From IMG/VR virus record IMGVR_UViG_3300028558_000016, positions 1-64,000 of that record: a DNA stretch of 64,000 nt; one strand, written 5' to 3'. This DNA is from a virus. The notes under the pieces were generated by a model. That model was not told where the DNA came from. It did no database searches and saw only the letters and a program-made list of their open reading frames with translations. This document shows positions 1 through 64,000 of this stretch, in pieces. Made by a program: the position numbers and the translations under genes. Every line of letters begins with the position of its first letter. The first letter of the stretch is position 1.

Positions 1-308
1 TAAGTGCCCTCTTCTAAATCTAAGAATTTGTTCCAGGACCTAATAAGTCCCTCTATGTTGTCCTTGCCGACACTGTTTGCACTATGGACGTTTATGTCCA
101 CGTTCCTGAGATCGTATTTCATCTCATGGATCATCCACTTGACGCAATCGTATCCTGTTGGTATTCCGTCTCCAAGGTCATGGTCGAATGACATTTCGTT
201 TGGAAGTCCTTTGTCAATTATAACATTCTTGAACTCCTCAAAGTTTCTCACTATGGTCCATCCCTCAAAAAATGGAATCCTTTCGTCATCCAAATATAGC
301 TTGTACAT
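1..308 (-). CDS. cyclic-phosphate processing receiver-domain (cREC) protein, runs to window edge
   Basis: This about 102-residue protein was read directly from the minus strand. It starts MYKLYLDDER, has an acidic SFDHDLGD motif near residues 41-48 and a VHSAN motif near residue 74. These are the phosphoacceptor-like acidic residues of the receiver-fold cREC family, which is linked to RNA repair and 2',3'-cyclic phosphate ends. The last bases in the window read TA, so a stop codon may fall exactly at the edge and the gene may be nearly complete. It begins one base after the stop of the next upstream gene and lies in one operon with a HAD phosphatase and an RNA ligase, which supports an RNA end-healing role. 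The family assignment comes from motif recall; the function is inferred. Confidence 0.72.
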   Translation of the reverse strand, partial: MYKLYLDDERIPFFEGWTIVRNFEEFKNVIIDKGLPNEMSFDHDLGDGIPTGYDCVKWMIHEMKYDLRNVDINVHSANSVGKDNIEGLIRSWNKFLDLEEGT

Positions 309-309
309 C

Positions 310-495
310 TTATTCAGGTTTTAAATGCGGGAACAATTTATAAAAACGTTTCCATGCTGTCTTGCGGCATTTTTTAGGATACCTTATTTTGTTCCTATTA
401 TCTCCGCTGCTTCCAACATGTGTGTGCTTGTTATCGCGTCTGTCTGGTTTAGGCATTTGCTTATAACTCCACCATCTATGCCATCTCGATTCCAT
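310..495 (-). CDS. small basic conserved phage protein
   Basis: This is a 61-residue, strongly basic protein rich in Arg, Lys and Trp, ending in a KKCRKTAWKRFYKLFP block. It is tiled between the HAD gene (its ATG follows directly after that TAA stop) and the cREC gene (one base gap), which is the main evidence that it is real. No domain is recognised. The charge suggests RNA or nucleic-acid binding, which is inference only. Confidence 0.6.
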   Translation of the reverse strand: MESRWHRWWSYKQMPKPDRRDNKHTHVGSSGDNRNKIRYPKKCRKTAWKRFYKLFPHLKPE

Positions 496-496
496 A

Positions 497-1039
497 TTAA
501 TAATTTTTTAGCTTATGAATATCTTCAGGTCCGTTTAGCACAACCCAATCTCTGTCCTTAAACACAAAATGAATTGTAAGCTTTATGTCAGGCCTCTTCG
601 TCCACAGCTCAGTGAAATTCTCAATGTGTTCGATCATGTCATCAAAGAATTCTATCTCCTTAACGTCAGGATAATGCTCATCGATTATTCTTATCGCTCG
701 GTCAACCTTCTTTTTCCCGTCATACTTCAATGAATGGTGATGGAAATAAAGCTTGTTCTTCTCGAGTATTGGCATGATGTTTGGCTTTAGCCTATACATC
801 CTGTTTGTCAACACAACCTTTGCTGCAGTGTAATCCTCAGTTGCACGCATGTAATGAGGAAGTATACACTCCAACGGTTTAATGTTGAATTCAGGCATGA
901 GGCTTTCCCATCTACCCCACCAACCATTATGAGGATATGGAACACCTTTAATCCTCTCGTATTCCTTCTTCCCTTCATCGGGAAGAGGAACATCGAGAAG
1001 AGTGCCGTCCATGTCAAATATGTAAAGTTTTGTTATCAT
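497..1039 (-). CDS. HAD-superfamily phosphatase, Swiss-army-knife RNA-repair-like
   Basis: This 180-residue HAD-fold protein has the nucleophile motif DMDGT at residues 9-13 and a late acidic FFDD motif near residue 131. The length and N-terminal motif fit the HAD_SAK group of RNA-repair-associated phosphatases. It is immediately downstream of an Rnl1-type RNA ligase and upstream of a cREC gene. A reasonable inference is removal of 3'-phosphates or cyclic phosphates before ligation, as the phosphatase half of T4 Pnkp does. The substrate is not shown by the sequence. A promoter-like TAAATTAG lies 14 bases before the ATG (1053-1060). Confidence 0.75.
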   Translation of the reverse strand: MITKLYIFDMDGTLLDVPLPDEGKKEYERIKGVPYPHNGWWGRWESLMPEFNIKPLECILPHYMRATEDYTAAKVVLTNRMYRLKPNIMPILEKNKLYFHHHSLKYDGKKKVDRAIRIIDEHYPDVKEIEFFDDMIEHIENFTELWTKRPDIKLTIHFVFKDRDWVVLNGPEDIHKLKNY

Positions 1040-1065
1040 TTATTTCTATTTACTAATTTACTAAA

Positions 1066-2487
1066 TTAAACAATTACATTATAGCCTTTGATCAAATCGT
1101 TGTACAATTCTTTACCATCGAAATCCATCATGTATCTCTTAGAGCTTTTTGGACCTCCGATGAAATCAAAGAAGAACCCTTGGTGCTTCTTCAACTTTCT
1201 TTCTACAACAAATCTCATTACTTTTGCTGCCAACTTCTTTCTCAAGTTGGTCGCAGTTTCATCGCCTCTGTCGGAAGCACATTCTCTTATAGAAGATATT
1301 TCATCACGAGTGAATCCCAGCTTCTCAAAATCAACTGTGTCGATCTCAGCGATGTCTTTCACGTGAGTCAATCCAAGCTTAGCAAGAACATCTGCTCTCA
1401 AACCTCTCGATTCAAAAGTGATTGCATCCTTGTGCTTTCTGTATTCAATGAACTCCTCGTAAGTGGAAATTTCAGAAGTCAACTTGTCAATTTCTTTTAA
1501 AGTTCTCTTCCATCCTTCTTGCAAGTGTTCAATCTCTTCTCCTCTTCCTGGGAAAGTCGCCTTGTATTCGTTCACGTTGTCCTCACCAGATCTAACGATG
1601 TCGATCAATCTCCAGAACGCAGTTGAGTCCTTGAAGAAGTGGATTGCACAGTAAGCTGGATTCTTCATTTTTACACGAGGGTATCCAAACTCAGTATGCT
1701 TTCCATAATCACAAACAACATAACCTTCCTCACGGTAAGTCATGCCATCGAAAGACTCTTTCAATTTATCTGGAGAAGAATTCAATGCAAGAGTTGGAGC
1801 CATTGGCACACCAAGATCTTTTGATATAATCTCAAGATCAACGAAAGAAACTTCTTCCAAAGTATCAAGCTTTCTTGCACCCAACAAATAGACAGCACTG
1901 TCTTGGTGTGGTGTAACAACAATGTTGTACTTAGTACAAAGCTCAAACGCCAAAGTATATCCATCATATTTCTTAAACAAAGCTTTTACCCACTCAGTTC
2001 TAAGATCACAATGTTCCATCATTCTCACATCGTCATCTTCTCTCTTAACAGTCTCCATGAAAGCGTGAACGAACAAATCCGAGAATGTTCCTCCAAGCTT
2101 AGTATAGTGAAAGTTATCCACATCACCTTCTCCGTTAGCAGTTCCAGTTGTTCCGAAGCAAACTTCTCCTGTAACGTAATCAGTGTAAACGTGAATCATT
2201 GTTCCATCCATCTTTTTGAAGATCCTTGCAGACTCCCAGTTTATAGGTGCTGCGTGTCCTTCTCCAAGGTTGAAGAATTTTCTGAATGCAATGGACATAA
2301 CTCTCCAAGTATCTTTCTCAACTACAAGTCCTCTCGCATCTCTAACTTCCTCGTTAGTGAAGTTGGATTCGATAGAATCGTACTTAAGCAATACCTTGTG
2401 AGGATAGTCCTTGTGCTTCAATTTGAAGTCAGCAAGAGTCTTCTCAAGACCGTGCTCTTTTAGGTATTTTGTTATTGCGAGTTCCAT
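1066..2487 (-). CDS. rnlA: RNA ligase, T4 Rnl1-like
   Basis: This 473-residue nucleotidyltransferase has the adenylation motif KMDG at residues 92-95, preceded by an ARGLVVE / FRKFFN segment typical of T4 RNA ligase 1. Motif IV (EEGYVV) lies near residue 255 and a KxKN motif V near residue 272. T4 RnlA has 374 residues, so this protein carries a longer C-terminal region of unknown role. It joins 5'-phosphate and 3'-hydroxyl RNA ends, and in T4 it restores tRNAs cut by host anticodon nucleases. Its neighbours (HAD phosphatase, cREC, release factor) fit an RNA repair operon. No T4-like Pnkp kinase-phosphatase was seen nearby; the nearest P-loop kinase candidate is at 61795. Confidence 0.88.
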   Translation of the reverse strand: MELAITKYLKEHGLEKTLADFKLKHKDYPHKVLLKYDSIESNFTNEEVRDARGLVVEKDTWRVMSIAFRKFFNLGEGHAAPINWESARIFKKMDGTMIHVYTDYVTGEVCFGTTGTANGEGDVDNFHYTKLGGTFSDLFVHAFMETVKREDDDVRMMEHCDLRTEWVKALFKKYDGYTLAFELCTKYNIVVTPHQDSAVYLLGARKLDTLEEVSFVDLEIISKDLGVPMAPTLALNSSPDKLKESFDGMTYREEGYVVCDYGKHTEFGYPRVKMKNPAYCAIHFFKDSTAFWRLIDIVRSGEDNVNEYKATFPGRGEEIEHLQEGWKRTLKEIDKLTSEISTYEEFIEYRKHKDAITFESRGLRADVLAKLGLTHVKDIAEIDTVDFEKLGFTRDEISSIRECASDRGDETATNLRKKLAAKVMRFVVERKLKKHQGFFFDFIGGPKSSKRYMMDFDGKELYNDLIKGYNVIV

Positions 2488-2498
2488 TTCAAATATGA

Positions 2499-3023
2499 TT
2501 AGTAATGTTTACTTTTTCTTTTCTTTTTTCTACAAACAAGGTCAGCAGCGCAAGAAGCCGCGTAGGCATCTGGCTTTGATCTTACCCTGTATCCGGCAGC
2601 TCTTATGAATCCCATTCCAGAATCGTAAGCAATGTTGCTTTTCCATCTTGGATTTGGATTCAAGTCAAGGTCGATGTCAACAAGCTTCTCCATTGGAGAA
2701 ATTCTTGCATAAACCCCTTCAAGCTCCTTTTCAAGGTATTCGCCAACAGCGAAAGCTCGTTCAACTTCGCCCCAAAGCTTTGAATACATGTCCTTAGCTC
2801 TTGGAACGTTGTCAATACTGAAAATGTAGTGGGCACCTGCACCAACGTGGTATACAAGAACAACCGTTGCATAACGTGTCTTGTTTTTTTGATGCTCGGA
2901 GTCACATCCAACATAGATGCGGATTCCGTTTGGTGATGTGGACATGTGAGTCTTGATGTATTCCCTCATGTAGATACCGAGGTCATCAATGAATGCACCG
3001 CCAAATTTTTTAAAGTTTTTCAT
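2499..3023 (-). CDS. RNase H-like DUF458 (YkuK-type) protein
   Basis: This 174-residue protein has YVGCDSEH at about residues 37-44, followed by a YATVVLVY strand and a DIDLDLNPN...KSN segment near residues 117-131. These match the DUF458 family, a predicted RNase H-fold nuclease group; acidic residues D41 and E43 would be in the active centre. It is preceded by an unusually good Shine-Dalgarno sequence, AAGGAG, eight bases before the ATG. It lies directly upstream of the RNA ligase, so a role in RNA or RNA-DNA hybrid processing is plausible but unproven. Confidence 0.78.
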   Translation of the reverse strand: MKNFKKFGGAFIDDLGIYMREYIKTHMSTSPNGIRIYVGCDSEHQKNKTRYATVVLVYHVGAGAHYIFSIDNVPRAKDMYSKLWGEVERAFAVGEYLEKELEGVYARISPMEKLVDIDLDLNPNPRWKSNIAYDSGMGFIRAAGYRVRSKPDAYAASCAADLVCRKKKRKSKHY

Positions 3024-3031
3024 TTTCGTTT

Positions 3032-3037
3032 CTCCTT
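3032..3037 (-). promoter_or_regulatory. strong Shine-Dalgarno site AAGGAG
   Basis: AAGGAG lies eight bases upstream of the ATG at 3023. Most genes in this window lack such a site and have A-rich leaders instead, so this one is unusual and fixes the start of the DUF458 gene. Confidence 0.6.
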
Positions 3038-3084
3038 TCTCTGTGTGTTTGTTTTAACAGCATAAAAGAGAGAAACACACGTCT

Positions 3085-3092
3085 CAAAATTA
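3085..3092 (-). promoter_or_regulatory. Bacteroidota-type promoter -7 element
   Basis: The minus strand reads TAATTTTG, an exact match to the TAnnTTTG consensus used by the primary sigma factor of Bacteroidota. It is inside the 116-base gap upstream of the DUF458 gene and just after a CCGATAAAAACCGG-like hairpin. No clear -33 TTTG was found, so this is a candidate only. Confidence 0.45.
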
Positions 3093-3139
3093 TACCGGTT
3101 TTTATCGGTTTGTTTCTGAGAACGCGTTTGGAAACTAAT

Positions 3140-3337
3140 CTAATTCATTTCGAACCATCTTCGTTTAAACATTATTCTCAGCCTCGCGTAAGTACGAAGT
3201 CGCGACCATTTAAAATAGACGCTTTTTGTAGTCCTATTTGACCCTCGCGGGGAAACATGACCACATCTTTTTATTAGAATGTGTTCTGCACATTTTAAAT
3301 CTTCAAACTCCTTCATATTACAATCTTTAAAGTCCAT
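3140..3337 (-). CDS. possible small basic protein
   Basis: This is an uninterrupted 65-codon reading frame with an Arg-rich C-terminal half. It fills a gap between the DUF458 and DUF4326 genes and starts after an AT-rich TATATAATATTAA stretch. No family is recognised, and no overlap with a neighbour supports it, so it may be a non-coding spacer. Confidence 0.35.
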   Translation of the reverse strand: MDFKDCNMKEFEDLKCAEHILIKRCGHVSPRGSNRTTKSVYFKWSRLRTYARLRIMFKRRWFEMN

Positions 3338-3355
3338 TTAATATTATATATCATT

Positions 3356-3646
3356 TTAAAATAATCCATTCTCGAGTATGTCAACGTGTTTCTTCAAAAC
3401 ATCTCCGTGACAACTTGACGGTTTGCACCAACATCCTAAAGTTTTTCCTTTTAATTCTCCCAATCGATCCATCAGGTCTTTATTGTTCAAAAGGTATTCC
3501 TCGTATTTTTCAATTGCTTCCTTTCTCGAGGAAACCTTAAACTCAGCAAGAGTTCCCTCTTTATGAGAATAAGGATTTCCCCAAATGGAAGGACGTCCAA
3601 TATAGACGTCGTACTTATCTTTCTTACAGTGGACAACTTTACACAT
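3356..3646 (-). CDS. DUF4326 protein
   Basis: This 96-residue protein has the pattern VVHCKK...YIGRPSIWGNPYSH at the N-terminus and LKGKTLGCWCKPSSCHGDVL near residues 64-83, which is the signature of DUF4326. The conserved Cys and His residues suggest metal binding. The family is common in phages and some bacterial genomes and its biochemical function is unknown to me. It sits between the release factor gene and the RNA ligase block. Confidence 0.85.
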   Translation of the reverse strand: MCKVVHCKKDKYDVYIGRPSIWGNPYSHKEGTLAEFKVSSRKEAIEKYEEYLLNNKDLMDRLGELKGKTLGCWCKPSSCHGDVLKKHVDILENGLF

Positions 3647-3657
3647 TAATTAATTTC

Positions 3658-4347
3658 TTATGCGTGCAGCTGTCTAATGTTTCCCTTGTACAACTCCTTG
3701 ATGGTTATTTTTCTTCCTGTTACGTGATCAAGAACAAAACCATCCTGTTCTCTGTAAGTTCTTCTCTTGTCGTTTCTGTTTCCATAACCGATTTGATTGA
3801 ACCTCGTCTCTTTCACCTTGGCACCTATCGCACCATCATTAATGTCCTTGAGCCTTTCTTCAAGTCGTGCCCAAGCAGTCTCTTCATTTTTTTCTCTGGT
3901 CCTGTGCTCTTCAACTCTCACTATCATTCCAGTTGGAATATGAGTCAACACGCAAACAGTTTCTACCTTGTTTCGGTTTTGACCGCCGTTACCAGATCCA
4001 CGAGTGTACTTTCGATGCACGTCGTTTCTATTTAAGACAAATTTTGGTTGGGAGTTTTCTTCCATTACAGCTACCGTCACGGTGCTGGTCTGTACTCTTC
4101 CTCTCTTTTCAGTTGGAGGAACTCTTTGCCATCTATGTCCGCCTGATTCGTTCTCAAAGAACTTCCTGACTCCGTTTCCAGTCAGTCATAGCGAGACATA
4201 ACCTGGCATTCAGTGTTCTACTGCAGAAGCAAATTGATTGATGCTTGCGGCCTTTTGATAAATGTCCGCCATTTCATTGACGAGGAGCTTTGCATCTTCT
4301 CCTCCTTCTGCTGCTCGAATTTCGAGCTTGATCTTTTCTGTTTTCAT
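3658..4347 (-). CDS. RF1-type peptide chain release factor interrupted by two in-frame UGA codons
   Basis: A single reading frame of 229 codons encodes a near-complete class I release factor without the N-terminal helical domain. Residues 1-45 (KLEIRAAEGGEDAKLLV) are the start of the PCRF domain. After a UGA (4210-4212), MPGYVSL and a second UGA (4186-4188), the frame continues LTGNGVRKFFENESGGHRW. It then has VPPTEKRGR, where PPT matches the PxT codon-reading motif of RF1 (UAA/UAG). The catalytic GGQ is in RGSGNGGQNRN, followed by a normal C-terminal domain. Both UGAs sit where a sense residue is expected; the second falls in a beta strand where Trp would fit. TGA is a normal stop elsewhere in the window. 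The gene is therefore either recently broken, expressed by readthrough, or expressed as a C-terminal fragment from an internal start such as the GTG at 4080. Confidence 0.8.
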
Positions 4348-4427
4348 TTTTTATTCGGGTTTATATTTAAAAATTAAGTACACTCGCCTTTCAACCGAGA
4401 TTAAGGAATACGGAATTTCTTCCATGC

Positions 4428-5015
4428 CTACTTAAGTTTCTTTTTCTTTGTCAATTCTATTAATTTCTCTCTTGCCAATTGTTGTTCAACATAATCAGCG
4501 ATAATTACTATAGTTGAATCGCTTATCCACATGTGGCTTCTTCCGTTCACAGTAAGAGAAAAATCTCCATCACTTGGATCAAGAACAACCTCTGTTATCT
4601 TCTTGATTGGATTGTGCTTCTCTTTATCTTTCGCATCTCGTTCTAACGAGAATTTTGCCATTATGTCGCTGTTCCATTTCTTTGCATTTTTCTTGCTTTC
4701 TCCGGTGTAATTGAAATACTCAACATATTCTTTCAAAGGATTTCCTCCGTTTGCATTATTCAAACCACCTTTTAAAGTGTTTGCGTCTTCCATAATGACG
4801 TTTAAGTTTGTCCAGTCCTTCACCTTCTTCCAATTCTTATTCACATACACCTTCGCACATTCAGCAACTATTTGCATTGCTGCAATGTGTTGTCTATATT
4901 CGTTGTAGAAATTAGATGTCACAGAAAATTTTGAAGATTGCACTGTCTTTTCGTTTTCCTTGTCAGTCATCGAAACCGGGCGCATCATCATTCCATATAT
5001 CTCATTCTTTTTCAT
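4428..5015 (-). CDS. hypothetical protein
   Basis: This 195-residue soluble protein has a Lys-rich C-terminus and no recognised domain. Its ATG overlaps the TGA stop of the upstream gene at 5002-5015, so the two are probably translationally coupled. Function unknown. Confidence 0.75.
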   Translation of the reverse strand: MKKNEIYGMMMRPVSMTDKENEKTVQSSKFSVTSNFYNEYRQHIAAMQIVAECAKVYVNKNWKKVKDWTNLNVIMEDANTLKGGLNNANGGNPLKEYVEYFNYTGESKKNAKKWNSDIMAKFSLERDAKDKEKHNPIKKITEVVLDPSDGDFSLTVNGRSHMWISDSTIVIIADYVEQQLAREKLIELTKKKKLK

Positions 5016-5271
5016 CTTCTTTTATTGTTAGGTCGATTTCTACTATCTTCCATGTCAAACATTCTTCGAGATTCTCCACAAAAACAGGATGAACCTGATT
5101 ATCTCCTTTTTCTTTTCTCAACCAAACACCTTTGTTCCATTGAGAAACCCACCAGCCTATAGTTCCATCTGGTGCTTTAACTTTAATTTTATTTAAACCG
5201 CCAAATCCTTCAGGAAGATCAGCAATGGTTTTTATCTCCTTGCCTTCAAGAATTATCTTTTTGTTTTTCAT
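5002..5271 (-). CDS. hypothetical protein
   Basis: This is an 89-residue acidic-tailed protein with two Trp-rich strands (GWWVSQWNKGVW). It ends in TGA inside the start of the next gene. It is the first protein gene after the tRNA cluster in the direction of transcription. No family is recognised. Confidence 0.68.
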   Translation of the reverse strand: MKNKKIILEGKEIKTIADLPEGFGGLNKIKVKAPDGTIGWWVSQWNKGVWLRKEKGDNQVHPVFVENLEECLTWKIVEIDLTIKEDEKE

Positions 5272-5297
5272 AAAAGTAAATGTAATAAAAAATTTTG

Positions 5298-5370
5298 AGC
5301 CGATGACAGGGATCGAACCTGCGACCTCCTCTTTACGAAAGAGGCGCTCTACCAGCTGAGCTACATCGGC
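5298..5370 (-). tRNA. tRNA-Thr (anticodon CGT)
   Basis: A complete cloverleaf: acceptor GCCGATG/CATCGGC, D-stem GCTC/GAGC, anticodon stem CCTCT/AGAGG with loop TTCGTAA, and T-loop TTCGATC. The anticodon CGT reads ACG. No CCA is encoded. Confidence 0.95.
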
Positions 5371-5374
5371 AAAT

Positions 5375-5457
5375 GAAACCGAGCTTTTATTTAGGGACTT
5401 AAGGCAGGTTGCTCTGCTCTGATATTTGCCCAGGAGAATCTTACTCCTATCGGTTTC
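5375..5457 (-). ncRNA. structured small RNA candidate in tRNA cluster
   Basis: The segment is closed by a perfect 8-bp stem, GAAACCGA/TCGGTTTC, 83 bases end to end. Inside are a hairpin AGGAG/CTCCT and a second potential stem GGCA/TGCC. It has no T-loop or anticodon arm, so it is not a tRNA. T4 also carries stable non-tRNA RNAs in its tRNA cluster. Expression is not shown. Confidence 0.45.
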
Positions 5458-5547
5458 TCATGGCTTGTCGTCCTGAAACATTTTGTATACAAGCCAACCC
5501 ATCACAATAACTGCAATGACAATAACTATGTAACAAAATATATCCAT
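5458..5547 (-). CDS. 29-residue single-pass membrane peptide
   Basis: The frame begins MDIFCYIVIVIAVIVMGW and ends FQDDKP: one hydrophobic segment with a short charged tail. It lies exactly between a tRNA-Gly and the structured RNA above. It is small, so the call rests on the clean hydrophobic pattern and ATG-to-TGA frame. Confidence 0.42.
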   Translation of the reverse strand: MDIFCYIVIVIAVIVMGWLVYKMFQDDKP

Positions 5548-5548
5548 G

Positions 5549-5634
5549 TGCAGTAGGTGAGATTCGAACTCACAACCCCCTGATTGGAAGTCAGGTGCTC
5601 TATGCTTTCGCGTCCAATTAGGAGCTACTACTGC
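5549..5634 (-). tRNA. tRNA-Gly (anticodon TCC) with enlarged D-loop
   Basis: Acceptor GCAGTAG/CTACTGC pairs perfectly, the anticodon arm is CCTGA-CTTCCAA-TCAGG, and the T-arm GTGAG-TTCGAAT-CTCAC is intact. The D-stem GCTC/GAGC encloses about 21 bases instead of 8-11, including a GCGAAAGC mini-hairpin. A normal tRNA-Gly(TCC) exists at 6408. Confidence 0.82.
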
Positions 5635-5664
5635 AAGTGCGAACTTTCCATCGCATTAATTGGA

Positions 5665-5720
5665 GCAACCTCAGTTAACTGATTCGCATTTCTGCGAGGG
5701 GGGAGTTAACCTCTGGTTGC
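5665..5720 (-). ncRNA. structured small RNA candidate with GAAA-loop hairpin
   Basis: Nested inverted repeats: outer GCAACC/GGTTGC, middle GTTAAC/GTTAAC, and an inner TCGCA-GAAA-TGCGA hairpin with a GNRA tetraloop on the minus strand. It is flanked on each side by a related AATTGGAGC motif. No tRNA features are present. Confidence 0.45.
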
Positions 5721-5729
5721 GTAATTGGA

Positions 5730-5773
5730 GCCGAGGGGCCGTTCTCCAACGGTGAGTTCCCTTTCAACTCGGC
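5730..5773 (-). ncRNA. structured small RNA candidate
   Basis: A 6-bp outer stem GCCGAG/CTCGGC encloses a CCGTT-GGAG-AACGG hairpin. It lies six bases from the next tRNA and follows the element at 5665-5720. It may be part of one larger RNA with that element. Confidence 0.38.
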
Positions 5774-5778
5774 ATGTG

Positions 5779-5869
5779 CGGGGAAGATTGGAATCGAACC
5801 AATTAGTTTGATTTGCAGAAGACATTCTTTTTAAACAGAATGGTGCTCAGCCACCCGAGCATCTTCCCC
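5779..5869 (-). tRNA. tRNA-Leu-like (anticodon TAA or TTA) with 8-base anticodon loop
   Basis: Acceptor GGGGAAG/CTTCCCC and T-arm ATTGG-TTCGATT-CCAAT are good. The anticodon stem CATTCT/AGAATG encloses GTTTAAAA, eight bases rather than seven. The anticodon reads TAA (Leu UUA) if the second T is U33, or TTA (a UAA reader) if the first is. The variable region is long but has no obvious stem. Confidence 0.7.
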
Positions 5870-5874
5870 TTTTA

Positions 5875-6057
5875 TTATTTTCTCTTTCTCTCTTCGTCTA
5901 AATATCTATCATGTTCGTCTTTTGAATAGATCTCATAGTAACCACATTTTACTTTGTAATAAAATGGTGACATGTATTTCCATTCCTTGTTAACATCAAT
6001 GAATTTAGATTTTTCTAAAATCTGATTTTCCTCATCCGTCGGTTTGATTGTAATCAT
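5875..6057 (-). CDS. small hypothetical protein
   Basis: A 60-residue protein starting MITIKPTDEENQ, with an aromatic middle (YMSPFYYKVKCGYYEIY) and a charged tail. The frame opens further upstream (to 6120), but the internal ATG at 6057 follows an A-rich leader of the kind used by other genes here, so I chose it. It sits between two tRNA genes. Function unknown. Confidence 0.5.
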   Translation of the reverse strand: MITIKPTDEENQILEKSKFIDVNKEWKYMSPFYYKVKCGYYEIYSKDEHDRYLDEERKRK

Positions 6058-6195
6058 CGTTTTGTTTTTAGTTATTAAATAGGATGGGAAAACTTTAAGC
6101 GATAGTCTTTCGACAGGCAAGTTATTTTTTCATCGATGATTGATCAAGTCACCTCAAAATAAAATACTTTTCTACACTTCAGCACTTTCCCTCTG

Positions 6196-6268
6196 AGCGG
6201 AAAACGGGGCTCGAACCCGCGACCTTAACCTTGGCAAGGTTACGCTCTACCAACTGAGCTATTTCCGC
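6196..6268 (-). tRNA. tRNA-Gly (anticodon GCC)
   Basis: Acceptor GCGGAAA/TTTCCGC, D-arm GCTC/GAGC, anticodon arm TAACC-TTGCCAA-GGTTA and T-loop TTCGAGC. Complete and canonical. Confidence 0.95.
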
Positions 6269-6272
6269 ATGG

Positions 6273-6401
6273 TGCAGTGTAATTAAAAGGGTTGGACTTA
6301 TCTTCCATTCGTCAATGGCTCTTACCAACTTTCGATGTCACGATTAATTTTAAGCGCAAAACGATTCTATTGTCGAATTTTCTATTTGCGCCGACACTGC
6401 A
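6273..6401 (-). ncRNA. 129-base multi-stem RNA candidate between two tRNA-Gly genes
   Basis: An 8-bp closing stem TGCAGTGT/ACACTGCA joins bases 6273-6280 with 6394-6401. Inside are GCGCAAA/TTTGCGC (6354-6360 with 6385-6391) and GTTGG/CCAAC (6291-6295 with 6325-6329), the latter capped by CCATT-CGTC-AATGG. That is a three-way junction with no tRNA features. Function unknown. Confidence 0.5.
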
Positions 6402-6407
6402 TTTTTG

Positions 6408-6480
6408 AGCGGGAGACGAGGTTCGAACTCGCGACCTATAGCTTGGAAGGCTATCGCTCTACCAACTGAGCTACTCCCGC
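6408..6480 (-). tRNA. tRNA-Gly (anticodon TCC)
   Basis: Acceptor GCGGGAG/CTCCCGC, anticodon arm ATAGC-CTTCCAA-GCTAT, T-arm GCGAG-TTCGAAC-CTCGT. Canonical 73-base tRNA. Confidence 0.95.
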
Positions 6481-6484
6481 GTGC

Positions 6485-6509
6485 GGACATTGTTTCGGGT
6501 ACAACGTCC
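6485..6509 (-). other. hairpin spacer
   Basis: GGACGTTGT and ACAATGTCC form a 9-bp hairpin with one G-T pair, between a tRNA-Gly and a tRNA-like element. It could be a processing or folding spacer. Confidence 0.4.
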
Positions 6510-6515
6510 AAAACC

Positions 6516-6592
6516 TAATGGGGCCAGGATCGAACTCGCGTCCGACGAATGGAAGCTAATGAGGCCATCCAAACCGCTCATTATCGCCTGGC
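6516..6592 (-). tRNA. degenerate tRNA-like element (TCC in loop position)
   Basis: It has a T-loop block GCGAG-TTCGATC-CTGGC with one mismatch, and a CTTCCAT loop that would carry TCC. The anticodon stem does not pair well. Two mutually exclusive closing stems are possible (TAATGAG/CCCATTA, or GCCAGG/CCTGGC). It may be a tRNA-Gly pseudogene or a tRNA-derived RNA. Confidence 0.35.
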
Positions 6593-6645
6593 ATTTGTTG
6601 ATGATACACAACATTATATACCGACTGTATAAAAATGTTTTAATG

Positions 6646-6718
6646 TGACCCCGGTGGGGATCGAACCCACAACCACCTGATTAAGAGTCAGGAGCTCCAC
6701 CAATTGAGCTACAGAGTC
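6646..6718 (-). tRNA. tRNA-Lys (anticodon CTT)
   Basis: Acceptor GACTCTG/CGGGGTC with G-T pairs, anticodon arm CCTGA-CTCTTAA-TCAGG and T-arm GTGGG-TTCGATC-CCCAC. Canonical; reads AAG. Confidence 0.93.
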
Positions 6719-6748
6719 ATTTTGTTGATGCAATACGTCAAAGATCGT

Positions 6749-6973
6749 TCATTTCATGAAAAGATGTTTAATTCTTTCCATATCTACTTCAATAGTTTTA
6801 ATGTTCAACTTCTCTCCAGTCTTTTTAAAATGATCATACCAAAGTCTAACCTTTTCAGATTTTATTATCTGACCATTATAATTTTTCCTTTTCAACCATT
6901 CCTTTCCAAAATATAAAATTCGTTTTTCTGTTATTCTCGAATTCATTATATGTTTAAAAACTTTTTCAATCAT
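6749..6973 (-). CDS. small basic hypothetical protein
   Basis: A 74-residue basic protein (FGKEWLKRKNYNGQIIKSEKVRLWYDHFKKTGEK region) located between two tRNA genes. No family is recognised. The frame is clean and ends in TGA. Confidence 0.55.
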   Translation of the reverse strand: MIEKVFKHIMNSRITEKRILYFGKEWLKRKNYNGQIIKSEKVRLWYDHFKKTGEKLNIKTIEVDMERIKHLFMK

Positions 6974-6974
6974 G

Positions 6975-7059
6975 TAGCGCTGGTGAGACTCGAACTCACA
7001 CTACCGTTAAGGAACCCGCTTATGAGGCGGGCACAATTACCACATCTGTTCACAGCGCT
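6975..7059 (-). tRNA. tRNA-Met-like (anticodon CAT) with long variable region
   Basis: Acceptor AGCGCTG/CAGCGCT, anticodon arm CCCGC-CTCATAA-GCGGG and T-arm GTGAG-TTCGAGT-CTCAC are sound. The D-stem is only about 3 bp and the variable region is about 15 bases, longer than usual for a CAT tRNA. It could be an elongator Met or, if C34 is modified, an Ile(AUA) reader. Confidence 0.8.
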
Positions 7060-7101
7060 ATCTCGTCTGCTTCTTTGTAGGCCCCGTACTATATCTACAA
7101 A

Positions 7102-7371
7102 TCATTTGGTGGGGCTGTCGGAAACAGCAGACTTTACTTTATTTTCTTTCTTATACGTCTTCAAGAATTCCAAAGCATTTTGCAATTCTTCGACCCTGTT
7201 CTTGTTAGAAGGAATGCTTCCATTTGCCTGTCTAACAGTCATCGGATCCGATGACGATAAATTCTTTTCAAAGAACTCTAAATTTCTTTCTTCCATTAAG
7301 AGTCTTTCTCTTAATAATTTTGCCACGTATGGCATCGGATCATATTGTCCTCTTTCTTCTTGTGTCTTCAT
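7102..7371 (-). CDS. small hypothetical protein
   Basis: An 89-residue, helix-prone, charged protein that starts MKTQEERGQYDPMPYV. It lies between tRNA-Met and a tRNA-Lys. No domain recognised. Confidence 0.55.
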   Translation of the reverse strand: MKTQEERGQYDPMPYVAKLLRERLLMEERNLEFFEKNLSSSDPMTVRQANGSIPSNKNRVEELQNALEFLKTYKKENKVKSAVSDSPTK

Positions 7372-7375
7372 TTGG

Positions 7376-7464
7376 TGCGCCCGGAGGGATTCGAACCCCC
7401 GTTGGTGTTATTCACACGTCTGATTAAAAGTCAGGACCATTCGGCCAGCTATGGGAACGGACGC
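7376..7464 (-). tRNA. tRNA-Lys-like (anticodon TTT) with class II variable arm
   Basis: Acceptor GCGTCCG/CGGGCGC and T-loop TTCGAAT are intact, and the anticodon loop is CTTTTAA. The variable region forms a GTGT/ACAC stem, as in Leu, Ser or Tyr tRNAs and not in Lys. A canonical tRNA-Lys(TTT) follows at 7479. Confidence 0.78.
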
Positions 7465-7478
7465 ATTTGTTTTTATTG

Positions 7479-7552
7479 TGCGCCCGGTTGGGTTCGAACC
7501 AACGACCCCCTGATTAAAAGTCAGGTGCATCTACCAGCTGAGCTACGAGCGC
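7479..7552 (-). tRNA. tRNA-Lys (anticodon TTT)
   Basis: Acceptor GCGCTCG/CGGGCGC, anticodon arm CCTGA-CTTTTAA-TCAGG, T-loop TTCGAAC. Canonical; reads AAA. Confidence 0.94.
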
Positions 7553-7578
7553 AAATATTTGGATATGGAAATCCTCTT

Positions 7579-7602
7579 GCATCTCGTATTTCAGCGAGAT
7601 GC
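7579..7602 (-). other. 8-bp hairpin in tRNA cluster spacer
   Basis: GCATCTCG and CGAGATGC form a perfect 8-bp stem with an 8-base loop just upstream of tRNA-Lys. There is no clean T-tract, so a processing hairpin is as likely as a terminator. Confidence 0.4.
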
Positions 7603-7670
7603 CTTTACCGTTTATATTTCATTTTAGTTTTCATTATCATTATATTTTTTAAAAGAACAGAATACGTTTT

Positions 7671-7757
7671 TTACCTTTTCATTAAAATTGAAATGCTCGT
7701 TAGAGCTTGTTTGTTTTGCTGTACGTATTCTTTTTTCTTTTTAATTTCTACCACCAT
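7671..7757 (-). CDS. possible 28-residue Lys-rich peptide
   Basis: An ATG frame reading MVVEIKKKKEYVQQNK and ending in TAA, in the gap between tRNA-Lys and the interrupted tRNA. Very short and only weakly supported. Confidence 0.25.
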   Translation of the reverse strand: MVVEIKKKKEYVQQNKQALTSISILMKR

Positions 7758-7774
7758 TCAGGATGCTTTTGTTT

Positions 7775-7880
7775 TGGCAAAGATTGGATTCGAACCAATG
7801 ACCTCTCGTTTACTTTCCTTAACAATGTTTCCATTGACGGGGATTTCAGGCGAGCGCTCTACCAACTGAGCTACTTATCC
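7775..7880 (-). tRNA. interrupted tRNA: about 35-base insertion in the anticodon loop
   Basis: D-arm GCTC/GAGC and T-arm ATTGG-TTCGAAT-CCAAT are canonical and the acceptor GGATAAG/CTTTGCC pairs at five of seven positions. The anticodon stem CTCG/CGAG encloses 42 bases rather than 7, including a CAATG-GAAA-CATTG hairpin. The 5' side reads CCTGAAAT, which would give GAA (Phe) if the extra bases were removed. This is far too short for a normal group I intron. It may be a pseudo-tRNA. Confidence 0.6.
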
Positions 7881-7908
7881 TTTTGTAATGCTGCATGCAT
7901 CCTTTTTG

Positions 7909-7981
7909 AGCCGAGAACCGGGGTCGAACCGGTGACCTTCCGCTTACAAGGCGGGTGCTCTACCAACTGAGCTATCTCGGC
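7909..7981 (-). tRNA. tRNA-Thr (anticodon TGT)
   Basis: Acceptor GCCGAGA/TCTCGGC, anticodon loop CTTGTAA, T-loop TTCGACC. Canonical; reads ACA. Confidence 0.94.
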
Positions 7982-7984
7982 AAT

Positions 7985-8119
7985 TTACAAATATTCGTTC
8001 TTGTTACACTCAAAAAACAAAACCCACAACTCGTGAATTCTCTCATTCACTTCATCATTTCCATTTTGTCTCTTGTTTAACAAAGACATCAATTCGTTTA
8101 CTATGTCATCCTTTTTCAT
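7985..8119 (-). CDS. 44-residue acidic small protein
   Basis: The frame starts MKKDDIVNELMSLLNKRQ and ends NKNEYL before TAA. It precisely fills the space between tRNA-Thr(GGT) and tRNA-Thr(TGT). It is predicted helical. No family recognised. Confidence 0.5.
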   Translation of the reverse strand: MKKDDIVNELMSLLNKRQNGNDEVNERIHELWVLFFECNKNEYL

Positions 8120-8122
8120 TTG

Positions 8123-8195
8123 AGCCTACAACCGGGATCGAACCGGTCACCTCATCCTTACCAAGGATGTGTTCTACCAACTGAACTATGTGGGC
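8123..8195 (-). tRNA. tRNA-Thr (anticodon GGT)
   Basis: Acceptor GCCCACA/TGTAGGC with one mismatch, anticodon arm CATCC-TTGGTAA-GGATG, T-loop TTCGATC. Reads ACC/ACU. Confidence 0.92.
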
Positions 8196-8222
8196 AATGT
8201 CTCCGATCGTAAAAATAATCTC

Positions 8223-8312
8223 TCAAATATTATCAAGATCATTTCCATTCTTTATTAAGCGGTCGGACACGCTACTACTAAATCCAAAAGTTGCAACTTC
8301 TGAATTTTTCAT
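8223..8312 (-). CDS. possible 29-residue peptide
   Basis: An ATG frame reading MKNSEVATFGFSSSVSDR and ending in TGA directly after an atypical tRNA-Met. Weak support; it may be spacer. Confidence 0.28.
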   Translation of the reverse strand: MKNSEVATFGFSSSVSDRLIKNGNDLDNI

Positions 8313-8318
8313 CTTTGA

Positions 8319-8412
8319 AGCGGGAGTGAGATTCGAACTCACGTTCTCTTTCGAGTTGAGGCTTATGAGGCCCTGCTGGCGTTTTGCAACTTCCATCTCC
8401 AGTCGATCCCGC
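8319..8412 (-). tRNA. tRNA-Met-like (anticodon CAT) with enlarged D-loop and variable arm
   Basis: Acceptor GCGGGA/TCCCGC is preceded by an unpaired first base, as in an initiator tRNA. Anticodon loop CTCATAA and T-arm GTGAG-TTCGAAT-CTCAC are intact. The D-stem CTGG/CCAG encloses 19 bases, and the variable region forms CTC-GAAA-GAG. It is a second CAT tRNA besides the initiator at 8553. Confidence 0.75.
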
Positions 8413-8552
8413 AATGTGTGCCGCTTCCTGGACCCTATCACCAGGATTTTCTTTGGACTACAGAAGAGAGATTCGCCAATTTTTTTCCATAGAATTAAAC
8501 CATATACGGCGCTTTTCTACACTCTCAACTTTCGCAAGCGGACTTTTATTTG

Positions 8553-8624
8553 TAGCGGGAGATGGATTCGAACCACCGACCTCAGGGTTATGAGCCCTGC
8601 GAGCTACCCCTGCTCTATCCCGCA
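8553..8624 (-). tRNA. initiator tRNA-fMet (anticodon CAT)
   Basis: The first acceptor position is mismatched (T opposite T), followed by GCGGGA/TCCCGC. The AGAGCAGGGGTAGCTCG D-arm and the GGGCTCATAACCC anticodon arm with its GGG/CCC pairs are hallmarks of bacterial initiator tRNA. It is the first tRNA of the cluster in transcription order. Confidence 0.88.
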
Positions 8625-8786
8625 ATATTTATTGGAACGCATACCAACTTCGCAAGAAGTTTCGGGTCAACAGTGACTCTTGTCAAGCTGCCTCCTACAT
8701 GATTGATCAAGCTCCATTCTTTCAGGGAGCACCATGGGCGGTTCCAATTTTTTAATTTCAATAATTTCTTCAAAGAACAAGACAAA
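8625..8786. other. spacer without a supported gene
   Basis: A short open frame exists on the minus strand but it begins inside the terminator hairpin at 8790 and has no family or overlap support. I see no tRNA here. Confidence 0.4.
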
Positions 8787-8814
8787 AAAAATCCCAAACG
8801 TTTGGTTTGGGATT
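8783..8814 (-). terminator. rho-independent terminator
   Basis: On the minus strand AATCCCAAAC pairs with GTTTGGGATT (8790-8814) and is followed by a run of eight Ts. It is 24 bases downstream of the short peptide gene at 8838 and would separate it from the tRNA cluster. Confidence 0.8.
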
Positions 8815-8837
8815 CGTAATTTCGTTATTAGTTAACG

Positions 8838-8933
8838 TCATTCGCACATCCCAAAACACATAGGCTTACCTTTCCCAGTTTTCGTGGTAGTAGTTGTACC
8901 TGTAGTTATTTTGAATATTTGTTGCGAATTCAT
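8838..8933 (-). CDS. 31-residue Thr-rich, Cys-ended peptide
   Basis: The frame reads MNSQQIFKITTGTTTTTKT, then GKGKPMCFGMCE, and stops at TGA. It is directly followed by a strong terminator, so it would form a one-gene transcript. A Thr run followed by a C-x-x-x-C tail is unusual for a phage microprotein. No family is recognised; it could also be the leader of a terminated RNA. Confidence 0.4.
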   Translation of the reverse strand: MNSQQIFKITTGTTTTTKTGKGKPMCFGMCE

Positions 8934-9094
8934 GACGTTTTAATTTGTTATTCTACTCTATATACTTATCTTTGTTTCAATTTCTTTTACAAATGTAGAA
9001 CTTTTTTTAATAGCTTTAAAATAAATTTTTCGATGTGTGATTATTTATTCCATTGAAACTCACGTAATCTATTGAAAACTAATAGAATATAAGC

Positions 9095-9340
9095 TTAAAA
9101 TTTTGTGAATAATTTTATGATTGTATCCTTTGGATTGAATGGTTTTTCGATTGAATTGTAAGAAACGTAACTTACCTTTAAAACTTTTTCATTTTCTTTT
9201 ATGACAACGTTGCCATCAAGATCTGAATAATAAATTGCTTTTTCTGTTTCAACCTTAACACCAGTTAATGGCTCTTTTGTTTTGTTATCTACAAATAGAA
9301 TATTAAAAATCAATGATGAAGCAATAAATAGAATTTTCAT
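9095..9340 (-). CDS. secreted carboxypeptidase-regulatory-like (TonB-receptor N-domain-like) small protein
   Basis: An 81-residue protein with a short N-terminal hydrophobic signal (residues 1-16). It is followed by a beta-rich segment, LTGVKVETEKAIYYSDLDGNVVI...LKVSYVSYN. That pattern is the CarboxypepD_reg-like domain found at the start of Bacteroidota TonB-dependent receptors and other surface proteins. It is about one domain long, so it is not a receptor. It may be acquired from a host and may act at the cell surface. It is divergent from the next plus-strand gene. Confidence 0.6.
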   Translation of the reverse strand: MKILFIASSLIFNILFVDNKTKEPLTGVKVETEKAIYYSDLDGNVVIKENEKVLKVSYVSYNSIEKPFNPKDTIIKLFTKF

Positions 9341-9420
9341 TGGAATTTACGTTTGTTTTATCTATGTTAAGTTTTTGAGTATTTTCGTATTAAATCATAC
9401 TTGTTAACATTATGATAATA

Positions 9421-9428
9421 TATAAATA
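9421..9428 (+). promoter_or_regulatory. T4-type late promoter TATAAATA
   Basis: TATAAATA matches the T4 late promoter consensus exactly and lies 11 bases before the ATG at 9440. A gp55-like sigma factor is encoded at 22736. AT-rich sequence can match by chance. Confidence 0.45.
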
Positions 9429-9439
9429 AACTATTCTTA

Positions 9440-9775
9440 ATGATGAAAAATATACTACTCATAGCATTCATTCTTATGAGCTCATTCGTGTTAGCTCAGA
9501 AGAAATTTGAAAAGAAATTCACAAATGGTTTGATCGAAGAAACAGGATTCTTTGACAAGACTGGTTTGAAAGACAGCGTGTGGATCTCTTACAATGAAAA
9601 AGGAATTCTAATAGGAGAAGGACACTTCTCACACGGAATTAAAACAGGAATCTGGAAGACCTTCTATGAAGACGGTAAAATAATGTTTGAGATACCTTAT
9701 GTAGAAGGACACAAAAAAGGAGAAGGCAAACAATTCAGCCAAGAAGGAGAATTGATTGCCTCTAAAGATTATTAA
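9440..9775 (+). CDS. secreted MORN_2-repeat protein
   Basis: A 111-residue protein with a signal peptide (MMKNILLIAFILMSSFVLA, cleavage near residue 20). About three MORN_2/YwqK-type repeats follow, e.g. SVWISYNEKGILIGEGHF, TGIWKTFYEDGKIMFEIPY and KGEGKQFSQEGELI. Such repeats occur in bacterial envelope proteins and toxin-antitoxin-linked YwqK proteins. It is the only plus-strand protein gene between 1 and 61.6 kb, with its own promoter, and it overlaps the convergent gene at 9772 by four bases. It may be a host-derived envelope-acting protein. Confidence 0.75.
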   Translation: MMKNILLIAFILMSSFVLAQKKFEKKFTNGLIEETGFFDKTGLKDSVWISYNEKGILIGEGHFSHGIKTGIWKTFYEDGKIMFEIPYVEGHKKGEGKQFSQEGELIASKDY

Positions 9776-10284
9776 AATATTTTGTGAATAACTTTATTTT
9801 CTAACTTGTCTCTTACCAACGCAGCCTTCTCATATTCTTCTTTGTAAACAAAGATCTCCATGAGCGTTTTCATTTGAACATCTGATAAAAGCTTCTGTCC
9901 TTCTAATGCTGTTGTGACTATTCGGTCTGCAACAAATATGTGAAAGTCATCCATGGTAGGATCATACCCATCCATTAAACATCCTTGATAGAAAGCAAAT
10001 CCTATTTGTGGATCCACAATCATGCACTGTTCAAACTTCTCTATTTTTTTCAGGTATCCCTCGAAATGATCTTCGCCATCGTCGATTTCAGCATCGATTT
10101 CAGCATCAATGTTATTATCTGGAATATCTGAAAAAACAAATGAAGGGAGAAAATCTTTTTTCGTAAAAAATAAATTAGAAAAAGCAAGTCCCCATTCTCC
10201 AGCCTTCATGTTAGCGACGTCTTTCATCGCTCTTATTAAACTCCATCCCTTTATGGGTTCTCCGTAAATCAAAAACTCATCCAT
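9772..10284 (-). CDS. hypothetical protein with C-terminal UVR-like motif
   Basis: A 170-residue acidic protein. The start at 10284 is chosen because it follows the stop of the upstream gene and has an AAGG leader; the frame opens further, to 10374. A DAEI repeat encoded by tandem DNA repeats lies near residues 60-70. The C-terminal region EEYEKAALVRDKLEN resembles the UVR motif of UvrB/UvrC-type proteins. Function unknown. Confidence 0.65.
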   Translation of the reverse strand: MDEFLIYGEPIKGWSLIRAMKDVANMKAGEWGLAFSNLFFTKKDFLPSFVFSDIPDNNIDAEIDAEIDDGEDHFEGYLKKIEKFEQCMIVDPQIGFAFYQGCLMDGYDPTMDDFHIFVADRIVTTALEGQKLLSDVQMKTLMEIFVYKEEYEKAALVRDKLENKVIHKIF

Positions 10285-10297
10285 GCACCTTGTTAGG

Positions 10298-10531
10298 TTA
10301 TTTTTGCGGGCCGCTAACCTCTGAATCGAGGTTGGAACTCGCTGTGCCAGATATTGGATTATCTGGATTTCCAAACATTAGGAAAAACCCATAGTCCTTA
10401 TCAATGATTTCTGGCAGGACATCCAATGGATTAAAATCCTCGAATGTATCTTCGTTAACTGTAACGTTTTGTTCTAATCTTGCCTTTTTAATTTCTTTAG
10501 ACATTTCATTAGATTTCTTATTGCTGCTCAT
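10298..10531 (-). CDS. small hypothetical protein
   Basis: A 77-residue protein with a Lys-rich N-terminus and an acidic middle, located between the MazG-like gene and the UVR-motif protein. No domain recognised. Confidence 0.6.
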   Translation of the reverse strand: MSSNKKSNEMSKEIKKARLEQNVTVNEDTFEDFNPLDVLPEIIDKDYGFFLMFGNPDNPISGTASSNLDSEVSGPQK

Positions 10532-10546
10532 AGTATTTATCTTTAA

Positions 10547-10903
10547 TTATGACGTAATTTCTCCAGTTTTCATTCTGTCCAAGCTGTCAATGGCTGCTAT
10601 TGCAACTGCGGCAACCTGTATAAGCTCATCTCTGTAATTTTTGATGTCTCCTTCAAGGATGGCTTTAGAAACCTCTCCAAACTCTTCCCCTAATATGGCA
10701 TTCCATTTTAAAGGATCATGATTCTGTTGTCCCCATTTTCTTTCTTGTTTTATTCTTTCTTGCAGAACTTCCATAAGGATGGGAACGTTTATGTCTGTTA
10801 TTCCCTGAACATATTCTAAATCTGTGTCCTTGACGTTTAATTGATATTTGGAAACTATTTGGTTTCCTCCTACCGGAATGTTTATGTCTAAAATTGTGTT
10901 CAT
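10547..10903 (-). CDS. MazG-like nucleotide pyrophosphohydrolase-type protein
   Basis: A 118-residue all-alpha protein with ERKWGQQNHDPLKW, an EEFGEV metal-binding helix near residues 72-77, and RDELIQVAAVAIAAID near residue 90. This is the pattern of phage MazG-like / dNTP pyrophosphohydrolase relatives. The usual second acidic motif (ExxD) appears as RDEL. It probably hydrolyses a nucleotide to the monophosphate, consistent with nearby thymidylate-synthase-family genes. It lies directly downstream of gp44. Confidence 0.7.
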   Translation of the reverse strand: MNTILDINIPVGGNQIVSKYQLNVKDTDLEYVQGITDINVPILMEVLQERIKQERKWGQQNHDPLKWNAILGEEFGEVSKAILEGDIKNYRDELIQVAAVAIAAIDSLDRMKTGEITS

Positions 10904-10907
10904 TGTA

Positions 10908-11900
10908 TTATGGATTTAAAATTTTCTGTACGTTAAAACAAAGACTCAATAAACAAACTATCGGGTCAATCACCAAATGTCTTTTCGATTGATGGTCTGC
11001 TGTGGTTATAAGAATATTAGGAACAAACTTAGTTCTTTCTGGATGTTTCTCTTTTAACCAATGTATGAATTCAGTTCCAATTTTTCCCATCACATCTTCT
11101 ACCATCGAAGAATAATTTGACATGATGAACTCATAATTGTCTATTGGGTTTGGTTTTCCAGCAAGAATCTTGTAAAGCTCTTCAAAGTCCCAATTCATTT
11201 CTTTTACTTTATCCTTGGTTATCTTCTTTATTCCTTGGATGTCGAATGATTGTATCTTGTTTAAGATGGATCTCATGTCAGGAAAATTCCTGTCAACCAA
11301 TTCTTGCAAAGCTTCTGGTTCTGCTGTAATTCCTATCTTATCAAGGATGTGAGTAATCCTTTTTTTCCATTCAGCCCTTACCTCATTCTCTTCTTGCTTG
11401 TTTGCAAAGTCAAAACTAATGCACTCAAATCTCGATTGAATGGATTCAGGAATCTTATTGATGTAATTACAAGTCGCAATGAACCTGCAATTCTTAGCGT
11501 ACTTTTCTATCGTTGCTCTTAATGCCTTGAAGAATTGATCAGAAGCTCCATCTATCTCATCCAATATGATTACTTTGATTGGAAGTCCATTGTCCTGCAT
11601 TGGTGCATTAGGATTAATCTCCTCTTCAAAATCTATTGCAATGCTCGAACAGAAATCAGTTATCTTCGTTCTGATGACGTCAACGCTTGATTCGTCAGAC
11701 ACATTTATGTACATGTTAGGAGATCCTGCAATCAGTACTTTTGCGGCAGATGTTTTACCTGTCCCAGGAGATCCGTACAGAAGAACGTTCTGCATCAATC
11801 TTCCATTTCCAAGAGAGGTTCTAACTCTCTCAGTCAATATCAAATGTTCAAACCTTTTAGGCCTGAGTTTCTCCGTTAGTAAGTCCTGTACTGTTGCCAT
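10908..11900 (-). CDS. 44: sliding-clamp loader ATPase, T4 gp44-like
   Basis: A 330-residue AAA+ protein with Walker A GSPGTGKT (residues 43-50), Walker B LDEID (113-117) and sensor/SRF region SRFECISFDF near residue 157, followed by the RFC-type helical lid. This is the T4 gp44 / RFC small-subunit family that loads the gp45 clamp on DNA. Its start overlaps the end of the 143-residue gene upstream by 44 bases, so the two are probably coupled; in T4 the partner is gp62, but I cannot recognise gp62 there. Confidence 0.9.
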   Translation of the reverse strand: MATVQDLLTEKLRPKRFEHLILTERVRTSLGNGRLMQNVLLYGSPGTGKTSAAKVLIAGSPNMYINVSDESSVDVIRTKITDFCSSIAIDFEEEINPNAPMQDNGLPIKVIILDEIDGASDQFFKALRATIEKYAKNCRFIATCNYINKIPESIQSRFECISFDFANKQEENEVRAEWKKRITHILDKIGITAEPEALQELVDRNFPDMRSILNKIQSFDIQGIKKITKDKVKEMNWDFEELYKILAGKPNPIDNYEFIMSNYSSMVEDVMGKIGTEFIHWLKEKHPERTKFVPNILITTADHQSKRHLVIDPIVCLLSLCFNVQKILNP

Positions 11901-12288
11901 TTATTTCTTTATATTTTAAAATTATTAAATCTATATTTTTCGCTAATTCATCTTCTAAATTGCTTTCAAATACTATTGCCATGTTCTCGCAATATTTTCT
12001 GTAATTGTCTGCAAGAACTCCGGTCTCACACCAAGCTTTACATGATTCATAAAGCTCAATTATATCTGAATTAGGAATGTAATCCAGCACACCGTATCTG
12101 TCCTTATTAATATTATTCAAGTCTACCAACATTGTTTTTGCTGTGAATGTATCTTTCATTATCTTGCTTGCTGTGGCATCAATATTTGCTGCGGCTTCAG
12201 CCATCGTCTTGTCATCACCAAGCAAAACAGCCATTACTTGTTCCTGAGCATCCTGAAAGATCTTTTTTATTTTTTCTTCTTTTGTCAT
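11857..12288 (-). CDS. hypothetical protein coupled to clamp loader
   Basis: A 143-residue mainly helical protein with no recognised motif. It overlaps the start of the gp44-like gene and shares an ATGA junction with the sigma factor upstream. Position makes it a candidate partner of gp44, but no similarity to gp62 is visible. Confidence 0.7.
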   Translation of the reverse strand: MTKEEKIKKIFQDAQEQVMAVLLGDDKTMAEAAANIDATASKIMKDTFTAKTMLVDLNNINKDRYGVLDYIPNSDIIELYESCKAWCETGVLADNYRKYCENMAIVFESNLEDELAKNIDLIILKYKEINGNSTGLTNGETQA

Positions 12289-12914
12289 ATTTTTCTTCTT
12301 TCGTATTTCTTTCTAACTTTTTTAATATTTAACAGTACGTTTCTCTCTTCATCTATCATACGTTCCAGAACAGAATAAGACACTCCAAGTTCTTTTGCCA
12401 TGCTTGTTTTAGTCACATCTCCTTCTTCTCTTAATAATATTTTTAATGCTATAAACTTAGAGTCGTTTTTAATCTTGTATTTTGCTATGTCGAGTTTGTC
12501 TAATGACGTGTCATACTCTTTCATCATTAAATTTTTGATTTGAAATGGAACGTTTGAATCTATTCCAGCATATCTTCTGTAAATAGACAAGGTTTCATTT
12601 CCAGATAAATGCAAATTTATTTCATTACATCTATCATACTTAATATCATTCTTTATCCATTGAAGACATTCCATGTATGCTATAGTATGAAGCCATGTTG
12701 TAAATTTTGATTTCGTCTTATCGAATCCAGTCCGGTATAATATTAATTTTAAAAAAGTCTGTGATACAATGTCATCCGCTGCTATTGAACCAACTTTTTT
12801 AGAAGCAAATCTTTTAATTCTTGGTCCAAATATCAAAAATGCGTCTTCTATTAATTCAGATTTTTCGGAAATATTTTCCTGTATGTTTAATATTTTAAGC
12901 TTTTCATTCTTCAT
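12285..12914 (-). CDS. sigma-70/ECF-like RNA polymerase sigma factor
   Basis: A 209-residue protein. Residues about 22-95 resemble sigma region 2 (AFLIFGPRIKRFASKKVG, DDIVSQTFLKL, FTTWLHTIAYMECLQWI), and residues about 150-205 resemble a region 4 helix-turn-helix (MAKELGVSYSVLERMI). This is the two-domain layout of extracytoplasmic-function sigma factors and differs from the single-domain gp55-like protein at 22736. It probably redirects host RNA polymerase to a class of phage promoters. Its gene is coupled to the genes on either side. Confidence 0.75.
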   Translation of the reverse strand: MKNEKLKILNIQENISEKSELIEDAFLIFGPRIKRFASKKVGSIAADDIVSQTFLKLILYRTGFDKTKSKFTTWLHTIAYMECLQWIKNDIKYDRCNEINLHLSGNETLSIYRRYAGIDSNVPFQIKNLMMKEYDTSLDKLDIAKYKIKNDSKFIALKILLREEGDVTKTSMAKELGVSYSVLERMIDEERNVLLNIKKVRKKYERRKI

Positions 12915-13272
12915 TCTTCATCAAGAAAACGTAATGCAATCTGTAATCTTCTACTTCGTTTTTCTCATTCAATGATCCAGTCCCCAATGGTTCTATCTTG
13001 TAACCGTTCATCATCAATTCATTGAACATTTGTCCTCTCGCATCAGAGAAAGGTCTTACCTCTGCGTAAATACCTTCTTGGTCCATGCTTATGTCAGCAA
13101 ATCCACAAGTACTGTCTCCGTTTAATGGAACATCAAATACTGGAATTTTATACTGATCTGTTAGAATGTCTAACGAGCAAAACATTTGTTTTGGTAATTC
13201 AGACACTTCGTGGTGCAAGTAAATTCTTCCATTCTGATTCTCTTTTCCAAATTCAATCAATGTTACTTTCAT
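12904..13272 (-). CDS. hypothetical protein
   Basis: A 122-residue protein starting MKVTLIEFGKENQNGRIY. The NGRIY motif recalls prohead protease N-termini, but the protein is too short and lacks other protease features, so I do not assign that. It overlaps the sigma factor start by 11 bases and follows the thymidylate synthase gene. Confidence 0.7.
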   Translation of the reverse strand: MKVTLIEFGKENQNGRIYLHHEVSELPKQMFCSLDILTDQYKIPVFDVPLNGDSTCGFADISMDQEGIYAEVRPFSDARGQMFNELMMNGYKIEPLGTGSLNEKNEVEDYRLHYVFLMKNEE

Positions 13273-13290
13273 TTTTTAAGAAAGTTATTT

Positions 13291-14475
13291 TTATATTGCA
13301 ATAGGCGCTTTAATCGCCGGGTGACTTTTGTATCCAACAAATTCAAAGTTCTCATACTTATATTCAATGATATGACCATTGTCACCATGCAAAGAGCTAT
13401 AAACTGTAGGTGGTTTTTTAAGTCTAAGCTTACATAATTCCATTGGCTCTCTATTTAATTGTTCATCGACTTGATCGAAATGATTTACGTATATGTGACA
13501 GTCTCCTCCGTTAAATACAAGCTCCTCAGGAACCATATTAACAGACTGAGCAATCATTTCCAATAACAATCCATAAGAAGCAATATTAAATGGCAATCCC
13601 AAAAACAAATCAACTGAACGTTGTTGCCACATTAGTGATATAGCACGTTTAGGAACATTCTGTTGGTCCAATTCAAAATCTTTCCAATCACTTTTATCTC
13701 CAGCCCAATTTTTAATGAACCACTCATTTCTTTCTTCTGTACTCATCTCACGCGTCCAACATTGGAATCCATAATGACATGGAGGAAGAAGCATCTTGTC
13801 TATCTCGGCAACGTTCCATGCATTCACCATCAATCGTCTTGAGTCTGGATTAGTCTTTAAGTCCTGTATCAAACGAAGTATTTGATCATACCACAGAGAA
13901 CCAAAGTCTTCTTTACCGGTATCTTCGTCCTCGTAATGCAACCATCCCTGCCACTGTCTCCATTGTTTTCCATAAACTGGTCCAAGCTCTCCCCATACAT
14001 CAGAAAATGAATCACGTGAAGCTGCAAACAATCCACTCAATTCGGATTCTTTTATTTTTTCAACAAACTCTTCTAATGTTAACGGAGGATGTTTTTCCAA
14101 TTGTTCTCTAATATATTTCACTGACATTGCATCTTCGGTTGTATCGGCTCTTCTAATAGAAGCCTCTAAGTCTTCTTTTAATTTTTCATGATGCTTCATG
14201 TAATTCTGCCAAGGCCATTCATTCCAAATGTTAACTCCATTGTCGACGAGATATTTTATGTTGTGTCCTCCTTGAAGGAACCACAGCAATTCATGGATGA
14301 CGCTTTTAGTGTGAATCTTCTTTGTCGTTAACAATGGAAATCCATCTTGCATGTTGAACTTTAAAGTTCGACCAAAAACAGAAACTGTTCCAGTTCCGGT
14401 TCTGTCAGATTTTCTAACTCCTTTTTCTCTAACTTCTTTTAAAAGATCGAGATATGCTTTATCTGTGTTGTTCAT
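13291..14475 (-). CDS. thyA: thymidylate synthase
   Basis: A 394-residue ThyA-type enzyme with the catalytic Cys233 in LPPCHYGFQ, SRRLMVNAWN before it, and FNIASY with Asn297, the residue that selects dUMP. Typical enzymes have about 264-290 residues; the extra length comes from an insertion at about residues 95-160 in the small domain and another near 240-270. It makes dTMP from dUMP and methylene-tetrahydrofolate for phage DNA synthesis. A second family member with Asp at the selector position is at 17141. Confidence 0.95.
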   Translation of the reverse strand: MNNTDKAYLDLLKEVREKGVRKSDRTGTGTVSVFGRTLKFNMQDGFPLLTTKKIHTKSVIHELLWFLQGGHNIKYLVDNGVNIWNEWPWQNYMKHHEKLKEDLEASIRRADTTEDAMSVKYIREQLEKHPPLTLEEFVEKIKESELSGLFAASRDSFSDVWGELGPVYGKQWRQWQGWLHYEDEDTGKEDFGSLWYDQILRLIQDLKTNPDSRRLMVNAWNVAEIDKMLLPPCHYGFQCWTREMSTEERNEWFIKNWAGDKSDWKDFELDQQNVPKRAISLMWQQRSVDLFLGLPFNIASYGLLLEMIAQSVNMVPEELVFNGGDCHIYVNHFDQVDEQLNREPMELCKLRLKKPPTVYSSLHGDNGHIIEYKYENFEFVGYKSHPAIKAPIAI

Positions 14476-14753
14476 GTTTTCTGCTTTTCTTTTTCTTTTC
14501 TATACGCTTTCCAAAATTCTCGGTCTTCTTCTTCCTCTTCAGGTGTAAGTTTCCTTTTTGATTTAAACTTCTTTTCTTCTAATGGAGGATTATTATCCAG
14601 TTCTTCTTTTTCTTCCAATGTTTTACGAGCATCTTTTTCTGCATCACTAAGCGCTGGAGTCTCATAAAATATTTTCTGATAGGTTTTATTTGCAGCTTCC
14701 GCTTTGTCCTCGTAAAATTTACGCATGAGTTCCTCAGCTAACTCGGTTTTCAT
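14472..14753 (-). CDS. highly charged small protein
   Basis: A 93-residue Glu/Lys-rich, probably helical protein. It overlaps thyA by four bases (ATGA) and abuts the gene upstream, so it is very likely translated. No family recognised. Confidence 0.68.
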   Translation of the reverse strand: MKTELAEELMRKFYEDKAEAANKTYQKIFYETPALSDAEKDARKTLEEKEELDNNPPLEEKKFKSKRKLTPEEEEEDREFWKAYRKEKEKQKT

Positions 14754-15034
14754 TATTGCTCAGTGCTCATTAAAAAATTCACAGACTCAATAACCTTTCT
14801 GAATCCCTCGATTGTGTTTATTTTCTTTGAATACGCAATTGGACGAGCATGCATTATTTGTGTCTTCTCGTCCCACAATAAAATTGAAGTGTAATCATTT
14901 CCGTTTGGACCACTGATTGTATATTTTCCCCAGCCCCAAACGTTTCCTAATATAGGATCGTTCTCTTCAAAGAATCCTATGCAATTAAGAAATCTGTAGT
15001 CCACCGGGTTTTTGTTGTATTCGTATGTTGCCAT
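14753..15034 (-). CDS. hypothetical protein
   Basis: A 93-residue protein with a Trp/Gly-rich strand (GNVWGWGKYTISGPNG). It is one base from the Dam gene and one base overlapped with the charged protein. Function unknown. Confidence 0.7.
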   Translation of the reverse strand: MATYEYNKNPVDYRFLNCIGFFEENDPILGNVWGWGKYTISGPNGNDYTSILLWDEKTQIMHARPIAYSKKINTIEGFRKVIESVNFLMSTEQ

Positions 15035-15035
15035 T

Positions 15036-15896
15036 TTAAAATAATGTATGTATTGTTGGTTTAGTTTCTTTTTCGTTTATTACGTCAAAATTGTTAAAGA
15101 ACACTTCCTGGTTCTCAGTCTCATTTCTTCTTAATGGAGATATGTTTTGCAACATCTTAGTGTTGTACATATTCCATCCCAAAGCATCGTGAGTGTCACA
15201 AGCTATGTCAGTGTAAATAACACTTCCCTTTAATGGCTTAATTAAATCTATAAACTTGATCAAGTCATCTTCCTTTGAATACGTCTTTTGGTATCCAACC
15301 TCGCTTCTTACAAAATATGGTGGATCGAGAAAGAACAAAGAATCTTTTGTGTCGTTCTCTTTTATAACATCAACATAATCCTTGGAAACTATCTCAACGT
15401 TTAAATTCAAACGTCTATTAAGCTCTTTGAACGTTGGTTCATCCACGACAAAGAATCTGTTTCCATAAGATTGATTGAATCCATTAGGTCCAATCCTAAC
15501 GAGAGAGTTGATACATGAGTTCATAAGAAAATGGAACATGAAACCTTCAGTCACCAAGTCTTTGTTCTTCCCAAAGTATTCCTCGTTGAACCAATTTCTG
15601 AAATTGTAATAAGATTCCTTGTTTGATTTAATGTCACCAAATTTATTGAATACATCTTCTTTGATGGAAATATATTGGCTGTAAGTTCCGTCTCTAAAAG
15701 ATTTTACGGAATTGATCACGTGTGGATTTACATCGTTGATCACATATTTCTCGTATTCCTTTGTGAGGTTAAAGAATATTGCGCCTGAACCAAAGAAAGG
15801 TTCGACGTAAGTCTTCTTGTCCAACGCAGATGTTATCGCATTGAACTTCTCAATGAAGTGTATCTTTGAGCCTGCATATCGAGAAAATCTGTTCAT
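15036..15896 (-). CDS. dam: DNA adenine methyltransferase (Dam/D12 class)
   Basis: A 286-residue protein with the SAM-binding motif RYAGSK at residues 6-11, EPFFGSGAIFF near 32-42 and the catalytic DPPY at 191-194, in the order of the alpha (Dam, T4 Dam, MboIIA) class. It methylates adenine N6, probably to protect phage DNA from host restriction. No partner endonuclease is adjacent. The recognition sequence cannot be read from the protein. Confidence 0.92.
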   Translation of the reverse strand: MNRFSRYAGSKIHFIEKFNAITSALDKKTYVEPFFGSGAIFFNLTKEYEKYVINDVNPHVINSVKSFRDGTYSQYISIKEDVFNKFGDIKSNKESYYNFRNWFNEEYFGKNKDLVTEGFMFHFLMNSCINSLVRIGPNGFNQSYGNRFFVVDEPTFKELNRRLNLNVEIVSKDYVDVIKENDTKDSLFFLDPPYFVRSEVGYQKTYSKEDDLIKFIDLIKPLKGSVIYTDIACDTHDALGWNMYNTKMLQNISPLRRNETENQEVFFNNFDVINEKETKPTIHTLF

Positions 15897-15932
15897 TACT
15901 TATTATATTAGCAATGAATGATCATGTTTCTA

Positions 15933-15962
15933 AAAATAAAAAAGCCGCATTGCTGCGGCTTT
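15933..15962 (-). terminator. rho-independent terminator of an sRNA or 3' UTR
   Basis: AGCCGCA/TGCGGCT forms a 7-bp stem followed on the minus strand by TTTTTTATTTT. It closes the structured region upstream and precedes the Dam gene. Confidence 0.85.
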
Positions 15963-16055
15963 CTACGCTGATGTACATTCAGCTTCTAAGAACAGTTGTC
16001 TGACCATCTAAAGAGCACTCAGATAAATCTGTGCGCATGAATATCAGACCATTTC
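15934..16055 (-). ncRNA. candidate small RNA, three hairpins ending in a terminator
   Basis: In the non-coding gap between the methyltransferase and Dam genes, the minus strand can form three hairpins. They are GTCTGA/TCAGAC enclosing a GCGC-CAGATTTATCTG-GTGC stem (15998-16049), GCTGA/TCAGC (15967-15983), and the GC-rich terminator (15943-15960). This is the layout of a bacterial sRNA. It could instead be the 3' UTR of the gene at 16091. Confidence 0.55.
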
Positions 16056-16090
16056 ACCTATTATTGCAAGGTTTCAGGTAATCATAGTTC

Positions 16091-16885
16091 TTATTTTCTT
16101 TTTAGCACCCATAAGCAATTTCTTGCTTCTTCAGGGAAGAATGGTGCCATGATGTTTGCAACTAAATTTGAGTCATAATATTCTCTCAAACCGTCGAACA
16201 TCTTTTTTTGCCAATCATTTAATTTTGGCTTGTAGTGTGTTTGAGAAGCGAAAGTACCATACTTCTTTTCGATGGTGAAATATTTCTCAATGTGTGCTTG
16301 CAATTCTTTATGATCGAACTCATGCACAGCTTCTCCTCTTCCATCGCCTGAGTCATAAGTGTGATTTCCTGCTGCTCCAACCTTCTCATCATAATTTGGT
16401 GTAGATAAGTAATAAGTAGCATCATCGTTTCCGCATGCTCTGAAGTTCTCCAAGAAAGTGTCGATGTTTTGTTTTCCAACATGCTCAGCAACTTCAAACG
16501 AAATTACCTTGTCTGCTTGGATCTTGTCGTATGGGAACTTGTCAACGATCAAGTCAACCGCATGGAATTCTGCCCAAGGCACCCCAGCGAAATGCTCTCT
16601 TGCTGATTCAATGGTCTTCTTGCGAATATCCATTCCAACATACTTCTTGCATTTGAATTTATTTCTGTAGAATACCTCAAGAAGGCTTCCACCACCGCAA
16701 CCGAAATCTGCGATTGTTTCTCCTATTGTCGCTTGGTTTAATACATGCGTCCAACGAAGGTAATGTGCGAATTGATCTCTATGATAAACGTGCTTTTCAA
16801 AAGACGTTTGAGGATCAAGATCTGTTGTGTTGTATTTGCTCTTCTTTTTGGAAACAACAGCTTCCGTGTTTTCTTCTTTGCTCAT
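16091..16885 (-). CDS. class I SAM-dependent methyltransferase
   Basis: A 264-residue Rossmann-fold methyltransferase with motif I ADFGCGGGSLLEVF near residues 59-72 and an acidic motif II (VGMDIRKK). An EVAEHVG segment near residue 145 is typical of small-molecule or sugar methyltransferases of the Methyltransf_11/23 type. It lacks DPPY or PC motifs, so it is not an ordinary DNA base methylase. The substrate is unknown. A promoter-like TAATTTAG lies 23 bases upstream. Confidence 0.8.
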   Translation of the reverse strand: MSKEENTEAVVSKKKSKYNTTDLDPQTSFEKHVYHRDQFAHYLRWTHVLNQATIGETIADFGCGGGSLLEVFYRNKFKCKKYVGMDIRKKTIESAREHFAGVPWAEFHAVDLIVDKFPYDKIQADKVISFEVAEHVGKQNIDTFLENFRACGNDDATYYLSTPNYDEKVGAAGNHTYDSGDGRGEAVHEFDHKELQAHIEKYFTIEKKYGTFASQTHYKPKLNDWQKKMFDGLREYYDSNLVANIMAPFFPEEARNCLWVLKRK

Positions 16886-16907
16886 GGTAATTGATAGGTT
16901 TATTTTG

Positions 16908-16915
16908 CTAAATTA
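16908..16915 (-). promoter_or_regulatory. promoter-like TAATTTAG element
   Basis: TAATTTAGC lies 23 bases before the ATG at 16885, resembling the TAnnTTTG element and similar sites before several other genes of this window. Confidence 0.35.
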
Positions 16916-16967
16916 ATAAAAATATATGATAACAGAAAGTATATTTTTCGAACAGTTTTACGAACAT

Positions 16968-17144
16968 TTATTCATCTATTTTGACGTCTCTCATTGTGAT
17001 TATCATGTACAAGGCCCAACCGACAACAGGCACATAGAACCATAGCCACCAGGAATTCCAAAATGCCACTGCGAGCACTGCTGGAATGATGCTACAACAA
17101 AATGCAAAAATTAATAATGCTAAAAGCTTTAATATCAGTTTCAT
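16968..17144 (-). CDS. two-segment small membrane protein
   Basis: A 58-residue protein starting at MKLILKLL, with two hydrophobic segments and a short acidic tail (MRDVKIDE). This start gives an ATGA overlap with the hydroxymethylase stop; a longer frame opens 42 bases upstream. Function unknown; probably inner membrane. Confidence 0.6.
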   Translation of the reverse strand: MKLILKLLALLIFAFCCSIIPAVLAVAFWNSWWLWFYVPVVGWALYMIITMRDVKIDE

Positions 17145-18034
17145 GTTGTTTTTATTGTTGTTCTGTTTATGTTGTACTGAATCCAAGCAAGTGCCGCTTC
17201 TGGAATATCATCTATTATAGTTTGGCCTCTTTCTATTGCATCGTGAACTTCCAACATTTTAGGTGTCATTTTTCCTTTTTCATCGATCAAATCAATTACT
17301 ATTTCTGGAATGAAATCCTCATAGAATCCAACCAACAACATGTCTTCAACCACACTGAAATTCCTTTCGTATAGGTGCATTGAATTTACTTGATGCGTGT
17401 ATTTTCCAAGCTCAAGATCAGGATATTCCTTCTTTAATAAATGATACATCTGTTGTTGGAGCATAGTAAAGAATGCAACATCTGTTGGAAGACCAAGTAT
17501 TGCATCATTCGATCTCATCATCAAAGTGAAATCAAGCTTATTCTCTCTTATGTGAAATATTCCATTCAATGTGCAAACGAAATCCTTGTTTGCAAAATGC
17601 TGATGCGTAGGAAGGTTGAAGTGCATCAATGCTTGTCGAGTGTCTCTGTCTCTTTTTAAAGATTCGTAAGCCCATTCCCACTGAGTCATTCCATGTTCGT
17701 TCTTAGTATTGAACAATAAATGCCCGTATGCGCTGTTAACAGTTCCATCTGGATTTGCGATGTCCTTCCAGAATTTTGCATACTTCTGAATGTATTCCAA
17801 ATCATTTCTTCCAGCGAAATAGAACACAAGCTCTGCAGCAATGTATTTGTATTGTGAACCTCTTATTGAATTCCTGTACAGACCTGACATTGGATTTTCA
17901 ATCTCAAGCGTGACATTTAAAATCTCATTTATCTTCTGATCTCTTGGTGCACAAACATATTCAGGATTTGTCGATAAATCCTTTAAAAGATCTTTGTATA
18001 CTTTTGCAAACGATTCTCCTTTATAGCTTCTCAT
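17141..18034 (-). CDS. thymidylate-synthase-family nucleotide hydroxymethylase candidate
   Basis: A 297-residue protein of the ThyA fold. The catalytic Cys is C154 in DFVCTLNG, RDTRQALMHF supplies the Arg phosphate-binding region, and RSNDAILGLPTDVAFF follows. The residue equivalent to the dUMP-selecting Asn is D185, as in T4 dCMP hydroxymethylase. That suggests it makes 5-hydroxymethyl-dCMP (or another 5-substituted dNMP) rather than dTMP. A P-loop kinase overlaps its start by four bases and could phosphorylate the product. Base identity is inferred from one position. Confidence 0.7.
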   Translation of the reverse strand: MRSYKGESFAKVYKDLLKDLSTNPEYVCAPRDQKINEILNVTLEIENPMSGLYRNSIRGSQYKYIAAELVFYFAGRNDLEYIQKYAKFWKDIANPDGTVNSAYGHLLFNTKNEHGMTQWEWAYESLKRDRDTRQALMHFNLPTHQHFANKDFVCTLNGIFHIRENKLDFTLMMRSNDAILGLPTDVAFFTMLQQQMYHLLKKEYPDLELGKYTHQVNSMHLYERNFSVVEDMLLVGFYEDFIPEIVIDLIDEKGKMTPKMLEVHDAIERGQTIIDDIPEAALAWIQYNINRTTIKTT

Positions 18035-18657
18035 TTCTTCACTTTCTTTGGTTTCTTCACTTTCTTTGGTTTCTTCACTTTCTTTGGTTTCTTCACTTTC
18101 TTTGATTTAAACATCTTAAGATTAATTCCAATATTTTTTACTTCCTTAACAATGGAATCTGCTACATCGTACACATCTCCTTCTACAATCTCGTAGTGTA
18201 TATGGTTTTGGTCGAGATAATTTATTATTTTAGCATCAACAATTTTTGCCTGTTTGAGGGTTTGAGTTCTGCCGTTTGGATTATAATCTTTTCTTCTGTT
18301 TATGTAATAATTTACATTCTTGAATTTCTTATGTTCTGACAGAATTAATTTCTTAAAATCGTGATTGTCTTCTGGGCAATAAATCGATGAATGCAAAAGC
18401 GGAGCATCTGTTATCACAACTTCTAATTTGCCATCTAATCTTTGTAATCGATGTAATTGTTTTCCAAAAATGTATATTTGATGTTCGAGTTTCTTTAAGC
18501 TTTCTTCCCACACGATGTCCTTTGCATATTCAAGAGACATCTCGCAATCAATTCCAAGCATTTTAAGTTTCACGAAAAGAAGAGCGCATAACGTACTCTT
18601 GCCGCTTCCTGGCCCTGCGAAGAGATTAACTACCAATGTTTTCTTTTTTATCGCCAT
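18031..18657 (-). CDS. P-loop kinase (AAA_28-like) with Lys-Pro repeat tail
   Basis: A 208-residue protein with Walker A GPGSGKST at residues 15-22 and a DAPLLHSSIY motif near residue 88, where D could be catalytic. Its fold resembles dNMP/thymidylate kinases. It is coupled to the hydroxymethylase gene (TGA overlapping ATG), so a deoxynucleotide or modified-base kinase role is plausible. The C-terminus is a KKVKKP repeat (four copies) encoded by an 18-bp DNA repeat; that tail is basic and may bind nucleic acid. Confidence 0.72.
   Translation of the reverse strand: MAIKKKTLVVNLFAGPGSGKSTLCALLFVKLKMLGIDCEMSLEYAKDIVWEESLKKLEHQIYIFGKQLHRLQRLDGKLEVVITDAPLLHSSIYCPEDNHDFKKLILSEHKKFKNVNYYINRRKDYNPNGRTQTLKQAKIVDAKIINYLDQNHIHYEIVEGDVYDVADSIVKEVKNIGINLKMFKSKKVKKPKKVKKPKKVKKPKKVKK
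18034..18105 (-). repeat. 18-bp tandem repeat, four copies
   Basis: The plus strand repeats TTTCTTCACTTTCTTTGG about four times at the 3' end of the P-loop kinase gene, giving KKVKKP units. Length variation by slippage is expected and would only change the tail. Confidence 0.85.
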
Positions 18658-18692
18658 GAAAATTATATGGCCTTCTGCGGCATTGGTTTCAA

Positions 18693-18722
18693 ACTAAAAA
18701 CCCACCAATTAAGGTGGGTTTC
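18693..18722 (-). terminator. rho-independent terminator
   Basis: AACCCACC/GGTGGGTT stem (18699-18720) with TTTTTAG after it on the minus strand. It lies downstream of the small lipoprotein frame. Confidence 0.78.
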
Positions 18723-18938
18723 AAATTGTTTAACCGACTTATTATGGGTGATTCTCTTATTGACATATTCCCCAACATCATAGTCCGTAGATAGTCCGGT
18801 TAATTATCTTCCGTTACTGTAAACTATTTCATAGCTCAAGTAATATCTCTTTCTTACTTTTTTAGGTTTGGCCTGTTTCCTATTAACTGAACAACAAGCA
18901 AAACTAATTATCATAATCAACAATAAAAACTTTTTCAT
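18723..18938 (-). pseudogene. small lipoprotein gene interrupted by an in-frame TAA
   Basis: From the ATG at 18938 the frame gives a signal peptide with a lipobox-like SFACC, then RYYLSYEIVYSNGR, and stops at TAA (18804-18806). The same frame resumes with LTGLSTDYDVGEYVNKRIT and HNKSVKQF before running into the terminator. The downstream part looks coding, so the gene probably carries a nonsense codon; the first 44 residues may still be made as a short lipoprotein. Confidence 0.5.
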
Positions 18939-18944
18939 TATAGT

Positions 18945-20549
18945 TTATAGTTTAAATGCTTCTTCTTCTCCACCGCCTGCTCCTTCTCCACCTTCTTTCT
19001 TCTTGGAACCTTCACCTTCATCACCTGTTCCTTCGTGATCGTCGTTCCAATACTTCTGATTTTTTTCGATCTGTCCTTGTGACAAGTACATGTATTCCTC
19101 AATCAAGAATTTAGGATGGAAATAAGGTTTCTCTTCACCATTTCTTATTGTAGTTAAATCTTTTAATCCCGTGATGAACTCAGCTGACTTGCCAAGCAAA
19201 TCCATTTCTTTAGTTCTCTCAAACACGTTGTCCTTGTTAAACCTAACACCAACTTGAGATTTAAACATCTCATCGTCCATTAAGTCTGGAAAATCAAGAA
19301 TCATTTGCAAATATAAAGGCTTGGTCATAACCTCTTGGAAAATAGATCTCAACCTGTTGATGAATTTAGAAAAACGAATTTCCTCTCTGTCAACATTCTC
19401 AGAACCCATTTGCCATTGACCACCACCGTTTGCTCTGTCGAAACGAGCAACTGGAATTTTAGAGTCAATCCTTAATTTGTTTTCAAAGTACGCGAGAGCT
19501 TCCATGTTAGAAAGATCTGGACCTTCACCACCGATAACTTGAATATCTGTTTGCTCACCATTCTTAGATGGGAACATGTAGTTTTTATAGAACTGAATAT
19601 TTGGTCTTCCGTTGATGAATAACTCACCTGAATCGTAATCCAATCTAACGTCCTCTTTATAGATGGACATTAATTCTCCTAAAGACTCTCTCGCCTTTTG
19701 TGGAGACTTAGAACCAATAGGAACAACCATCTTCAACCTGAACGATGAGTTCATTACGTTCCAAATGATTCTCGTGTGTTCCATGATCCTCAATAAATTG
19801 AAGGATCTTATTAATCTTTCTACATAAGAAATTCTTGAAATGGAATTTCCCTTTGCGTATGAAATATAAATGATCTGAGAGTCATAAAGCTTTCTCTTCA
19901 AGTGAACGTCTTCCTCGTGCTGGTACCAAACGCTCTTGAATGTTCCATCAGGTTGCTTTTCTACTGCAGGCCTGATCGTGGTTGCATCAATCTCTTTGAA
20001 ACCAATTATCTTGCTTCCGTCCTCGTTGTAGATGATCTCAAATGCAAGGAATCCGTCCACCATTAATTGATAGAACAATTGCCATGCAGTGATGTCATCG
20101 TTGAAATGCCAATAAGAATAAATTCTCTTGAAGTTATCCTCGTATGCTTCTTTAACGTCATCATTGACGTCCTCGTTTATTGGGGTTTGATAACAGAAGA
20201 ATTGTCTTTCATCTTGGATGATTGCCTCATCTGTTATTGTATCAAGAATCCATTGGATCTCTCCATTCATAGAGAACTTCCTTAAGAATTCTCTTCTCGA
20301 TTTGTAGTCTTTGTCGAAATAAGCAATATACTTTTTTACAGTAGTATCACTCATTGCCAATGAATACATCATCGCTTCATCACCAATAACTCCTTGCTTA
20401 AGGAATTTAGATTCAGTTGTTCCAACCGCTTGGGAGTTCTTTACGACCATGTCGTCGTACCTCACTCCGAGGTTTGCGATTTCTCTAACTCTCGATTGGA
20501 TGTTATTGAATAGGGTGTTGTTTGTAATACGGTCAAGAAAACCGGCCAT
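18945..20549 (-). CDS. 20: portal vertex protein, T4 gp20-like
   Basis: A 534-residue protein with the T4 gp20 portal layout. It has an N-terminal helical region, a central GEIQWILDTITDEAI helix and DVKEAYEDNFKRIYSYWHF. EIIYNEDGSKIIGFKEIDA and a QVIGGEGPDLSNMEAL segment near residue 330 follow. The C-terminus is acidic and Gly-rich. Twelve copies are expected to form the portal ring at one capsid vertex, through which DNA is packaged. The gene starts the head block that continues upstream. Confidence 0.9.
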   Translation of the reverse strand: MAGFLDRITNNTLFNNIQSRVREIANLGVRYDDMVVKNSQAVGTTESKFLKQGVIGDEAMMYSLAMSDTTVKKYIAYFDKDYKSRREFLRKFSMNGEIQWILDTITDEAIIQDERQFFCYQTPINEDVNDDVKEAYEDNFKRIYSYWHFNDDITAWQLFYQLMVDGFLAFEIIYNEDGSKIIGFKEIDATTIRPAVEKQPDGTFKSVWYQHEEDVHLKRKLYDSQIIYISYAKGNSISRISYVERLIRSFNLLRIMEHTRIIWNVMNSSFRLKMVVPIGSKSPQKARESLGELMSIYKEDVRLDYDSGELFINGRPNIQFYKNYMFPSKNGEQTDIQVIGGEGPDLSNMEALAYFENKLRIDSKIPVARFDRANGGGQWQMGSENVDREEIRFSKFINRLRSIFQEVMTKPLYLQMILDFPDLMDDEMFKSQVGVRFNKDNVFERTKEMDLLGKSAEFITGLKDLTTIRNGEEKPYFHPKFLIEEYMYLSQGQIEKNQKYWNDDHEGTGDEGEGSKKKEGGEGAGGGEEEAFKL

Positions 20550-20566
20550 GCGTTGTTTCGTTTATT

Positions 20567-21310
20567 TTATGCCGCTCCAGTTTGAGAGTCTTTAAAATCC
20601 TTCTGCTTCTTTTTAATTTCTTCCTTCTTTCTATCAGCAGAATTCTTAAGCTTCTCATTGAGGTTAACCTCAGGTGGATTCGTCATTCTTTTTATATATT
20701 CGTTGTATATCTCCTTAGGCTGTTTTCCAGTTATTCCTCTCGTGTACAAAGGTATCACAGAAACCCAGTCTTCATAGTCATATACAGCAGGACGCGCAAC
20801 GTTTCCTTTTTCGTATACAGAAAACGCTAATTGCCATCCTAATTTATCAAAAAGCTTCTTAGCGACATCGTAATTGAGTTTCAAGGCCTTTTTGCCTTTT
20901 CTTCCCTCGTTGATATTGGTTTGGTTTTCATTGATGTCCTTCTTGTATATTCTATACAATTGATCAAGGACGAACACCCTAATCTTTGGAGGCATCAGCA
21001 TGAAATCTATTCCAATCTCGTAAATTTTATTGTTTGCTTGACTCACCATCTGTCCGAGCGACAGCAATATTGGTCTCCTGTCGATCACAGGTCGTGCCTT
21101 GTTTGGAGTGTCTGTTGTGGCGTAAAGAAATGAATATATTTTTCCAGGAACAAAAAACTTCTCTTCAACCTTTTCCTTTCTTGGATGGTTGATCTTATCG
21201 TCCTTGGAATATTTGTCTATGTATAATTTAAAAGATTCGTCAGCCGCTTTGTCGAGGCCTCTTTTCTCATGTAAATAATCCTTCCAAATCTCAGAGGGTT
21301 TCTTCTCCAT
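20567..21310 (-). CDS. portal-adjacent hypothetical phage protein
   Basis: A 247-residue protein with an N-terminal helical region and a conserved-looking strand pair, PGKIYSFLYATTDTP...RPVIDRRPILLSLG, near residues 54-87. It has a charged Lys-rich C-terminus (KKEEIKKKQKDF). Similar PGKIYxFxY modules occur next to portal genes of other T4-like phages, but I cannot name the function. Its start overlaps the macro-domain gene by 20 bases. Confidence 0.72.
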   Translation of the reverse strand: MEKKPSEIWKDYLHEKRGLDKAADESFKLYIDKYSKDDKINHPRKEKVEEKFFVPGKIYSFLYATTDTPNKARPVIDRRPILLSLGQMVSQANNKIYEIGIDFMLMPPKIRVFVLDQLYRIYKKDINENQTNINEGRKGKKALKLNYDVAKKLFDKLGWQLAFSVYEKGNVARPAVYDYEDWVSVIPLYTRGITGKQPKEIYNEYIKRMTNPPEVNLNEKLKNSADRKKEEIKKKQKDFKDSQTGAA

Positions 21311-21932
21311 TTAGTTGTTGTACATTTGTTTGATCGTCGTGTCTGTCGCTTGCTTCAGATAATGTTCTTGGGAATTTATATTTTCCAGCATAGAAATCAT
21401 CGAATGCCATTCTCATCTTTCTTGCACATTCTATTGGAGATACATTTCCAACTCCAGTTCCAAGACCTGACATAACAACGCTGTTTATGGATTCATTCTT
21501 TCTCACTGCGAGAAATACTGCTCTTGCTGCAAGATATACGTTAGCCGACATTCTTGTTGCAGTAGCCAATCCCATGGAAACTCTCATTGTTGGAGCTGAT
21601 ATAAGATAAGGAAAATCCTTGTGATCTGTTGGAACTGTCAAAGACTGTCCAACCAATAATTCCCCGTCAAATTCGTCTACAATTTTTTGTTGAACTCTTT
21701 GCATCACATGCCATCCAAGTTCTTGCGAAAGATAGAAATCAATTCCACCATTCATGAATCCAAAACTGTTCGCTGGACTAACTATTGCATCGCATGGAAT
21801 ATCGAATATTGAACCTTTGTGAAAGATGAATTCCACTTTTGTCCCATCATAAATCGAAGTTTCTACATCTGAGAATGCTTCCTTCCAAGCTTCCACCATC
21901 GGTCCGCTTATGTCTGCTAATACTATTTTCAT
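21291..21932 (-). CDS. macro-domain (ADP-ribose-binding) protein
   Basis: A 213-residue macro domain with DAIVSPANSFGFMNGGID at residues 48-65 and a second loop, SGLGTGVGNVSP, near residue 154. Both loops contact ADP-ribose in this family. It could remove ADP-ribose marks or bind NAD-derived signals. In phages such proteins can counter host ADP-ribosylation defences, but that is inference. It sits inside the head gene block, which is an odd place for it. A TATATTAG promoter-like site lies five bases before the ATG. Confidence 0.82.
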   Translation of the reverse strand: MKIVLADISGPMVEAWKEAFSDVETSIYDGTKVEFIFHKGSIFDIPCDAIVSPANSFGFMNGGIDFYLSQELGWHVMQRVQQKIVDEFDGELLVGQSLTVPTDHKDFPYLISAPTMRVSMGLATATRMSANVYLAARAVFLAVRKNESINSVVMSGLGTGVGNVSPIECARKMRMAFDDFYAGKYKFPRTLSEASDRHDDQTNVQQLNGEETL

Positions 21933-21944
21933 ACCGCTAATATA

Positions 21945-22196
21945 CTAAATATTTCTGACATTTGACAATGTCTTTATAGGTCCATATAGTATTGGATATG
22001 CACCAATTACGTTTCCGTATTTGTCTTTATGGGCCTCTTCTTCCTTTAGGAAATTCTGGTATTCCTCTTCCGACATAGGTTCCAAATCCAAATCTTCCAA
22101 GTCAGCCTTGACTGTCTCGTCGATCATCTCAAGCACAGCATTCTCGTATCTAATGTCGAGGATAACGTTCTGAACTGTATCAATGAAATTTTTCAT
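21945..22196 (-). CDS. small acidic hypothetical protein
   Basis: An 83-residue acidic protein (DLEDLDLEPMSEEEYQNFLKEEE in the middle), 12 bases from each neighbour. Function unknown. Confidence 0.68.
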   Translation of the reverse strand: MKNFIDTVQNVILDIRYENAVLEMIDETVKADLEDLDLEPMSEEEYQNFLKEEEAHKDKYGNVIGAYPILYGPIKTLSNVRNI

Positions 22197-22208
22197 CTTT
22201 TATATTGT

Positions 22209-22739
22209 TTAGAATAGGAAATGTTCATCACACACTGCAAATTTACAACCTCTGTCTTCAGCAAACTTCTTTGCTGCAAGGAACTTAGCTCTGTTGATTA
22301 GAAGAGTTTTTAATTCTTGGTTGTATCTCTTCACCTTTTTGTCAGTTCTGTTTCCCTCGCTTATCATGTTACCCAACCTTGACAATTGTTCAGATGTTGG
22401 AACTTGCATTCCAGGCTTTATTTCAATTAGCCAAGACTGTGAACCGTCTTCCTTCTGAACTGTGATGTAAAAATCGACGTAGTAATTGTGCATGGCAGAT
22501 TGATACTGTCCATTGACAAGCTTTGCACAAGGATTGATGTATGGAATTGCAACTGGTTCTGAACTCCATTTAACGATGTTTGGATGTATGTCACACCAAA
22601 CCATGAAACGTTGTTCCCACATAGACCTGAAAATTATTTGGTTTGGATCACCTCTATATTTTCCAGGGTTAGTGGGTTTGAAATAACCTTGCTTGTAATT
22701 ACCGTTATGATTTGGCTTAAGATTCTTTATCTTATTCAT
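22209..22739 (-). CDS. 4: head completion nuclease-fold protein, T4 gp4-like
   Basis: A 176-residue protein with FRSMWEQRFMVWCDIHPNIVKWSSEP and YYVDFYI....WLIEIKP. This is the TnsA/PD-(D/E)xK-like layout (E, D, ExK) of the T4 gp4 (gp50/65) head completion family. In T4 it acts after DNA packaging so that tails can join heads. It overlaps the sigma gene by four bases and lies in the head block. Confidence 0.82.
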   Translation of the reverse strand: MNKIKNLKPNHNGNYKQGYFKPTNPGKYRGDPNQIIFRSMWEQRFMVWCDIHPNIVKWSSEPVAIPYINPCAKLVNGQYQSAMHNYYVDFYITVQKEDGSQSWLIEIKPGMQVPTSEQLSRLGNMISEGNRTDKKVKRYNQELKTLLINRAKFLAAKKFAEDRGCKFAVCDEHFLF

Positions 22740-23098
22740 ATATTATATACCCCATCGTGGGATATAGAAAGCATTTGGCCAGCATCAGGGTGATGTAATT
22801 TTTTCCAACCTTTTGCCATTCCATTTTTTGCTATCTGAGAAAAATAAGCGAACGCATTTGGAATTTTACCAATTGCATACATCCTGTCTGGATCAAAGTT
22901 TTTCCAATACTTAAGAAGATCTTCTATCGCCGAAGCAACACAATCTTCTCTATCCATTGGATCTTTATACTTAAGTTTTTTCGACATTTCATTTGCAAGT
23001 CTTATGAACATGTCTACAGCTGCAGGAGTTAATTTTCCAGCTTTTTTAGATTCGACTATTTCTCTAATCAGATCAGAATTCTTTACGTAAATTGCCAT
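22736..23098 (-). CDS. 55: late-transcription sigma factor, T4 gp55-like
   Basis: A 120-residue protein. The segment AVDMFIRLANEMSKKLKYKDP...DCVASAIEDLLKYWKNFDP...NAFAYFSQIAKNGMAKGWKKL resembles T4 gp55, a minimal sigma with only region 2-like helices. It would direct host RNA polymerase to late promoters with TATAAATA-type -10 elements, probably together with the sliding clamp. It is encoded beside head genes. Confidence 0.78.
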   Translation of the reverse strand: MAIYVKNSDLIREIVESKKAGKLTPAAVDMFIRLANEMSKKLKYKDPMDREDCVASAIEDLLKYWKNFDPDRMYAIGKIPNAFAYFSQIAKNGMAKGWKKLHHPDAGQMLSISHDGVYNI

Positions 23099-23137
23099 CT
23101 TAATTGGATGGTTATTTTTGAGCGAGCTATAAAAGCA

Positions 23138-23165
23138 AACCCGGATCGTGATGACCCGGGCTCGA
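23138..23165 (-). terminator. probable terminator
   Basis: CCCGG/CCGGG hairpin (23141-23161) followed on the minus strand by TTTGCTTTT, directly after the stop region of the 1080-residue gene. The T-tract is imperfect. Confidence 0.6.
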
Positions 23166-23186
23166 ACTTTTTAAAAGATGTAAAAA

Positions 23187-26100
23187 TTATTTAGCTTCGT
23201 CGTCGGCTTTAGGCTCAGTAGATTTGTCGTCAACTGGAGCTTGTGCTGCGTCTTCTTTTGGTTCCAAAGTTTTTGCAAACTTTCTAATTTTTTCCTTTGC
23301 ATCTTCAATTGCTTTGCTTCCTTTTGTATTCTCGTCGTTAAGGAAAGTTTCAAGGTCTGCAATCTGCTGTAACACTGCTGCCACTTTAGAATCTGCATCG
23401 TCTCCACCATCCACTGGTTTTGCATCAGCCACGTTTAAATATTTCTTTGGAATTTCATTAACTCCGTCTTTAGGTTCCTTTAATTTGATTGCATCATCAT
23501 CTCCACTTGACGTGTAATTAGCTGCATCTATTTCCACTGTGTCTCCGGCCTTGAAAGGTCCGAGATCGATGGTTAATGTTGCTTGAACAAACATTGCTTC
23601 TTCCTTTTCTGTGTCTTGTCCTTCTTCACCTGGCGTTGCTGTTGTTGCTTCCTCGTTCTCGTATGCTCCAGGAGCTCCCATTCCTTCTTCGCTGTCTGCC
23701 GTAGCAGCATTTGCTGGATCCTCAATAGGTTTTTCGTTGTTTGTAATGTTCTGTTCGATTTCGTCTGCAACGTCTTCAAGATCTCCAAGAGCTCTTTCAA
23801 CTGTTTCACCGCCATCAAGCAGAATTGAAAATTCTTCATCATTTATAGCAGTCACTGTTCCATTCTGTCCGCTAACTTTGTCTTTTACTTTAGAGTCAAC
23901 TCTGATATTCTCAGAGATGGTATTTTTGTTTTCCTTTACTTCTGGTTCTTTATCACCGTCTTTTGCAACAACATCAATCACAACCGCGTCAGCATCTGCT
24001 GGAGCTTCTGATGTTCCAGCCGCAGCCGTTGCATCGTCAGTGTTATCTGCAGTTGGTGTGTTATCGACTGGAGCATCTGCTGGAGCTGCGTCAGTTGAAG
24101 ATGTAGGAATTTCTGCAGAAACTCCGCCAGGAATTACCTGAGCTGTATCTGCACCTGGTGTTAACACAGGAGTAGCTGGAGCTTCTTGACTAATAACATC
24201 TGCTGTTTGCATTGCTGCAGTTCCATTTTGTTGAGTACCTGCTGCACCTACAAAACCTGCATCCATTATTTGAGCGTCACCAGTTGCACCACCTGCATTT
24301 GCATCCATGTGGTCATTTCCTGGAATTCCTGTTGCAGCGGCTTGTGTACCTTCTGCACCAAGCAAACCGTTATCAACTACTGAAGTAGCAGAACCGGCTG
24401 GAGCTGTTGCCATGTTTTCTCCATCTGGAGTTCCTGTTGTATCTGCAGCTGTTGCTGTTCCTTCTGGTGTTGGAGGAGTATCTGTAACTTCTGCGTTTGC
24501 CTCTGGATCAGTATTGTCTGCTGGAGCATCAGTCGCAACGTTTGCTGCTTCTGCATCTTCAACATCATCTGCTGGAGCTGCCTTGTCATCTGCTGGTTCA
24601 GCATCTTCCTTTGGTTCTTCAGTTTCTTCGTCTTTTGGTTCTTCTTCCTCTTCTTCCTCATCATCACCGTTCTTTTCTATAACAGTTTCAAAGTTTTTAA
24701 GCTCATCACTTTTAGATTGCCATTGTGATTTAAGATTATTCAATTCGTTTTCGATCAAGGTTTTTGCATCAGCAATTTCTTTGATGTCAGCGTAAGAAGG
24801 ATCTTCTAAGATTGCTTTTTCAATCTTGTCAAGTTCTGCTTCAAGGATTTGGATGTTAGAAAGGACTGCGTCCATTTCACTTTCCATCATTGCTTTCTTC
24901 TTGAAGTCACCCTCAAGAAATTCTGCTAAGCTCTCAGACATGTTAAAGCTTAAAAATTCTTTAACCAAGTTTACAGTCTGTAAAGCATTTGCAGATACAA
25001 ATGAATTTTCATTCATAGATGGATTAACCTTGTTAATGTAGATCTTTCCGTTTGTTTTGAAAAGATAAGCACCAACTCCTTCAAACACGTTTGATAAAAC
25101 TGCTTTACCGTAATCGATTTCGCAAATGTTATCAAGGTTTTCGTATATGTTCATGGCAACGTTAGCCATGTTAGAAGTGTTTCTAAAAATAGTTTGCTGA
25201 GTGTGGAACATCAACTGAGAACCAAGTGTCGAAGGATCGATTTGTTTCTCGTTAACGAAGATTCTTTTCTCACCATCAAATCTAACCTTAGTGTTACCAA
25301 GATAAATCGTGATGTTTTCGTTTAATACTTTAACGTGTGGGTTGAAGAATGATTCGCATAATTCAAGAAATTCTTTTGGAAGTGCATTGATTTGCGCTTC
25401 TGTAAGTTTTTTGAATTTTCCTTCAGCTGCATGATAGAAGTTAGCACCAGCTTTGAACACTTGACCGTTTGTAGCTGCGTCAACGTGAACTGGAGAAACT
25501 ATTCTCTCAACTGAACAATTAGAATCTTTAACAGGAATGTTGAACTGAGTTCCCTTGCTGTTCTCCATTAACTGTAATCTGTTTGTAAGTTCCTTAACAT
25601 GTGGGTTGAACATGTAAGATTTCATTTCCTTAACAAGCTCGTGAACGCTCTTGTTATCTGAATATAACCATTCTGACATTCTGTTTGTGATGTCAGTGAA
25701 AAATCTCTTGTTGTCAGTAGACTTTATCGCATGGATAGTTTGTTGAACTTCAAGATCAGCTGCTTTTGAATTGATAGATTCTTGAATCTTCACTGTTGCA
25801 GCTTTAACTGTTGGGTCCCATTTGAATGGAGTGATCTGAGAAAGGAAATCACTTACTAATAAAAATTCAGAAGTGTTTTCTAATATAGATGACTCGAATT
25901 TAGCGAGAACATATTTTAAATTAGGGTGGCTTGCGATCTGACTTCCTTTAATTGCTTCGATTGATTCTCTAACGCAATAGTTGTCGATCTTTGATTTCTC
26001 TACAAATTTCTTTGCAGCAACATCATCAAGACCAGAAAGCTTTTCAAGGATAGCAGAATTTTCTGCAGCCTTTGCTTTGTTCTCATTTATAAGAGAGTTC

Positions 26101-26429
26101 TGAACGTGGTTTCCAACGTTAGAAACTTTCTTGTCTCTTCTTGTTGTATCCCAATTGTCAGAAAACCTTTGAGCAGCTTCCCTTGAGATTTGCGCCTCAA
26201 TGTCAGCGATGCTTTTTGAGTGTCCTTCTTTTTCATTTAACAATGAACCAACTTTAGAATCAACGTTAACGTAGTTCTTAAGATTGGTAAAAAGTGATTC
26301 AGCAATCATGTCTGTTGGATTGATGTCCTTGCCATCGGTTTCCTTTAGGAACGACTCGCAAACAGATTTAACCTCTTGCGAAGTAGTATTTTTTAGGAGG
26401 TCCTGGATCTTTTCTTTAAGATTTGCCAT
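23187..26429 (-). CDS. very large acidic protein with Pro/Ala/Asp-rich linker, probable virion or head protein
   Basis: A 1080-residue protein. Residues 1-560 are mostly helical and could be globular. Residues about 590-1000 are low complexity and rich in Ala, Pro, Asp, Thr and Glu. Two short beta-type segments lie within the C-terminal third: IRVDSKVKDKVSGQNGTVTAI, which resembles a KOW/SH3-like barrel, and TLTIDLGPFKAGDTVEI. The last 60 residues are helical. It lies between the gp55-like and gp15-like genes and ends in a terminator, so it is probably a strongly expressed late structural protein. No family is recognised. Confidence 0.75.
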   Translation of the reverse strand: MANLKEKIQDLLKNTTSQEVKSVCESFLKETDGKDINPTDMIAESLFTNLKNYVNVDSKVGSLLNEKEGHSKSIADIEAQISREAAQRFSDNWDTTRRDKKVSNVGNHVQNSLINENKAKAAENSAILEKLSGLDDVAAKKFVEKSKIDNYCVRESIEAIKGSQIASHPNLKYVLAKFESSILENTSEFLLVSDFLSQITPFKWDPTVKAATVKIQESINSKAADLEVQQTIHAIKSTDNKRFFTDITNRMSEWLYSDNKSVHELVKEMKSYMFNPHVKELTNRLQLMENSKGTQFNIPVKDSNCSVERIVSPVHVDAATNGQVFKAGANFYHAAEGKFKKLTEAQINALPKEFLELCESFFNPHVKVLNENITIYLGNTKVRFDGEKRIFVNEKQIDPSTLGSQLMFHTQQTIFRNTSNMANVAMNIYENLDNICEIDYGKAVLSNVFEGVGAYLFKTNGKIYINKVNPSMNENSFVSANALQTVNLVKEFLSFNMSESLAEFLEGDFKKKAMMESEMDAVLSNIQILEAELDKIEKAILEDPSYADIKEIADAKTLIENELNNLKSQWQSKSDELKNFETVIEKNGDDEEEEEEEPKDEETEEPKEDAEPADDKAAPADDVEDAEAANVATDAPADNTDPEANAEVTDTPPTPEGTATAADTTGTPDGENMATAPAGSATSVVDNGLLGAEGTQAAATGIPGNDHMDANAGGATGDAQIMDAGFVGAAGTQQNGTAAMQTADVISQEAPATPVLTPGADTAQVIPGGVSAEIPTSSTDAAPADAPVDNTPTADNTDDATAAAGTSEAPADADAVVIDVVAKDGDKEPEVKENKNTISENIRVDSKVKDKVSGQNGTVTAINDEEFSILLDGGETVERALGDLEDVADEIEQNITNNEKPIEDPANAATADSEEGMGAPGAYENEEATTATPGEEGQDTEKEEAMFVQATLTIDLGPFKAGDTVEIDAANYTSSGDDDAIKLKEPKDGVNEIPKKYLNVADAKPVDGGDDADSKVAAVLQQIADLETFLNDENTKGSKAIEDAKEKIRKFAKTLEPKEDAAQAPVDDKSTEPKADDEAK

Positions 26430-26489
26430 TTCTGATCGTGTTTATATTTTTAGTATATATCCCCTAAACATTAGATTTTACCTAAAAGT

Positions 26490-27356
26490 TTATGGTTTGT
26501 ATGGTTTTATTGGATCGCCGTTGATGTCATAACCATACGGTCCCTTTAAATCCGGTTTCGGTTTGTTCTCATCCTGTTCAGCCGTTAATCCTGGAGCAGC
26601 TTCCGCGCTAAGTTTAGCAATGTAATCCACACCAGTATGTCCTGAAAGTCCACTAACCGAGAATATCTCATTTCCAATTCCATGGTCCATGACATTTCCT
26701 CTGAATCTCTCAGAAGGCTTGTCAAACACCGGCTGATAAGTCTCCATTTCCAAGGTGAACTTCATCATTATCTTGTTATCCTCACCATAAGAAAACGTCA
26801 CTGGTTTCTCAACGTTATAATCCTGAGAAAAACCAACCTGACACATTACTCTTAATCCCTTGAAATCTATTGCAAATATTGCAACCTTATAAAAGGTATC
26901 TATCGTCTGTTGAATTATTTTCAATGACTCAGTGTAAGTCGAACAAATAACTTCCACATCAAACAACAAGGTCAAAGGTATCGGATTTAAGTAAGCCGAA
27001 TAAGCTTTTAAAGTTCCATCAACTTCTTTATTGTATGTTCCTCTCACGAACTTGCTTGTCAAGGCTGCTGAGTTGATTGTCATCGAGGTCATGTTTATTA
27101 CTCCTCTTGGAACAGGATCAATGTTTCCTTCTGCAAATTGAGGACCGTCGCATTCCTGACCGTTCAATTGGTAGAAATCCTGCATGAACCTCTCATCATT
27201 ATACATGTATGGGAAAAATGGAACAGATACCTCCTGGACTTCGTCTGGACCTATCGTTTGATTGTAAACTATTCTCCTGTTTAGGAGGTTAAGAAGACCG
27301 ACAATTATATTCCTGTAAAGAACATCGTCGGAATTAAATTTCTCGTTGAATGCCAA
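26490..27356 (-). CDS. 15: tail sheath stabiliser/terminator, T4 gp15-like
   Basis: A 288-residue protein with LLNLLNRRIVYNQ and EVSVPFFPYMYNDERFMQDFY. MTSMTINSAALTSKFVRG and LNPIPLTLLFDVEVICSTYTESLKIIQQTIDTF follow. This order resembles T4 gp15, which caps the contractile tail and binds the head neck. The C-terminus is Pro/Lys-rich (KPKPDLKGPYGYDINGD). It supports a contractile-tail virion. Confidence 0.75.
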   Translation of the reverse strand: MAFNEKFNSDDVLYRNIIVGLLNLLNRRIVYNQTIGPDEVQEVSVPFFPYMYNDERFMQDFYQLNGQECDGPQFAEGNIDPVPRGVINMTSMTINSAALTSKFVRGTYNKEVDGTLKAYSAYLNPIPLTLLFDVEVICSTYTESLKIIQQTIDTFYKVAIFAIDFKGLRVMCQVGFSQDYNVEKPVTFSYGEDNKIMMKFTLEMETYQPVFDKPSERFRGNVMDHGIGNEIFSVSGLSGHTGVDYIAKLSAEAAPGLTAEQDENKPKPDLKGPYGYDINGDPIKPYKP

Positions 27357-27395
27357 TGAAATAAGACGTTATTTTGCTCTTCAAATCTATATATC

Positions 27396-29066
27396 TCAAG
27401 CTTTTTGGACTATTAGATTTGAAAAGTTATTTTTCTTTTCGATTTCAATTCTGTAATCGAACGTTTCGTTTGGAAGCTGCTGTATGTGTGATATGACAAA
27501 TGTGTTCAAACCGAGATCCTTAGATGTCTTTCCGAGTATCTTAAGTATGCCATATATTCCATCACTATCAACACCATCAAAGATCTCATCGAGGAACAAC
27601 AGGTTAATGCCTGGGAACCTCATCTTCATTAACCTAATGATTGCAATGAGAACAACAAAGTCAACCTTCTTGGTCTCTCCTCTGCTCAACGTGGCAATGC
27701 TTATGTCCTGTCCAAGATGTGTTATGGTCGCATTGAATTCCTCATCAAATATGACCTTGTAATCAAGATGCATCTCAGTCATCAACCTATAAATTTCGCC
27801 GTTCAAAGATGGAAGAATGGTCTTGATGGCCATTTGTTTAAGTCCTTTCTCTCCAAGTATCTCTTCAATTATCTTGTTCCAATTAAGCTTGTCCTCATTC
27901 TTTACCTTGTCAATTGTAGATTGCTTTATTTGATCTTCCATGTTGGTCACAATCTTTTTGATCGATTCCAATTGTTCGTCCTTTGGACCTGACGAAAGAT
28001 TTTTAAGCTCTGCTGAGAACGTGTTTATGTTGAATTTTATCTTAGACTCTTTTTCTATAAGACTTCTTTTTTCAGCATCGATTTCTTTTTCCTTCTCCTT
28101 CATCTCATTGAATGCTTTAGAGCTGTCTTCATAATCCTTGTTGGCAGTTCCCAATGCTGTAAGAAAATCATTCTTTACTGCATGGTGAAAATCTGTTGTT
28201 AAGTCTGATGCGCATGTTGGACATTTAGAATTGTCATACAATTTTAATTTTCCACTTATGTCCTGAACTGAATTGCGACTTGCATAAACCATGCTGTTTA
28301 GTTTATTCATCTCAGTCTTCAATTCTTTTTCCTTGTCAAGGAATTCTTGCATCTTGTTTTTGTGGAATTCCAAAAGATTTTTATACTTCTCAAGATTTGA
28401 AGTAACCTCATTTATTTTATCTCCAGAAACCTCTTGCAACTTCTTAGTTAGATTATCCAACTCATTCATGGAAGATTCAAGAGTCATTGTTTGTGATTGC
28501 ATCGATCTCACAATTGTGTCCAAGTTATCCTTGATCAATTTTGTTTGACCTTTTAAAAGCTCTCTCATTTGGTTAATGATGTGAAAGCCAAATATCTTAT
28601 CGACGATCTTTCTCTTATCATCGTTGCTCATCTTAAGAAAGCTTTTGAAATCATTAATGGAAATTGACACTATGTTATTAAAAACATGAAAAGGAATCTC
28701 TAATAATTCCTCTGTCAAATATTCCCTTGGGCCACGCATGTTTGCCTTGTCGTAAGGAACTCCATCAATCCACAGATTAATGAAGCTTGGATCAACACCG
28801 CTCTCAACAACAACTTCTTTATTCTTTGTTATGAGAGTTATTCTGACCCAAGCTTCTCCATTAATCCTATTTGGAATATCTTTGAGCTTCTTCCCGTCCA
28901 CCTTACCAAACAGACCGAATTTTATTGCTTCGCTTATGGTGGTTTTGCCAAAGCCGTTCTGTCCTACTACATGGAAGAAGCCAGATTGATCCCGAGGGAA
29001 CTCTATTACTTGAACCTTATTGCCGTAACTATTAAAGTTCTTGAATTCTAATTTGAGTATCTGCAT
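27396..29066 (-). CDS. 46: recombination endonuclease ATPase subunit, T4 gp46 (SbcC/Rad50-like)
   Basis: A 556-residue SMC-type ATPase with Walker A GQNGFGKT (residues 35-42), a coiled-coil region, the zinc-hook CPTC (282-285), a signature LSRGETKK near 463 and Walker B LLFLDEIFDG near 495. With gp47 it resects DNA ends for recombination-dependent replication. gp47 lies two genes upstream (30079). Confidence 0.93.
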   Translation of the reverse strand: MQILKLEFKNFNSYGNKVQVIEFPRDQSGFFHVVGQNGFGKTTISEAIKFGLFGKVDGKKLKDIPNRINGEAWVRITLITKNKEVVVESGVDPSFINLWIDGVPYDKANMRGPREYLTEELLEIPFHVFNNIVSISINDFKSFLKMSNDDKRKIVDKIFGFHIINQMRELLKGQTKLIKDNLDTIVRSMQSQTMTLESSMNELDNLTKKLQEVSGDKINEVTSNLEKYKNLLEFHKNKMQEFLDKEKELKTEMNKLNSMVYASRNSVQDISGKLKLYDNSKCPTCASDLTTDFHHAVKNDFLTALGTANKDYEDSSKAFNEMKEKEKEIDAEKRSLIEKESKIKFNINTFSAELKNLSSGPKDEQLESIKKIVTNMEDQIKQSTIDKVKNEDKLNWNKIIEEILGEKGLKQMAIKTILPSLNGEIYRLMTEMHLDYKVIFDEEFNATITHLGQDISIATLSRGETKKVDFVVLIAIIRLMKMRFPGINLLFLDEIFDGVDSDGIYGILKILGKTSKDLGLNTFVISHIQQLPNETFDYRIEIEKKNNFSNLIVQKA

Positions 29067-29076
29067 TTTATTTTTA

Positions 29077-29583
29077 TTAAGAGCCTAACACTTCTCCATC
29101 TTTATCCCATGTAAATTCATTCACAGGTAAATGTTTATTACATCCTGTACAAAATGTGGCACCATAGAATTTTGGATCTCTTGCATAGGTCTCAGACAAT
29201 TCTCTTCCCATTGAAGTTAATGCACCACAACCACCAAAATGTGTTTTCCTGTCAATGATGGCTTGAACTTCTTTTTGAGTGACATATCTCGCATACATGT
29301 GATGACCTTCAGGATATTTAATATAACCGCCATATCCATTTTCTTTGGTGTAATGATCATTCTTTGGATATTCTTCATCGTCGATTTTAATTAATCTACC
29401 AATAAGTCTACCTTCTCCATCTCTTTCTATCTTTGTACCTTGGTGCACATAAGCATCTCTGTGAGGTCTAATAAAACCTTTTGCACGTTCTTCTTCTGAC
29501 AAAATTAAATAGCATGTATTTTGTCCTGTTTCTTTTTGTCCATTCTTTAAGCATGGATCATTTCTATCCGTTGTTAATCCCAT
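29077..29583 (-). CDS. conserved phage hypothetical with Cys motif
   Basis: A 168-residue protein starting GLTTDRNDPCLKNGQKETGQ, with FGGCGALTSMGRELSETYA and a C-terminal CTGCNKHLPVNEFTW...DGEVLGS. The Cys pairs suggest a zinc site. The overall pattern recurs in many unrelated phages, but the function is unknown. Confidence 0.75.
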   Translation of the reverse strand: MGLTTDRNDPCLKNGQKETGQNTCYLILSEEERAKGFIRPHRDAYVHQGTKIERDGEGRLIGRLIKIDDEEYPKNDHYTKENGYGGYIKYPEGHHMYARYVTQKEVQAIIDRKTHFGGCGALTSMGRELSETYARDPKFYGATFCTGCNKHLPVNEFTWDKDGEVLGS

Positions 29584-29594
29584 TTTATATTGTT

Positions 29595-30077
29595 TTATTT
29601 TTGTATAACAAGCGAAGCTTTAACTCCAATTGACACTAATTTTTCAATTGCTTTTTCCGCTTCTTTTGTGAATTTTTTTATTTCTTTACTTTCATCAGCG
29701 AATGATAAATAATAATGGTCTTCAGAACCACATCCTTCATAATCCCATTCATCATAGAGATACTTTAATCCCAGTATGGTTTGTGGATCACTTGGCTCAT
29801 TACAAATAATATCTTGAATCAGAGGCAGTATAGCTTTTGTTTTTTCAGAACAATATGCTCCATGTTCATCTATGCTCACATTGCTAAAGCTTTTTAATTC
29901 TTTAATGAAGAATTTAAAAAAGTTTTTATCAAATTTTTCTGAAGAGAATGCATCTTTCAAACGATTCATTTGTTCTTCATCCAAATTTTCTGTTATTAAA
30001 GCTTCTAATTGTTTTACGTTTTCTTTATTCAATTCAATATCCTTATTGAATGTGAAATTCATGTCTCTTGCTGGCAT
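29595..30077 (-). CDS. hypothetical protein
   Basis: A 160-residue acidic protein starting MPARDMNFTF. This start follows the stop of the gp47 gene by one base; a longer frame to 30182 would overlap gp47 by about 100 bases. The C-terminus (AEKAIEKLVSIGVKASLVIQK) suggests an alpha/beta fold. Function unknown. Confidence 0.65.
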   Translation of the reverse strand: MPARDMNFTFNKDIELNKENVKQLEALITENLDEEQMNRLKDAFSSEKFDKNFFKFFIKELKSFSNVSIDEHGAYCSEKTKAILPLIQDIICNEPSDPQTILGLKYLYDEWDYEGCGSEDHYYLSFADESKEIKKFTKEAEKAIEKLVSIGVKASLVIQK

Positions 30078-30078
30078 A

Positions 30079-31179
30079 TTACATTTGTTGATAAATTTGT
30101 TGTTCAGTCTTGTGATATAATTTGGAAACAAAGTCATACAGCTTAGTTTTGGTATCGTCTTCGTATGGAAGAGTCTCCACATATTCTTTTGCGAATTTCA
30201 ATAAATCGAAATTTGTATCTTGAAATTCCTCGCTCGTTGGCATCTCATCTTGATCACCAAGCAATGGATGGAAATCTATTCTTCTATAACTGCCATCAAG
30301 AAGATCCATGAAAATATTTATTGGAGCTTTCAATGCTTGTTCTCCATCAATATAAATATCCACAAAATTATTCTTGAACACCTGATTCAATCTGCTTGGA
30401 GACATCTCAATTACATCCGTGAATTTCATCTTAATGAATTTAGGAGAATAATTATTTTCCCAATACGTTTCATTCTCAGTTGTCAAGTCAAGCATCGTCA
30501 CTCCTTTTTGATTTCCGAGATCACTTCTTGTTAATTGATATGGAGAACCAAGCATGTTAACATTCTTAATCTTCTGAGCATAGTGAATGTGTCCTGAGTA
30601 TACAGTCTTAAACACATCGAAGTTATCGATGTTACAACCTTCAGTTATGTCAGTGAACTTATTAAATTTCAATCCTTGTATGTCAGCGTGACACAGCAAA
30701 TAATCGTGACCTTTGCCTGTATTTTCGACGCATTCATTTTCGGCAGCATGGTCTTTTCTCCATGGCATTGCCAAGAATTTCTTCTGACCTATTTGCAAAG
30801 TTTCTGGTTCCTCATATATGAATATGTTTGGAATCCATTTCAATGATTTTAAAGAATTAATCTCATTGCTTGTCTTAGCCCAGATGTCGTGATTTCCAAG
30901 AATTATTATTATTCCATCTTTAAATATCTCTGAAAGCTTTTCAAAAATATTAACTCCCATACAAAGCACTTTTAAATTGATTGCATTCCTGCTATCAAAA
31001 ATATCACCAAGAACAAGAAGAACATCTCCCTGTTGGTAATTCTTTTTTACAAGTGGAATGAAAAACCTATCGAAATAGTTTTCTTGGATGTCCTGCCATT
31101 CTTGTGAATTGGAGCGAACTCCAAAATGCAAGTCAGTAAGCATCCAACATCTTTTTGCATGCGAGAAATCTTTTTTCAT
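30079..31179 (-). CDS. 47: recombination endonuclease, T4 gp47 (SbcD/Mre11-like)
   Basis: A 366-residue metallophosphoesterase with D16-L-H18, GDIFDSR near 58-64, GNHD near 95, CHADIQG and SGHIHY. These are the five metal-binding motifs of the SbcD/Mre11 family. It is the nuclease partner of gp46 (27396). Confidence 0.93.
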   Translation of the reverse strand: MKKDFSHAKRCWMLTDLHFGVRSNSQEWQDIQENYFDRFFIPLVKKNYQQGDVLLVLGDIFDSRNAINLKVLCMGVNIFEKLSEIFKDGIIIILGNHDIWAKTSNEINSLKSLKWIPNIFIYEEPETLQIGQKKFLAMPWRKDHAAENECVENTGKGHDYLLCHADIQGLKFNKFTDITEGCNIDNFDVFKTVYSGHIHYAQKIKNVNMLGSPYQLTRSDLGNQKGVTMLDLTTENETYWENNYSPKFIKMKFTDVIEMSPSRLNQVFKNNFVDIYIDGEQALKAPINIFMDLLDGSYRRIDFHPLLGDQDEMPTSEEFQDTNFDLLKFAKEYVETLPYEDDTKTKLYDFVSKLYHKTEQQIYQQM

Positions 31180-31791
31180 TTAAAATAGTCTATTAATCTT
31201 CTTCTTGGACAGCATTTTATATTTGTCCTCGAGTTCGTTTATTAATTGTTCCTTCATTTTTAAACCAGCAATTTCATAAACTCTCTCGTAAGAGACGTCC
31301 ATGAATTCAGCAATACAAATAAACATGTCAATCGTTGTGAAATTATTTCCATCAAGTCCCTTGTAAAGGTCATTGAATATGAACGGTTGTAATTCCTTTG
31401 AAAACTTTTTATCAAGCGGAAGATTTCCCCATTGGCTTTCTTTGAAAACTTGAACGGTCATCTCGAGAATTTTCTTCTTCTCCATGTAATCTTCCATGTT
31501 ATAGCAATCATCGAGAATTGAATCAGCATATCCTGTTTCTATCTTGATGTCAGGAAATCTTTCTGGATCGATGTTTCCTGTATTGAAATCATTTCCAAAA
31601 ATCTTATCTCTCTTCTTCTCTTCTTCTTTCTTCTTTACTACTACTTCTACTTTCTTAGGTTCCTTTTTAATTCCAACCATCTCGTCATCGAACACTGCTA
31701 CATTTTTCTTCTTTTTGCCTTTAGGCTTCACCTTTGATGTTTTCTTAGGTATCGCTTTAGGTTCAACCTTCTTCTTCGGAGTCTTTTTCAT
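31180..31791 (-). CDS. hypothetical protein with Lys-rich N-terminus
   Basis: A 203-residue protein (start chosen at MKKTPKKK; ten more in-frame residues are possible). The first 70 residues are Lys/Pro/Val-rich and the rest is helical. No domain recognised. It directly follows the 184-residue gene and precedes gp47. Confidence 0.65.
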   Translation of the reverse strand: MKKTPKKKVEPKAIPKKTSKVKPKGKKKKNVAVFDDEMVGIKKEPKKVEVVVKKKEEEKKRDKIFGNDFNTGNIDPERFPDIKIETGYADSILDDCYNMEDYMEKKKILEMTVQVFKESQWGNLPLDKKFSKELQPFIFNDLYKGLDGNNFTTIDMFICIAEFMDVSYERVYEIAGLKMKEQLINELEDKYKMLSKKKINRLF

Positions 31792-31840
31792 AGTACATGA
31801 GGTTATTTTCTTTTTATACAAAAGGTTAGCTCATTTGTTT

Positions 31841-32395
31841 CTAAGGATTAAGCTCTCCTATTTTAACCAAATACTCAGTTCTGTGCTTGCAAAATGCCTT
31901 TTCGTCAAATTCATAAACTGAATCTTTTGGAAGGTGCGGTTCTATCATGTGTTTTAATATCCTATACCACAAAATTTCTCTTCCAGCCTGTACATCGATT
32001 TCAAATCTTTTTGGGGCATTAGTTCTTATCCAATTTTTAACTTTGTCATCCAATCTAAACATGAATGGAAGTCCTGTTGTTTTTAATGTTGGAAATGCAT
32101 TTAAAAATATCCAGGTTCCATTATCTATGTTATCAAGACAATGTTGAGTTATTTCATCTCCACATTTAACATCAACTTTGAATTCAGCTAAATTAAGACC
32201 AAGAAATCTAAAATCACCATTTACCAAGTTATATTGACGACTTTCATCATCACCCTCAATCACAATAAATCGTAAAATTCCTCCTTTGTTTGGAATTATT
32301 TGTTTTTCAAGAGCCAAACGAAATATTTCTTCGCCAATATTACCTTTTGCTACTCTTTCCTTAAATTCCGGCTTCTTGTTTTCCTTTTCCACCAT
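31841..32395 (-). CDS. hypothetical protein, possible PD-(D/E)xK-type fold
   Basis: A 184-residue protein with GNIGEEIFRLALEK and NLAEFKVDVKCG separated by a strand, a layout that recalls restriction-nuclease-like folds. A full catalytic triad cannot be defined with confidence. It overlaps the zinc-ribbon gene by 35 bases. Confidence 0.62.
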   Translation of the reverse strand: MVEKENKKPEFKERVAKGNIGEEIFRLALEKQIIPNKGGILRFIVIEGDDESRQYNLVNGDFRFLGLNLAEFKVDVKCGDEITQHCLDNIDNGTWIFLNAFPTLKTTGLPFMFRLDDKVKNWIRTNAPKRFEIDVQAGREILWYRILKHMIEPHLPKDSVYEFDEKAFCKHRTEYLVKIGELNP

Positions 32396-32798
32396 GTTCG
32401 ATGTATTGTTTGATTCCTAAAATAAATGCAGTGAAGCTATCGAATTCAATAGCCCAAGATCCTTTTCCTTCTGGCAAATGCCAATCAATAAAACAGTGAA
32501 ACATTGCGTCTTCTTGCATCATTACTTCCACTCTGTGATCTTGACAGAATTTGAATATGTCGTCGAAGTCGAAGTTCTTCTTAGCATCTAAGAAACTCAT
32601 TGCTCTAATGTACTCCCTGTACTTCTCAGCATCTCCAGGCATTACCTGAGGTGTATCATTGGCTTTATCAAGCTCTTCAGCTTCTTTTCCATCTTGAATT
32701 ATAGACTCAAGACTTATTCCGCATTTATAACAAATGTACATTCCTTGTTTGTCATTTGTCAATTCATGCTTGCATACATTAATATTCGACTCTTCCAT
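32361..32798 (-). CDS. hypothetical protein with N-terminal zinc ribbon
   Basis: A 145-residue protein with CKHE...CYKCG (residues 9-26) and an acidic helical remainder. It overlaps genes on both sides, which supports translation. Function unknown. Confidence 0.66.
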   Translation of the reverse strand: MEESNINVCKHELTNDKQGMYICYKCGISLESIIQDGKEAEELDKANDTPQVMPGDAEKYREYIRAMSFLDAKKNFDFDDIFKFCQDHRVEVMMQEDAMFHCFIDWHLPEGKGSWAIEFDSFTAFILGIKQYIEHGGKGKQEAGI

Positions 32799-32961
32799 GA
32801 AGCAAATAGGTTAGTGGGTTCTTAAATATGTTCAAAATTCTTCTTCCTAAAGAATTTTTTGAAATTATGGTCACTCCTGTTTTGTTTGGAGAAGTTCCAA
32901 ATTTAGTTTCTGTTTGAGGATATTGTTCCTCGTGCTCAGGTAAAATGTGTTTATGTTCCAT
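32779..32961 (-). CDS. small hypothetical protein
   Basis: A 60-residue protein rich in His near the N-terminus (MEHKHILPEHEEQ), 15 bases after the helicase gene stop. No domain. Confidence 0.55.
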   Translation of the reverse strand: MEHKHILPEHEEQYPQTETKFGTSPNKTGVTIISKNSLGRRILNIFKNPLTYLLHGRVEY

Positions 32962-32976
32962 AGTGTTATAGTTAAA

Positions 32977-34287
32977 TTATTCCATTCCTCCTTCAATTAT
33001 CGGTGTAGGATCTTCTGTTATCCTCATGTGTGAGTAATCAATGTCAAACATCTTAGAACAGTTCTTGTATCCCTCGTCACGATTCGCAAGAACCTTTAAT
33101 TTGTATTTTCTGTTCATCAACATTGTTGGATCTTGTATGATACCAAACATCAAATCCACTGTTGCAACTAATGCAGAAGACTCAGAAGCTGCGGCCATGT
33201 TCATATCGCTTGAATCGAATGCAGATTGTTTAACTTGAGTTACAGAAACAACTGCCCAATTATTCGTCTGCGCCATTGCTCTAACATCCTCAGCGATTTG
33301 CTTGATCTTCATGTAAGTATTTTCTGAGTTTGGATTTCTCCAGTTTCTCATGATGTTCAAGTAATCAATAATGACCATCTTGAATTTAATTCCTTTTCTT
33401 TCTTCTGTTCTTCTTAAGTAATTCTCGATGTCCACAACAGATGCAGTTGATGTTGGAAATTCTTTTACCATTAATTGGCCAGGAAGAATTAATCCACCGC
33501 CTCCAGAAAGATTATTGATTTTATGTTTGATGAAGTCTGTGTCTGTGGCTGCTTTCTTGTATTCATCCATCTTGATGTTGATGAGATTAGAACCAAGTCT
33601 TTTAATGTATTTTGCTTCAGCCATTTCCAAACTTATCACAGCCACATTGTGTCCACTTAAAACTGCTTGAGCTGCGATATTTGCAAGCCAGATAGATTTA
33701 CCAACTTTAGCTTGACCAAGAAGAACGGTTAAAGTCTTTGCTGCAAATCCACCATCTGCAACCTTGTCCATAAAATTATAACCAGTGGAAAATGTGTTGT
33801 ATGTAGGTTGTCTGTGTTTGTCTGCATCAAAGAAATCAGAACCTTCGTCAAATTCAAAATCAAGGCTGTTTCTTGTTGTGATGATGCTCTTTGCCTGTAT
33901 GATTACTTCCTTAATGTTCTCGCTGTTGACGGTTGTGGTCTTTAAATAATCCACAAGGTCCATGGTGGAAATATCGAGATTCTTATATTCGATGAAGGTC
34001 TCAGTATTTTCCTTCATCCACTCGTCATCGTATTCTTTGAGATTCACATCCCACACGGTGTCGAGCTGATCGAGGCTAATGTCTTTTTCGAGGTTTTTGA
34101 TCTTGACAAGTTCTTTGACTTGTGCTGCTGTTGGAACTTGTTTGTACTTGGAGTAAAATTCTTTTATTGGTGGAATTAATTTCTTTAAGATGCTATTGTC
34201 AAAGAACCTGTGGTTCACTGCATCCAAGTACGGGGCGTTGTTGATAATGTTGTGGAAGAAAATCTTCTCTAAGTGTGGGTTAACCAT
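32977..34287 (-). CDS. 41: replicative DNA helicase, T4 gp41 (DnaB)-like
   Basis: A 436-residue RecA-fold helicase with Walker A GQAKVGKS (residues 191-198), AVISLEMAE near 213, Walker B KMVIIDYLNIM near 305, and SVTQVKQSAFDS near 350. These are DnaB-family motifs H1-H3. It unwinds the lagging strand at the phage fork. The primase partner (gp61) is not in this window. Confidence 0.92.
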   Translation of the reverse strand: MVNPHLEKIFFHNIINNAPYLDAVNHRFFDNSILKKLIPPIKEFYSKYKQVPTAAQVKELVKIKNLEKDISLDQLDTVWDVNLKEYDDEWMKENTETFIEYKNLDISTMDLVDYLKTTTVNSENIKEVIIQAKSIITTRNSLDFEFDEGSDFFDADKHRQPTYNTFSTGYNFMDKVADGGFAAKTLTVLLGQAKVGKSIWLANIAAQAVLSGHNVAVISLEMAEAKYIKRLGSNLINIKMDEYKKAATDTDFIKHKINNLSGGGGLILPGQLMVKEFPTSTASVVDIENYLRRTEERKGIKFKMVIIDYLNIMRNWRNPNSENTYMKIKQIAEDVRAMAQTNNWAVVSVTQVKQSAFDSSDMNMAAASESSALVATVDLMFGIIQDPTMLMNRKYKLKVLANRDEGYKNCSKMFDIDYSHMRITEDPTPIIEGGME

Positions 34288-34347
34288 TTTGCTTGAACGT
34301 ATTTATTTGTTCAAGTTGTACCCAAATCTTTTAAATTCGTTTCGAAA

Positions 34348-34656
34348 TTATAACTTAGATTGCTCCTTTGAAAGAGCTTGCATGGCTTGCGCTTCTTTCT
34401 GCATAGAAGCTGCTTGCATAGATGTTAGCTTTGCGATAGTAGTGAGCAGAGCGCTCTTCTCCTGTGTCTTCTGGAATAACTTTTTATTGGTGGCATCAAT
34501 CTTCGACATCTTGCTTCTTGCTATCTTGATTTGGTCCAAATATTGGGATTGCTTCTTCTGCTCGTTTTCAACGTCAATAGCTTTAGATTGAACTGCTTCA
34601 TTGACACTTTCGTGCACGGGTTCAAAAAACTCATTAAACGGTTTGATGTTATTCAT
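34348..34656 (-). CDS. coiled-coil protein with capsid-targeting-like N-terminus
   Basis: A 102-residue helical protein. The first residues, MNNIKPFNEFFEP followed by SVNEAVQS, resemble T4 capsid-targeting sequences and the leader found in genes at 56467-61524. VNE-A would fit the prohead protease site type. The rest is a Gln/Lys/Ala-rich coiled coil. It may be an internal head protein. Confidence 0.62.
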   Translation of the reverse strand: MNNIKPFNEFFEPVHESVNEAVQSKAIDVENEQKKQSQYLDQIKIARSKMSKIDATNKKLFQKTQEKSALLTTIAKLTSMQAASMQKEAQAMQALSKEQSKL

Positions 34657-34672
34657 GCATTATATATTCCAA

Positions 34673-35263
34673 TCACTTGGAAAAATCTGCAATTTCCGAG
34701 ATTGTCTTAACTATTCCCTTGATGGCTGGATTATCGAGAATGGTCCAGTTGTATTTGGTGTAATTGTTTGATACCATAAAGGTTGGAATTCCTATGCTTA
34801 TTGCATCCAGAACACCGTGAGGAGCATCGTCCACCCAAAAATCAATCTGCTTGGAAATCATAACCGACTTCTTCGATTGATCAACTCCAACCACATGAAT
34901 GTCCTTAATTTCCGGATAAAGCCTGTTTACCATCTTTATCGTACTTTCGCTCAATGACTCAGCTCTTGCAGTTATCAAAATAATTTCATGTCCTTGTTCA
35001 GTCCACTTCTTGATCGTTTCTTGACTCTGTTCTATTGGACGCGCTTGATCACACATGTGAGAAGGATCCATGAAGTATTCCATTATCTTGTTTCTGAGAT
35101 CTTCAGGAAAGTTTAAATGGTTCCATCGAGTAACATCCTTGTTGTGGATTGCATAGCCCAAGTCTTTAGCGGCGATTGCTGCCGCATGGGTTTCGATAAG
35201 AGTAGAATCAAGGTCTACTCCGATTTTATATCTTCTTTTTGTATCTCTATTTTTTCTTCCCAT
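34673..35263 (-). CDS. HAD-family 5'(3')-deoxyribonucleotidase-like protein
   Basis: A 196-residue protein with nucleophile motif DLDST (residues 17-21), a Thr/Ala motif ILITARAES near 96 and WVDDAPHG near 147. This is the NT5C-type pattern. It may dephosphorylate deoxynucleotides in the phage nucleotide pathway. A basic N-terminal extension (MGRKNRDTKRR) precedes the domain. Confidence 0.75.
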   Translation of the reverse strand: MGRKNRDTKRRYKIGVDLDSTLIETHAAAIAAKDLGYAIHNKDVTRWNHLNFPEDLRNKIMEYFMDPSHMCDQARPIEQSQETIKKWTEQGHEIILITARAESLSESTIKMVNRLYPEIKDIHVVGVDQSKKSVMISKQIDFWVDDAPHGVLDAISIGIPTFMVSNNYTKYNWTILDNPAIKGIVKTISEIADFSK

Positions 35264-35595
35264 TTTTCCTCCTTCTCTTCCTCTTCCGAGAGAGCTTCAA
35301 AATCCACTACTTCGACGTCTATATTTCCAACGACATATCGTTCGAGCTTCTTCTTTGCATAGAAGTAACCATTGGCTGGTATTTGAATGTGGAACACGCT
35401 GTCGCATGTTGCCATTCCATCTTTATCTCTGATGGCGAGCTTAAAGTGCATGTTATAGATCTTTTCAGGAGAATTCTTTGCCTCTACTTTTACTTTTTTG
35501 GCTTTGTATCTCTTGATCTTCCATTCTCTCACCTTTCTTATAATCTTCCCAAAGAGCAGATTTACAAGAAATTTATCTAAATCAACTACGGTCAT
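35215..35595 (-). CDS. hypothetical protein with acidic tail
   Basis: A 126-residue protein with a basic N-terminal half and a Glu/Lys-rich C-terminus, overlapping the HAD gene by 49 bases. Function unknown. Confidence 0.62.
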   Translation of the reverse strand: MTVVDLDKFLVNLLFGKIIRKVREWKIKRYKAKKVKVEAKNSPEKIYNMHFKLAIRDKDGMATCDSVFHIQIPANGYFYAKKKLERYVVGNIDVEVVDFEALSEEEEKEEKWEEKIEIQKEDIKSE

Positions 35596-35616
35596 GCTTG
35601 TTTTATTAAAGAGATT

Positions 35617-36051
35617 TTAAATTGTTACTCCTTCATATACTTCTTCCGTTTCTTCATACACATTAACTTCTTTGATGACTTTAATACTTTCGATAGAAAT
35701 CCTAACTGTCATTGGATTTTTCTCTTTCTTCTCATCGGCGAATTCATTACAGGCTTCGTGAATGTGGCTAATCATTTCCTGTGTTGGTTTTTCTTTAAAG
35801 AATAATTCAAAAGCATTAGCATCAGTTGGACATGTTTGAACAGGTCCCCAATTTCCGTCATCACATAATCTTCTTTCCATTCTCTTTTCAAACTCTTCTC
35901 TCACTTCTGCTGATTGATAGAATCTCCTGTTTATTCCAGCCTCGCATTCGCCAATTTGTCCTGTGACAAATGCACATAATTCTTTTTCAAAATTTGTGGC
36001 GAACGTGTTTGTTGAAATCAACACCCGATATTTTATTTCTTCTTTTCTCAT
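35617..36051 (-). CDS. conserved phage hypothetical protein
   Basis: A 144-residue protein starting MRKEEIKYRVLISTNTFA, with ELCAFVTGQIGECEAGI near residue 24 and an aromatic C-terminal half. It overlaps the YqeY gene start region by four bases. Function unknown. Confidence 0.68.
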   Translation of the reverse strand: MRKEEIKYRVLISTNTFATNFEKELCAFVTGQIGECEAGINRRFYQSAEVREEFEKRMERRLCDDGNWGPVQTCPTDANAFELFFKEKPTQEMISHIHEACNEFADEKKEKNPMTVRISIESIKVIKEVNVYEETEEVYEGVTI

Positions 36052-36497
36052 GACAATATAGTTTTTACGATTGAACTCAATTCTTTTCCATCATATTGAC
36101 CGTCGTGATTTGCTTTGAAGTATGCCATTACTTTTCCCATGCCATCTTTTCCTATCGCATTGTCGGCAACAAATTTCTTAACTGTGGATTCCATGTCATC
36201 TTTAGACATCTGTGTTGGTTGAACCTTTCCAAGATATTCATTGATTATCGACAATTCAACTTCTTCCTTCTTAGCAAGTTCTTCATTTCCTGCCTTTTTG
36301 AATTGTTCAATGCTGTCCATTCTCATCTTAACAAGAGGCTTCAATGCCTTTGCATAATTGATGTCCTGACCAGGATTTTCCTTTTCAAATTTATCAATGG
36401 CTCCCTTAACGGCTCTGACTGCTTCGAGCTTGGATGTATTCTTTTCTTTCATCGCAGTCTTCAAGTCCTCAAGAACTTCAGTCTTTAGATTTTCCAT
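36048..36497 (-). CDS. GatB/YqeY-domain protein
   Basis: A 149-residue helical protein with LKTAMKEKNTSKLEAVRAVKGAI, MDSIEQFKKAGNEELAKKEEVELSIINEYL and DGMGKVMAYFKAN...DGKELSSIVKTIL. This is the YqeY family, homologous to the tail domain of GatB in tRNA-dependent amidotransferase. In bacteria it may bind tRNA. Its presence in a phage with a large tRNA set and RNA repair genes is suggestive. Confidence 0.85.
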   Translation of the reverse strand: MENLKTEVLEDLKTAMKEKNTSKLEAVRAVKGAIDKFEKENPGQDINYAKALKPLVKMRMDSIEQFKKAGNEELAKKEEVELSIINEYLGKVQPTQMSKDDMESTVKKFVADNAIGKDGMGKVMAYFKANHDGQYDGKELSSIVKTILS

Positions 36498-36748
36498 TAT
36501 TCCTTAATTGTTTTAATTGTTTTCTTAACTTCTTTAATAGTGCTTCTCGTCTTATCCCAAATAGAAGTGGTGTCAGGCTTAACCGGTTTTATCACCGTAT
36601 CATTCTTTTTAGATTCCTTGTAAAGGCTTATCCCTCCTTTAACTCCATCACGAATGAGAGTTCCAGCTTCATGTGCTACTCCGTCAGTTTCGACCTTTAC
36701 GCAAGAAGATAAAAACAAAATTGATGAAATTGTTATTATTATTTTCAT
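36497..36748 (-). CDS. small lipoprotein
   Basis: An 83-residue protein with a short hydrophobic signal and an LSSC lipobox (cleavage before C16), followed by a charged Lys/Thr-rich region. It ends one base into the next gene. It probably anchors in the inner or outer membrane. Function unknown. Confidence 0.7.
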   Translation of the reverse strand: MKIIITISSILFLSSCVKVETDGVAHEAGTLIRDGVKGGISLYKESKKNDTVIKPVKPDTTSIWDKTRSTIKEVKKTIKTIKE

Positions 36749-36754
36749 GTCTTC

Positions 36755-37486
36755 TTATTTTATTGTGTTTGGATATTTCATTTTTAATCCTCTCATTGCC
36801 TCAACCAATTTCTTTGTTATCAAATAGTTTCTGTACCATTTATCATCGGCCGGAACTATATTCCATTTAACGTCGCACTTCTTGAATATTTTTTCGTACA
36901 CTTCCATATAATTGTCCCACTTCTTTGCTTCGGCCAAATCATTTGAATTGTACTTCCACTTCTTTTCGAGATTCGTAAATCTCTCTTTAAATCTCTCTTT
37001 CTGTTCACCCTTTGAAATGTGCAAATAAAATTTAAGAACTACCGTTCCGTTATCTTGCAACATATTTTCAAAGTCATTAATGTGATCATATCGTTTTTCA
37101 ATTTCCTTTTTGTCGAACAGCTTGTGCACAGTCGGAACTAAGATGTCTTCATAGTGAGAACGATTAAACATTCCAACTTGTCCTTTTGATGGAGTGTTCT
37201 GACTTATTCTCCACAGAAAACCTTTTGATGATTCAAACTCTGTTGGAGCTTTAAATGCATGAACATAACATGCCATAGGAAAAAGTCCTCTGTATAACGA
37301 GACGACACTTCCATCTTTTCCCGAAGCATCCATTCCTTGAAACACTATCAAGATTGAATGTTTTTCTTCTGCCCTCATTACCGTATGGAGTGCTCTTAAT
37401 TCATTTAGCAGCTCGTCGGTTTTTTTAAGAATATCTTTCTTAGAAAGATTCTTTGGTGCTTTTGTTGATAACTTAATTAGGTCCAT
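36755..37486 (-). CDS. ppk2: polyphosphate kinase 2 (PPK2)-family protein
   Basis: A 243-residue P-loop kinase with Walker A GMDASGKDG (residues 51-59), FNRSHYED near 107-114, and a lid with HISKGEQKERFKERFTNLEKKWKY. PPK2 enzymes transfer phosphate between polyphosphate and nucleotides. Here it could regenerate NDP/NTP from host polyphosphate during infection. It is followed closely by the lipoprotein gene. Confidence 0.9.
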   Translation of the reverse strand: MDLIKLSTKAPKNLSKKDILKKTDELLNELRALHTVMRAEEKHSILIVFQGMDASGKDGSVVSLYRGLFPMACYVHAFKAPTEFESSKGFLWRISQNTPSKGQVGMFNRSHYEDILVPTVHKLFDKKEIEKRYDHINDFENMLQDNGTVVLKFYLHISKGEQKERFKERFTNLEKKWKYNSNDLAEAKKWDNYMEVYEKIFKKCDVKWNIVPADDKWYRNYLITKKLVEAMRGLKMKYPNTIK

Positions 37487-37504
37487 ATTACTTCTTCTTT
37501 TAGT

Positions 37505-37777
37505 TTACGTTTTATCTCTTTCATCTTTTACCGTCATGAATTCGTGTGCCCAATTTTGTTTATATTCTCCACATGGGCAAACCCATCCATCCTTTGTTGC
37601 TATGAGCTTTCCATCATTTGCACATACGCTTCTTGTTCTTTCTTTAAATTTTCCGTTCTCATCTTCCTGTTCTTTCATTTGACCAATGCAAGTGAAAGGA
37701 TGAAATCTACCTTTCGCTTGATATTCATTCAATGCTTCTACTTGTTCATCCGTGAACGGCGCTTTTATCTGTTCCAT
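37505..37777 (-). CDS. conserved phage protein with Cys motif
   Basis: A 90-residue protein with GRFHPFTCI and VCANDGKLIATKDGWVCPCGEYKQNWAHEF. The Cys residues probably bind zinc. The layout is common in phage small proteins of unknown role. Confidence 0.72.
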   Translation of the reverse strand: MEQIKAPFTDEQVEALNEYQAKGRFHPFTCIGQMKEQEDENGKFKERTRSVCANDGKLIATKDGWVCPCGEYKQNWAHEFMTVKDERDKT

Positions 37778-37947
37778 TTGTCAAGTTTATATTTTTCGGT
37801 TAACCATCCTTTTAAAAACCACCCTGTAAAATATCCGCCAATTCCCGACATAATCCATCCGAGCCACATTGGATCTATTGGAGTTGCTATCACAAAAAGC
37901 GTAGCAATCAGAAATAGGAAAAACATATTTTTATATTGCCACTTCAT
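37765..37947 (-). CDS. small membrane protein
   Basis: A 60-residue protein starting MKWQYKNM, with two hydrophobic segments and a basic tail. This start gives a four-base overlap with the HNH-RNA ligase gene; a longer frame begins at 37986. Function unknown. Confidence 0.58.
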   Translation of the reverse strand: MKWQYKNMFFLFLIATLFVIATPIDPMWLGWIMSGIGGYFTGWFLKGWLTEKYKLDKWNR

Positions 37948-38972
37948 TTTTTTAATTCGTTTGCAAATATTTGACGTTGAGCCCAATGTCCATGTTTTAT
38001 CTCAAATCCTTTGCTAACGAACTTAGCAACTGATTTTCTGAATTCACCATAGGAAAATTCATCGGCAATCCTTATAACATATCCCTCACATTTATTTCCA
38101 TCAATCTCTGATTTAAACAATGTTTTTATTTTTTCTTCATCGAATATTCCTCTGTATAAAACTGGAACTGTATTAAGCCCAAGAAGCTCAGCATATTCTA
38201 AGGTCTCATCCCATGATAGACAAACATTCTTTTCGTTCCACATAGAAAACATGTAAAAATAACTTTCGAGATTCTTGTATGGAATTGTGTGTATTGCATA
38301 CATGTCCTCTCCACACAATCTCCATCCTTCAGGAATTTCATAAGCAATCTTTCCCCAAAGACCTTTCACCCATTTCTTAGATGGGTGAGAATTGTGTTCA
38401 AGAGATCTTGCGTGAATGTGATCTCTGTACATGGAAGTATTTTCCCCATCCAGCTTCACAGTCACAACAACTTCTTTTCCTTCAAAATGTTTTGTTGATT
38501 CTAATTTTCTGTCATCCTTGGTCATCTTCTCAGTCCATGGAAGATGCATTGTTCTCGGATATTTGACATACTTTGAAAACAGATCCAACACCTTTCCTTG
38601 CTCGAGAATCTTTTGGACTGACTCATCATAGAACAGTTCTCCTCTCACCCTTGTTCCATTCGGCATGATTAAATTTCCCCATTTGTCGTAGGTATAATCA
38701 TTGTCGTTGTACAGGTGTGATGGTAACACGACTTCCTTGATGCCCGTTGCCTCTCTGATTTCTTCGCAGGAAAGGGTGGTCTGTTCTGCCTCTATATGAT
38801 GCGTTTGACAAAGAGACGCACCGTTAGATAGGTAGTAACCTCCATCATCGAATAACCTTCTTTCAATTATGTGATGAGCATCTTTTGCTGGTTGTTTGCA
38901 TATAACACATTGATGGGAATCCCTTTTAAAGACTCCCTCTCTGAATTCATCTCGTGTTAATAGCTTTTCCAT
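37944..38972 (-). CDS. HNH-domain and RNA ligase fusion protein
   Basis: A 342-residue protein. Residues 15-60 form an HNH-type zinc module (CVICKQPAKDAHHIIERRL...SLCQTHH). Residues about 110-342 form a nucleotidyltransferase/ligase domain with K173 in KLDGENTS (motif I), EGYVIR (motif IV) near 290 and VAKFV (motif V) near 315. The ligase half is of the Rnl2/RNA_ligase family type. The fusion could cut or recognise and rejoin RNA. It is the second RNA ligase in this window, alongside the Rnl1-like one at 1066. Confidence 0.85.
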   Translation of the reverse strand: MEKLLTRDEFREGVFKRDSHQCVICKQPAKDAHHIIERRLFDDGGYYLSNGASLCQTHHIEAEQTTLSCEEIREATGIKEVVLPSHLYNDNDYTYDKWGNLIMPNGTRVRGELFYDESVQKILEQGKVLDLFSKYVKYPRTMHLPWTEKMTKDDRKLESTKHFEGKEVVVTVKLDGENTSMYRDHIHARSLEHNSHPSKKWVKGLWGKIAYEIPEGWRLCGEDMYAIHTIPYKNLESYFYMFSMWNEKNVCLSWDETLEYAELLGLNTVPVLYRGIFDEEKIKTLFKSEIDGNKCEGYVIRIADEFSYGEFRKSVAKFVSKGFEIKHGHWAQRQIFANELKK

Positions 38973-38990
38973 TACTCATTATTTTTCCAA

Positions 38991-39215
38991 TTAGCCTCCG
39001 ATGCAACCACATTCTTCCTCGTCTTGATCGGACGTCAAAATCGTTTTAGGAAATTCACCACGAACACGTGTATAATTAACTTCTTTGGATCTTGTTCCTT
39101 CTCTCCAAGATTTTCCATTAGGACCAACCCTGTACCAGAATATTGACTGTGCCGCAAATAATCCTGCTGACATTGTCACAATTAATATGGAAATAAAAAA
39201 TATGTTCTTTTTCAT
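38991..39215 (-). CDS. secreted small protein
   Basis: A 74-residue protein with an N-terminal signal peptide (about 22 residues) and an acidic, Cys-containing tail (DEEECGCIGG). No family recognised. Confidence 0.6.
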   Translation of the reverse strand: MKKNIFFISILIVTMSAGLFAAQSIFWYRVGPNGKSWREGTRSKEVNYTRVRGEFPKTILTSDQDEEECGCIGG

Positions 39216-39222
39216 AATAAAA

Positions 39223-40026
39223 TTAATCTATATCAGTTGAATTCCAATTTCTTTTCGTAAATCTGTTTCTGTATCTTCTCAAATGATTTGGACTTCCAAT
39301 TCCGGCGTGCCATATAAATGTTATTCCAGTTAATACTCCGGCCAAAGCAAGATTGGCTATTATTCCAAGAATAAACAATGGAGCCCAATTCATCAACGCT
39401 GTAATTGTGGAGAACATAATGAAGAATGAAGCGAATTTAAACCAGCCCCAATGCAAACTTGTTTCTCTTACAGCTCCGATAATTCTACGGAAAATAGTAA
39501 AATCTTTTCCCCATTTGTGAACGAGAGCATACATGTCACCTTCGTTGGTGCTCATTTTATAGAACATCACAGGATCAACCGGCGGTGGATCTGGTCTCTC
39601 ATCCAAATTAAATGCTTTAGATGGAGCCATAATATAAAGATTGTTATTGGCTTCATAACTCTGTGCATTGATATTCTTTTCCTTAAAGAATTCCAAAATA
39701 GTTTTTCCAAGTGTTGGCTCAATTGCACCCTTGTAACGTTTTGATGAAAGAAATCTTAAACCGTATTTAATACAAGTGCTTTCTATTTCCTCATAGGTAA
39801 AAACCTTTGAACCAAGTTCTTCCTCCTTTTTGGTTCTTACCATGTTAACACCAACCTTCTTTTCCACTTCTCTTATGTTGAAGTCCAAACCAGCTTCTCT
39901 GAGAATGTTTCTCTCTTCAACTGCAGAGGTTTCCATTAAAAGCTTAATTGGTTCTTTCTTTTCTTGTGCTGTGTCAAAGGATTCTTTTCTTGCTTTGACC
40001 AAGTTTTTTTCAATTGTATTTGCCAT
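39223..40026 (-). CDS. two-segment membrane protein
   Basis: A 267-residue protein (start at MANTIEKN; an alternative ATG lies 18 bases upstream at 40044). The first 190 residues are soluble and charged. Two hydrophobic segments follow (FASFFIMFSTITALM and LFILGIIANLALAGVL), then a basic tail. The topology suggests a cytoplasmic domain anchored in the membrane. Function unknown. Confidence 0.66.
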   Translation of the reverse strand: MANTIEKNLVKARKESFDTAQEKKEPIKLLMETSAVEERNILREAGLDFNIREVEKKVGVNMVRTKKEEELGSKVFTYEEIESTCIKYGLRFLSSKRYKGAIEPTLGKTILEFFKEKNINAQSYEANNNLYIMAPSKAFNLDERPDPPPVDPVMFYKMSTNEGDMYALVHKWGKDFTIFRRIIGAVRETSLHWGWFKFASFFIMFSTITALMNWAPLFILGIIANLALAGVLTGITFIWHAGIGSPNHLRRYRNRFTKRNWNSTDID

Positions 40027-40036
40027 GTTATTAATT

Positions 40037-40363
40037 TTATTCAATTTGACTTATGGAACGATAGATCAATCCGGTGAAAAAGCTTGCGATGCAAACAATG
40101 CAAAACCAAGAGATGGCGAAATCAAATGGAATAAGTCCAAATGTAAGTCTAAGCTTATCGAAGTAGAAAGATAAAATTAAAAGAGATGGATAAAAGCTAA
40201 AGCAATATGGACATGAAAATAGTTCACCAAAAAATTCACTATTTGATTCTATTTTAGTTCTTAATGGTTTAAAGAACTTCGTCTTTGTCACAGTCAACGC
40301 TATTACTGACACTGCCATGGAAATTATCACAAGGTAGTATAAAGGGCTTAATATCCAATTCAT
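40037..40363 (-). CDS. DUF1360-like membrane protein
   Basis: A 108-residue protein with several hydrophobic segments and ELFSCPYCFSFYPSL near residue 46. The CPYC motif and topology fit the DUF1360 family, which occurs in phages and bacteria. Function unknown. Confidence 0.7.
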   Translation of the reverse strand: MNWILSPLYYLVIISMAVSVIALTVTKTKFFKPLRTKIESNSEFFGELFSCPYCFSFYPSLLILSFYFDKLRLTFGLIPFDFAISWFCIVCIASFFTGLIYRSISQIE

Positions 40364-40367
40364 AACT

Positions 40368-40631
40368 TTATTTTTTCGAAAAACACCCGCAGGCGTTGAA
40401 ACTCTTTTTTACAGAACCTACTGCATTGGAAACAACCGAATAAATTCCTGCAATGGTTGCATTCTTTTCATCCTGTTTCGCTCTTGTTATTGCACCTTCC
40501 ATGTTCTTCATGAAGTCTTGAACATCTGGAATCTCTTCCACCTCTTGCTCATCTTCATCAGAATCACTTCCAAATGTTTTATTTTTAGGGCCTTTGAAAT
40601 CAAAAGCACTTTTTGTTTTCTTTTCAAACAT
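40368..40631 (-). CDS. small hypothetical protein
   Basis: An 87-residue protein with an acidic middle and a C-terminal NACGCFSKK. It is directly next to a phage-conserved gene. Function unknown. Confidence 0.6.
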   Translation of the reverse strand: MFEKKTKSAFDFKGPKNKTFGSDSDEDEQEVEEIPDVQDFMKNMEGAITRAKQDEKNATIAGIYSVVSNAVGSVKKSFNACGCFSKK

Positions 40632-40632
40632 G

Positions 40633-41127
40633 TTACAGTTCCCTTTCTATGTAATCGGCAATCTCAGTGAATGATTTCTTTTGAGTATCATTCATGTCCA
40701 TTAAACCATCTGCTATGTGACTCATTTCATGATCTTCTCTCAAAAGAGATGGAACTTTTTCAAATCTTTCTGGAATGTTTCCGCCAGCTCTTCTAACCTT
40801 ATCGTTAGAATATCCAGCTACTTTAGCAGCAACTCCAAGAACGCAAAATCCCCACTCCTGTTTTGCACCCATTTCCATTTCCGTCTTGGTATGCTTTCTG
40901 GCAAGGCTTCCATCGATCTGTTCAAATTTTCCAGATCTTAAAGCTTCTAACCATTTCTTTTTAAATACAGGAGGAAGCTTTCCTTCTTTAGATTTTTTGA
41001 TCTCAGCATCCAACTTCTTCATTATATTTCCAACTCCAGCAGGTTTATCAAGCTGGACACCTACCACATTAGAACTCTTCTTATGCGGTGACAGTGGCTT
41101 TTTCTTTAGTTGTACTTGCGCTGACAT
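40633..41127 (-). CDS. phage-conserved hypothetical protein
   Basis: A 164-residue protein with KKKWLEALRSGKFEQIDGSL, WGFCVLGVAAKVAG and a C-terminal MNDTQKKSFTEIADYIE. This pattern recurs in many phages and has no known function. It overlaps the AAA+ gene by 47 bases. Confidence 0.72.
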   Translation of the reverse strand: MSAQVQLKKKPLSPHKKSSNVVGVQLDKPAGVGNIMKKLDAEIKKSKEGKLPPVFKKKWLEALRSGKFEQIDGSLARKHTKTEMEMGAKQEWGFCVLGVAAKVAGYSNDKVRRAGGNIPERFEKVPSLLREDHEMSHIADGLMDMNDTQKKSFTEIADYIEREL

Positions 41128-42688
41128 TTTCCTTTATTTTTATTGGGGTTATGTTTTTAATCTTATCGTTTTGTTCTGTCTGCAATTCATAGGCCAAATC
41201 CTCGAAATGGTGCTGGTGGTTCATCCTTGAGTTCTGTTTGAATGATTTCAATATTGAATCAGTCACATCATCAATGGTAACACCAGATGGTTTCTTTTTG
41301 TTTCCTTCCAAATCTCTGTTTATAGCAGAGGTGATTGACTCATTGACGATGGAAGCAATCATGGCTCCATTTATGATATGAGACATGCAGAAATCCATGT
41401 TAGAACCACTTTCCAATTCTATCTGGTACAGACGTAATGTTTTATCAAACACGAGCTGTGCGGCACTCTTAGAGATTTTCTTTGCATCAATGGTTGCAGA
41501 TGCACATGGAACTTTTTTCAAGTTGAGGTTGAATATCATTTCAACACTTTCCTGTGTTGGACGTGGAACTTTAATCTTCTTGTCAATACGTCCTTCGCGT
41601 ATTACTGCACTGTCCAACATGTCAGGTCTGTTTGTAGTCAATATTACAATTGCAGAGCTTTCATCAAGACCGTCCATTTCAGTAAGGAACTGAGGAACTA
41701 TCGTCTTGTCAACATCACTGCTTTTTCCTGAACCTCTTTTGCTTAGGATTGCTTCTGCTTCATCAATGAAGATTATTGCAGGACATCCGGTATTCTTTTT
41801 GTATTCGCGAGCTGATGCAAATATTCCACGAATTCTTTCTTCGCTTGCGCCAACGTACATGTTTAAAATTTCAGGACCTTTGATGTAAATAAATCCTGAC
41901 TCTTCTGTTTTGTATAACTCTGCAATGGATGAAGCAACAGCTTTTCCAATCATCGTCTTACCGTTACCTGGAGGTCCCCATAACAAAATACCCTTTGTTG
42001 GTTTTCTTCCATATTCAGAAAATAATTCTTTATATTTTATAGGATGCTCAATTGCTTCCTGCATGCTCTTCTTCACATCTTCAAGACCACCAATATCTGC
42101 CCAGGTAACTCCTGTTTTGGAAGTGAACACATATTGACCTTGATTTTTTCCAAGGTTCTTCATGATCAATGTTCCAGACTCATCGAGAATAACACGACAT
42201 CCTTTTTCCAATTTTTGTTTTGGATCTTTTGGATTTTGATCGCTGAACAATCCGGTTAAAACAATTCTAACACTTCCGTTAGCATCTATTTCCGCGTGAT
42301 GGTCATCAAGAATATCTTTAATGATCACGGTCATTCCATAACTAACTCCGTCGGTTTTTTCAACTATTCCAACACCGGCTTTAGTTGTCACCAATTTAAC
42401 GGTGTCACCAACCTTTAGTTTAAGAAGGTCTTTTTGCTTTTTAGTGTAAAGAACTTCTATGCGTTTGTTGTCATAGATCAACACGCAAGTGTCTTCTTTA
42501 TGTTTTGCACTTGGAAGATAATCTTCATCATTAGCTTCCTTTGGCATGGTGATTCTCTTATCGAGAGCTATCACAATTCCATAGGTAAATGATTGATCAA
42601 AAATTCCGCGCAAGTAATCTTGCTGCTGTGCGATAATTTCTTTTGCCTGTTCAAGGACTTCAGATGTTGCTGGCGTTTTACCTGACAT
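41081..42688 (-). CDS. proteasome-ATPase-like AAA+ unfoldase (ARC/Mpa/PAN type)
   Basis: A 535-residue AAA+ protein. A short helical N-terminus precedes an OB-like segment (residues about 60-185) and TWADIGGLEDVKKSMQEAI. Walker A GPPGNGKT is at 238-245, Walker B IIFIDEAEA near 293 and sensor 1 TTNRPD near 345. This architecture (coil, OB, AAA) is that of the proteasomal ATPases Mpa/ARC/PAN and of Cdc48. It lacks the C-terminal HbYX tail that docks a proteasome (it ends KATVTA). It may unfold proteins or remodel complexes, with an unknown peptidase partner. Confidence 0.82.
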   Translation of the reverse strand: MSGKTPATSEVLEQAKEIIAQQQDYLRGIFDQSFTYGIVIALDKRITMPKEANDEDYLPSAKHKEDTCVLIYDNKRIEVLYTKKQKDLLKLKVGDTVKLVTTKAGVGIVEKTDGVSYGMTVIIKDILDDHHAEIDANGSVRIVLTGLFSDQNPKDPKQKLEKGCRVILDESGTLIMKNLGKNQGQYVFTSKTGVTWADIGGLEDVKKSMQEAIEHPIKYKELFSEYGRKPTKGILLWGPPGNGKTMIGKAVASSIAELYKTEESGFIYIKGPEILNMYVGASEERIRGIFASAREYKKNTGCPAIIFIDEAEAILSKRGSGKSSDVDKTIVPQFLTEMDGLDESSAIVILTTNRPDMLDSAVIREGRIDKKIKVPRPTQESVEMIFNLNLKKVPCASATIDAKKISKSAAQLVFDKTLRLYQIELESGSNMDFCMSHIINGAMIASIVNESITSAINRDLEGNKKKPSGVTIDDVTDSILKSFKQNSRMNHQHHFEDLAYELQTEQNDKIKNITPIKIKENVSASTTKEKATVTA

Positions 42689-42708
42689 AATGGTTGGTTT
42701 TTAATTTA

Positions 42709-43029
42709 TTATACTTTTGTTTTTTCTTTTTTGCTTGTTACGTAAAATGCTGCCAATTGATCCTCAGGACTTCCTAATACAGCTTTTAAAATCTCCAAAA
42801 CATTTGAAACTGCTTCAGATGGAGATTTTACATCCTTGTCTTGAAACCAAGCTTCTTTTTCATCCTCATCTCCTCTTCCACCAATCGCTTTGGACATTAT
42901 TTCTTTTGGACCCTTTACTTTTAAAGTATGATCATCTCCACATTCTATGGTAATCATTCCTTCATCGGAATCCGGATTAGTTCTTATTGAATAAAGAACT
43001 CCTGTTGAATTTGTTGTTACTTTTATCAT
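42709..43029 (-). CDS. hypothetical protein
   Basis: A 106-residue protein with a beta-rich N-terminal half and an acidic middle. It has its own promoter-like site at 43055-43062 and starts the transcript carrying the AAA+ gene. Function unknown. Confidence 0.66.
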   Translation of the reverse strand: MIKVTTNSTGVLYSIRTNPDSDEGMITIECGDDHTLKVKGPKEIMSKAIGGRGDEDEKEAWFQDKDVKSPSEAVSNVLEILKAVLGSPEDQLAAFYVTSKKEKTKV

Positions 43030-43054
43030 TTTATTACTTCTTTCTTCAGTTGAG

Positions 43055-43062
43055 CAAATATA
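43055..43062 (-). promoter_or_regulatory. Bacteroidota-type promoter -7 element
   Basis: The minus strand reads TATATTTG, an exact TAnnTTTG match, 26 bases before the ATG at 43029, inside an 86-base AT-rich gap. It is the best host-type promoter candidate seen. Confidence 0.55.
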
Positions 43063-43115
43063 CTAATTTTTTGAAACTTAGAAAAATTATTTGAATCATT
43101 TCTGGGGCATTGATA

Positions 43116-43715
43116 TTAACTACTTACTGCAATATCTGCAGCCATATTTTTTAGAATGCTCGAAATTACATCTTCGCCAATTAGATTTATCTCACCTATG
43201 ATTAGGTCATATTCTTTTTTGGTGATACTCTTCTTAGCTTTGGCCTTATTTATTTTACTTATCAACGCATTTACCTTTTTATCTCCTTCGGTCTTTTCCT
43301 TCTCTGATTTTTGATGATCTGGATTTTCCAATAAACTGTATCTTATATCATGGATATTAGCCATGAATGTTTTTACCGGAGAAGGAACAACATCGCCTTT
43401 CTCAGTGAGAACCCTAACACATGCATCAGCCATATCAATGATGATGTTCTGATTTGTTGTTATTATTCTGAATTCATCTTTCGATGGATTTTGGACAATT
43501 CTCGACACAATTGTTTTCAGTTGGTTGATAGGTAATTCTCTTTCAGGAAAAAGATATGTGGTCTTTGTGAAAGGAATTATTTTTTCCAATTGCTCATACG
43601 TGTGATAAGGAGCAACAAGACATTTAATGATCTTACCTTCGTAAAGCATCTTCGATGTTTCCATTTCTTCCTTGGAAAGATCAAATAAATTAGGTTTAAT
43701 TTTCGGACTTGCCAT
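43116..43715 (-). CDS. hypothetical protein
   Basis: A 199-residue protein, mostly helical, Lys-rich in its last third (KINKAKAKKSITKKEYDLI). No family recognised. It starts one base after the 285-residue gene stop. Confidence 0.66.
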   Translation of the reverse strand: MASPKIKPNLFDLSKEEMETSKMLYEGKIIKCLVAPYHTYEQLEKIIPFTKTTYLFPERELPINQLKTIVSRIVQNPSKDEFRIITTNQNIIIDMADACVRVLTEKGDVVPSPVKTFMANIHDIRYSLLENPDHQKSEKEKTEGDKKVNALISKINKAKAKKSITKKEYDLIIGEINLIGEDVISSILKNMAADIAVSS

Positions 43716-43716
43716 A

Positions 43717-44574
43717 TTACTTTATTAATGTTTTAATTTTAACGCTTGGTGTTTGATACTTCAACCATTCATTCAATTTCCTTCTGATTGGTTTGCATTC
43801 GATTATTTCTTCTTTCTCTTGTTCAGATTCAGCTATCTTGTTTCTATATTCTTTCTTTTTAGTTTCATCTGTATTAATCTCAATTCCTCTTTTTGCCAAT
43901 TTAATTATTTGATCACAGATGTCAATACTTTTTTCATCTTCTTTTAATCCATTCTCTGACTCAACAAGACATTTTTTAACTGTCTGATTTTCTGTATACC
44001 AACTTCTTCCTTTGATCCATTTTATCTCATGCGCGGTAAATGGCATCTTTCCAGGCTTAGGTCTTTTTGCTTTGGAAACTTTATAGTAATCTTCCTCGAG
44101 ATTAACCATCTCTTCCAATTCCTTTTCATTTCGTTTTAACCACTTTGCGTATTCTTCCATGAACTCCAAGTTCTTGGCAAGAACCTTATACGATGGATGT
44201 ATTGCATTATACAATTCAGTTCTGTCTTCTTCTGGTTCTTCTTTAAGAATCCCAAGATAAAAACGAACATTGGTTAAATATCTTCCCTTGTGTCGAGAAA
44301 ATTTTCCATCAGTACCATCATCTTCCCATACATTATATCCCTTCGTTGGAACATAAAATATGTTTGATTCAGGATGTCCCAATGATCCTCCAGTATCACA
44401 TGCCTTAACAAGGCCTTCCTCGATTAATTCATCAAGATATTGTGTATGGAGATCTGAAAATTTTTCACCTCCAAGGACCTTGACAATCCCAGAAAGGCCT
44501 TGTCCCATTTTCTTTTGAACATCAACGACAAGTTGATATACTTCTTCTTTTGTTATAATTTTATCCTCTTTCAT
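43717..44574 (-). CDS. hypothetical protein
   Basis: A 285-residue charged protein. The N-terminal 70 residues could form a winged helix (DLHTQYLDELIEEGLVKACD). The rest is helical with many Glu and Lys. It overlaps the next gene's end by 14 bases. Function unknown. Confidence 0.66.
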   Translation of the reverse strand: MKEDKIITKEEVYQLVVDVQKKMGQGLSGIVKVLGGEKFSDLHTQYLDELIEEGLVKACDTGGSLGHPESNIFYVPTKGYNVWEDDGTDGKFSRHKGRYLTNVRFYLGILKEEPEEDRTELYNAIHPSYKVLAKNLEFMEEYAKWLKRNEKELEEMVNLEEDYYKVSKAKRPKPGKMPFTAHEIKWIKGRSWYTENQTVKKCLVESENGLKEDEKSIDICDQIIKLAKRGIEINTDETKKKEYRNKIAESEQEKEEIIECKPIRRKLNEWLKYQTPSVKIKTLIK

Positions 44575-44977
44575 GAGACATTAATTTTTCTAATCCTTGT
44601 TTTGTTCCATCTTCATCTTTCCATTTTTGGAATTCTGCCAATTTATCTGGAGTGCTAATATCAGCATCAGATACCATTTGAAAGAATTCTTTTTCAGAAG
44701 CAAATCCTAATTGAGCAACCAATTCTTCAATCTCTTTATTTGGAGAAAGTCCAGGTTCATGTGAACTTCCATCTTTGTTGATAGTTATGGTCTCATTGAT
44801 CTTTTGCATGTTAACTCTATCATACTTCTTTTTAATCTCTTCAAGATCATCATCAGGCATAACGTATACAGGATAATCATCATAATCAAATGTATCACAT
44901 ACGGAAATAACATGCGTTGCACCTTTTTCCTTTGCGGTGGCTATCCACCGGTCTACATCTTTTCTACTTGCTGCCAT
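44561..44977 (-). CDS. phage-conserved hypothetical protein
   Basis: A 138-residue protein starting MAASRKDVDRWIATAKEKGA, then THVISVCDTFDYDDYPVYV. This N-terminal pattern is common in phage proteins of unknown function. A TATAAATA (late-promoter-like) site lies ten bases upstream of its ATG. Confidence 0.68.
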   Translation of the reverse strand: MAASRKDVDRWIATAKEKGATHVISVCDTFDYDDYPVYVMPDDDLEEIKKKYDRVNMQKINETITINKDGSSHEPGLSPNKEIEELVAQLGFASEKEFFQMVSDADISTPDKLAEFQKWKDEDGTKQGLEKLMSHERG

Positions 44978-44986
44978 TTTATTTTA

Positions 44987-44994
44987 TATTTATA
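44987..44994 (-). promoter_or_regulatory. T4-late-like TATAAATA
   Basis: TATAAATA on the minus strand, ten bases before the ATG at 44977. The same spacing to the ATG is seen for the plus-strand site at 9421. AT-rich sequence can match by chance. Confidence 0.38.
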
Positions 44995-46665
44995 TTACCA
45001 ATCTCCTGAAGCACCACCGCCGGATGAACTTCCACCGCCAAAATCTGAACTTGAACTTGAAGATGAACTGCTCGAAGAACTTGAGCTTGACATTGATGAA
45101 TACAATGCTGCTTGTCTTCTTCTTTCTTCTTCGGCTTCTTCCTCTCTTTTCCTTCTTCGTTTTCTTTCCTCTTCTTCGATGTCATCGTCAGCTTTACGTT
45201 TAACAGAATCAAGATCACTTATTAAAGCATACATCTCGCTGTAAGCAATCAATGGATTATTTGCTTCTCTGTACATTGCTGCTTTAGATTCAACCGTTCT
45301 AAATTTTGATTTAGTCGTGGATGAAACGTCACTATTTCCAATTCTTCGTTTAACATCATTAAGCAATGAATTTATTCTGCTTCTATTGGTTGATACATAT
45401 TTAACTGCATCAGATATTTTGTTTAACCTATCGTCGACAACTTTTAAGTGACCTTTTATTTCTCTTTCTGAGGTTTGAATCGAATGAAAATTCATCTTAC
45501 ATTCATCGTACTTTTCCATTGTAGACTCATTGATCTTATGTTGTAACTTCAATAAGGCATTATGCATATCGCTAAGCTTATTAATAAGCATCTTTTCTGG
45601 AAAGGCAATCTCAATAACACTGCTTGAATAGGTTGAAACCATTCTGGTGTAATTGGCATTGGTGTTCGTTATCGCTGCATTAATTTCCTGTGTGGTCTTG
45701 TAATAAGAATTGATGGAAGCTTTCAGAGTATTAAACTCTGTAAATCTAACATAAACAGCTCTTATAGATTCCAATAACGCAGATGAAATATTACGTATCA
45801 AAAGCTGTTCAGACTCCATCGACTCGATAGAAAGATTTCTTTGCGTAAGCAAATCATCCAATTTTCTTTTAGCCTCGTCATATTTGCTTAAGTCTGCAGT
45901 GAACACTGTTTTATTTTCCTTAGCCCACGCCAGCATCTTATTGTAATCATTTATAGAACTGTTATTATCGGATGTTAGTTTTTCCAATTTCATCTTCTTT
46001 TCTCTGGCCTCAGCAGCAATCTTCTCCTTTTTCCTTTTGTCAGTTATGTATAACACGATTAATGCAGCAATTGCAGCTCCTATAATTCCAAACCACGTGA
46101 AGAAAGTTACAAGACCATCGTTGAATGCTTGTTTGTCTTTTTCCATTTGTTCGGCCTGTTTTCTTTTAAGGTCTTTTCTTTCTTGCCACGACAACGGTCC
46201 AAGCTTCGTAGTGAAATCGTCTATGAGAGCATTAAAACCTGCTGTATAATTTTTCTGCTTAAGAAATGGAACCAATTTAGATTGTGCCTCGGTTCTTGCA
46301 TAACCATCCGTGATATATTCCTCAAGACCATCACCAACCTCTATTCTCCATTTTCTATCCGTAACAGATATGAGCATCAACAATCCATTGTTTAATTCTT
46401 TGGTTCCTATCCCCCATGCTCTAAATAACTCATTAGAATAAGAATCAACATCCTTGCCATCAAGAGACATAATAGTAACAATGGTCATTTCAATGGAAGA
46501 TTTATTTTTAAAATCTCTTATCTTCTTATCGAGAAGAGGTTCATCTGCATCATCGATGACATTTGCGAAATCGTTGACATACGTGTCAGTCTTATGCTCA
46601 GGCAAAGTCTGAGAATAAGTGTTCATCCATAAAATGGAAATAAATAGTACTAATGCTTTTTTCAT
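44995..46665 (-). CDS. TPM-domain (YgcG-like) membrane protein
   Basis: A 556-residue protein. It has a signal peptide (residues 1-18), then a TPM domain (residues about 25-155) with YVNDFANVIDDADE and GLLMLISVTDRKWRIEVGDG. A hydrophobic segment lies at about 192-212, and a long coiled-coil region at about 215-490. The C-terminus is Ser/Gly-rich and ends SSGGGASGDW, as is typical of YgcG proteins. TPM proteins act at membranes and are often paired with LemA, which is encoded nearby at 48550. It could alter the host envelope. Confidence 0.82.
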   Translation of the reverse strand: MKKALVLFISILWMNTYSQTLPEHKTDTYVNDFANVIDDADEPLLDKKIRDFKNKSSIEMTIVTIMSLDGKDVDSYSNELFRAWGIGTKELNNGLLMLISVTDRKWRIEVGDGLEEYITDGYARTEAQSKLVPFLKQKNYTAGFNALIDDFTTKLGPLSWQERKDLKRKQAEQMEKDKQAFNDGLVTFFTWFGIIGAAIAALIVLYITDKRKKEKIAAEAREKKMKLEKLTSDNNSSINDYNKMLAWAKENKTVFTADLSKYDEAKRKLDDLLTQRNLSIESMESEQLLIRNISSALLESIRAVYVRFTEFNTLKASINSYYKTTQEINAAITNTNANYTRMVSTYSSSVIEIAFPEKMLINKLSDMHNALLKLQHKINESTMEKYDECKMNFHSIQTSEREIKGHLKVVDDRLNKISDAVKYVSTNRSRINSLLNDVKRRIGNSDVSSTTKSKFRTVESKAAMYREANNPLIAYSEMYALISDLDSVKRKADDDIEEEERKRRRKREEEAEEERRRQAALYSSMSSSSSSSSSSSSSSSDFGGGSSSGGGASGDW

Positions 46666-47126
46666 GCTTCTTCTGTTTTTATTTCATCCTCATTTGTATA
46701 TGGATCTTCAACTCCGGCGTTGAGGATGTCTATCGCCTTCATTATTTCTTTATACCACTTAATTATTTTGGTGAGATGATAGTGTTTGAATTTAGTTCCG
46801 TCAAAATTAGGAACTATCTTCTCCATCATCTTCTCCTTATCGTCATTTGACAGATTTTCGAATCCATCAAGTTCTTCTCTTGTTATCTGTTTAGCATCTT
46901 CCATTGTTATCAAATTATCGATAACGCTTTCAAGACTACGTTCTCCACCAATCAAGAAAATCTTATATTCATCAATGGCAGCAACTTCCGAAACTTTTGC
47001 AGTAGTTATTTGTTTTTCATTCAAAAGACTTTGCGCACGACACATTGTCGGAGAACTTCCCTTAAACACCCACAATCCGGATTTTCCTTTTATTGTGATT
47101 AGATTTTTAATTTCAAATGGTTCCAT
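46662..47126 (-). CDS. hypothetical protein with DUF5606-like N-terminus
   Basis: A 154-residue protein (start at MEPFEIKN). The N-terminal pattern IKGKSGLWVFKGSS...VSEVAAIDEYKIFLIGGERSLESV resembles the Bacteroidota family DUF5606. The rest is helical and acidic. Function unknown; it suggests a Bacteroidota origin. Confidence 0.58.
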   Translation of the reverse strand: MEPFEIKNLITIKGKSGLWVFKGSSPTMCRAQSLLNEKQITTAKVSEVAAIDEYKIFLIGGERSLESVIDNLITMEDAKQITREELDGFENLSNDDKEKMMEKIVPNFDGTKFKHYHLTKIIKWYKEIMKAIDILNAGVEDPYTNEDEIKTEEA

Positions 47127-47127
47127 C

Positions 47128-47370
47128 TTATCTTTGTTTAAATATTGTAATCTTAAACTTATGCACAAAATATATTGACATGAATATTCTCAATAGAGGA
47201 AAGCCATACCCATAATATGGAAAATTAGAATTATAACTCGATGGTCCAAAAACCAAATAAGAAAATACCGACACTATAATTGTTAGCACAAGGTAAAATG
47301 CAATGAACATGATTAGCCAGTTCACTATAAACACTCTTGATTTAGACCACGTTACTTCTATCTTTTTCAT
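47128..47370 (-). CDS. small membrane protein
   Basis: An 80-residue protein with a hydrophobic segment near residues 14-42 and a Tyr-rich loop (YNSNFPYYGYGFPL) before a second segment. Function unknown. Confidence 0.6.
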   Translation of the reverse strand: MKKIEVTWSKSRVFIVNWLIMFIAFYLVLTIIVSVFSYLVFGPSSYNSNFPYYGYGFPLLRIFMSIYFVHKFKITIFKQR

Positions 47371-47531
47371 TATTGTGCAACTAAAGACTTCTCATGAAAT
47401 CTTGATTTATAATACGACATCTTTTTTCCTTTGTCATTGATGACGAAAACCTTGTTTTCTTCTTCTCCGAGTATTTCATAATTATTTCCAACTGTTAGGT
47501 CCGCATGCGAATTATGCTCGCACACCATCAT
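47370..47531 (-). CDS. small SH3-like phage protein
   Basis: A 53-residue protein (start at MMVCEHNSHADL; a longer frame begins at 47552). The segment NNYEILGEEENKVFVINDKGK suggests a small beta barrel. It overlaps the HNH gene by about 20 bases. Function unknown. Confidence 0.52.
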   Translation of the reverse strand: MMVCEHNSHADLTVGNNYEILGEEENKVFVINDKGKKMSYYKSRFHEKSLVAQ

Positions 47532-48546
47532 TTTTTTCTGTTTCGTTTTCATTTTGTTTAAGTTTGTTTTTTAGTTCGGACAATGCTGGTAAATCTCCCA
47601 GCGTCGTTTTTTCTTTTTTAAATAATGAGCCTTTCACTATATCCCATATAACAACATTCAACCTCGACATCTTCTTTTTCCATATTGAAAACATCAATGA
47701 TGAATATTGACAGGTCTTAAAGTGGTCTATTGTTTCTTGTTGTGTTGGAAATTCCTTATATTGCGATTTGATCAATTCAGATACTCTGTCATATTCAGCA
47801 AGACATTCTTTTTCTTTACCTTTTCCCCAATTAGGAACGTCTCTTTTTCTTTCTTCTATTAAGGATGGGTCAAGCACGGTATAAACAGTGTGATAGATGG
47901 AAGAATAAACAGCAAACACATCGGTTCCTTTAAATCGTATCTTCCTGTAGCTTTTTGAATTGGAAATAATATGAACCGTTTCAGAATGAAGCATGACATT
48001 ATCTCTGAAATCTGCGTATTCAGCAAGAGTCATATCAAGCGAATATCTTTCCTTCATTCGTTGTATTACGTGGTTAGCGTGATCGAGATTCCAATCATGG
48101 ATTTTTCCTTGCCTTTTCGCTTCAAACTCTTTCATGTGCAATGAACCCTTCTTAGTATTGCACACCATGCACATAGGCTGAAGATTTTCCAATTCATTAG
48201 AACCTCCTTTTGAACGAGCAGTCACATGATCCTTTGTGATCATTACTTCTCTTCCAAATGCATCTTTTCCATATAAGTTGAAATGCCAATTGTTGTATTT
48301 GTTTCTTCCATTACCAGGAGTCTTTTCAAGTGCAAAGTATTCTCCTTGTGTTGGACAACATGGACATTTAACTCCCTTGTGCTTAAACACTTTATAACCA
48401 AGAAGGCCTGACAAAACGTCAAAGCCTTCAAAGTTCTTTATTTTATGATCGGTATCAACGTTAGAGTCTGCTTCAACCCAGTCTAATACTGTTTTGATGT
48501 CATATACTCCTTGGCGTTTTAAACCACTGTTTGTCTTGGCAACCAT
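47512..48546 (-). CDS. HNH endonuclease
   Basis: A 344-residue protein. A CPCC motif near residue 61 and the HNH core TKDHVTARSKGGSNELENLQPMCMVCNTKKG near residues 104-134 are clear. The C-terminal half is helical and unassigned. It could be a free-standing homing endonuclease or a nuclease acting on phage or host DNA. Confidence 0.8.
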   Translation of the reverse strand: MVAKTNSGLKRQGVYDIKTVLDWVEADSNVDTDHKIKNFEGFDVLSGLLGYKVFKHKGVKCPCCPTQGEYFALEKTPGNGRNKYNNWHFNLYGKDAFGREVMITKDHVTARSKGGSNELENLQPMCMVCNTKKGSLHMKEFEAKRQGKIHDWNLDHANHVIQRMKERYSLDMTLAEYADFRDNVMLHSETVHIISNSKSYRKIRFKGTDVFAVYSSIYHTVYTVLDPSLIEERKRDVPNWGKGKEKECLAEYDRVSELIKSQYKEFPTQQETIDHFKTCQYSSLMFSIWKKKMSRLNVVIWDIVKGSLFKKEKTTLGDLPALSELKNKLKQNENETEKNDGVRA

Positions 48547-48549
48547 GTT

Positions 48550-49146
48550 TTACTTGATATTGAATTCCACGTCAGGGGAATTCTGTGCGTTAGAATTTGC
48601 TTTAAAATAATCTTTGCGTGAATATCCAAATGCACCAGCCCAAACATTTTTTGGAAACACCTTGATGTATTTGTTATACTCAACAACGGTCTTGTTGAAA
48701 TCTTTACGTGATATTGTTATCCTGTTTTCAGTTCCAGCAATTTCGCTTTGTAAATTTAAAAATTGTTGATCAGCTTTTAAATTTGGATATTGTTCTGCAA
48801 CAACCATCAAACGTCCCAATGAACTGGAAAGTTGTGTTTGTGCGGCTTCAAATTGAGCAATGCTTTCTGAATTTAATTTAGATGGATCGATTGTCACCTT
48901 TGTTGCATTTGCTCTTGCTTCAATAACGGCTGTCAATGTTGACTTTTCGAAATTTGCATAAGCCTCAACGGTCTTAACGAGCTTTGGAATTAAATCCATT
49001 CTGCGTTGATATTGTGTTTGGACGTCTCCCCAACTTTGATCGACTGTTTCTTCCTTTGTTGCCATGTTGTTGAAACTTGTGCAACCATTCATAAAGATGA
49101 GTATTGACACAAATCCAATGATTCCTATTGTGATGTATTTTTTCAT
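48550..49146 (-). CDS. lemA: LemA-family lipoprotein
   Basis: A 198-residue protein with a signal segment ending in a lipobox-like NGCTSF. It then has the LemA core: VDQSWGDVQTQYQRRMDLIPKL, ANFEKSTLTAVIEARANAT and a NLKADQQFLNLQSEIAGTENRI helix. LemA proteins often accompany TPM/YgcG proteins. A promoter-like TATATTTA lies 34 bases upstream. Confidence 0.88.
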   Translation of the reverse strand: MKKYITIGIIGFVSILIFMNGCTSFNNMATKEETVDQSWGDVQTQYQRRMDLIPKLVKTVEAYANFEKSTLTAVIEARANATKVTIDPSKLNSESIAQFEAAQTQLSSSLGRLMVVAEQYPNLKADQQFLNLQSEIAGTENRITISRKDFNKTVVEYNKYIKVFPKNVWAGAFGYSRKDYFKANSNAQNSPDVEFNIK

Positions 49147-49179
49147 GTTATTTGTTTTGGTTTATCTATGATTTAATTG

Positions 49180-49187
49180 TAAATATA
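49180..49187 (-). promoter_or_regulatory. promoter-like TATATTTA element
   Basis: GTATATTTAC, one base off TAnnTTTG, 34 bases before the LemA ATG in a 64-base gap. Confidence 0.4.
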
Positions 49188-49210
49188 CTAACTTCTTTTC
49201 TAAAATAAAA

Positions 49211-49561
49211 CTACTTCCTAAATCGCTTGAACCTATCTAATACCTTGAGACTTCCTGATAATAAGACAGACAATAAAACCAAGGCTATTCCTGCGATGAA
49301 AAACTCTTTCGCGGCAACCATCATCTCAAGCATCCAAAATATATTCATGGCCAACCAACAGTTAACTGCCATTGAAATGGAAATATTTCCAGCATCAGGT
49401 TTTTCAAATGCTGATGCAACTCCGGTTAGAACAGTTGGAATGATTAAAAATGTAGCAATCTTAATCTCATCAAACATCCACAATGAGTCCATCGAAAACC
49501 ATAAAATGGAATTTGAAGCCTCAAGCCACATGAATATTTTATTCCTCGTTCCTTGTTCCAT
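49211..49561 (-). CDS. multi-pass membrane protein
   Basis: A 116-residue protein starting MEQGTRNK, with three to four hydrophobic segments. It overlaps no gene with this start. Function unknown. Confidence 0.58.
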   Translation of the reverse strand: MEQGTRNKIFMWLEASNSILWFSMDSLWMFDEIKIATFLIIPTVLTGVASAFEKPDAGNISISMAVNCWLAMNIFWMLEMMVAAKEFFIAGIALVLLSVLLSGSLKVLDRFKRFRK

Positions 49562-49569
49562 AATAACGA

Positions 49570-50631
49570 TCAATTGCCCGTGGTGCCATCCATGGCTTCA
49601 ATATTTGGTTCAGACGATTCTCTACTCTCTTCAGAAACGTCGATAATTTTGTCATTTGGTTTTTCATGCTTTTTTGGTTTGTTAGATTGTACAATATTTA
49701 ACGGAGTTGCTTTCACCCAAGTTCCATTTTCAAGCTGAGTGCATAAACTCTTCTTTACATAAATTGTTGTTTTGTGATCAAGCTTAACAGGAACCTTTTC
49801 TTCCTTCACAAGTCTCTGTTGGAATTCCTTCATCGTCTTAGGACTGTTAGCTTTAATTTCCTCGAGCTTCTTTTGTCTTTCCTCTGCGGCTTCTTTATTC
49901 TTCTTAGCTGCAAGCAATTTCTTCGAAGAAATTGCCATCTTCTTTGCGTTCTCTGCTCTTTTTGCTTTTTCTATTTTTTCCTTTTCTACTTTCTTTTCTG
50001 CCATCACAGCGAGAACTATTTCACGTTTTTGTTTCTTTTCTGCTTCTTTTTTCTCTCTTTCAATAGTTCGTTTTTTTCTATTTTCTTCCTTGATAGCATC
50101 CTTCTTTTTCTTTTCAACTGCTTTTTTCTCTTTTTCAATCACTCGGTTTTTTCTATTCTCTTTGTCGGTGATTTCTTTTTGTTCCTTTTTAATTAATTTC
50201 TTTTTTGCTTGTTCAAAGCGATCGTCTCTTTCTTTCACAAAAATATCATAACGCCACTTGCGAATCAATTTCAGATCATTGTAATCATCGAACTTTCCAT
50301 TCTTATACACGAGCATGTGTTTATTAGAGAAAGTACCATTCTTAGCATTCCATTTATCGAGATGATATTTAGCTTGATTCTTTCCTCTTCCACCACCCTC
50401 GATCTTTTGATTTCTTTTGGATATTTCTTTTGGATCAGGAAGCCTTCTTTTGGCCCATACTGCTTTCTTTTCGGCGTCAGTTCTAACCAAACCAAGTTCA
50501 GACATTCTTCTTTTAATTACTCTATGCGTCAGGCCGGTTCCAGCTGAAAGCTGGAAACCGTTCATTGTCTTGTAATTATCTCGAATGAATGAATCTTGTT
50601 TACGAGTAATTTTAGTTTTATTTGGGCTCAT
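49570..50631 (-). CDS. Lys/Glu-rich coiled-coil protein with HTH-like N-terminus
   Basis: A 353-residue protein. The first 55 residues look like a helix-turn-helix (FIRDNYKTMNGFQLSAGTGLTHRVIKRRM). Residues about 130-270 are a long KEx-rich coiled coil. The C-terminus is acidic. It could bind DNA or RNA. It shares a one-base junction with the DNA ligase gene. Confidence 0.65.
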   Translation of the reverse strand: MSPNKTKITRKQDSFIRDNYKTMNGFQLSAGTGLTHRVIKRRMSELGLVRTDAEKKAVWAKRRLPDPKEISKRNQKIEGGGRGKNQAKYHLDKWNAKNGTFSNKHMLVYKNGKFDDYNDLKLIRKWRYDIFVKERDDRFEQAKKKLIKKEQKEITDKENRKNRVIEKEKKAVEKKKKDAIKEENRKKRTIEREKKEAEKKQKREIVLAVMAEKKVEKEKIEKAKRAENAKKMAISSKKLLAAKKNKEAAEERQKKLEEIKANSPKTMKEFQQRLVKEEKVPVKLDHKTTIYVKKSLCTQLENGTWVKATPLNIVQSNKPKKHEKPNDKIIDVSEESRESSEPNIEAMDGTTGN

Positions 50632-52043
50632 TATTTTACTTTTGCTTTAGTCAAACCTTTTGCGGCAGCTTCTATTTCTTGTATTGATTGAAGAGAGTCA
50701 CAAGTTGTTTTGTCATCTCTCAATGTTTTAAATACAGGATGCAATAAAGAATAATTTCCAGCTGAGTCGGATGATAATCCACAACACTTAACTTCAAGTA
50801 TCATTCCTTCAAGCTTCTTTTGGTTCTTAGTAATATACTCCATCATCGCTTCATCTATTCCGGTAGGACGTGTAAACACTTTTCCATCAGATGACTCGGC
50901 GTTCACGGAAGAAATAACGTTAGCATTTTTTCCTGTTCCGTAATTGAAACCAACAATTTTCAAATCAACATCCATTTCCAATTTCATCTTCACCTGCCAA
51001 TTTGGTTTACCATCTTTCCAGGTTCCCATTGATGCTTTAAGTATTGTTCCCTCTTGTCCAGTGTTAAGATTTTCCTGGAAGTGGATCATTGCTTCCTCGA
51101 AAGAATAAACCTTCTTTGTGGCAATGAATGAAACCATAGAAGGTTTAACCTTCTTCATAAGAGCTGACAAATTAACTAATCTGTCATGGTATGGAACAGA
51201 GCACTCAGCGTCAAAATATTCATCAACGGTTATGGTGTCCCAAACAGTGAAGCGAATTGCATTCAACGCTTCTCTATATGTCATGCCATGTTTCTTTTCA
51301 AACTTAGTTGTTTCTTCTACTATGCTTTCGCCGGCATTTCTTTTATCTCCAATGCTTACCAATGAAGCAACAATTCCATTGCTAATATAACGAGTAACTC
51401 CGTCGATAGTTAATTCACCGTTAAGAACGCAGTCATCAAACTTTTTTAGTTCTTCAACAAACTTTGCACCATCGAGAATTGTGGCATTTCCGCCACGACT
51501 TTCCAATTCAACTTCGCCACCACGTATGATTGCATTTGCATAACGACCATCCATTTTAATTTGGCTATAAGCATATCCCTTGTTTGATTTATCCTCGAAT
51601 ATTGCTTTACCTAATTTCTCGCTAAAAGCTTTTGCACCCATGTAAGGAGTATCTTCAATCAATTTAGGAAAGATCTTATTTATGTTTGTGGTTCCCATAC
51701 CAAGCTTACAATCCTTTTCAATTATTCGCTCTATAATATAAGCATCCTCTTTTGTAACAGATGAAAGCACTTTTGCTAAATGGTTTACGGCATCATGACC
51801 AGTTTTTTTCCTGTCAGATAACAGTGACAATGATTTAACGGCTGCTTCCAAATCTAATACAGGAGAAGTTGGAGTATCATAATCAGGAATTTGTTTGATA
51901 AAGAATTTAATTCTTTTTGAGTTTGCCAAGTACAGAACTTCTTTCAAAAGAGAGTTTGACTTGTAAGAAGAAAGAATTTCCATCTTCTTGTTGCTTCCTG
52001 GCTCGGAAGATATTTCGTTGAATATTGATTTGATTTTTGTCAT
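50631..52043 (-). CDS. 30: ATP-dependent DNA ligase, T4 gp30-like
   Basis: A 470-residue ligase with K163 in IKMDGRYAN (motif I), ELESRGGNATI (motif III), EGTILKA (motif IV) and WQVKMKLEMDVDLKIVGF (motif V). This is the T4 DNA ligase family. It seals nicks during replication and repair. A TAAATTAG element is 27 bases upstream. Confidence 0.93.
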   Translation of the reverse strand: MTKIKSIFNEISSEPGSNKKMEILSSYKSNSLLKEVLYLANSKRIKFFIKQIPDYDTPTSPVLDLEAAVKSLSLLSDRKKTGHDAVNHLAKVLSSVTKEDAYIIERIIEKDCKLGMGTTNINKIFPKLIEDTPYMGAKAFSEKLGKAIFEDKSNKGYAYSQIKMDGRYANAIIRGGEVELESRGGNATILDGAKFVEELKKFDDCVLNGELTIDGVTRYISNGIVASLVSIGDKRNAGESIVEETTKFEKKHGMTYREALNAIRFTVWDTITVDEYFDAECSVPYHDRLVNLSALMKKVKPSMVSFIATKKVYSFEEAMIHFQENLNTGQEGTILKASMGTWKDGKPNWQVKMKLEMDVDLKIVGFNYGTGKNANVISSVNAESSDGKVFTRPTGIDEAMMEYITKNQKKLEGMILEVKCCGLSSDSAGNYSLLHPVFKTLRDDKTTCDSLQSIQEIEAAAKGLTKAKVK

Positions 52044-52069
52044 AGGTTTTGTTTTACTGATGATTATTG

Positions 52070-52077
52070 CTAATTTA
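52070..52077 (-). promoter_or_regulatory. promoter-like TAAATTAG element
   Basis: TAAATTAGC 27 bases before the DNA ligase ATG, same position as the other TAnnTTTG-like sites. Confidence 0.35.
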
Positions 52078-52078
52078 A

Positions 52079-52390
52079 TTATTTAATTTTATTTTCTTCT
52101 GTTTTTATTTCAACCCAACCAACGTGGTCACATTTAAATGGTTTGCCGTTTCTAACTATCACATCGCCAACAGATGTTGAACGGCACGGTTGTTTCTTTG
52201 CTGTGATGTTTTTATTGAGCGTCCACGAATAATCTATATTTTGCGTTGACTCAAATGCTTCGTCGAGATCCATTGTTTCTGGTCCTTCTGCAACGAGTTC
52301 AAAATTTTTATCGTTGAATTCTTGATCATCTCCGAAACCGAAATTAGGTTTCTTTGCGTGATATACTTTTATGTTTTTGTTTTCTTCCAT
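52079..52390 (-). CDS. hypothetical protein
   Basis: A 103-residue acidic protein containing DLDEAFESTQNIDYSWTLNK. No family recognised. Confidence 0.62.
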   Translation of the reverse strand: MEENKNIKVYHAKKPNFGFGDDQEFNDKNFELVAEGPETMDLDEAFESTQNIDYSWTLNKNITAKKQPCRSTSVGDVIVRNGKPFKCDHVGWVEIKTEENKIK

Positions 52391-52393
52391 TTT

Positions 52394-52870
52394 TTATGAT
52401 TTTAATTTAAGTTTTAATTGGGGGGTTATTTGATTTTTAGTGTGTTTACAAGATGGATAATTTGTGCATCCCATGAACAAGTGTGTGGTTTTGTTATTCT
52501 CTCTTATAACGAGAACACCACTACAATTTTTTTCAGGACACTTATGGTCTCTCACATGTCTGTATAATTCTCTACAACGTTCTTTTGTATTCTTAAGAGC
52601 TGATGCAGTTCTATGAACTCTCTTTTCAAGCTTCAATATTCTTTGTTCCTTGTTGTCATAAATGAAACAACGTATTGCATCAGAACCTTTTTGCCTGCTA
52701 ACGCTTTCTCCAACACCTATGGTTGAATAAACACGAATTTCCAATTCTGTATTCTTAATAGGGAATTTAAAAACTCTCTCAAAAGTTCCATCGATTTTAA
52801 CCTCTGTGAACTTCATGATGTCCATTAGCTTTTTAAAATCGGTATAAGTTATTTGTACGTATTTGCTCAT
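52394..52870 (-). CDS. protein with C-terminal topoisomerase-type zinc finger
   Basis: A 158-residue protein ending in a CPEKNCSGVLVIRENN...FMGCTNYPSCKHT module, the zinc finger type found at the C-terminus of topoisomerase I. The first 100 residues are unassigned. It may bind single-stranded DNA. Confidence 0.72.
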   Translation of the reverse strand: MSKYVQITYTDFKKLMDIMKFTEVKIDGTFERVFKFPIKNTELEIRVYSTIGVGESVSRQKGSDAIRCFIYDNKEQRILKLEKRVHRTASALKNTKERCRELYRHVRDHKCPEKNCSGVLVIRENNKTTHLFMGCTNYPSCKHTKNQITPQLKLKLKS

Positions 52871-52871
52871 T

Positions 52872-53273
52872 TTAAAATTTCAATATTTTAGTGTGAAAAT
52901 TAACTGTATCTATATTGAACGCGTCTTGCATTCCTCTCCATTGAAATAAATTAAATTCAGTTTGTATATCTTTAGGCAAATCTTTGAAAGTAACTTCTTT
53001 AAAGGAATGTTCCAATAAATCTGAACGCATTCTTGTTGTTATAAATTCAAAACTCATATCACCACCGGTAATAATTCGTTCATTCTGCATATACACTCTC
53101 ATGTCGCATTTGCCGGCATTATCTGTGCATAGATAATGGAATTCGGCCGCCTTTTCTCTTTGAAAAGAAGCATCAGTCATTTGCACGTAATGACTAAAAT
53201 ATATCTTAGCCTTACTGTGTTTGATTGTTATTTCTCCGCAAATTAAATTGCTTGGTATGGTTTGTCTTTTCAT
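52872..53273 (-). CDS. hypothetical protein
   Basis: A 133-residue protein, mixed alpha/beta, with no recognised motif. It starts eight bases from the gene upstream. Confidence 0.62.
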   Translation of the reverse strand: MKRQTIPSNLICGEITIKHSKAKIYFSHYVQMTDASFQREKAAEFHYLCTDNAGKCDMRVYMQNERIITGGDMSFEFITTRMRSDLLEHSFKEVTFKDLPKDIQTEFNLFQWRGMQDAFNIDTVNFHTKILKF

Positions 53274-53281
53274 ATATTATC

Positions 53282-53734
53282 TTATCTTGTGATGTATTCG
53301 ATTATATTAGCAAGCATTGAAGCTCTGTCAGCAGGACTTGCATTTCTGTATGCTTCCTTAATTGGTTCTAATCTTTCTTTAAGAGGATTTTGATTTGACA
53401 CTCCTACTTGTTCCTTTTTACGTTTGATTGTTGTTTCAATTGCTTCTGAAGCTGTTCTCCATTCAGAAACTATTTTATAATCTTTTAAGAATCCTGATGG
53501 AATCATCTTCTTCGAAAAGTGAACAGTTTCTTTGTTGTTGGAAAATTCAACATCCAATATAGAACCAATTGCTCCACGAGAAAGCTTTGTATCATACAAA
53601 TTCAATTTGTCACTTATTTTTTCCTGTTCATCAATTTCATGATAACAATGCACTGGTTTTCCACCACCTGCAATTTTTACTCCTATGTAGACTAATCTAC
53701 CTTTGATTTTTTCGGTTGTTTCTGTTGTGCTCAT
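53282..53734 (-). CDS. hypothetical protein
   Basis: A 150-residue protein with a beta-rich N-terminal half and a helical C-terminus (ASPADRASMLANIIEYI). It is joined to the helicase gene by a one-base overlap. Function unknown. Confidence 0.64.
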   Translation of the reverse strand: MSTTETTEKIKGRLVYIGVKIAGGGKPVHCYHEIDEQEKISDKLNLYDTKLSRGAIGSILDVEFSNNKETVHFSKKMIPSGFLKDYKIVSEWRTASEAIETTIKRKKEQVGVSNQNPLKERLEPIKEAYRNASPADRASMLANIIEYITR

Positions 53735-55248
53735 TAGTTTAAGTTTAAATCGTTAATAGCTCTTTCAAGGAATGGCATTTTAGTTATATCTGAAATCCAA
53801 TCGCTAACATAAATCAAATTATTCTTAGCACGAGTTCTTGCAACATACATCAAGTTATATTCCTGAGCAATTTGCCAAGGTTGCATTGCATAAAATGCTG
53901 GACATAATTGTGCTTCAATAATAAACACGTTATCAGCTTCCAAACCTTTTGATTTGTGCATGGTGCTTAATATAATTCCTTTTGCATCTTCTGAGAAAAT
54001 TCTTGCGATAATATCTTTCATCTCGTCAGTAGATTTTGTCTTAGTCTCATTTGCGATGGCTCTAAGAGCACCAATCTTATCTGACATGTTAACCACTGTG
54101 GAAACTTTTTCAGCATCACGTGATGGATATAAAGCTTTAGTTTTTTCAACTAACTTTTTGTAATCTTTTTCAAGAGCATTGAATAAAGCATCTTGCGTTT
54201 TTGCTTTTGTCTTTTTAATCATGTTGGTTAAATTCTTTCCAATATCACCACCTTTGATTGTTGCCTTACGACCTTCTGAAATAAATTTCATGCACATTGC
54301 AACTAATGGACGTGTGTTACGACATAAAACGAAATCACCGTCTTGTATCTCTTTAAATGAACCAGCACGAACATTACCTTCTTTCGCAGTTGGTGAAGGA
54401 AGAATGTCAGCAACAATTTGTTGAGCATGCGTGATTATTTTTGAACCACAACGATAAGAAAATGATAAAGGAAGTTCAACAGTATTCGGTAAAAGAGTTC
54501 TTAAATTATTGAATGACTCAACATCAGCTCCAGCAAAACCATAGATGGATTGATTAGGATCTCCAACAGCAATCAAACGACCACCATTTGGGTCAACCAA
54601 CTTTTTCAACATCTCATGTTGAGCACGGTTTAAATCTTGACACTCATCGATAAAAACATTTTTAAATTTACGCAATTTCATTTGATTTGAAAAAGCTGGA
54701 AAATAAATCATATCTATGAAATCGAAAGTCTTGGTATCTTTTCTGCAAGCATAAAGAACTTCCTTGGCACGTTCAATCTCACCGTTCAACAATTCAATCT
54801 CATGCTTCTCGCAAAGCTCCATAACTTCAGCAAGCGATTGTGGTAACGCAAACCTAAACATGTCAACTAATTTTTCAACACGGTTTGAATACGCATCAAC
54901 TTCTTCCTCAGCAATTCCCCAAGATGGAATCATGGTTTGAATAATCTTGTAAACTTTGGACTCATCAACTGAAACATTCTTGAACTTGTACACAAGTTCC
55001 TTCATGCCCCAAGCGTGAAGCGTCGAAACTTTAACGTGACGTGGAACGCGAGCTTCCAATTCGCGAACGATGTCCTTGTTGAACGCAAGGAAAATAGTTA
55101 ACTCAGTCTCAGGTATTTTTTTCAACGCACGAACAATGGTTGTGGTTTTTCCACTTCCAGCTTTTGCATTGATCAGGATATTTCTTCTTCTTTGGTCTTC
55201 AATCTCATTGAAAATCGCAATTTGGAAATCTGAATCTTGAAAGGTCAT
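53734..55248 (-). CDS. UvrD/Rep-family SF1 DNA helicase
   Basis: A 504-residue helicase with motif I NAKAGSGKTTT (residues 27-37), motif II FIDECQDLN near 200 and SYRC near 276. TMHKSKGLEADNVFIIEA and MYVARTRAKNNLIYV mark the last motifs. It unwinds DNA 3' to 5' and probably works in recombination or fork restart, as T4 Dda/UvsW-type helicases do. It follows an AT-rich gap with a terminator. Confidence 0.88.
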   Translation of the reverse strand: MTFQDSDFQIAIFNEIEDQRRRNILINAKAGSGKTTTIVRALKKIPETELTIFLAFNKDIVRELEARVPRHVKVSTLHAWGMKELVYKFKNVSVDESKVYKIIQTMIPSWGIAEEEVDAYSNRVEKLVDMFRFALPQSLAEVMELCEKHEIELLNGEIERAKEVLYACRKDTKTFDFIDMIYFPAFSNQMKLRKFKNVFIDECQDLNRAQHEMLKKLVDPNGGRLIAVGDPNQSIYGFAGADVESFNNLRTLLPNTVELPLSFSYRCGSKIITHAQQIVADILPSPTAKEGNVRAGSFKEIQDGDFVLCRNTRPLVAMCMKFISEGRKATIKGGDIGKNLTNMIKKTKAKTQDALFNALEKDYKKLVEKTKALYPSRDAEKVSTVVNMSDKIGALRAIANETKTKSTDEMKDIIARIFSEDAKGIILSTMHKSKGLEADNVFIIEAQLCPAFYAMQPWQIAQEYNLMYVARTRAKNNLIYVSDWISDITKMPFLERAINDLNLN

Positions 55249-55376
55249 ATTATGGTCGGTTTTGATTTACTCTATAAAATTACTAAATTTTTATCATATA
55301 TAAAAATGATTGCATTAATAAATGGAAATCTAACCTATTGATAATCAATGAGTTACGTAAATACTTATTAACAAGA
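55249..55376. other. AT-rich intergenic region
   Basis: No gene is seen. The minus strand has TATATATGATAAAAATTTAG and TTTTATAGAG upstream of the helicase gene, which could be a promoter region. Confidence 0.4.
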
Positions 55377-55400
55377 AAGCCCGATCGAATGACCGGGCTT
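55372..55400 (-). terminator. rho-independent terminator
   Basis: AAGCCCG/CGGGCTT stem (55377-55400) followed on the minus strand by TTTCTT. It ends the transcript of the zinc-ribbon protein upstream. Confidence 0.75.
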
Positions 55401-55427
55401 AAATTTAGATAAAAATGGAATGAATTA

Positions 55428-56333
55428 TCAGTCTAATGACTCTCCGCAAGATGGGCAGAATTTCCATGAAGATTTCTTCACTCGAGTGCGACATCCTGGA
55501 CAATATTGCCTTATGTCTTTTACCTCAACTGGTTTTTGAGATTCAGGTAGGAGCTTATATTCTTTTGATGTGAAATAATAAGTCTCGAAATCACCATAGT
55601 AACTCGAAAAGGATTGATCAGAGGTTGCTCCCTTTTCAATTCTGCCTGTTTCCAATGTGTTTGAATCCGCTGTTTGCGACATGTCACAATTATTGGTTGT
55701 TACGATTGGTGCAGATAATCCTGAAGTTGGCGTTGACGAACAATAAAAGCTGTTTGAACTCGCATTTCCTGTTGTTCCTGATGTAAAAAATCCACTTGAT
55801 ACACTGCTTGTTCCACTTAAACCGCTTGCAGTGCTAATTATGGTTGATGTGTTTGGAACGCATCCTCCAGTTGTTCCAAAGTAAATATTACTTGGTGCAA
55901 TGGTAATCGTTGGATTAATGTAGTACGGATAGTTTAAATAAGTGTAAGTTGGATAAACAGTCGTCAAATTTATGGCAGGAGTTTTCTCGTTGTAAAACTC
56001 AATTCTCACTTCACCATTCTTCTTGATTGCTTCCTTCACTTCCTTGGAATTCTCAACATTGTAAGTCTCAAACTGAAACTTTCTGTTGTCATCGAGGTAC
56101 CTTTCGAGATAAGATCTCTCTCCTGGTTTAATAACCAATAGGCTGCTTGAAATGGAATTTCCATTAATCAAGATCTTTGCTCCTATAGTTCTTGTCGTGG
56201 GATTAAAGAGTTCGATTTGAAACTCTTCTCCGTCTTTTATGAAGACGTTTTTGCCGTTGTAGATTTTCAAACGGCTTTTGTTCCTGCCGACAGACACATA
56301 GGCCTCCGGCAAGCTGTTGCTTGTGTAGTTCAT
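55428..56333 (-). CDS. zinc-ribbon phage protein with beta-rich N-terminal domain
   Basis: A 301-residue protein. The first 120 residues form a beta-rich module (VSVGRNKSRLKIYNGKNVFI, then KDGEEFQIELFNPTT) seen in several phage proteins. The middle is Thr/Ser/Gly-rich. The C-terminus has two CxxC pairs in YCPGCRTRVKKSSWKFCPSCGESLD. It is probably a late structural or accessory protein. It has a promoter-like AT-rich gap upstream and a terminator downstream. Confidence 0.72.
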   Translation of the reverse strand: MNYTSNSLPEAYVSVGRNKSRLKIYNGKNVFIKDGEEFQIELFNPTTRTIGAKILINGNSISSSLLVIKPGERSYLERYLDDNRKFQFETYNVENSKEVKEAIKKNGEVRIEFYNEKTPAINLTTVYPTYTYLNYPYYINPTITIAPSNIYFGTTGGCVPNTSTIISTASGLSGTSSVSSGFFTSGTTGNASSNSFYCSSTPTSGLSAPIVTTNNCDMSQTADSNTLETGRIEKGATSDQSFSSYYGDFETYYFTSKEYKLLPESQKPVEVKDIRQYCPGCRTRVKKSSWKFCPSCGESLD

Positions 56334-56466
56334 GATTTTAACTTGCTATTTTTGATATTCGTGCTAATGTCTTCGTTGCCCGGGACAACTCAAAGGTATT
56401 TAAACCCAACACTAACCCGACGGTTAAATCACTTGTTATATAAATTCCAAATGGAATTGTTTCAAC

Positions 56467-56760
56467 TTATTTTTCTAATATTGAAATAATTCCCTTAACA
56501 TCTTTAGAGTCTTCCAAATAAGTAGCTTCTTTTCCAGAAGTCTTATGCTTAAACGTGTATTCCTGCTTATGACCGACCTTCTTAGAATCTTCCAATTCAA
56601 GAATATTCTTTGGATCTACTGAAATGAATGGTTCTTTCTTTTCATCGAAATATGCTTTGTGGTAACCATCTCTTCTCAATTGTCCACAAATCTGATTAAG
56701 AATCATGTCTGAGAAATTGGTTTGACTCTCGAAATCCTCAAATAATTTTACGTGTTTCAT
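56467..56760 (-). CDS. small protein with capsid-targeting-like N-terminus
   Basis: A 97-residue protein starting MKHVKLFEDFESQTNFSD, the same leader type as its seven upstream neighbours. The rest is mixed. It is the last gene of the array. Function unknown; possible internal head protein. Confidence 0.66.
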   Translation of the reverse strand: MKHVKLFEDFESQTNFSDMILNQICGQLRRDGYHKAYFDEKKEPFISVDPKNILELEDSKKVGHKQEYTFKHKTSGKEATYLEDSKDVKGIISILEK

Positions 56761-56761
56761 G

Positions 56762-58015
56762 TTATTCGTAAGAACATTGCTGAATGATCATGCGTTTTGC
56801 ATCACCCAAATCATCCACGTTCTTTAATATTTTTATAGCCTTCAATAAGGTTCTCATATTTAATTGAACCTTTTTATTAACCGCCGCAACACTTTTAATA
56901 GTGTTCAACGCTCCATTCTTCAAAGACATCGGTTCCTCAGGCATAACCTTTGGCATTAATTCCTCAATGTATTTAACCATGTCATCTGGAGACAATGCAA
57001 CTTCAAGAACAAAAGCTCTCGACTTGATTGCAGGGTCAATTTTCTTCTGAGGCAAGTTACTTAAGAATATTACTCTTCCATTAAAGTTAAAACTTCTTGG
57101 AACTGTTTCTCCTGTCGTAGGATCTTTAATCTCTCTTGCAACTTCCCATGTGATGTCTCTCTCAGATTCCTCAGAGTCAAGAGCACCTTTCAATATGTTT
57201 ATCGCGTTGTCATCCTTGAAAACGCTATCACAATCATCGTATATTATAAGCTTTCCATTATTTCTGTATAATGAAATGTACATTGCGGCCGCAGTAGTTT
57301 TACCTTTAACCTTGACCCAATCTTTTCCTTTTTCAAGTCCTGCCTTCTTGATCTCATCAGCAGTTATAAACGTCTTACCAACACCTGGACTTCCTGTAAC
57401 GAGCAAAGCCGGTTGGGTTCCATTAATAACCATCTTCACGTATCTTCTCAAATCATTGAAAATAGTTTTTGGATCTCCGTATTTGTATTCTGCGATGGTC
57501 TTGTCGATCTCATCTGCTTTCGCATCACCTGATTTCAATTCAGTTTTAGGAGTGTCAACCAAAGCTAATTTCTTTTTAGGATGTATCTTATATCCTGGAA
57601 TATTATCTGCTGTATGTGTTTTATCTTTAACAAGCTCATTAAGGCTTTCCTTAATCTCTCCAACGTGCGGATCCTTCATCAATTTTGGTATCAATGAAAT
57701 AACTTTATCCACATTTCCATCAACAACATACAATGTTGATTCAGGAGACGTTGATTTAGGAAGCCAAAAATCCACACTGTATAAAGTATTAGTGTCTGCA
57801 GTAAAGTTCAAAGAAAACGAATGTCCTTCCTTATCTGAAAATAAATAAGCTATCTGTTTAGGCTCAGGTCCATTTTCTCCTTCTCTATGCACTTCCTGGA
57901 AATCAGGAATATAATAAAGATTATCTCCAACAGTGTCCTTGACACTTTTAATTATGTCGCCCTGCGCTTGATTCGCTTCATATAACGATTCCCACAGTCT
58001 GAATTTTTTTATCAT
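56762..58015 (-). CDS. AAA+ ATPase with capsid-targeting-like leader
   Basis: A 417-residue protein starting MIKKFRLWESLYEANQAQGD. Residues about 185-400 are an AAA+ domain with Walker A TGSPGVGKT (207-215), Walker B LIIYDDCD near 255 and a sensor region FLSNLPQKKIDPAIKSRAF near 305. The leader matches the others in this array, so this ATPase might be packaged in the head or act during head assembly. It shares an ATGA-type junction with the next gene. Confidence 0.75.
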   Translation of the reverse strand: MIKKFRLWESLYEANQAQGDIIKSVKDTVGDNLYYIPDFQEVHREGENGPEPKQIAYLFSDKEGHSFSLNFTADTNTLYSVDFWLPKSTSPESTLYVVDGNVDKVISLIPKLMKDPHVGEIKESLNELVKDKTHTADNIPGYKIHPKKKLALVDTPKTELKSGDAKADEIDKTIAEYKYGDPKTIFNDLRRYVKMVINGTQPALLVTGSPGVGKTFITADEIKKAGLEKGKDWVKVKGKTTAAAMYISLYRNNGKLIIYDDCDSVFKDDNAINILKGALDSEESERDITWEVAREIKDPTTGETVPRSFNFNGRVIFLSNLPQKKIDPAIKSRAFVLEVALSPDDMVKYIEELMPKVMPEEPMSLKNGALNTIKSVAAVNKKVQLNMRTLLKAIKILKNVDDLGDAKRMIIQQCSYE

Positions 58016-59352
58016 TTTGTGTATTTGTCAAATTGTTTATCAAGGTCAGCTTTGCTTAAATCCTTTTTAAGCAAGTTTCCTTTTTCCTTATACTTGTAAA
58101 TCTGCACAGCAAAATCAATTAGACCAAACTGTAAAGTCTTTTGAGACATTTCCGGCTTAGCCTTTATTATCATTCCAAACAATGCGATTAAATCATTTTT
58201 CAAGTGATCAAACACTGCATCGTCTATTTTGTCTCCGATTGCTTCTTCTATAGTTCCTTTAGCCTCAGCGAAATTCTTTTTCACTTGCGTCATGTCGACT
58301 GTAACTTCAGGCTTTTTAGTCTCTTCCTTTTTTGCATCATCCTTCTTAACGTCATCGGTTGGAGTAGCGTCTGTTTTTGCTGTTGTGTCAGCCGCTTTTT
58401 CTTCCTTATTTCCTTTTGCGGCAAGAAGCAATTGATCAATGTAATTTATCTTCGATTGAATTAAATCAGAAGCGCTTTTAACCTTCTTGGAAATTTCATC
58501 AATCTCTTTTGCCTGTTGGTCCTTGTCGGAAGTTCTATTCTTGATGTTCTTGATGTCATCATCTTTTTGATCTTTCATCTTCTTCAATTCCTTTTCAAGG
58601 TAACTCAATATGTCGCTGAGCTTGTCAGCTGAAGTTGATTTCAACTTTTGTTGAATTTCAGAAATTGGTTTCGATAACAAATCCTTGATCTTGATTCCAG
58701 CAACAGATAAATCCTCATCCTCATCTGGTGTCTGATCAAATTTTCCAGAAGATACAGAGCCGTATTTCTCTTTGAACTCAGCATCTTTTTTTCTTGCAGC
58801 TTTTGCAGCCTTTTGTATTTCAGTATCAAACAGATCATGTAGAGTTGTATCGTCAGAAGATTTCTTGATCTCATCAAAAGATTCTCTTGCAGCTTCTTCA
58901 TCGACCTTTGCCTTCTTCATTTCCCAATAATCTTTTAGTCTTGTGCTGTCCTTGATTATGTTTGTTGCTTGTCTCGAGAGAGCATCATTAACGTCTTTTC
59001 TCTTCGTCTCGACTTGAGCCTGAAGTTTTTTAACTCTTTCCTTTTGCTCTTCATATTTCATTCTATCCACTGGATCTGATTTTGCTTCTCTTGAAAGAGC
59101 ATCAGCCTCAGCGAATCTTCCACGTGCATCCGCCCAATCAGTCCAATAGTCTAATTCGTTATCCTTATATTTTCTTAATATCTTATCGAGTTTTGAAACA
59201 GCTCCACCCAACATTCTTGAAAAGAAGTTTTTGATCGAAGATAAAACACCTTCGTCCAATTGCTCGGATTCATTCAAAGAGATTTTATATTCTCCTCTTT
59301 CAATGGCTCCAATGGAAAGACTCTCAAATAATTTGAATTTATCTATTATCAT
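58012..59352 (-). CDS. large coiled-coil protein with capsid-targeting-like leader and protease-like sites
   Basis: A 446-residue, Lys/Glu/Asp-rich protein starting MIIDKFKLFESLSIGA. Near residues 27-35 are LNE-S and LDE-G, which fit the T4 prohead-protease cleavage pattern (L/I-x-E before G/A/S). The following LSSIKNFFSRMLGGAVSKLDKIL resembles a segment in the gene at 59747, so the two are probably paralogues. The rest is long coiled coil with a low-complexity Thr/Asp/Lys part near residues 325-350. Confidence 0.72.
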   Translation of the reverse strand: MIIDKFKLFESLSIGAIERGEYKISLNESEQLDEGVLSSIKNFFSRMLGGAVSKLDKILRKYKDNELDYWTDWADARGRFAEADALSREAKSDPVDRMKYEEQKERVKKLQAQVETKRKDVNDALSRQATNIIKDSTRLKDYWEMKKAKVDEEAARESFDEIKKSSDDTTLHDLFDTEIQKAAKAARKKDAEFKEKYGSVSSGKFDQTPDEDEDLSVAGIKIKDLLSKPISEIQQKLKSTSADKLSDILSYLEKELKKMKDQKDDDIKNIKNRTSDKDQQAKEIDEISKKVKSASDLIQSKINYIDQLLLAAKGNKEEKAADTTAKTDATPTDDVKKDDAKKEETKKPEVTVDMTQVKKNFAEAKGTIEEAIGDKIDDAVFDHLKNDLIALFGMIIKAKPEMSQKTLQFGLIDFAVQIYKYKEKGNLLKKDLSKADLDKQFDKYTK

Positions 59353-59747
59353 TGTATGTTGAATAGTTTTTTAACCGTTTTTAATTTAGCAGGTCCAGCT
59401 TTAATATATCTTCCGATAGACTCCGGTCCTCTCTCGCTCATTATACCTTCTGCGCCATCTACTATTTTCTTTGCTATGGAAGTTAATGCTTCCCAATTGT
59501 TTACAACGTCAGCAGCATATTTCAATTTGCTTGGAATGTTTTCTGTTTGGCTTCCCATCAAATCGTTGATCTCCTTATTAAGAGCTTCCATGTCTCCCCA
59601 ATATCTGTCGTCCTTTGTAACTTCTCCGGACTCAGCGTAACCATCATACAAGTCAATAAGCTTTAACAAAGCATTATATCCTTGCATCGCTGTTGTTGTA
59701 TCTATTGCTTCATTAATAAAGCTCTCAAAAAGTTTGATGTGTTTCAT
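59349..59747 (-). CDS. small protein with clear capsid-targeting-like leader
   Basis: A 132-residue protein starting MKHIKLFESFINEAID, the closest match to T4 internal-protein leaders (MKTYQEFIAEA). INE-A is an ideal prohead-protease site. The rest is helical. It overlaps both neighbours by a few bases. Confidence 0.72.
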   Translation of the reverse strand: MKHIKLFESFINEAIDTTTAMQGYNALLKLIDLYDGYAESGEVTKDDRYWGDMEALNKEINDLMGSQTENIPSKLKYAADVVNNWEALTSIAKKIVDGAEGIMSERGPESIGRYIKAGPAKLKTVKKLFNIQ

Positions 59748-60616
59748 TATACATTTTTAATTAGTTTCTCGAGAGACTTTTTGTTAACGACAAAACCATT
59801 TGGAGTGTTTTTTGTTTTGACCAAAACCATTCCATCTTCCAATTTTTCTCCTTGGTGATTTTTTTCAAGATCGACTATCTCAGCCTCTTGCTCATGCTTT
59901 TTAGCATCATGTCTCAACCACACTTGACCGACCTTTGCGTTAGCAGGATCATTTGCTTTTTTATCTTCCTCTTCTTTTTCCTTCACCTTAGCATCCTCGA
60001 TGGCTTTCTTTTCTTGTTCTTTCTTTTTCTTAAGGTCGTTAACTTCTTTTTCCAACTTATCAAGTTCTTCTTCACTTGCATATTTTTCAGCATCATCTAA
60101 TTTCTTTGTTGCCACGTCTTCTTGGATCTGAAGCAATTGCATTTGAGCGTAATTCTTAACGATGTCGCTCTTATCTTTGGTTAACATTTGTAGTTTTCCA
60201 TAGATTGCATCCTTCTTGCTTTTGCTTGCTTCTTCAATTGCTTGAATTGCTTTTTCAGCTCTGTTCACAAGCTCCTTGTTTCTTGGACTTTCTTTGTCAT
60301 CCAAATTAGCTTTGTATATTTTATCTCTTTCTCTTTTTGTCTTATCGTAAATTGATAATTGAACATCCTTGTATTCTGTTAGGACTGCGTCGATCTTCTT
60401 AAGAAGGTTTCCAGGAATTGCTCTAAGGACCTTTTCTTTTATCTTGCCGAACAATCCACCAATGATGTCACCGAGAATTCCTTCGTTGATCTTCTCAAGC
60501 TCCTCACGAGTAAATCCATTCTCCAATAACACGTCATCACTGATCGTGTCAATAGAATTTTCCAATATGATTGCAGCTTTTTCAAACTGTGCGAATGTTA
60601 GTTTCATCTTATTCAA
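59747..60616 (-). CDS. coiled-coil protein with capsid-targeting-like leader
   Basis: A 289-residue protein starting MNKMKLTFAQFEKAA. INE-G near residues 39-42 fits the prohead-protease site and is followed by ILGDIIGGLFGKIKEKVL, like the sibling at 58012. A long Lys/Glu/Asp coiled coil follows, then a C-terminal beta segment, AKVGQVWLRHDAKKHEQEAEI, that may be an SH3-like fold. Confidence 0.72.
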   Translation of the reverse strand: MNKMKLTFAQFEKAAIILENSIDTISDDVLLENGFTREELEKINEGILGDIIGGLFGKIKEKVLRAIPGNLLKKIDAVLTEYKDVQLSIYDKTKRERDKIYKANLDDKESPRNKELVNRAEKAIQAIEEASKSKKDAIYGKLQMLTKDKSDIVKNYAQMQLLQIQEDVATKKLDDAEKYASEEELDKLEKEVNDLKKKKEQEKKAIEDAKVKEKEEEDKKANDPANAKVGQVWLRHDAKKHEQEAEIVDLEKNHQGEKLEDGMVLVKTKNTPNGFVVNKKSLEKLIKNV

Positions 60617-60893
60617 TATTATATTTTATGGCCAACGACTTAATAGTCTTGCTGTCCTTTCCGTGATACTTCAAATGGAAAGTTATAATGCTTCTTATCA
60701 TCTCAAGATTCCTATTCTTAAAATCTGCGCTTTCCTCGCATTGCTTATCAAAGTCCTGAATTATTTTATCAAACGTCTCAGGGTATATGTTCAACAAAAT
60801 GTCTTTTGCAGAAACTCCTTCAAGACCAACTTCTTGGTAATGTTCAGACTCTGCGTTTGCACCATACTCGTTTAACTGCTTTATGAATTTCAT
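60609..60893 (-). CDS. small protein with capsid-targeting-like leader
   Basis: A 94-residue protein starting MKFIKQLNEYGANAESEH. LNE near residue 8 is a possible cleavage point. The remainder is helical. It overlaps the gene downstream by eight bases. Confidence 0.64.
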   Translation of the reverse strand: MKFIKQLNEYGANAESEHYQEVGLEGVSAKDILLNIYPETFDKIIQDFDKQCEESADFKNRNLEMIRSIITFHLKYHGKDSKTIKSLAIKYNIE

Positions 60894-61090
60894 GCTGAGA
60901 ATTTTTGTAATATTTCTATTAACTCTTTTGCTTGTTCTTTGTCTATGACTACCTGTTGAACAACATTTCCAAGGTCTTGTTGAACATAAAGAAATTTCTC
61001 AGTAACTTCCAATTGCAAATTGAGATTGGCAGCTGATGATTTGATGGTCTTCTTTTCTAAATCCTCGTTTAAGCTTTTTATGTATTTCAT
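60890..61090 (-). CDS. small protein with capsid-targeting-like leader
   Basis: A 66-residue protein starting MKYIKSLNEDLEKKTIKS. Its ATG overlaps the stop of the gene downstream (ATGA). Function unknown. Confidence 0.62.
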   Translation of the reverse strand: MKYIKSLNEDLEKKTIKSSAANLNLQLEVTEKFLYVQQDLGNVVQQVVIDKEQAKELIEILQKFSA

Positions 61091-61134
61091 TTGTGGTTGT
61101 TTTCTTGTTTTAAGTTTAGCATATAGGTCTTTTG

Positions 61135-61524
61135 TTATGCTCCCCTCTTTTTTAGAAACCCGGCCTTTAACTTTTCGAGATTCCTCTCTAACCTCCCTGA
61201 ATTATCGATCATTCCAGTAAACGAACCAGACTGTTCTTGCTTTTTAAGAGCACCAAGCATATTGTCGATGTTGCTCTTCATATTATTAATTGTTCTCATG
61301 GATTCAGAATCGAGGTTGTCGTATGACAACTTCAATGCAATAATCTCATCGCTCATTTCTGTCAATAACTGATGGATGTCAATTAAAGTTTTCTTTATCT
61401 TGGAAACCTTCTTTAGGTTGTCAGAAATCTCAAATCTGAACTTTGCTTTCTCAGGCGTAACTGCTTCGCTGAGAGGGGCTTGAAAGTCCTTTCCGAATTC
61501 TTCTAATGGCTTGATTCTCTTCAT
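61135..61524 (-). CDS. protein with capsid-targeting-like leader
   Basis: A 129-residue protein starting MKRIKPLEEFGKDFQAPLSEAV. LSE-A is a possible prohead-protease site. The rest is a coiled coil. It is the first gene of the array, at the strand switch. Confidence 0.68.
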   Translation of the reverse strand: MKRIKPLEEFGKDFQAPLSEAVTPEKAKFRFEISDNLKKVSKIKKTLIDIHQLLTEMSDEIIALKLSYDNLDSESMRTINNMKSNIDNMLGALKKQEQSGSFTGMIDNSGRLERNLEKLKAGFLKKRGA

Positions 61525-61610
61525 TCTGGATGATGTTACTTTGTTGTATATATTCGAAAATCACACTACTATGGTGACTATCTTATATATTTTTCGTATA
61601 TTAGCAAACG
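61525..61610. other. divergent strand-switch region
   Basis: An 86-base AT-rich gap separates leftward from rightward genes. It holds the plus-strand TATATTAG site (61597) and, on the minus strand, a TATATACAACAAAG stretch. Confidence 0.55.
61597..61604 (+). promoter_or_regulatory. promoter-like TATATTAG element
   Basis: GTATATTAGC seven bases before the ATG at 61611, same form as minus-strand sites such as 21937-21944. If used, the transcript would be nearly leaderless. Confidence 0.4.
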
Positions 61611-61904
61611 ATGACCAAAAAGATAGTAAATCCAGACAATAAAAGCTCTAAGATTCAGGACTTAGGAGGCATATCTCCATTGACCAAAATCCAGAGCATA
61701 ACACGGTTCGACATCGTTACGAAGCCGCCGGTGGAACTTTCATCAGAACAAAATCCTTTAATTGAATATAAGAGAAATAGAATAAGAACAAACAGTGACA
61801 ACAACAGCGAAAATACTCGTCATAACGAGAGGGGTTCCCGGTGCGGGAAAGACCTCGTTCTGCCAGGACCTGGCGGGACCGGGAGCCGCTGTGATCGCTG
61901 CTGA
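61611..61904 (+). CDS. leader ORF overlapping the kinase start
   Basis: A 97-codon frame. Its first 60 residues (MTKKIVNPDNKSSKIQDLGG...) look like ordinary protein. The last 37 codons are the out-of-frame kinase P-loop region. It may be a short upstream gene with a long overlap, or the true N-terminus of the kinase joined by a frameshift. Neither can be settled here. Confidence 0.5.
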   Translation: MTKKIVNPDNKSSKIQDLGGISPLTKIQSITRFDIVTKPPVELSSEQNPLIEYKRNRIRTNSDNNSENTRHNERGSRCGKDLVLPGPGGTGSRCDRC

Positions 61905-62208
61905 TGATTATTTCTATGACTCAAACGGCAAATACAGCTTCGATGCAACCAAACTTGGTTTAGCTCACGGTGACTGTAAAAGGAGATGTGAGGAAGCAAT
62001 GTTAGAAGGAATCAACGTATTCGTCAATAACACTTGCATCAAGGAACAAGAAATCACACCTTACAGAAAGCTTGCTGAAGAATATGGGTATAAAACCTAT
62101 GTCATTGTAGTTGAAAACAGACACGGAGGAACTAACCAACACGGCGTGCCTGAAGCAAAACTCCAAGAGATGGAGAGAAACCTAAAGAACAGCATAAAAC
62201 TTAGATAA
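61795..62208 (+). CDS. P-loop (AAA_33-type) polynucleotide-kinase-like protein
   Basis: A 137-residue protein from a GTG start, with Walker A GVPGAGKT (residues 13-20) and IAADDYFYD near 34. NNTCIKEQEITPYRKLAEEYGYKTYVIVVE follows. This is the pattern of the AAA_33 / NEDD4BP2-like kinase group that includes polynucleotide kinase relatives. It could supply the 5'-kinase activity missing from the RNA repair island at 1-4347, but that is inference. A strong terminator follows immediately. Confidence 0.75.
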   Translation: MTTTAKILVITRGVPGAGKTSFCQDLAGPGAAVIAADDYFYDSNGKYSFDATKLGLAHGDCKRRCEEAMLEGINVFVNNTCIKEQEITPYRKLAEEYGYKTYVIVVENRHGGTNQHGVPEAKLQEMERNLKNSIKLR

Positions 62209-62209
62209 A

Positions 62210-62237
62210 AGACCGGCATTGTTTGCCGGTTTTTTTG
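62210..62237 (+). terminator. rho-independent terminator
   Basis: ACCGGCA/TGCCGGT stem (62212-62230) followed by seven Ts, directly after the kinase stop. Confidence 0.88.
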
Positions 62238-62249
62238 TATATTTATATC

Positions 62250-62498
62250 ATGAAAAATGATAAAAGCGATATTCTTTTTTCTTTTATTCTTGGATGTTTT
62301 ATAACCATGATCATCTTAGCATGGACATCATGTAAACCAAAGCCAGAATTTTACATTAATGGAAAACCGTATTACACAAGAAGCGTTTGCGTCGAAAGCC
62401 ATCTTGAATTAAAATTCATGGGTGAACCAACGTTTGAAACAGAATGCGACAAATACAAAATTGATACAATTGAAATTAAACCAGAATGCCTGAAGTAG
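62250..62498 (+). CDS. small membrane or lipoprotein-like protein
   Basis: An 82-residue protein starting MKNDKSDILFSF, with a hydrophobic segment ending in LAWTSCKPK (a possible lipobox-like SC). The frame opens upstream inside the terminator, but this ATG is the realistic start. Function unknown. Confidence 0.64.
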   Translation: MKNDKSDILFSFILGCFITMIILAWTSCKPKPEFYINGKPYYTRSVCVESHLELKFMGEPTFETECDKYKIDTIEIKPECLK

Positions 62499-62782
62499 TA
62501 GGAATATGTCCGATATGTGAAAGAGAAATGTGGAAGGGACCAACCATCGACAAGCATCACTTTACTCCAAAGTGTAGAGGTGGAAAAGAATCAGAATATC
62601 TACACAAGATATGTCACAGAAAAATCCATTCAATATGGACTGAGAAGGAATTAGAAAAAGAATTCAACGATCCAAACAAAGTAATAGCTCACCCTGAAAT
62701 GGAGAAATTCATTGCGTGGGTTCAAAAGAAGGATCCTGAATTCATGGATAAGAACGAACAACATAACAGAAAGAAAAGATGA
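62486..62782 (+). CDS. HNH endonuclease
   Basis: A 98-residue protein with CPICEREM, DKHHFTPKCRGGK and LHKICHRKIHSIWTEKEL, the Cys/His pattern of a minimal HNH nuclease. It overlaps the genes on each side by a few bases. Confidence 0.82.
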   Translation: MPEVVGICPICEREMWKGPTIDKHHFTPKCRGGKESEYLHKICHRKIHSIWTEKELEKEFNDPNKVIAHPEMEKFIAWVQKKDPEFMDKNEQHNRKKR

Positions 62783-63174
62783 CAAAGAAACCGCCAATAA
62801 CAAGCTACAAGATAAAGTGGATGGACAAGCCTGAAGCACACAACTATCCTGCAGCAGAATCTTATCTTGGATTAATTTATACTGCTGTGGAAGCAAAGAA
62901 ATTGTCCAAGGATTTGAAATCAAAGAAAGTAACCTACTTTAAAGCAAAGGACATATTCAGAGCTTCCAAATTATCTCTGCTTGGAATAAGCAACTCACAC
63001 GTCGAAAAGAATTATAAGAAGATTCGTGATGGAGAAAAGATTTCACCAATACTGCTTGTGAGAGATCGCAAAAACAGAATATTGATCGTGGCTGACGGTT
63101 ACCACAGGATGTGCGCAGTGTATCATTATGACGAAGATGTTTTAATACCATGCCAAATAACAAACGGAAAATGA
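62779..63174 (+). CDS. ParB/sulfiredoxin-like domain protein
   Basis: A 131-residue protein with ISPILLVRDRKNRILIVADGYHRMCAVYHYDED. The DGYHR motif is typical of the ParB-like/Srx fold. The role could be nucleotide-dependent binding or nuclease activity; it is not the plasmid partition protein. It overlaps the next gene by 25 bases. Confidence 0.68.
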   Translation: MTKKPPITSYKIKWMDKPEAHNYPAAESYLGLIYTAVEAKKLSKDLKSKKVTYFKAKDIFRASKLSLLGISNSHVEKNYKKIRDGEKISPILLVRDRKNRILIVADGYHRMCAVYHYDEDVLIPCQITNGK

Positions 63175-63932
63175 AAGATAAAAACGTAATAGAAATTAAG
63201 CCTCCGGCAATGTTAGGAAAATCAAAAGAGAGATTTGACATTTTTCTTGCAGGCTCAATAGAGAACGGAAAAGCAGAACCATGGCAAGAAGCATTGGTGC
63301 AAGAGTTAGAAAAAACAGTTAAGAGACCAATAGGAATATTCAATCCTCGAAGAGAAGATTGGGATCCTACATGGAAAGAAGGAAGCAAGGAATTGATTAA
63401 CCAAATAGAATGGGAAGTTGAACGTCTCGAACAATCGGATTTGATCGTAATGTATTTACAACCTGGAACAATCTCTCCAATCTCTCTTTGGGAGCTTGGT
63501 TGCTTCTGTAAAGATGTTTATGCAATGAGAAAAAGAATGATTGTTTTATGTCCTTCTGGATTTCATAGAAAAACAAACGTAGATGTTTACTGTCAATATT
63601 TTGACATCACAATGGCTAAGGACATGAAAGATCTTATTAAAAAGACGAAGCAAGAAATAAAAGATTGGGATCCGACGCTTGATGATAAGATGCATGAATT
63701 AGGTAAAAAAATTGCTGAACTCAGTACAAACACAAAAATAAAAGAACTGAAGAAATCTCTCAAAGAGTCAAGAAAGGATTACAACAAAGCAATGGAGATT
63801 TCGTTTCAAACAAGTGAAGAGAATAATTCCCTCAAAAAAGAAATAGAGAAGCTCAAAGGAGAGAAAAAGAAAATATATTTAAGATCTCAAAAACAAGTCA
63901 CCGAAATTCAAGAATTAAAAAAGAAGAAATAA
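63150..63932 (+). CDS. nucleoside 2-deoxyribosyltransferase-like protein with coiled-coil tail
   Basis: A 260-residue protein. Residues about 28-150 have FLAGSIENG, FNPRREDWDP and ISPISLWELGCF, the Nuc_deoxyri_tr2 family pattern in which Glu of LWELG is the likely nucleophile. Residues about 180-260 are a Lys/Glu-rich coiled coil not usual for the family. It may exchange or hydrolyse nucleoside bases, or act on modified deoxynucleotides or NAD-like molecules. The TAA stop overlaps the next ATG. Confidence 0.76.
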   Translation: MPNNKRKMKDKNVIEIKPPAMLGKSKERFDIFLAGSIENGKAEPWQEALVQELEKTVKRPIGIFNPRREDWDPTWKEGSKELINQIEWEVERLEQSDLIVMYLQPGTISPISLWELGCFCKDVYAMRKRMIVLCPSGFHRKTNVDVYCQYFDITMAKDMKDLIKKTKQEIKDWDPTLDDKMHELGKKIAELSTNTKIKELKKSLKESRKDYNKAMEISFQTSEENNSLKKEIEKLKGEKKKIYLRSQKQVTEIQELKKKK

Positions 63933-64000
63933 TGGAATTCAAATTACCAAGCGAATGCATGGAGTGCAAGACTCCTATAACAAATCAAGGACACGTAAAA
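63932..64000 (+). CDS. partial gene, Cys-containing N-terminus
   Basis: The first 23 codons read MEFKLPSECMECKTPITNQG and run off the window. CxxC suggests a zinc site. The TAATG junction with the previous stop supports it. Confidence 0.5.
   Translation, partial: MEFKLPSECMECKTPITNQGHVK

Follow-up and report, generated by a model that had tools for sequence, protein, structure and literature searches.

Control of RF2 synthesis through a near-cognate tRNA reading an in-frame UGA was proposed before release-factor genes had been sequenced, and frameshifting was found instead. According to a 2016 review, in-frame readthrough occurs in no bacterial RF2 gene and a UAG/RF1 counterpart is unknown; the sole example cited was a giant virus of amoebae, Mimivirus (PMC5009743). 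The release-factor genes of Mimivirus (R726) and Megavirus (mg280) employ UGA-C readthrough and a frameshift at CUU UAG C (the site in Mimivirus) or CUU UAA C, and Trp was proposed to be inserted at the UGA (PMC3521657). Recoding was not found in prfA, and UAG was absent from 8,164 prfB sites (PMC12421855). In the literature we found no report of a recoded RF1-like family devoid of domain 1, the Mimivirus release factor being the sole precedent found. Here we analyzed a gene of this type in the window, a 64,000-nucleotide stretch of a 482,156-base virus record, together with its relatives in phages and bacteria.

Release-factor gene with two in-frame UGA codons

The first-pass annotation reported an RF1-type release-factor frame containing two UGA codons. 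Translation of the minus strand with TGA read as X yielded 229 residues with X at positions 46 and 54 and a terminal TAA, so that both codons lie exactly where they had been placed (Table 1). The Pfam matches to PCRF (PF03462, 9e-18) and RF-1 (PF00472, 2e-21), as well as the PPT tripeptide and the GGQ motif, are all in a single frame, and such a set of release-factor domains across two UGAs is far beyond chance. Frameshifting was rejected for the window gene itself, since the phase is unbroken between and after both UGAs.

Table 1. Features of the release-factor locus, in window coordinates
Feature	Position	Strand	Basis or remark
RF1-like release-factor gene without domain 1, 229 codons plus TAA	3658..4347	-	Translation, Pfam, NCBIfam, AlphaFold2/Foldseek
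In-frame UGA, codon 46 (UGA A)	4210..4212	-	TGA likewise in L001, L003 and L004
In-frame UGA, codon 54 (UGA C)	4186..4188	-	Column is TGA/UAG in 19/162 sampled cluster representatives
True stop UAA	3658..3660	-	Translation of the frame
PCRF domain, codons 4-92, containing both UGAs	4072..4338	-	Pfam
PPT (PxT-type) stop-codon recognition tripeptide, codons 77-79	4111..4119	-	Motif in frame
GGQ peptide-release motif, codons 121-123	3979..3987	-	Motif, RF-1 domain match
Candidate hairpin CUGACU-GGAAACGG-AGUCAG directly after second UGA	4166..4185	-	Closest relatives only; weak support in window clade
Candidate long stem (UGCCA/UGGCA, UAUGUC/GACAUA) enclosing second UGA	4127..4208	-	z -3.5

The GGQ motif, the PCRF domain, the tripeptide and the overall fold place the product among the class-I bacterial release factors (RF1/RF2 superfamily). 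It begins at the PCRF core and has no N-terminal domain 1, and is therefore not RF1 (prfA) proper. The SPF tripeptide of RF2 (prfB) was not present in the window protein, which has PPT instead. Among the NCBIfam models, prfA ranked first (169 and 157 bits; cut-offs 400 and 423), followed by prfB (88 bits; cut-off 370) and prfH; all these scores are far below the cut-offs because domain 1 is absent. The AlphaFold2 model, built with UGA read as Trp, had a pLDDT of 90, and the predicted fold matched ribosome-bound RF1 with a TM of 0.90 in Foldseek. We assign the predicted product to RF1-type class-I release factors without domain 1.

The gene is adjoined by genes for an RNA ligase (PF09511), an RNase H-like protein (PF04308) and a weak HAD_SAK_1 match (window 497-3023), arranged in the same order in the relative L001. 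Because of these neighbors, an RNA-repair partnership of the RtcB-PrfH type was considered and rejected: RtcB is absent from the window phage and is not adjacent to the gene in its relatives.

An IMG/VR record (L001, 76% identical) and the 635-kb relative LR745206 (L003, 69% identical) share both TGA codons with the window gene. Among genes with about 45-50% identity to the window gene, the first TGA is shared by LR756504 and the second by LR756502 and LR756501, the last of which has a further TGA. TAA terminates all six genes, including that of the window. The two-UGA layout was also found in a Bacteroidetes genome bin (L327), and internal stops occurred in none of the 11 canonical RF1 genes that the family scans also picked up.

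In the window clade, pN/pS was lowest (0.13) between the second UGA and the tripeptide and highest (0.56) in the seven codons separating the UGAs, with 0.21 upstream of the first UGA and 0.25 in the GGQ region; the pattern was alike in other clades. These values point to purifying selection on both sides of the stops, and, as the first-pass annotation had held, neither UGA is the end of a domain. As expected for programmed readthrough, the in-frame stops of the window gene are thus conserved and flanked on either side by constrained coding sequence.

Readthrough and frameshift members of the family

The family was sampled by profile scans of IMG/VR and GTDB genomes with conserved peptide patterns, which gave at least 213 distinct proteins forming at least 162 clusters at 80% identity after removal of canonical RF1s. 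Among the matches listed, 156 of the 162 sampled clusters of this domain-1-less RF1-like family had a recoding site, a fraction that holds for the sampled set because it depends on each scan's sample and on the conserved peptide patterns. In-frame stops were found in 57 clusters (64 UGA and 4 UAG sites), and a prfB-type +1 frameshift at CUU-stop in 86 (UGA 62, UAG 21, UAA 3), the classifier favoring CUU sites where several readings exist. Among the matches listed, 76 of the 86 frameshift clusters had a Shine-Dalgarno-like sequence upstream, and 66 had C after the stop. A further 13 of the 162 contained one or two CUU-stops further upstream, before the PCRF core; in LR756511 these are CUU UAA C followed by CUU UGA C. 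Six clusters were open, without a recoding site, and no +1 frameshift member lacking CUU was found among the sampled clusters. Two CUU-stop +1 sites in series before the PCRF core were observed in L008 (3880-4060, LR756511.1), L231-L233, L236, L237 and L245.

Members of the family reside in huge phages and in bacterial chromosomes (Myxococcota, Pseudomonadota), including those of Minicystis rosea and Nannocystis isolates. The 47 chromosomal loci among the matches listed comprised 37 frameshift, 7 readthrough and 3 open members.

The main readthrough column coincides with the position of the CUU in 80 of the 86 frameshift clusters among the matches listed. In canonical RF1 this column is occupied by Trp or Phe, so an origin of the stop from UGG and its decoding by tRNA-Trp appear plausible. 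On a quick, approximate tree of the family, at least 14 state changes are needed; a UAG frameshift member (L054) is nested within the readthrough clade of the window. The proposal of the first-pass annotation that the factor would be made through UGA readthrough, as an in-frame counterpart of RF2 frameshifting, is strongly supported, and is extended by the presence of the RF2-type CUU UGA C at the homologous position in relatives.

In the sampled family, the gate codon and the recognition tripeptide did not track each other. The tripeptides include PPN, PPS, PPG, SPT, SPL, PKN, PHL, PDN and even deletions (L154, L161-L165, L183, L187, L205, L223, L236, L241, L244, L246, L315 and others). Such diversification is most unusual for release factors, and the factor may therefore act beyond the classical RF1 specificity.

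Several loci had irregular copies. Extra partial copies (4966-5175 and 9709-10026) flank the intact release-factor gene on the same contig in L059. L068 has TAA at codon 182, within the GGQ half, in addition to a UAG close to the typical position; no other stop beyond the typical region occurred among the first 80 loci listed, so this copy may be defective. The copy in L035 (6001-6589) lacks codons 35-67 and has a changed frame, being possibly broken or chimeric.

The base 3' of the readthrough stop was A at 42, C at 23, G at 2 and T at 1 of the 68 sampled sites, so that A and C together account for 65. By contrast, the window phage's ordinary TGA stops were followed by A in 64, T in 34, G in 18 and C in 10 cases (T 27%, C 8%). 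The readthrough stops of the family thus appear to lie in leaky contexts. Structure in the region 6-76 nt past the stop had a mean z of -1.9 in readthrough genes versus -0.1 in frameshift genes, the in-gene control being about -0.4 to -0.5. In the largest readthrough clade (site-A), a 16-bp stem begins 8 nt after the UGA; nine of its pairs show compensatory changes, and 93% of cells were paired, compared with at most 44% when one arm was slid. The covariation score of this stem, whose register is that given by RNAalifold, was reached by 0 of 500 shuffles. The stem enclosing the second UGA in the window had z of just -0.9 and -1.8 in relatives and is therefore treated as a candidate; in the clade of the window, RNA structure has weak support as a candidate stimulator.

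Proposed termination gate and rival explanations

We propose that synthesis of the factor is gated, the UGA stops being passed when termination is slow, and give this reading a probability of roughly 0.8. It draws on the anatomy of the gene, the conserved stops, selection, the interchange of readthrough and frameshifting at a homologous position, the leaky contexts and, in one clade, the covarying 3' stem-loop. From these features we infer readthrough in the cell, the inserted residue, the sensing of RF2 or of termination capacity, and the codon specificity. Ribosomes would meet UGA at codons 46 and 54 and, with normal host RF2, most of them would terminate and release a short dead peptide. 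Upon slow decoding of UGA, a near-cognate tRNA, probably tRNA-Trp, could read both UGAs, and the resulting full-length factor would terminate UAA and UAG messages. In relatives, the equivalent gate would operate via +1 frameshifting at CUU-UGA, CUU-UAG or CUU-UAA. Opening of the gate under slow stop decoding is suggested because the stop codon is the constant element, whereas the means of bypassing it differs. Counting against this reading, passage of two successive UGAs should leave very little full-length factor, except where UGA decoding is severely impaired.

The largest Mahaphage-clade phages have been predicted to infect Bacteroidetes (PMC7162821), and low prfB frameshifting has been cited for Flavobacterium, which seldom uses Shine-Dalgarno sequences (PMC12421855). 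The window phage may therefore use readthrough since hosts such as its likely Bacteroidota host frameshift poorly.

Across the family, nearly every member is locked behind its own stop, and the factor would therefore appear only when termination fails. We consider it evenly balanced whether these proteins are a third widespread lineage of bacterial-type release factors, acting as an emergency terminator gated by a stop in its own gene, with the lock mechanism switched repeatedly.

Since factors with PxT are not expected to recognize UGA, simple autoregulation does not account for a UGA gate in such a gene; either host RF2 would have to be sensed, or the factor would need an unusual codon specificity and also read UGA. 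The latter case amounts to direct autoregulation, in which a phage factor of relaxed specificity recognizes UGA in addition to UAA and UAG and halts its own synthesis. This is possible, if on the unlikely side: UGA, UAG and UAA gates all occur in one family with the same PPT motif, and both the tripeptide and the decoding-site His are unusually variable (His is replaced by Gln in the window clade), but PPT is the motif of the RF1 type, and NCBIfam ranks prfA above prfB.

We regard as unlikely a constitutive moderate readthrough independent of RF2, whereby the stops would set a low dosage of the factor and sense nothing. The leaky stop contexts are in line with it, as are the stem-loops, which stimulate readthrough in known systems. 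Excess release factor could also be harmful; RF2 is reported to be toxic in Bacillus subtilis, the effect of RF1 being milder (PMC12421855). On the other hand, every gate consists of a stop codon within a release-factor gene, and it persists where readthrough has given way to frameshifting. Some members even place two such stops one after the other (CUU UAA C and then CUU UGA C being one case), a layout suggesting that termination itself is sensed.

Reinitiation or an internal start, giving two products, a short N-terminal peptide and an independent GGQ-domain protein (compare ArfB and the GGQ-only proteins of Otagovirus), is improbable. GTG at 4080 would open a 140-aa GGQ protein, and some phages do have GGQ-only proteins; however, the codons from the last stop to PPT are the most constrained of the gene, ATG occurs in this interval in 5% and any start codon in 39% of readthrough members, and frameshift relatives need a change of frame rather than a restart. 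The GGQ-only proteins of Pseudomonas Otagovirus phages (L376, L377, L379), of about 130-160 aa, are annotated as release factor 1. Their genes were considered as a cultured model and rejected, as they encode the GGQ domain alone; these proteins form a separate family without a recoding site.

A pseudogene or assembly error, put forward in the first-pass annotation and consistent with two stops within one frame, is highly improbable given the identical stops across independent records (IMG/VR and curated LR genomes), the recoding in genomes of cultured isolates such as M. rosea and Nannocystis, the purifying selection and the covariation of the 3' stem.

In a simple ORF set covering the whole record, the 540 predicted genes of the window phage ended with TGA in 126 cases, TAA in 387 and TAG in 27; TGA is a normal stop phage-wide, as had been noted for the neighboring genes. 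None of the 55 tRNAs predicted by ARAGORN in the window phage had the anticodon UCA. TGA likewise ends 162 of 849 genes in LR745206, where a UCA tRNA was sought and not found. Internal stops were present in 0 of the 116 LR745206 genes with a homologue in the window phage and, in the reverse comparison, in 1 of 108, namely a TAA. The in-frame TGAs are therefore a property of the release-factor gene and not of the genome, and the window genome is not recoded. The first-pass annotation had remarked that its finding would also fit phages that shift UGA meaning. A code 4-like change of UGA to a sense codon throughout the genome, in effect late in infection or in the host, has in its favor that some phages recode stop codons and that three of the 55 tRNAs have CUA anticodons, but it is contradicted for the genome as a whole by TGA terminators, the lack of UCA tRNAs in both phages and the absence of in-frame TGA from other conserved genes, and is scarcely credible. 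Selenocysteine at UGA was rejected as well: there was no Rfam SECIS match and no UCA tRNA, and the homologous column is Trp/Leu/Phe, not Cys.

The three tRNAs with CUA anticodons, candidate amber suppressors, are located at G000 358020-358092 (minus strand), 368276-368349 and 374278-374351; the last is well folded, though the phage coding is standard. A tRNA predicted at G000 413915-413998 (L030 9915-9998) has a CCA anticodon with a long variable arm (class II, Ser/Leu-like) and is not a normal tRNA-Trp.

Comparison with known release factors

The family appears to supply the missing readthrough design many times, beside the frameshift design at a homologous codon, so the two are directly comparable. 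Huge phages would carry a termination factor with synthesis tied to stop-codon decoding by the host, which makes phage control of termination testable. Gene callers likely fragment such recoded genes.

Canonical RF1 (prfA) shares with the window protein the PxT and GGQ motifs, the fold and the best NCBIfam match, but has domain 1 and no programmed recoding (PMC12421855); the genes of all 11 canonical RF1s caught here are open. PrfH (RFH) is likewise a class-I homologue without domain 1 that has kept GGQ and has an atypical codon-recognition region (PMC1586002). The window protein differs in scoring 55 bits against the PrfH cut-off of 167, in a TM of 0.63 to PrfH versus 0.90 to RF1, and in having no linked RtcB. 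We know of no report of recoding in PrfH.

As in prfB, where a +1 frameshift is used, an early in-frame stop of the gene itself would gate release-factor synthesis, and the prfB motif, CUU UGA C with an internal Shine-Dalgarno sequence, is identical in relatives of the window gene. Unlike that of prfB, the window product is of the RF1 type (PxT) and has no domain 1, and its gene would use in-frame UGA readthrough rather than a change of frame at CUU-stop. The site here lies within the PCRF domain, whereas that of prfB is near codon 26, and UAG gates occur in the family but not among the 8,164 prfB genes (PMC12421855). Mimivirus and Megavirus resemble the window family in having viral class-I release-factor genes with readthrough and/or CUU-stop frameshifting. 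Their factor is, however, eukaryotic/archaeal eRF1-like, with a fold unrelated to the window protein and amoebae as hosts, and it represents two viruses, whereas the window family comprises at least 162 clusters in phages and bacteria.

Follow-up and report, generated by a model that had tools for sequence, protein, structure and literature searches.

A short N-terminal leader on dozens of proteins of a huge phage resembles the T4 capsid-targeting peptide

Positions 1 to 64,000 of IMG/VR record IMGVR_UViG_3300028558_000016 (hereafter the window) belong to the genome of a 482-kb phage whose host is probably a member of the Bacteroidetes. An earlier note on this DNA described eight genes at 56467-61524 whose proteins start alike, compared their N-termini with the leader of the T4 internal proteins (IPs), and proposed that the array encodes a set of proteins loaded into the head and injected. 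Is the shared start a functional peptide, and does it address proteins to the head? A literature search on leaders of this kind in huge phages turned up only work on T4-, P1- and phiKZ-type systems.

All eight ORFs are present on the minus strand with the N-termini quoted in the note, although one start is better moved: the gene ending at 59747 had been listed from a TTG at 60616, and the in-frame ATG at 60607 (MKLTFAQFEKA) is preferred because relatives start MKLVKF... or MKFSKF.... The 129-aa leader protein at 61135..61524 (MKRIKPLEEFGKDFQAPLSE↓AVTPEKAKFRF; arrows mark putative cuts) has the site LSE↓A, and cleavage is predicted to follow residue 20 (leader 61465-61524). In its L013 and L014 homologues FLQE↓A and IHE↓G are retained, each abutting the conserved start of the mature protein, TPxKAKxRF. 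A 66-aa protein (60890..61090, MKYIKSLNE↓DLEKK) carries the leader pattern and a weak site with P1′ Asp; a 94-aa leader protein (60609..60893, MKFIKQLNEYGANAESE), which has a homologue in L013, has the weak site LNE↓Y. The gene at 59747..60607 encodes a coiled coil of family A, conserved beside the major capsid protein (MCP) gene, with a predicted cut at INE42↓G (propeptide 60482-60607). The 132-aa protein at 59349..59747 (MKHIKLFESFINE↓A) has a canonical full-length leader (59709-59747) and the site INE↓A. It is followed by a long coiled coil of 446 aa from a second conserved MCP-adjacent family, B (58012..59352, MIIDKFKLFESL...LDE34↓GVLSSIKNFFSRMLGG, propeptide 59251-59352), which holds both LNE↓S and LDE↓G. 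The last two genes encode an AAA+ ATPase (56762..58015, leader MIKKFRLWESLYE↓A at 57977-58015, site LYE↓A) and a 97-aa leader protein (56467..56760, MKHVKLFEDFESQTN). Thus the sites before G, A or S that the note had named (INE↓A, LNE↓S, LDE↓G, INE↓G and LSE↓A) are all found at the genes concerned, and most array genes have one, the AAA+ gene included; but three of the eight (56467, 60609 and 60890) offer only LFE↓D, LNE↓Y and LNE↓D, in which P1′ is not small. Outside the array, the additional candidate at 34348..34656 (minus strand, 102 aa, MNNIKPFNEFFEPVHESVNE↓AVQSK) is indeed leader-like, with the site VNE↓A.

The leader has the consensus M-K-H-I-K-L-F-E-x-F-[L]-N-E. Across the entire 482-kb genome, the pattern M-x-x-h-K-h-[FY]-E has 53 matches against 1 in the reversed control, which places the array far above chance; a shorter form of the leader has 7 matches against 0, the strict DNA patterns together have 60 against 1 in reversed controls, and an earlier pattern, M-K-x-h-K-x-[LF]-x-[ED], has 20 against 0. 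Codon-permuted scans of the sequence collection gave 10 and 37 stretches, compared with at least 115 for the leader, and these scans and the reversed patterns together rule out a chance origin. Curation yielded at least 74 leader genes in 231 kb of the genome, made up of stretches chosen largely for holding leaders, while counts elsewhere come from pattern searches. Clusters lie at 56-61, 147-168, 194-206, 265-271, 440-442 and 458-476 kb of the genome; the array is one of several, and the note had underestimated their extent. F/Y7 is present in 63/66 leaders and F10 in 46/66, and the leaders are amphipathic, their mean hydrophobic moment being 0.40 vs 0.27 when shuffled. When 77 leader-class proteins are compared, the alignment is confined to MKxIKLFExFxNE, with nothing beyond. 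Many of the products are small ORFans, but they also include the AAA+ ATPase, a Pol X-like nucleotidyltransferase and an esterase. Pfam and PHROG scans gave no match to T4 IPs, and a defence-system library gave a single weak match, JetC.

Putative cut sites concentrate at the end of the leader. Within residues 6-25, [LIVM]NE occurs in 29/66 leader proteins vs 12/259 other genes (p=3e-14), whereas in residues 26-60 the two groups do not differ; N-terminal sites number 23, compared with 1.6 in shuffles. The full [LIVM]xE stands at residues 11-13 in 23/66 leaders, and therefore only a subset reproduces the complete T4 spacing. Anywhere up to residue 25 it is found in 40/66, and the 26/66 without one would remain uncut. 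In T4, targeting is tolerated without processing if residue 10 is Asp (PMC9026906). Among relatives, sites are present in 76/200 MCP-adjacent genes vs 19/454 upstream genes, counts that are not independent because the genes are homologous. The position of the putative cut is also conserved: [LIVM]xE↓[AGSN] occurs in 38/47 family B homologues, and for 36 of those 38 (36/47 overall) an FGG motif follows at a distance of 13-15 residues, even though the propeptides span 13-53 residues; an equal window downstream holds no such site. E↓G is invariant in 8 sequences of family A, as it is across the compared sequences of family B.

A search of the full genome for a gp21-type protease, as the note had proposed, identified one of the S77 class (PF03420, above cut-off), fused to the scaffold in one 700-aa protein (genome positions 68283-70385). 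Its His105, Ser161 and Asp183 (numbering of the 700-aa protein) are invariant with T4 gp21, PAU and PTm1, and the fusion contains 13 repeats, each with an [LI]xE site. A gp23-type MCP is also encoded (E=6.5e-44). Both genes adjoin the array, the capsid gene lying just upstream of it. The capsid protein has a putative cut site of the leader type, LNE↓S, at which it would be processed. The site is kept in 69/69 relatives (68 S, 1 N), in which sites were read from sequence, the mature capsid N-terminus being known for PAU only.

The T4 capsid-targeting peptide (CTS; IPI, IPII, IPIII and the Alt propeptide) resembles the leader in being N-terminal and about 10-14 residues long, with K2, two hydrophobic/aromatic residues spaced three apart, and aliphatic-x-E↓small after them: MKTYQEFIAE↓A in T4 compares with MKHIKLFENFLNE↓A here, and the spacing Y4-x-x-F7-I8-x-E10↓A is reproduced by F-x-x-F-[LIV]-x-E↓A (IPII and IPIII leaders were taken from the T4 record, mutant data from PMC9026906). 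In both cases the peptide is common to otherwise unrelated proteins, and the genome also encodes a protease of gp21 type and a capsid protein of gp23 type. By contrast, the leader here is three residues longer, many copies show no clear cut site, and protease and scaffold are fused. Moreover, T4 has only three IPs plus Alt (PMC9026906), and at least 74 leader proteins is therefore a large stretch. Jumbo phages of the phiKZ/SPN3US type also have many head proteins, and a gp21-related protease trims N-terminal propeptides from some of these after Glu, but there the cleavage motif reads S/A-x-E and several of the propeptides are longer than 100 aa (PMC9026906, PMC5694885). The leaders here show neither feature; they end in L/I/V-x-E, are mostly 8-20 aa long, and accompany a gp23-type capsid protein. 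We consider it probable that the leader represents a greatly expanded T4-type capsid-targeting system. The head-loading idea of the note thus gains from the protease, the matching capsid site, the T4 spacing and the conserved cut site, and needs amending in that the array is only part of at least 74 genes and some leaders have no clear site.

Sphingobacterium phage PAU has the same leader architecture in another dialect. MKT[IL]xxLYE..LNE↓[AS], in fuller form MKT[IL]xxLYEAKLNE↓[AS], is found on 19/250 genes, many of them around the portal, protease and capsid genes; PAU differs in having fewer leader genes and a protease without fusion to scaffold repeats. The leader is present on 3/4 PAU genes that the record annotates, on a basis not stated, as ‘internal capsid protein’ (gp142, gp154 and gp199; p=0.0014), yet gp70, also annotated as internal, is without it. 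N-terminal sequencing showed that the PAU capsid protein is processed from 585 to 520 aa (PMC5646251), and its mature N-terminus falls within one residue of LME64↓N. LR756502, like PAU, has its own dialect, and in the gp23 phages PTm1, MaF61 and MA9V-2 leader matches are near control level; the dialect is therefore lineage-specific. We dropped co-occurrence with gp23 or gp20 as support, as 16/26 leader-bearing contigs vs 4/11 controls is not clearly higher and too weak.

The AAA+ ATPase recognized in the note matches phrog_1250 (T4 nrdC.10 type, E=1.4e-35). It consists of the leader, a small N-terminal domain, a disordered linker that carries a second site (LNE127), and an AAA+ domain (183-417) with Walker A GSPGVGKT, Walker B YDDCD, sensor N320, R333 and R388, its motifs being invariant. 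It resembles the nrdC.10/phrog_1250 ATPases in the AAA+ domain, Walker A/B, sensor and arginine residues, and adds a 180-residue N-terminal region (leader, small beta domain, disordered linker). A fold search with its model returned nrdC.10 of Aeromonas phage 25 and otherwise generic AAA+ proteins (RuvB, NorQ, clamp loaders), indicating no specific function. Homologues in other leader-rich contigs start MRHIPNYSEFKKINE↓A, and the homologue in Bacteroides phage DAC16 has no leader.

Alternatively, the leader could bind the scaffold core while most of the proteins only help assembly (core filler, size determination) and, like T4 gp22, gp67 and gp68, are cut to pieces and leave the prohead before the DNA is packaged, with few injected. 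The site-bearing repeats of the protease-scaffold fusion fit this picture, as do families A and B, long coiled coils beside the capsid gene that are conserved in dozens of phages (58012-59352 has no match among isolate phages). The products of 58012 and 59747 look like conserved head-core proteins and not obvious injected effectors, and to that extent the view that the whole array is injected is incomplete. For most of the leader proteins, such a role is unlikely: dozens are short ORFans or resemble enzymes (Pol X, esterase, AAA+), their genes are dispersed and in accessory clusters, unlike core filler, and most have a single site, near the N-terminus. Slightly more doubtful still is a signal for sorting or interaction that has nothing to do with the head (towards, for example, a phage-made compartment, a host protein or the membrane), with L-x-E incidental. 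The absence of a cut site from many leaders, their amphipathic character and the clusters far from head genes would suit such a signal; however, the enrichment of sites at leader ends, the tripeptide shared with the capsid protein, the conserved cut position in family B, the clustering near capsid genes in relatives and the PAU annotations all argue for the head. Finally, it is highly improbable that the shared start is a nucleic-acid element (promoter, ribosome-loading, recombination hot spot) or a relic of recent duplication: leader genes do share an A-rich upstream region and include some tandem paralogues (L093, L118), but the upstream DNA is hardly conserved otherwise and has no shared motif, the proteins do not align past the leader, and identity at codon positions 1/2/3 is 0.74/0.86/0.49, so that selection acts on the peptide, and both a DNA/RNA element and gene duplication are rejected.

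Returning to a T4-type system, targeting by the leader, and its removal where a cut site is present, have good support in the sequence comparisons, and we infer docking, packaging, cleavage, injection and each protein’s function as follows. During prohead formation, the amphipathic leader would dock dozens of proteins onto the protease-scaffold core. The protease would then cut after L/I/V-x-E at the leader end, trim the MCP at LNE↓S, and probably process the scaffold too, leaving mature leader proteins in the head together with the DNA. Upon infection they would be ejected into the host; there, the accessory proteins among them (AAA+ ATPase, Pol X-like nucleotidyltransferase, esterase, many small ORFans) would act before phage gene expression. 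We give an even chance to the broader proposal that huge phages, probably of Bacteroidetes, have a sequence-readable injectome, in which a transferable leader directs the products of ~10% of one phage’s genes (at least 74) to the head, for delivery along with the DNA, each lineage’s leader dialect being matched to its own core. If so, pre-loaded effectors could be listed from sequence alone, and the leader pattern would turn dozens of small unknown huge-phage genes into a testable list that likely includes factors for host take-over and against host defences; type IV restriction is blocked by each of the three T4 IPs (PMC12373910). The T4 packaging tag, so far seen on few proteins, would have become a mass delivery system, and the leaders would offer a natural tag series for cargo loading of large capsids. 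Families A and B more likely serve in the head core or in association with the DNA. Their genes in the array, 58012-59352 and 59747-60607, look paralogous, despite the rejection of duplication for leader proteins generally.

Eight open reading frames lie head to tail on the minus strand at 56467-61524, and all eight carry the N-termini quoted in the earlier note, which had described them as an array; only the start of the fifth shifts, from the listed TTG 60616 to ATG 60607, which we prefer because homologues favour it. The shared leader recurs across the full virus record (482,156 bases, the window being its first 64 kb). The pattern M-K-x-h-K-x-[LF]-x-[ED] matched 20 times (reversed control, 0), M-x-x-h-K-h-[FY]-E 53 times against 1 reversed, and a shorter leader pattern 7 times against 0, with clusters at 56-61, 147-168, 194-206, 265-271, 440-442 and 458-476 kb. 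A neighbouring ORF within the second cluster (158486-158848) resembles, judged by eye, a T4 gp25-type baseplate protein. Reading 231 kb of the genome yielded 74 curated leader genes (mean 132 aa; consensus M K H I K L F E x F (L) (N) E); with three divergent array members, these form a set of 77 leader-class proteins, which share no common alignment outside the leader. Identity across leader codons 4-8 is 0.74, 0.86 and 0.49 at codon positions 1, 2 and 3, and therefore selection acts on the leader peptide rather than on the DNA. No Shine-Dalgarno sequence was found upstream of leader genes, where the DNA is A-rich, and kin of the capsid protein occur in phages of Prevotella, Tenacibaculum, Flavobacterium and Chryseobacterium; on both grounds, our guess is a Bacteroidetes host.

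These genes are most simply explained by a capsid-targeting system of the T4 type that has grown to include 74 or more proteins. In the T4 record, IPII and IPIII begin MKTYQEFIAE/A (the slash marks a predicted cut), and the proposed likeness to this leader is borne out by the canonical leader here, MKHIKLFENFLNE/A, which has equal spacing shifted three residues later (F7, F10, L11, E13). In T4 (PMC9026906), leader residues 4 and 7 act in targeting and 8 and 10 in processing; with Asp at position 10, processing stops whereas targeting continues. The T4 protease recognizes L/I-x-E. Modeled as a helix, the leader is amphipathic (mean moment 0.40 vs 0.27 shuffled). Sequence evidence thus supports targeting and processing, and the leader proteins would then be packaged, cleaved and injected.

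Candidate cut sites are enriched near the N-terminus. [LIVM]NE occurs at residues 6-25 in 29/66 leader proteins vs 12/259 other genes (p=3e-14), with no difference between the two at residues 26-60, and [LIVM]xE falls exactly at residues 11-13 in 23 leader proteins, with 1.6 expected from shuffles; up to residue 25, 26 of the 66 leaders have no [LIVM]xE. The capsid protein provides an independent yardstick, its putative site in 69 relatives being LNE/S (68) or LNE/N (1). In the family of the 58012-59352 gene, 38 of 47 homologues carry [LIVM]xE/[AGSN], which was not found in an equally long downstream window; in 36 of the 38 it lies 13-15 residues ahead of a conserved FGG, although propeptides are 13-53 residues long. 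Of the remaining nine homologues, eight have [LI]NE and one ISE, each with a different P1' residue. In four phages, [LIV]-[DNS]-E/G with invariant E and G is shared by this family and the 59747-60607 family, while the 61135-61524 protein and its homologues have LSE/A, FLQE/A and IHE/G ahead of a conserved TPxKAKxRF. Such sites also occur in 76/200 genes lying up to 4 kb downstream of the capsid gene vs 19/454 upstream; as the genes are homologous, the counts are not independent and the p value exaggerates the contrast.

A gp21-type protease, sought in the full genome, is indeed present. Directly upstream of the array, past a few opposite-strand genes, lie a gp23-type major capsid protein gene (genome 66728-68251; PF07068, E=6.5e-44) and, on the minus strand, the gene for a 700-aa protein (genome 68283-70385). 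The N-terminal portion of this protein matches the S77 prohead protease family. Its His105, Ser161 and Asp183, putatively catalytic in our reading, are invariant in alignment with T4 gp21, PAU gp151 and PTm1 ORF300. The C-terminal part contains 13 tandem copies of the 14-residue repeat YLAENLDKSIxYxE, each with [LI]xE, and may be a fused scaffold made for being chopped up, possibly to total digestion.

Other phages carry their own versions. Phage LR756502 (642 kb) uses MKHLKKFNE/[SANG], with eight or more such leaders in one tandem array; L241, a stretch of that phage, has eight leader genes of MKHLKKYNE/S type in a row (1540-4860). Sphingobacterium phage PAU has MKT[IL]xxLYE..LNE/[AS] on 19/250 genes, many around the portal, protease and capsid genes. 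Because leaders are similar inside one phage and different from phage to phage, each may be tuned to its own core. Three of four PAU genes annotated 'internal capsid protein' (gp142, gp154 and gp199, not gp70) bear the leader (p=0.0014); the record does not state the basis of this annotation, though its names mango and banana suggest cryo-EM and virion work. The PAU capsid gene encodes 585 aa, of which N-terminal sequencing gave 520 (PMC5646251), and the processed N-terminus lies within one residue of LME64/N. Arrays such as MKHVKLFEQFINEG occur in many further viral contigs (L206, L199), and the strict leader in at least 115 stretches of the viral collection vs 10 and 37 for permuted controls. 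Among contig fragments, gp23 or gp20 was present on 16 of 26 that bear leaders and on 4 of 11 controls, no clear excess. Contigs L093 and L118 hold a tandem array of at least eight short paralogues starting MKHIKLFEDYSDEEL, a leader lacking a cut site.

The AAA+ ATPase claimed for the array belongs to the nrdC.10/phrog_1250 family, with Walker and sensor residues intact. In its model (mean pLDDT 68), a low-confidence leader helix precedes a small beta domain, and the linker from there to the AAA+ domain (118-182) is disordered and contains a second site, LNE127. Homologues begin MRHIPNYSEFKKINE/A in unrelated leader-rich contigs and MKIKKYQAFYE/A in LR756502 (stretch L262); that of Bacteroides phage DAC16 lacks a leader. 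A second AAA+ ATPase lies at 41081-42688 (PF00004, E=1e-37, genome search). Most leader proteins matched no known family. A Pol X-like protein (genome 205495-206082; leader MKHLKLYEEFVDE/A; PF14791, E=2.9e-15), in which the DNA polymerase beta thumb domain is complete and the palm partial, is possibly a packaged repair polymerase, and a UPF0227 esterase-like protein (genome 163459-163983) is joined directly to MKHIKLFEEQ, with no cut site. One leader protein matches polyvalent-protein domain LPD11 (2.8e-31) and one, weakly, the RNA 2'-phosphotransferase family. Leaders are absent from the core replication and ligase genes observed in the window. The window also has eleven minus-strand tRNA genes within 3.3 kb (5297-8624).
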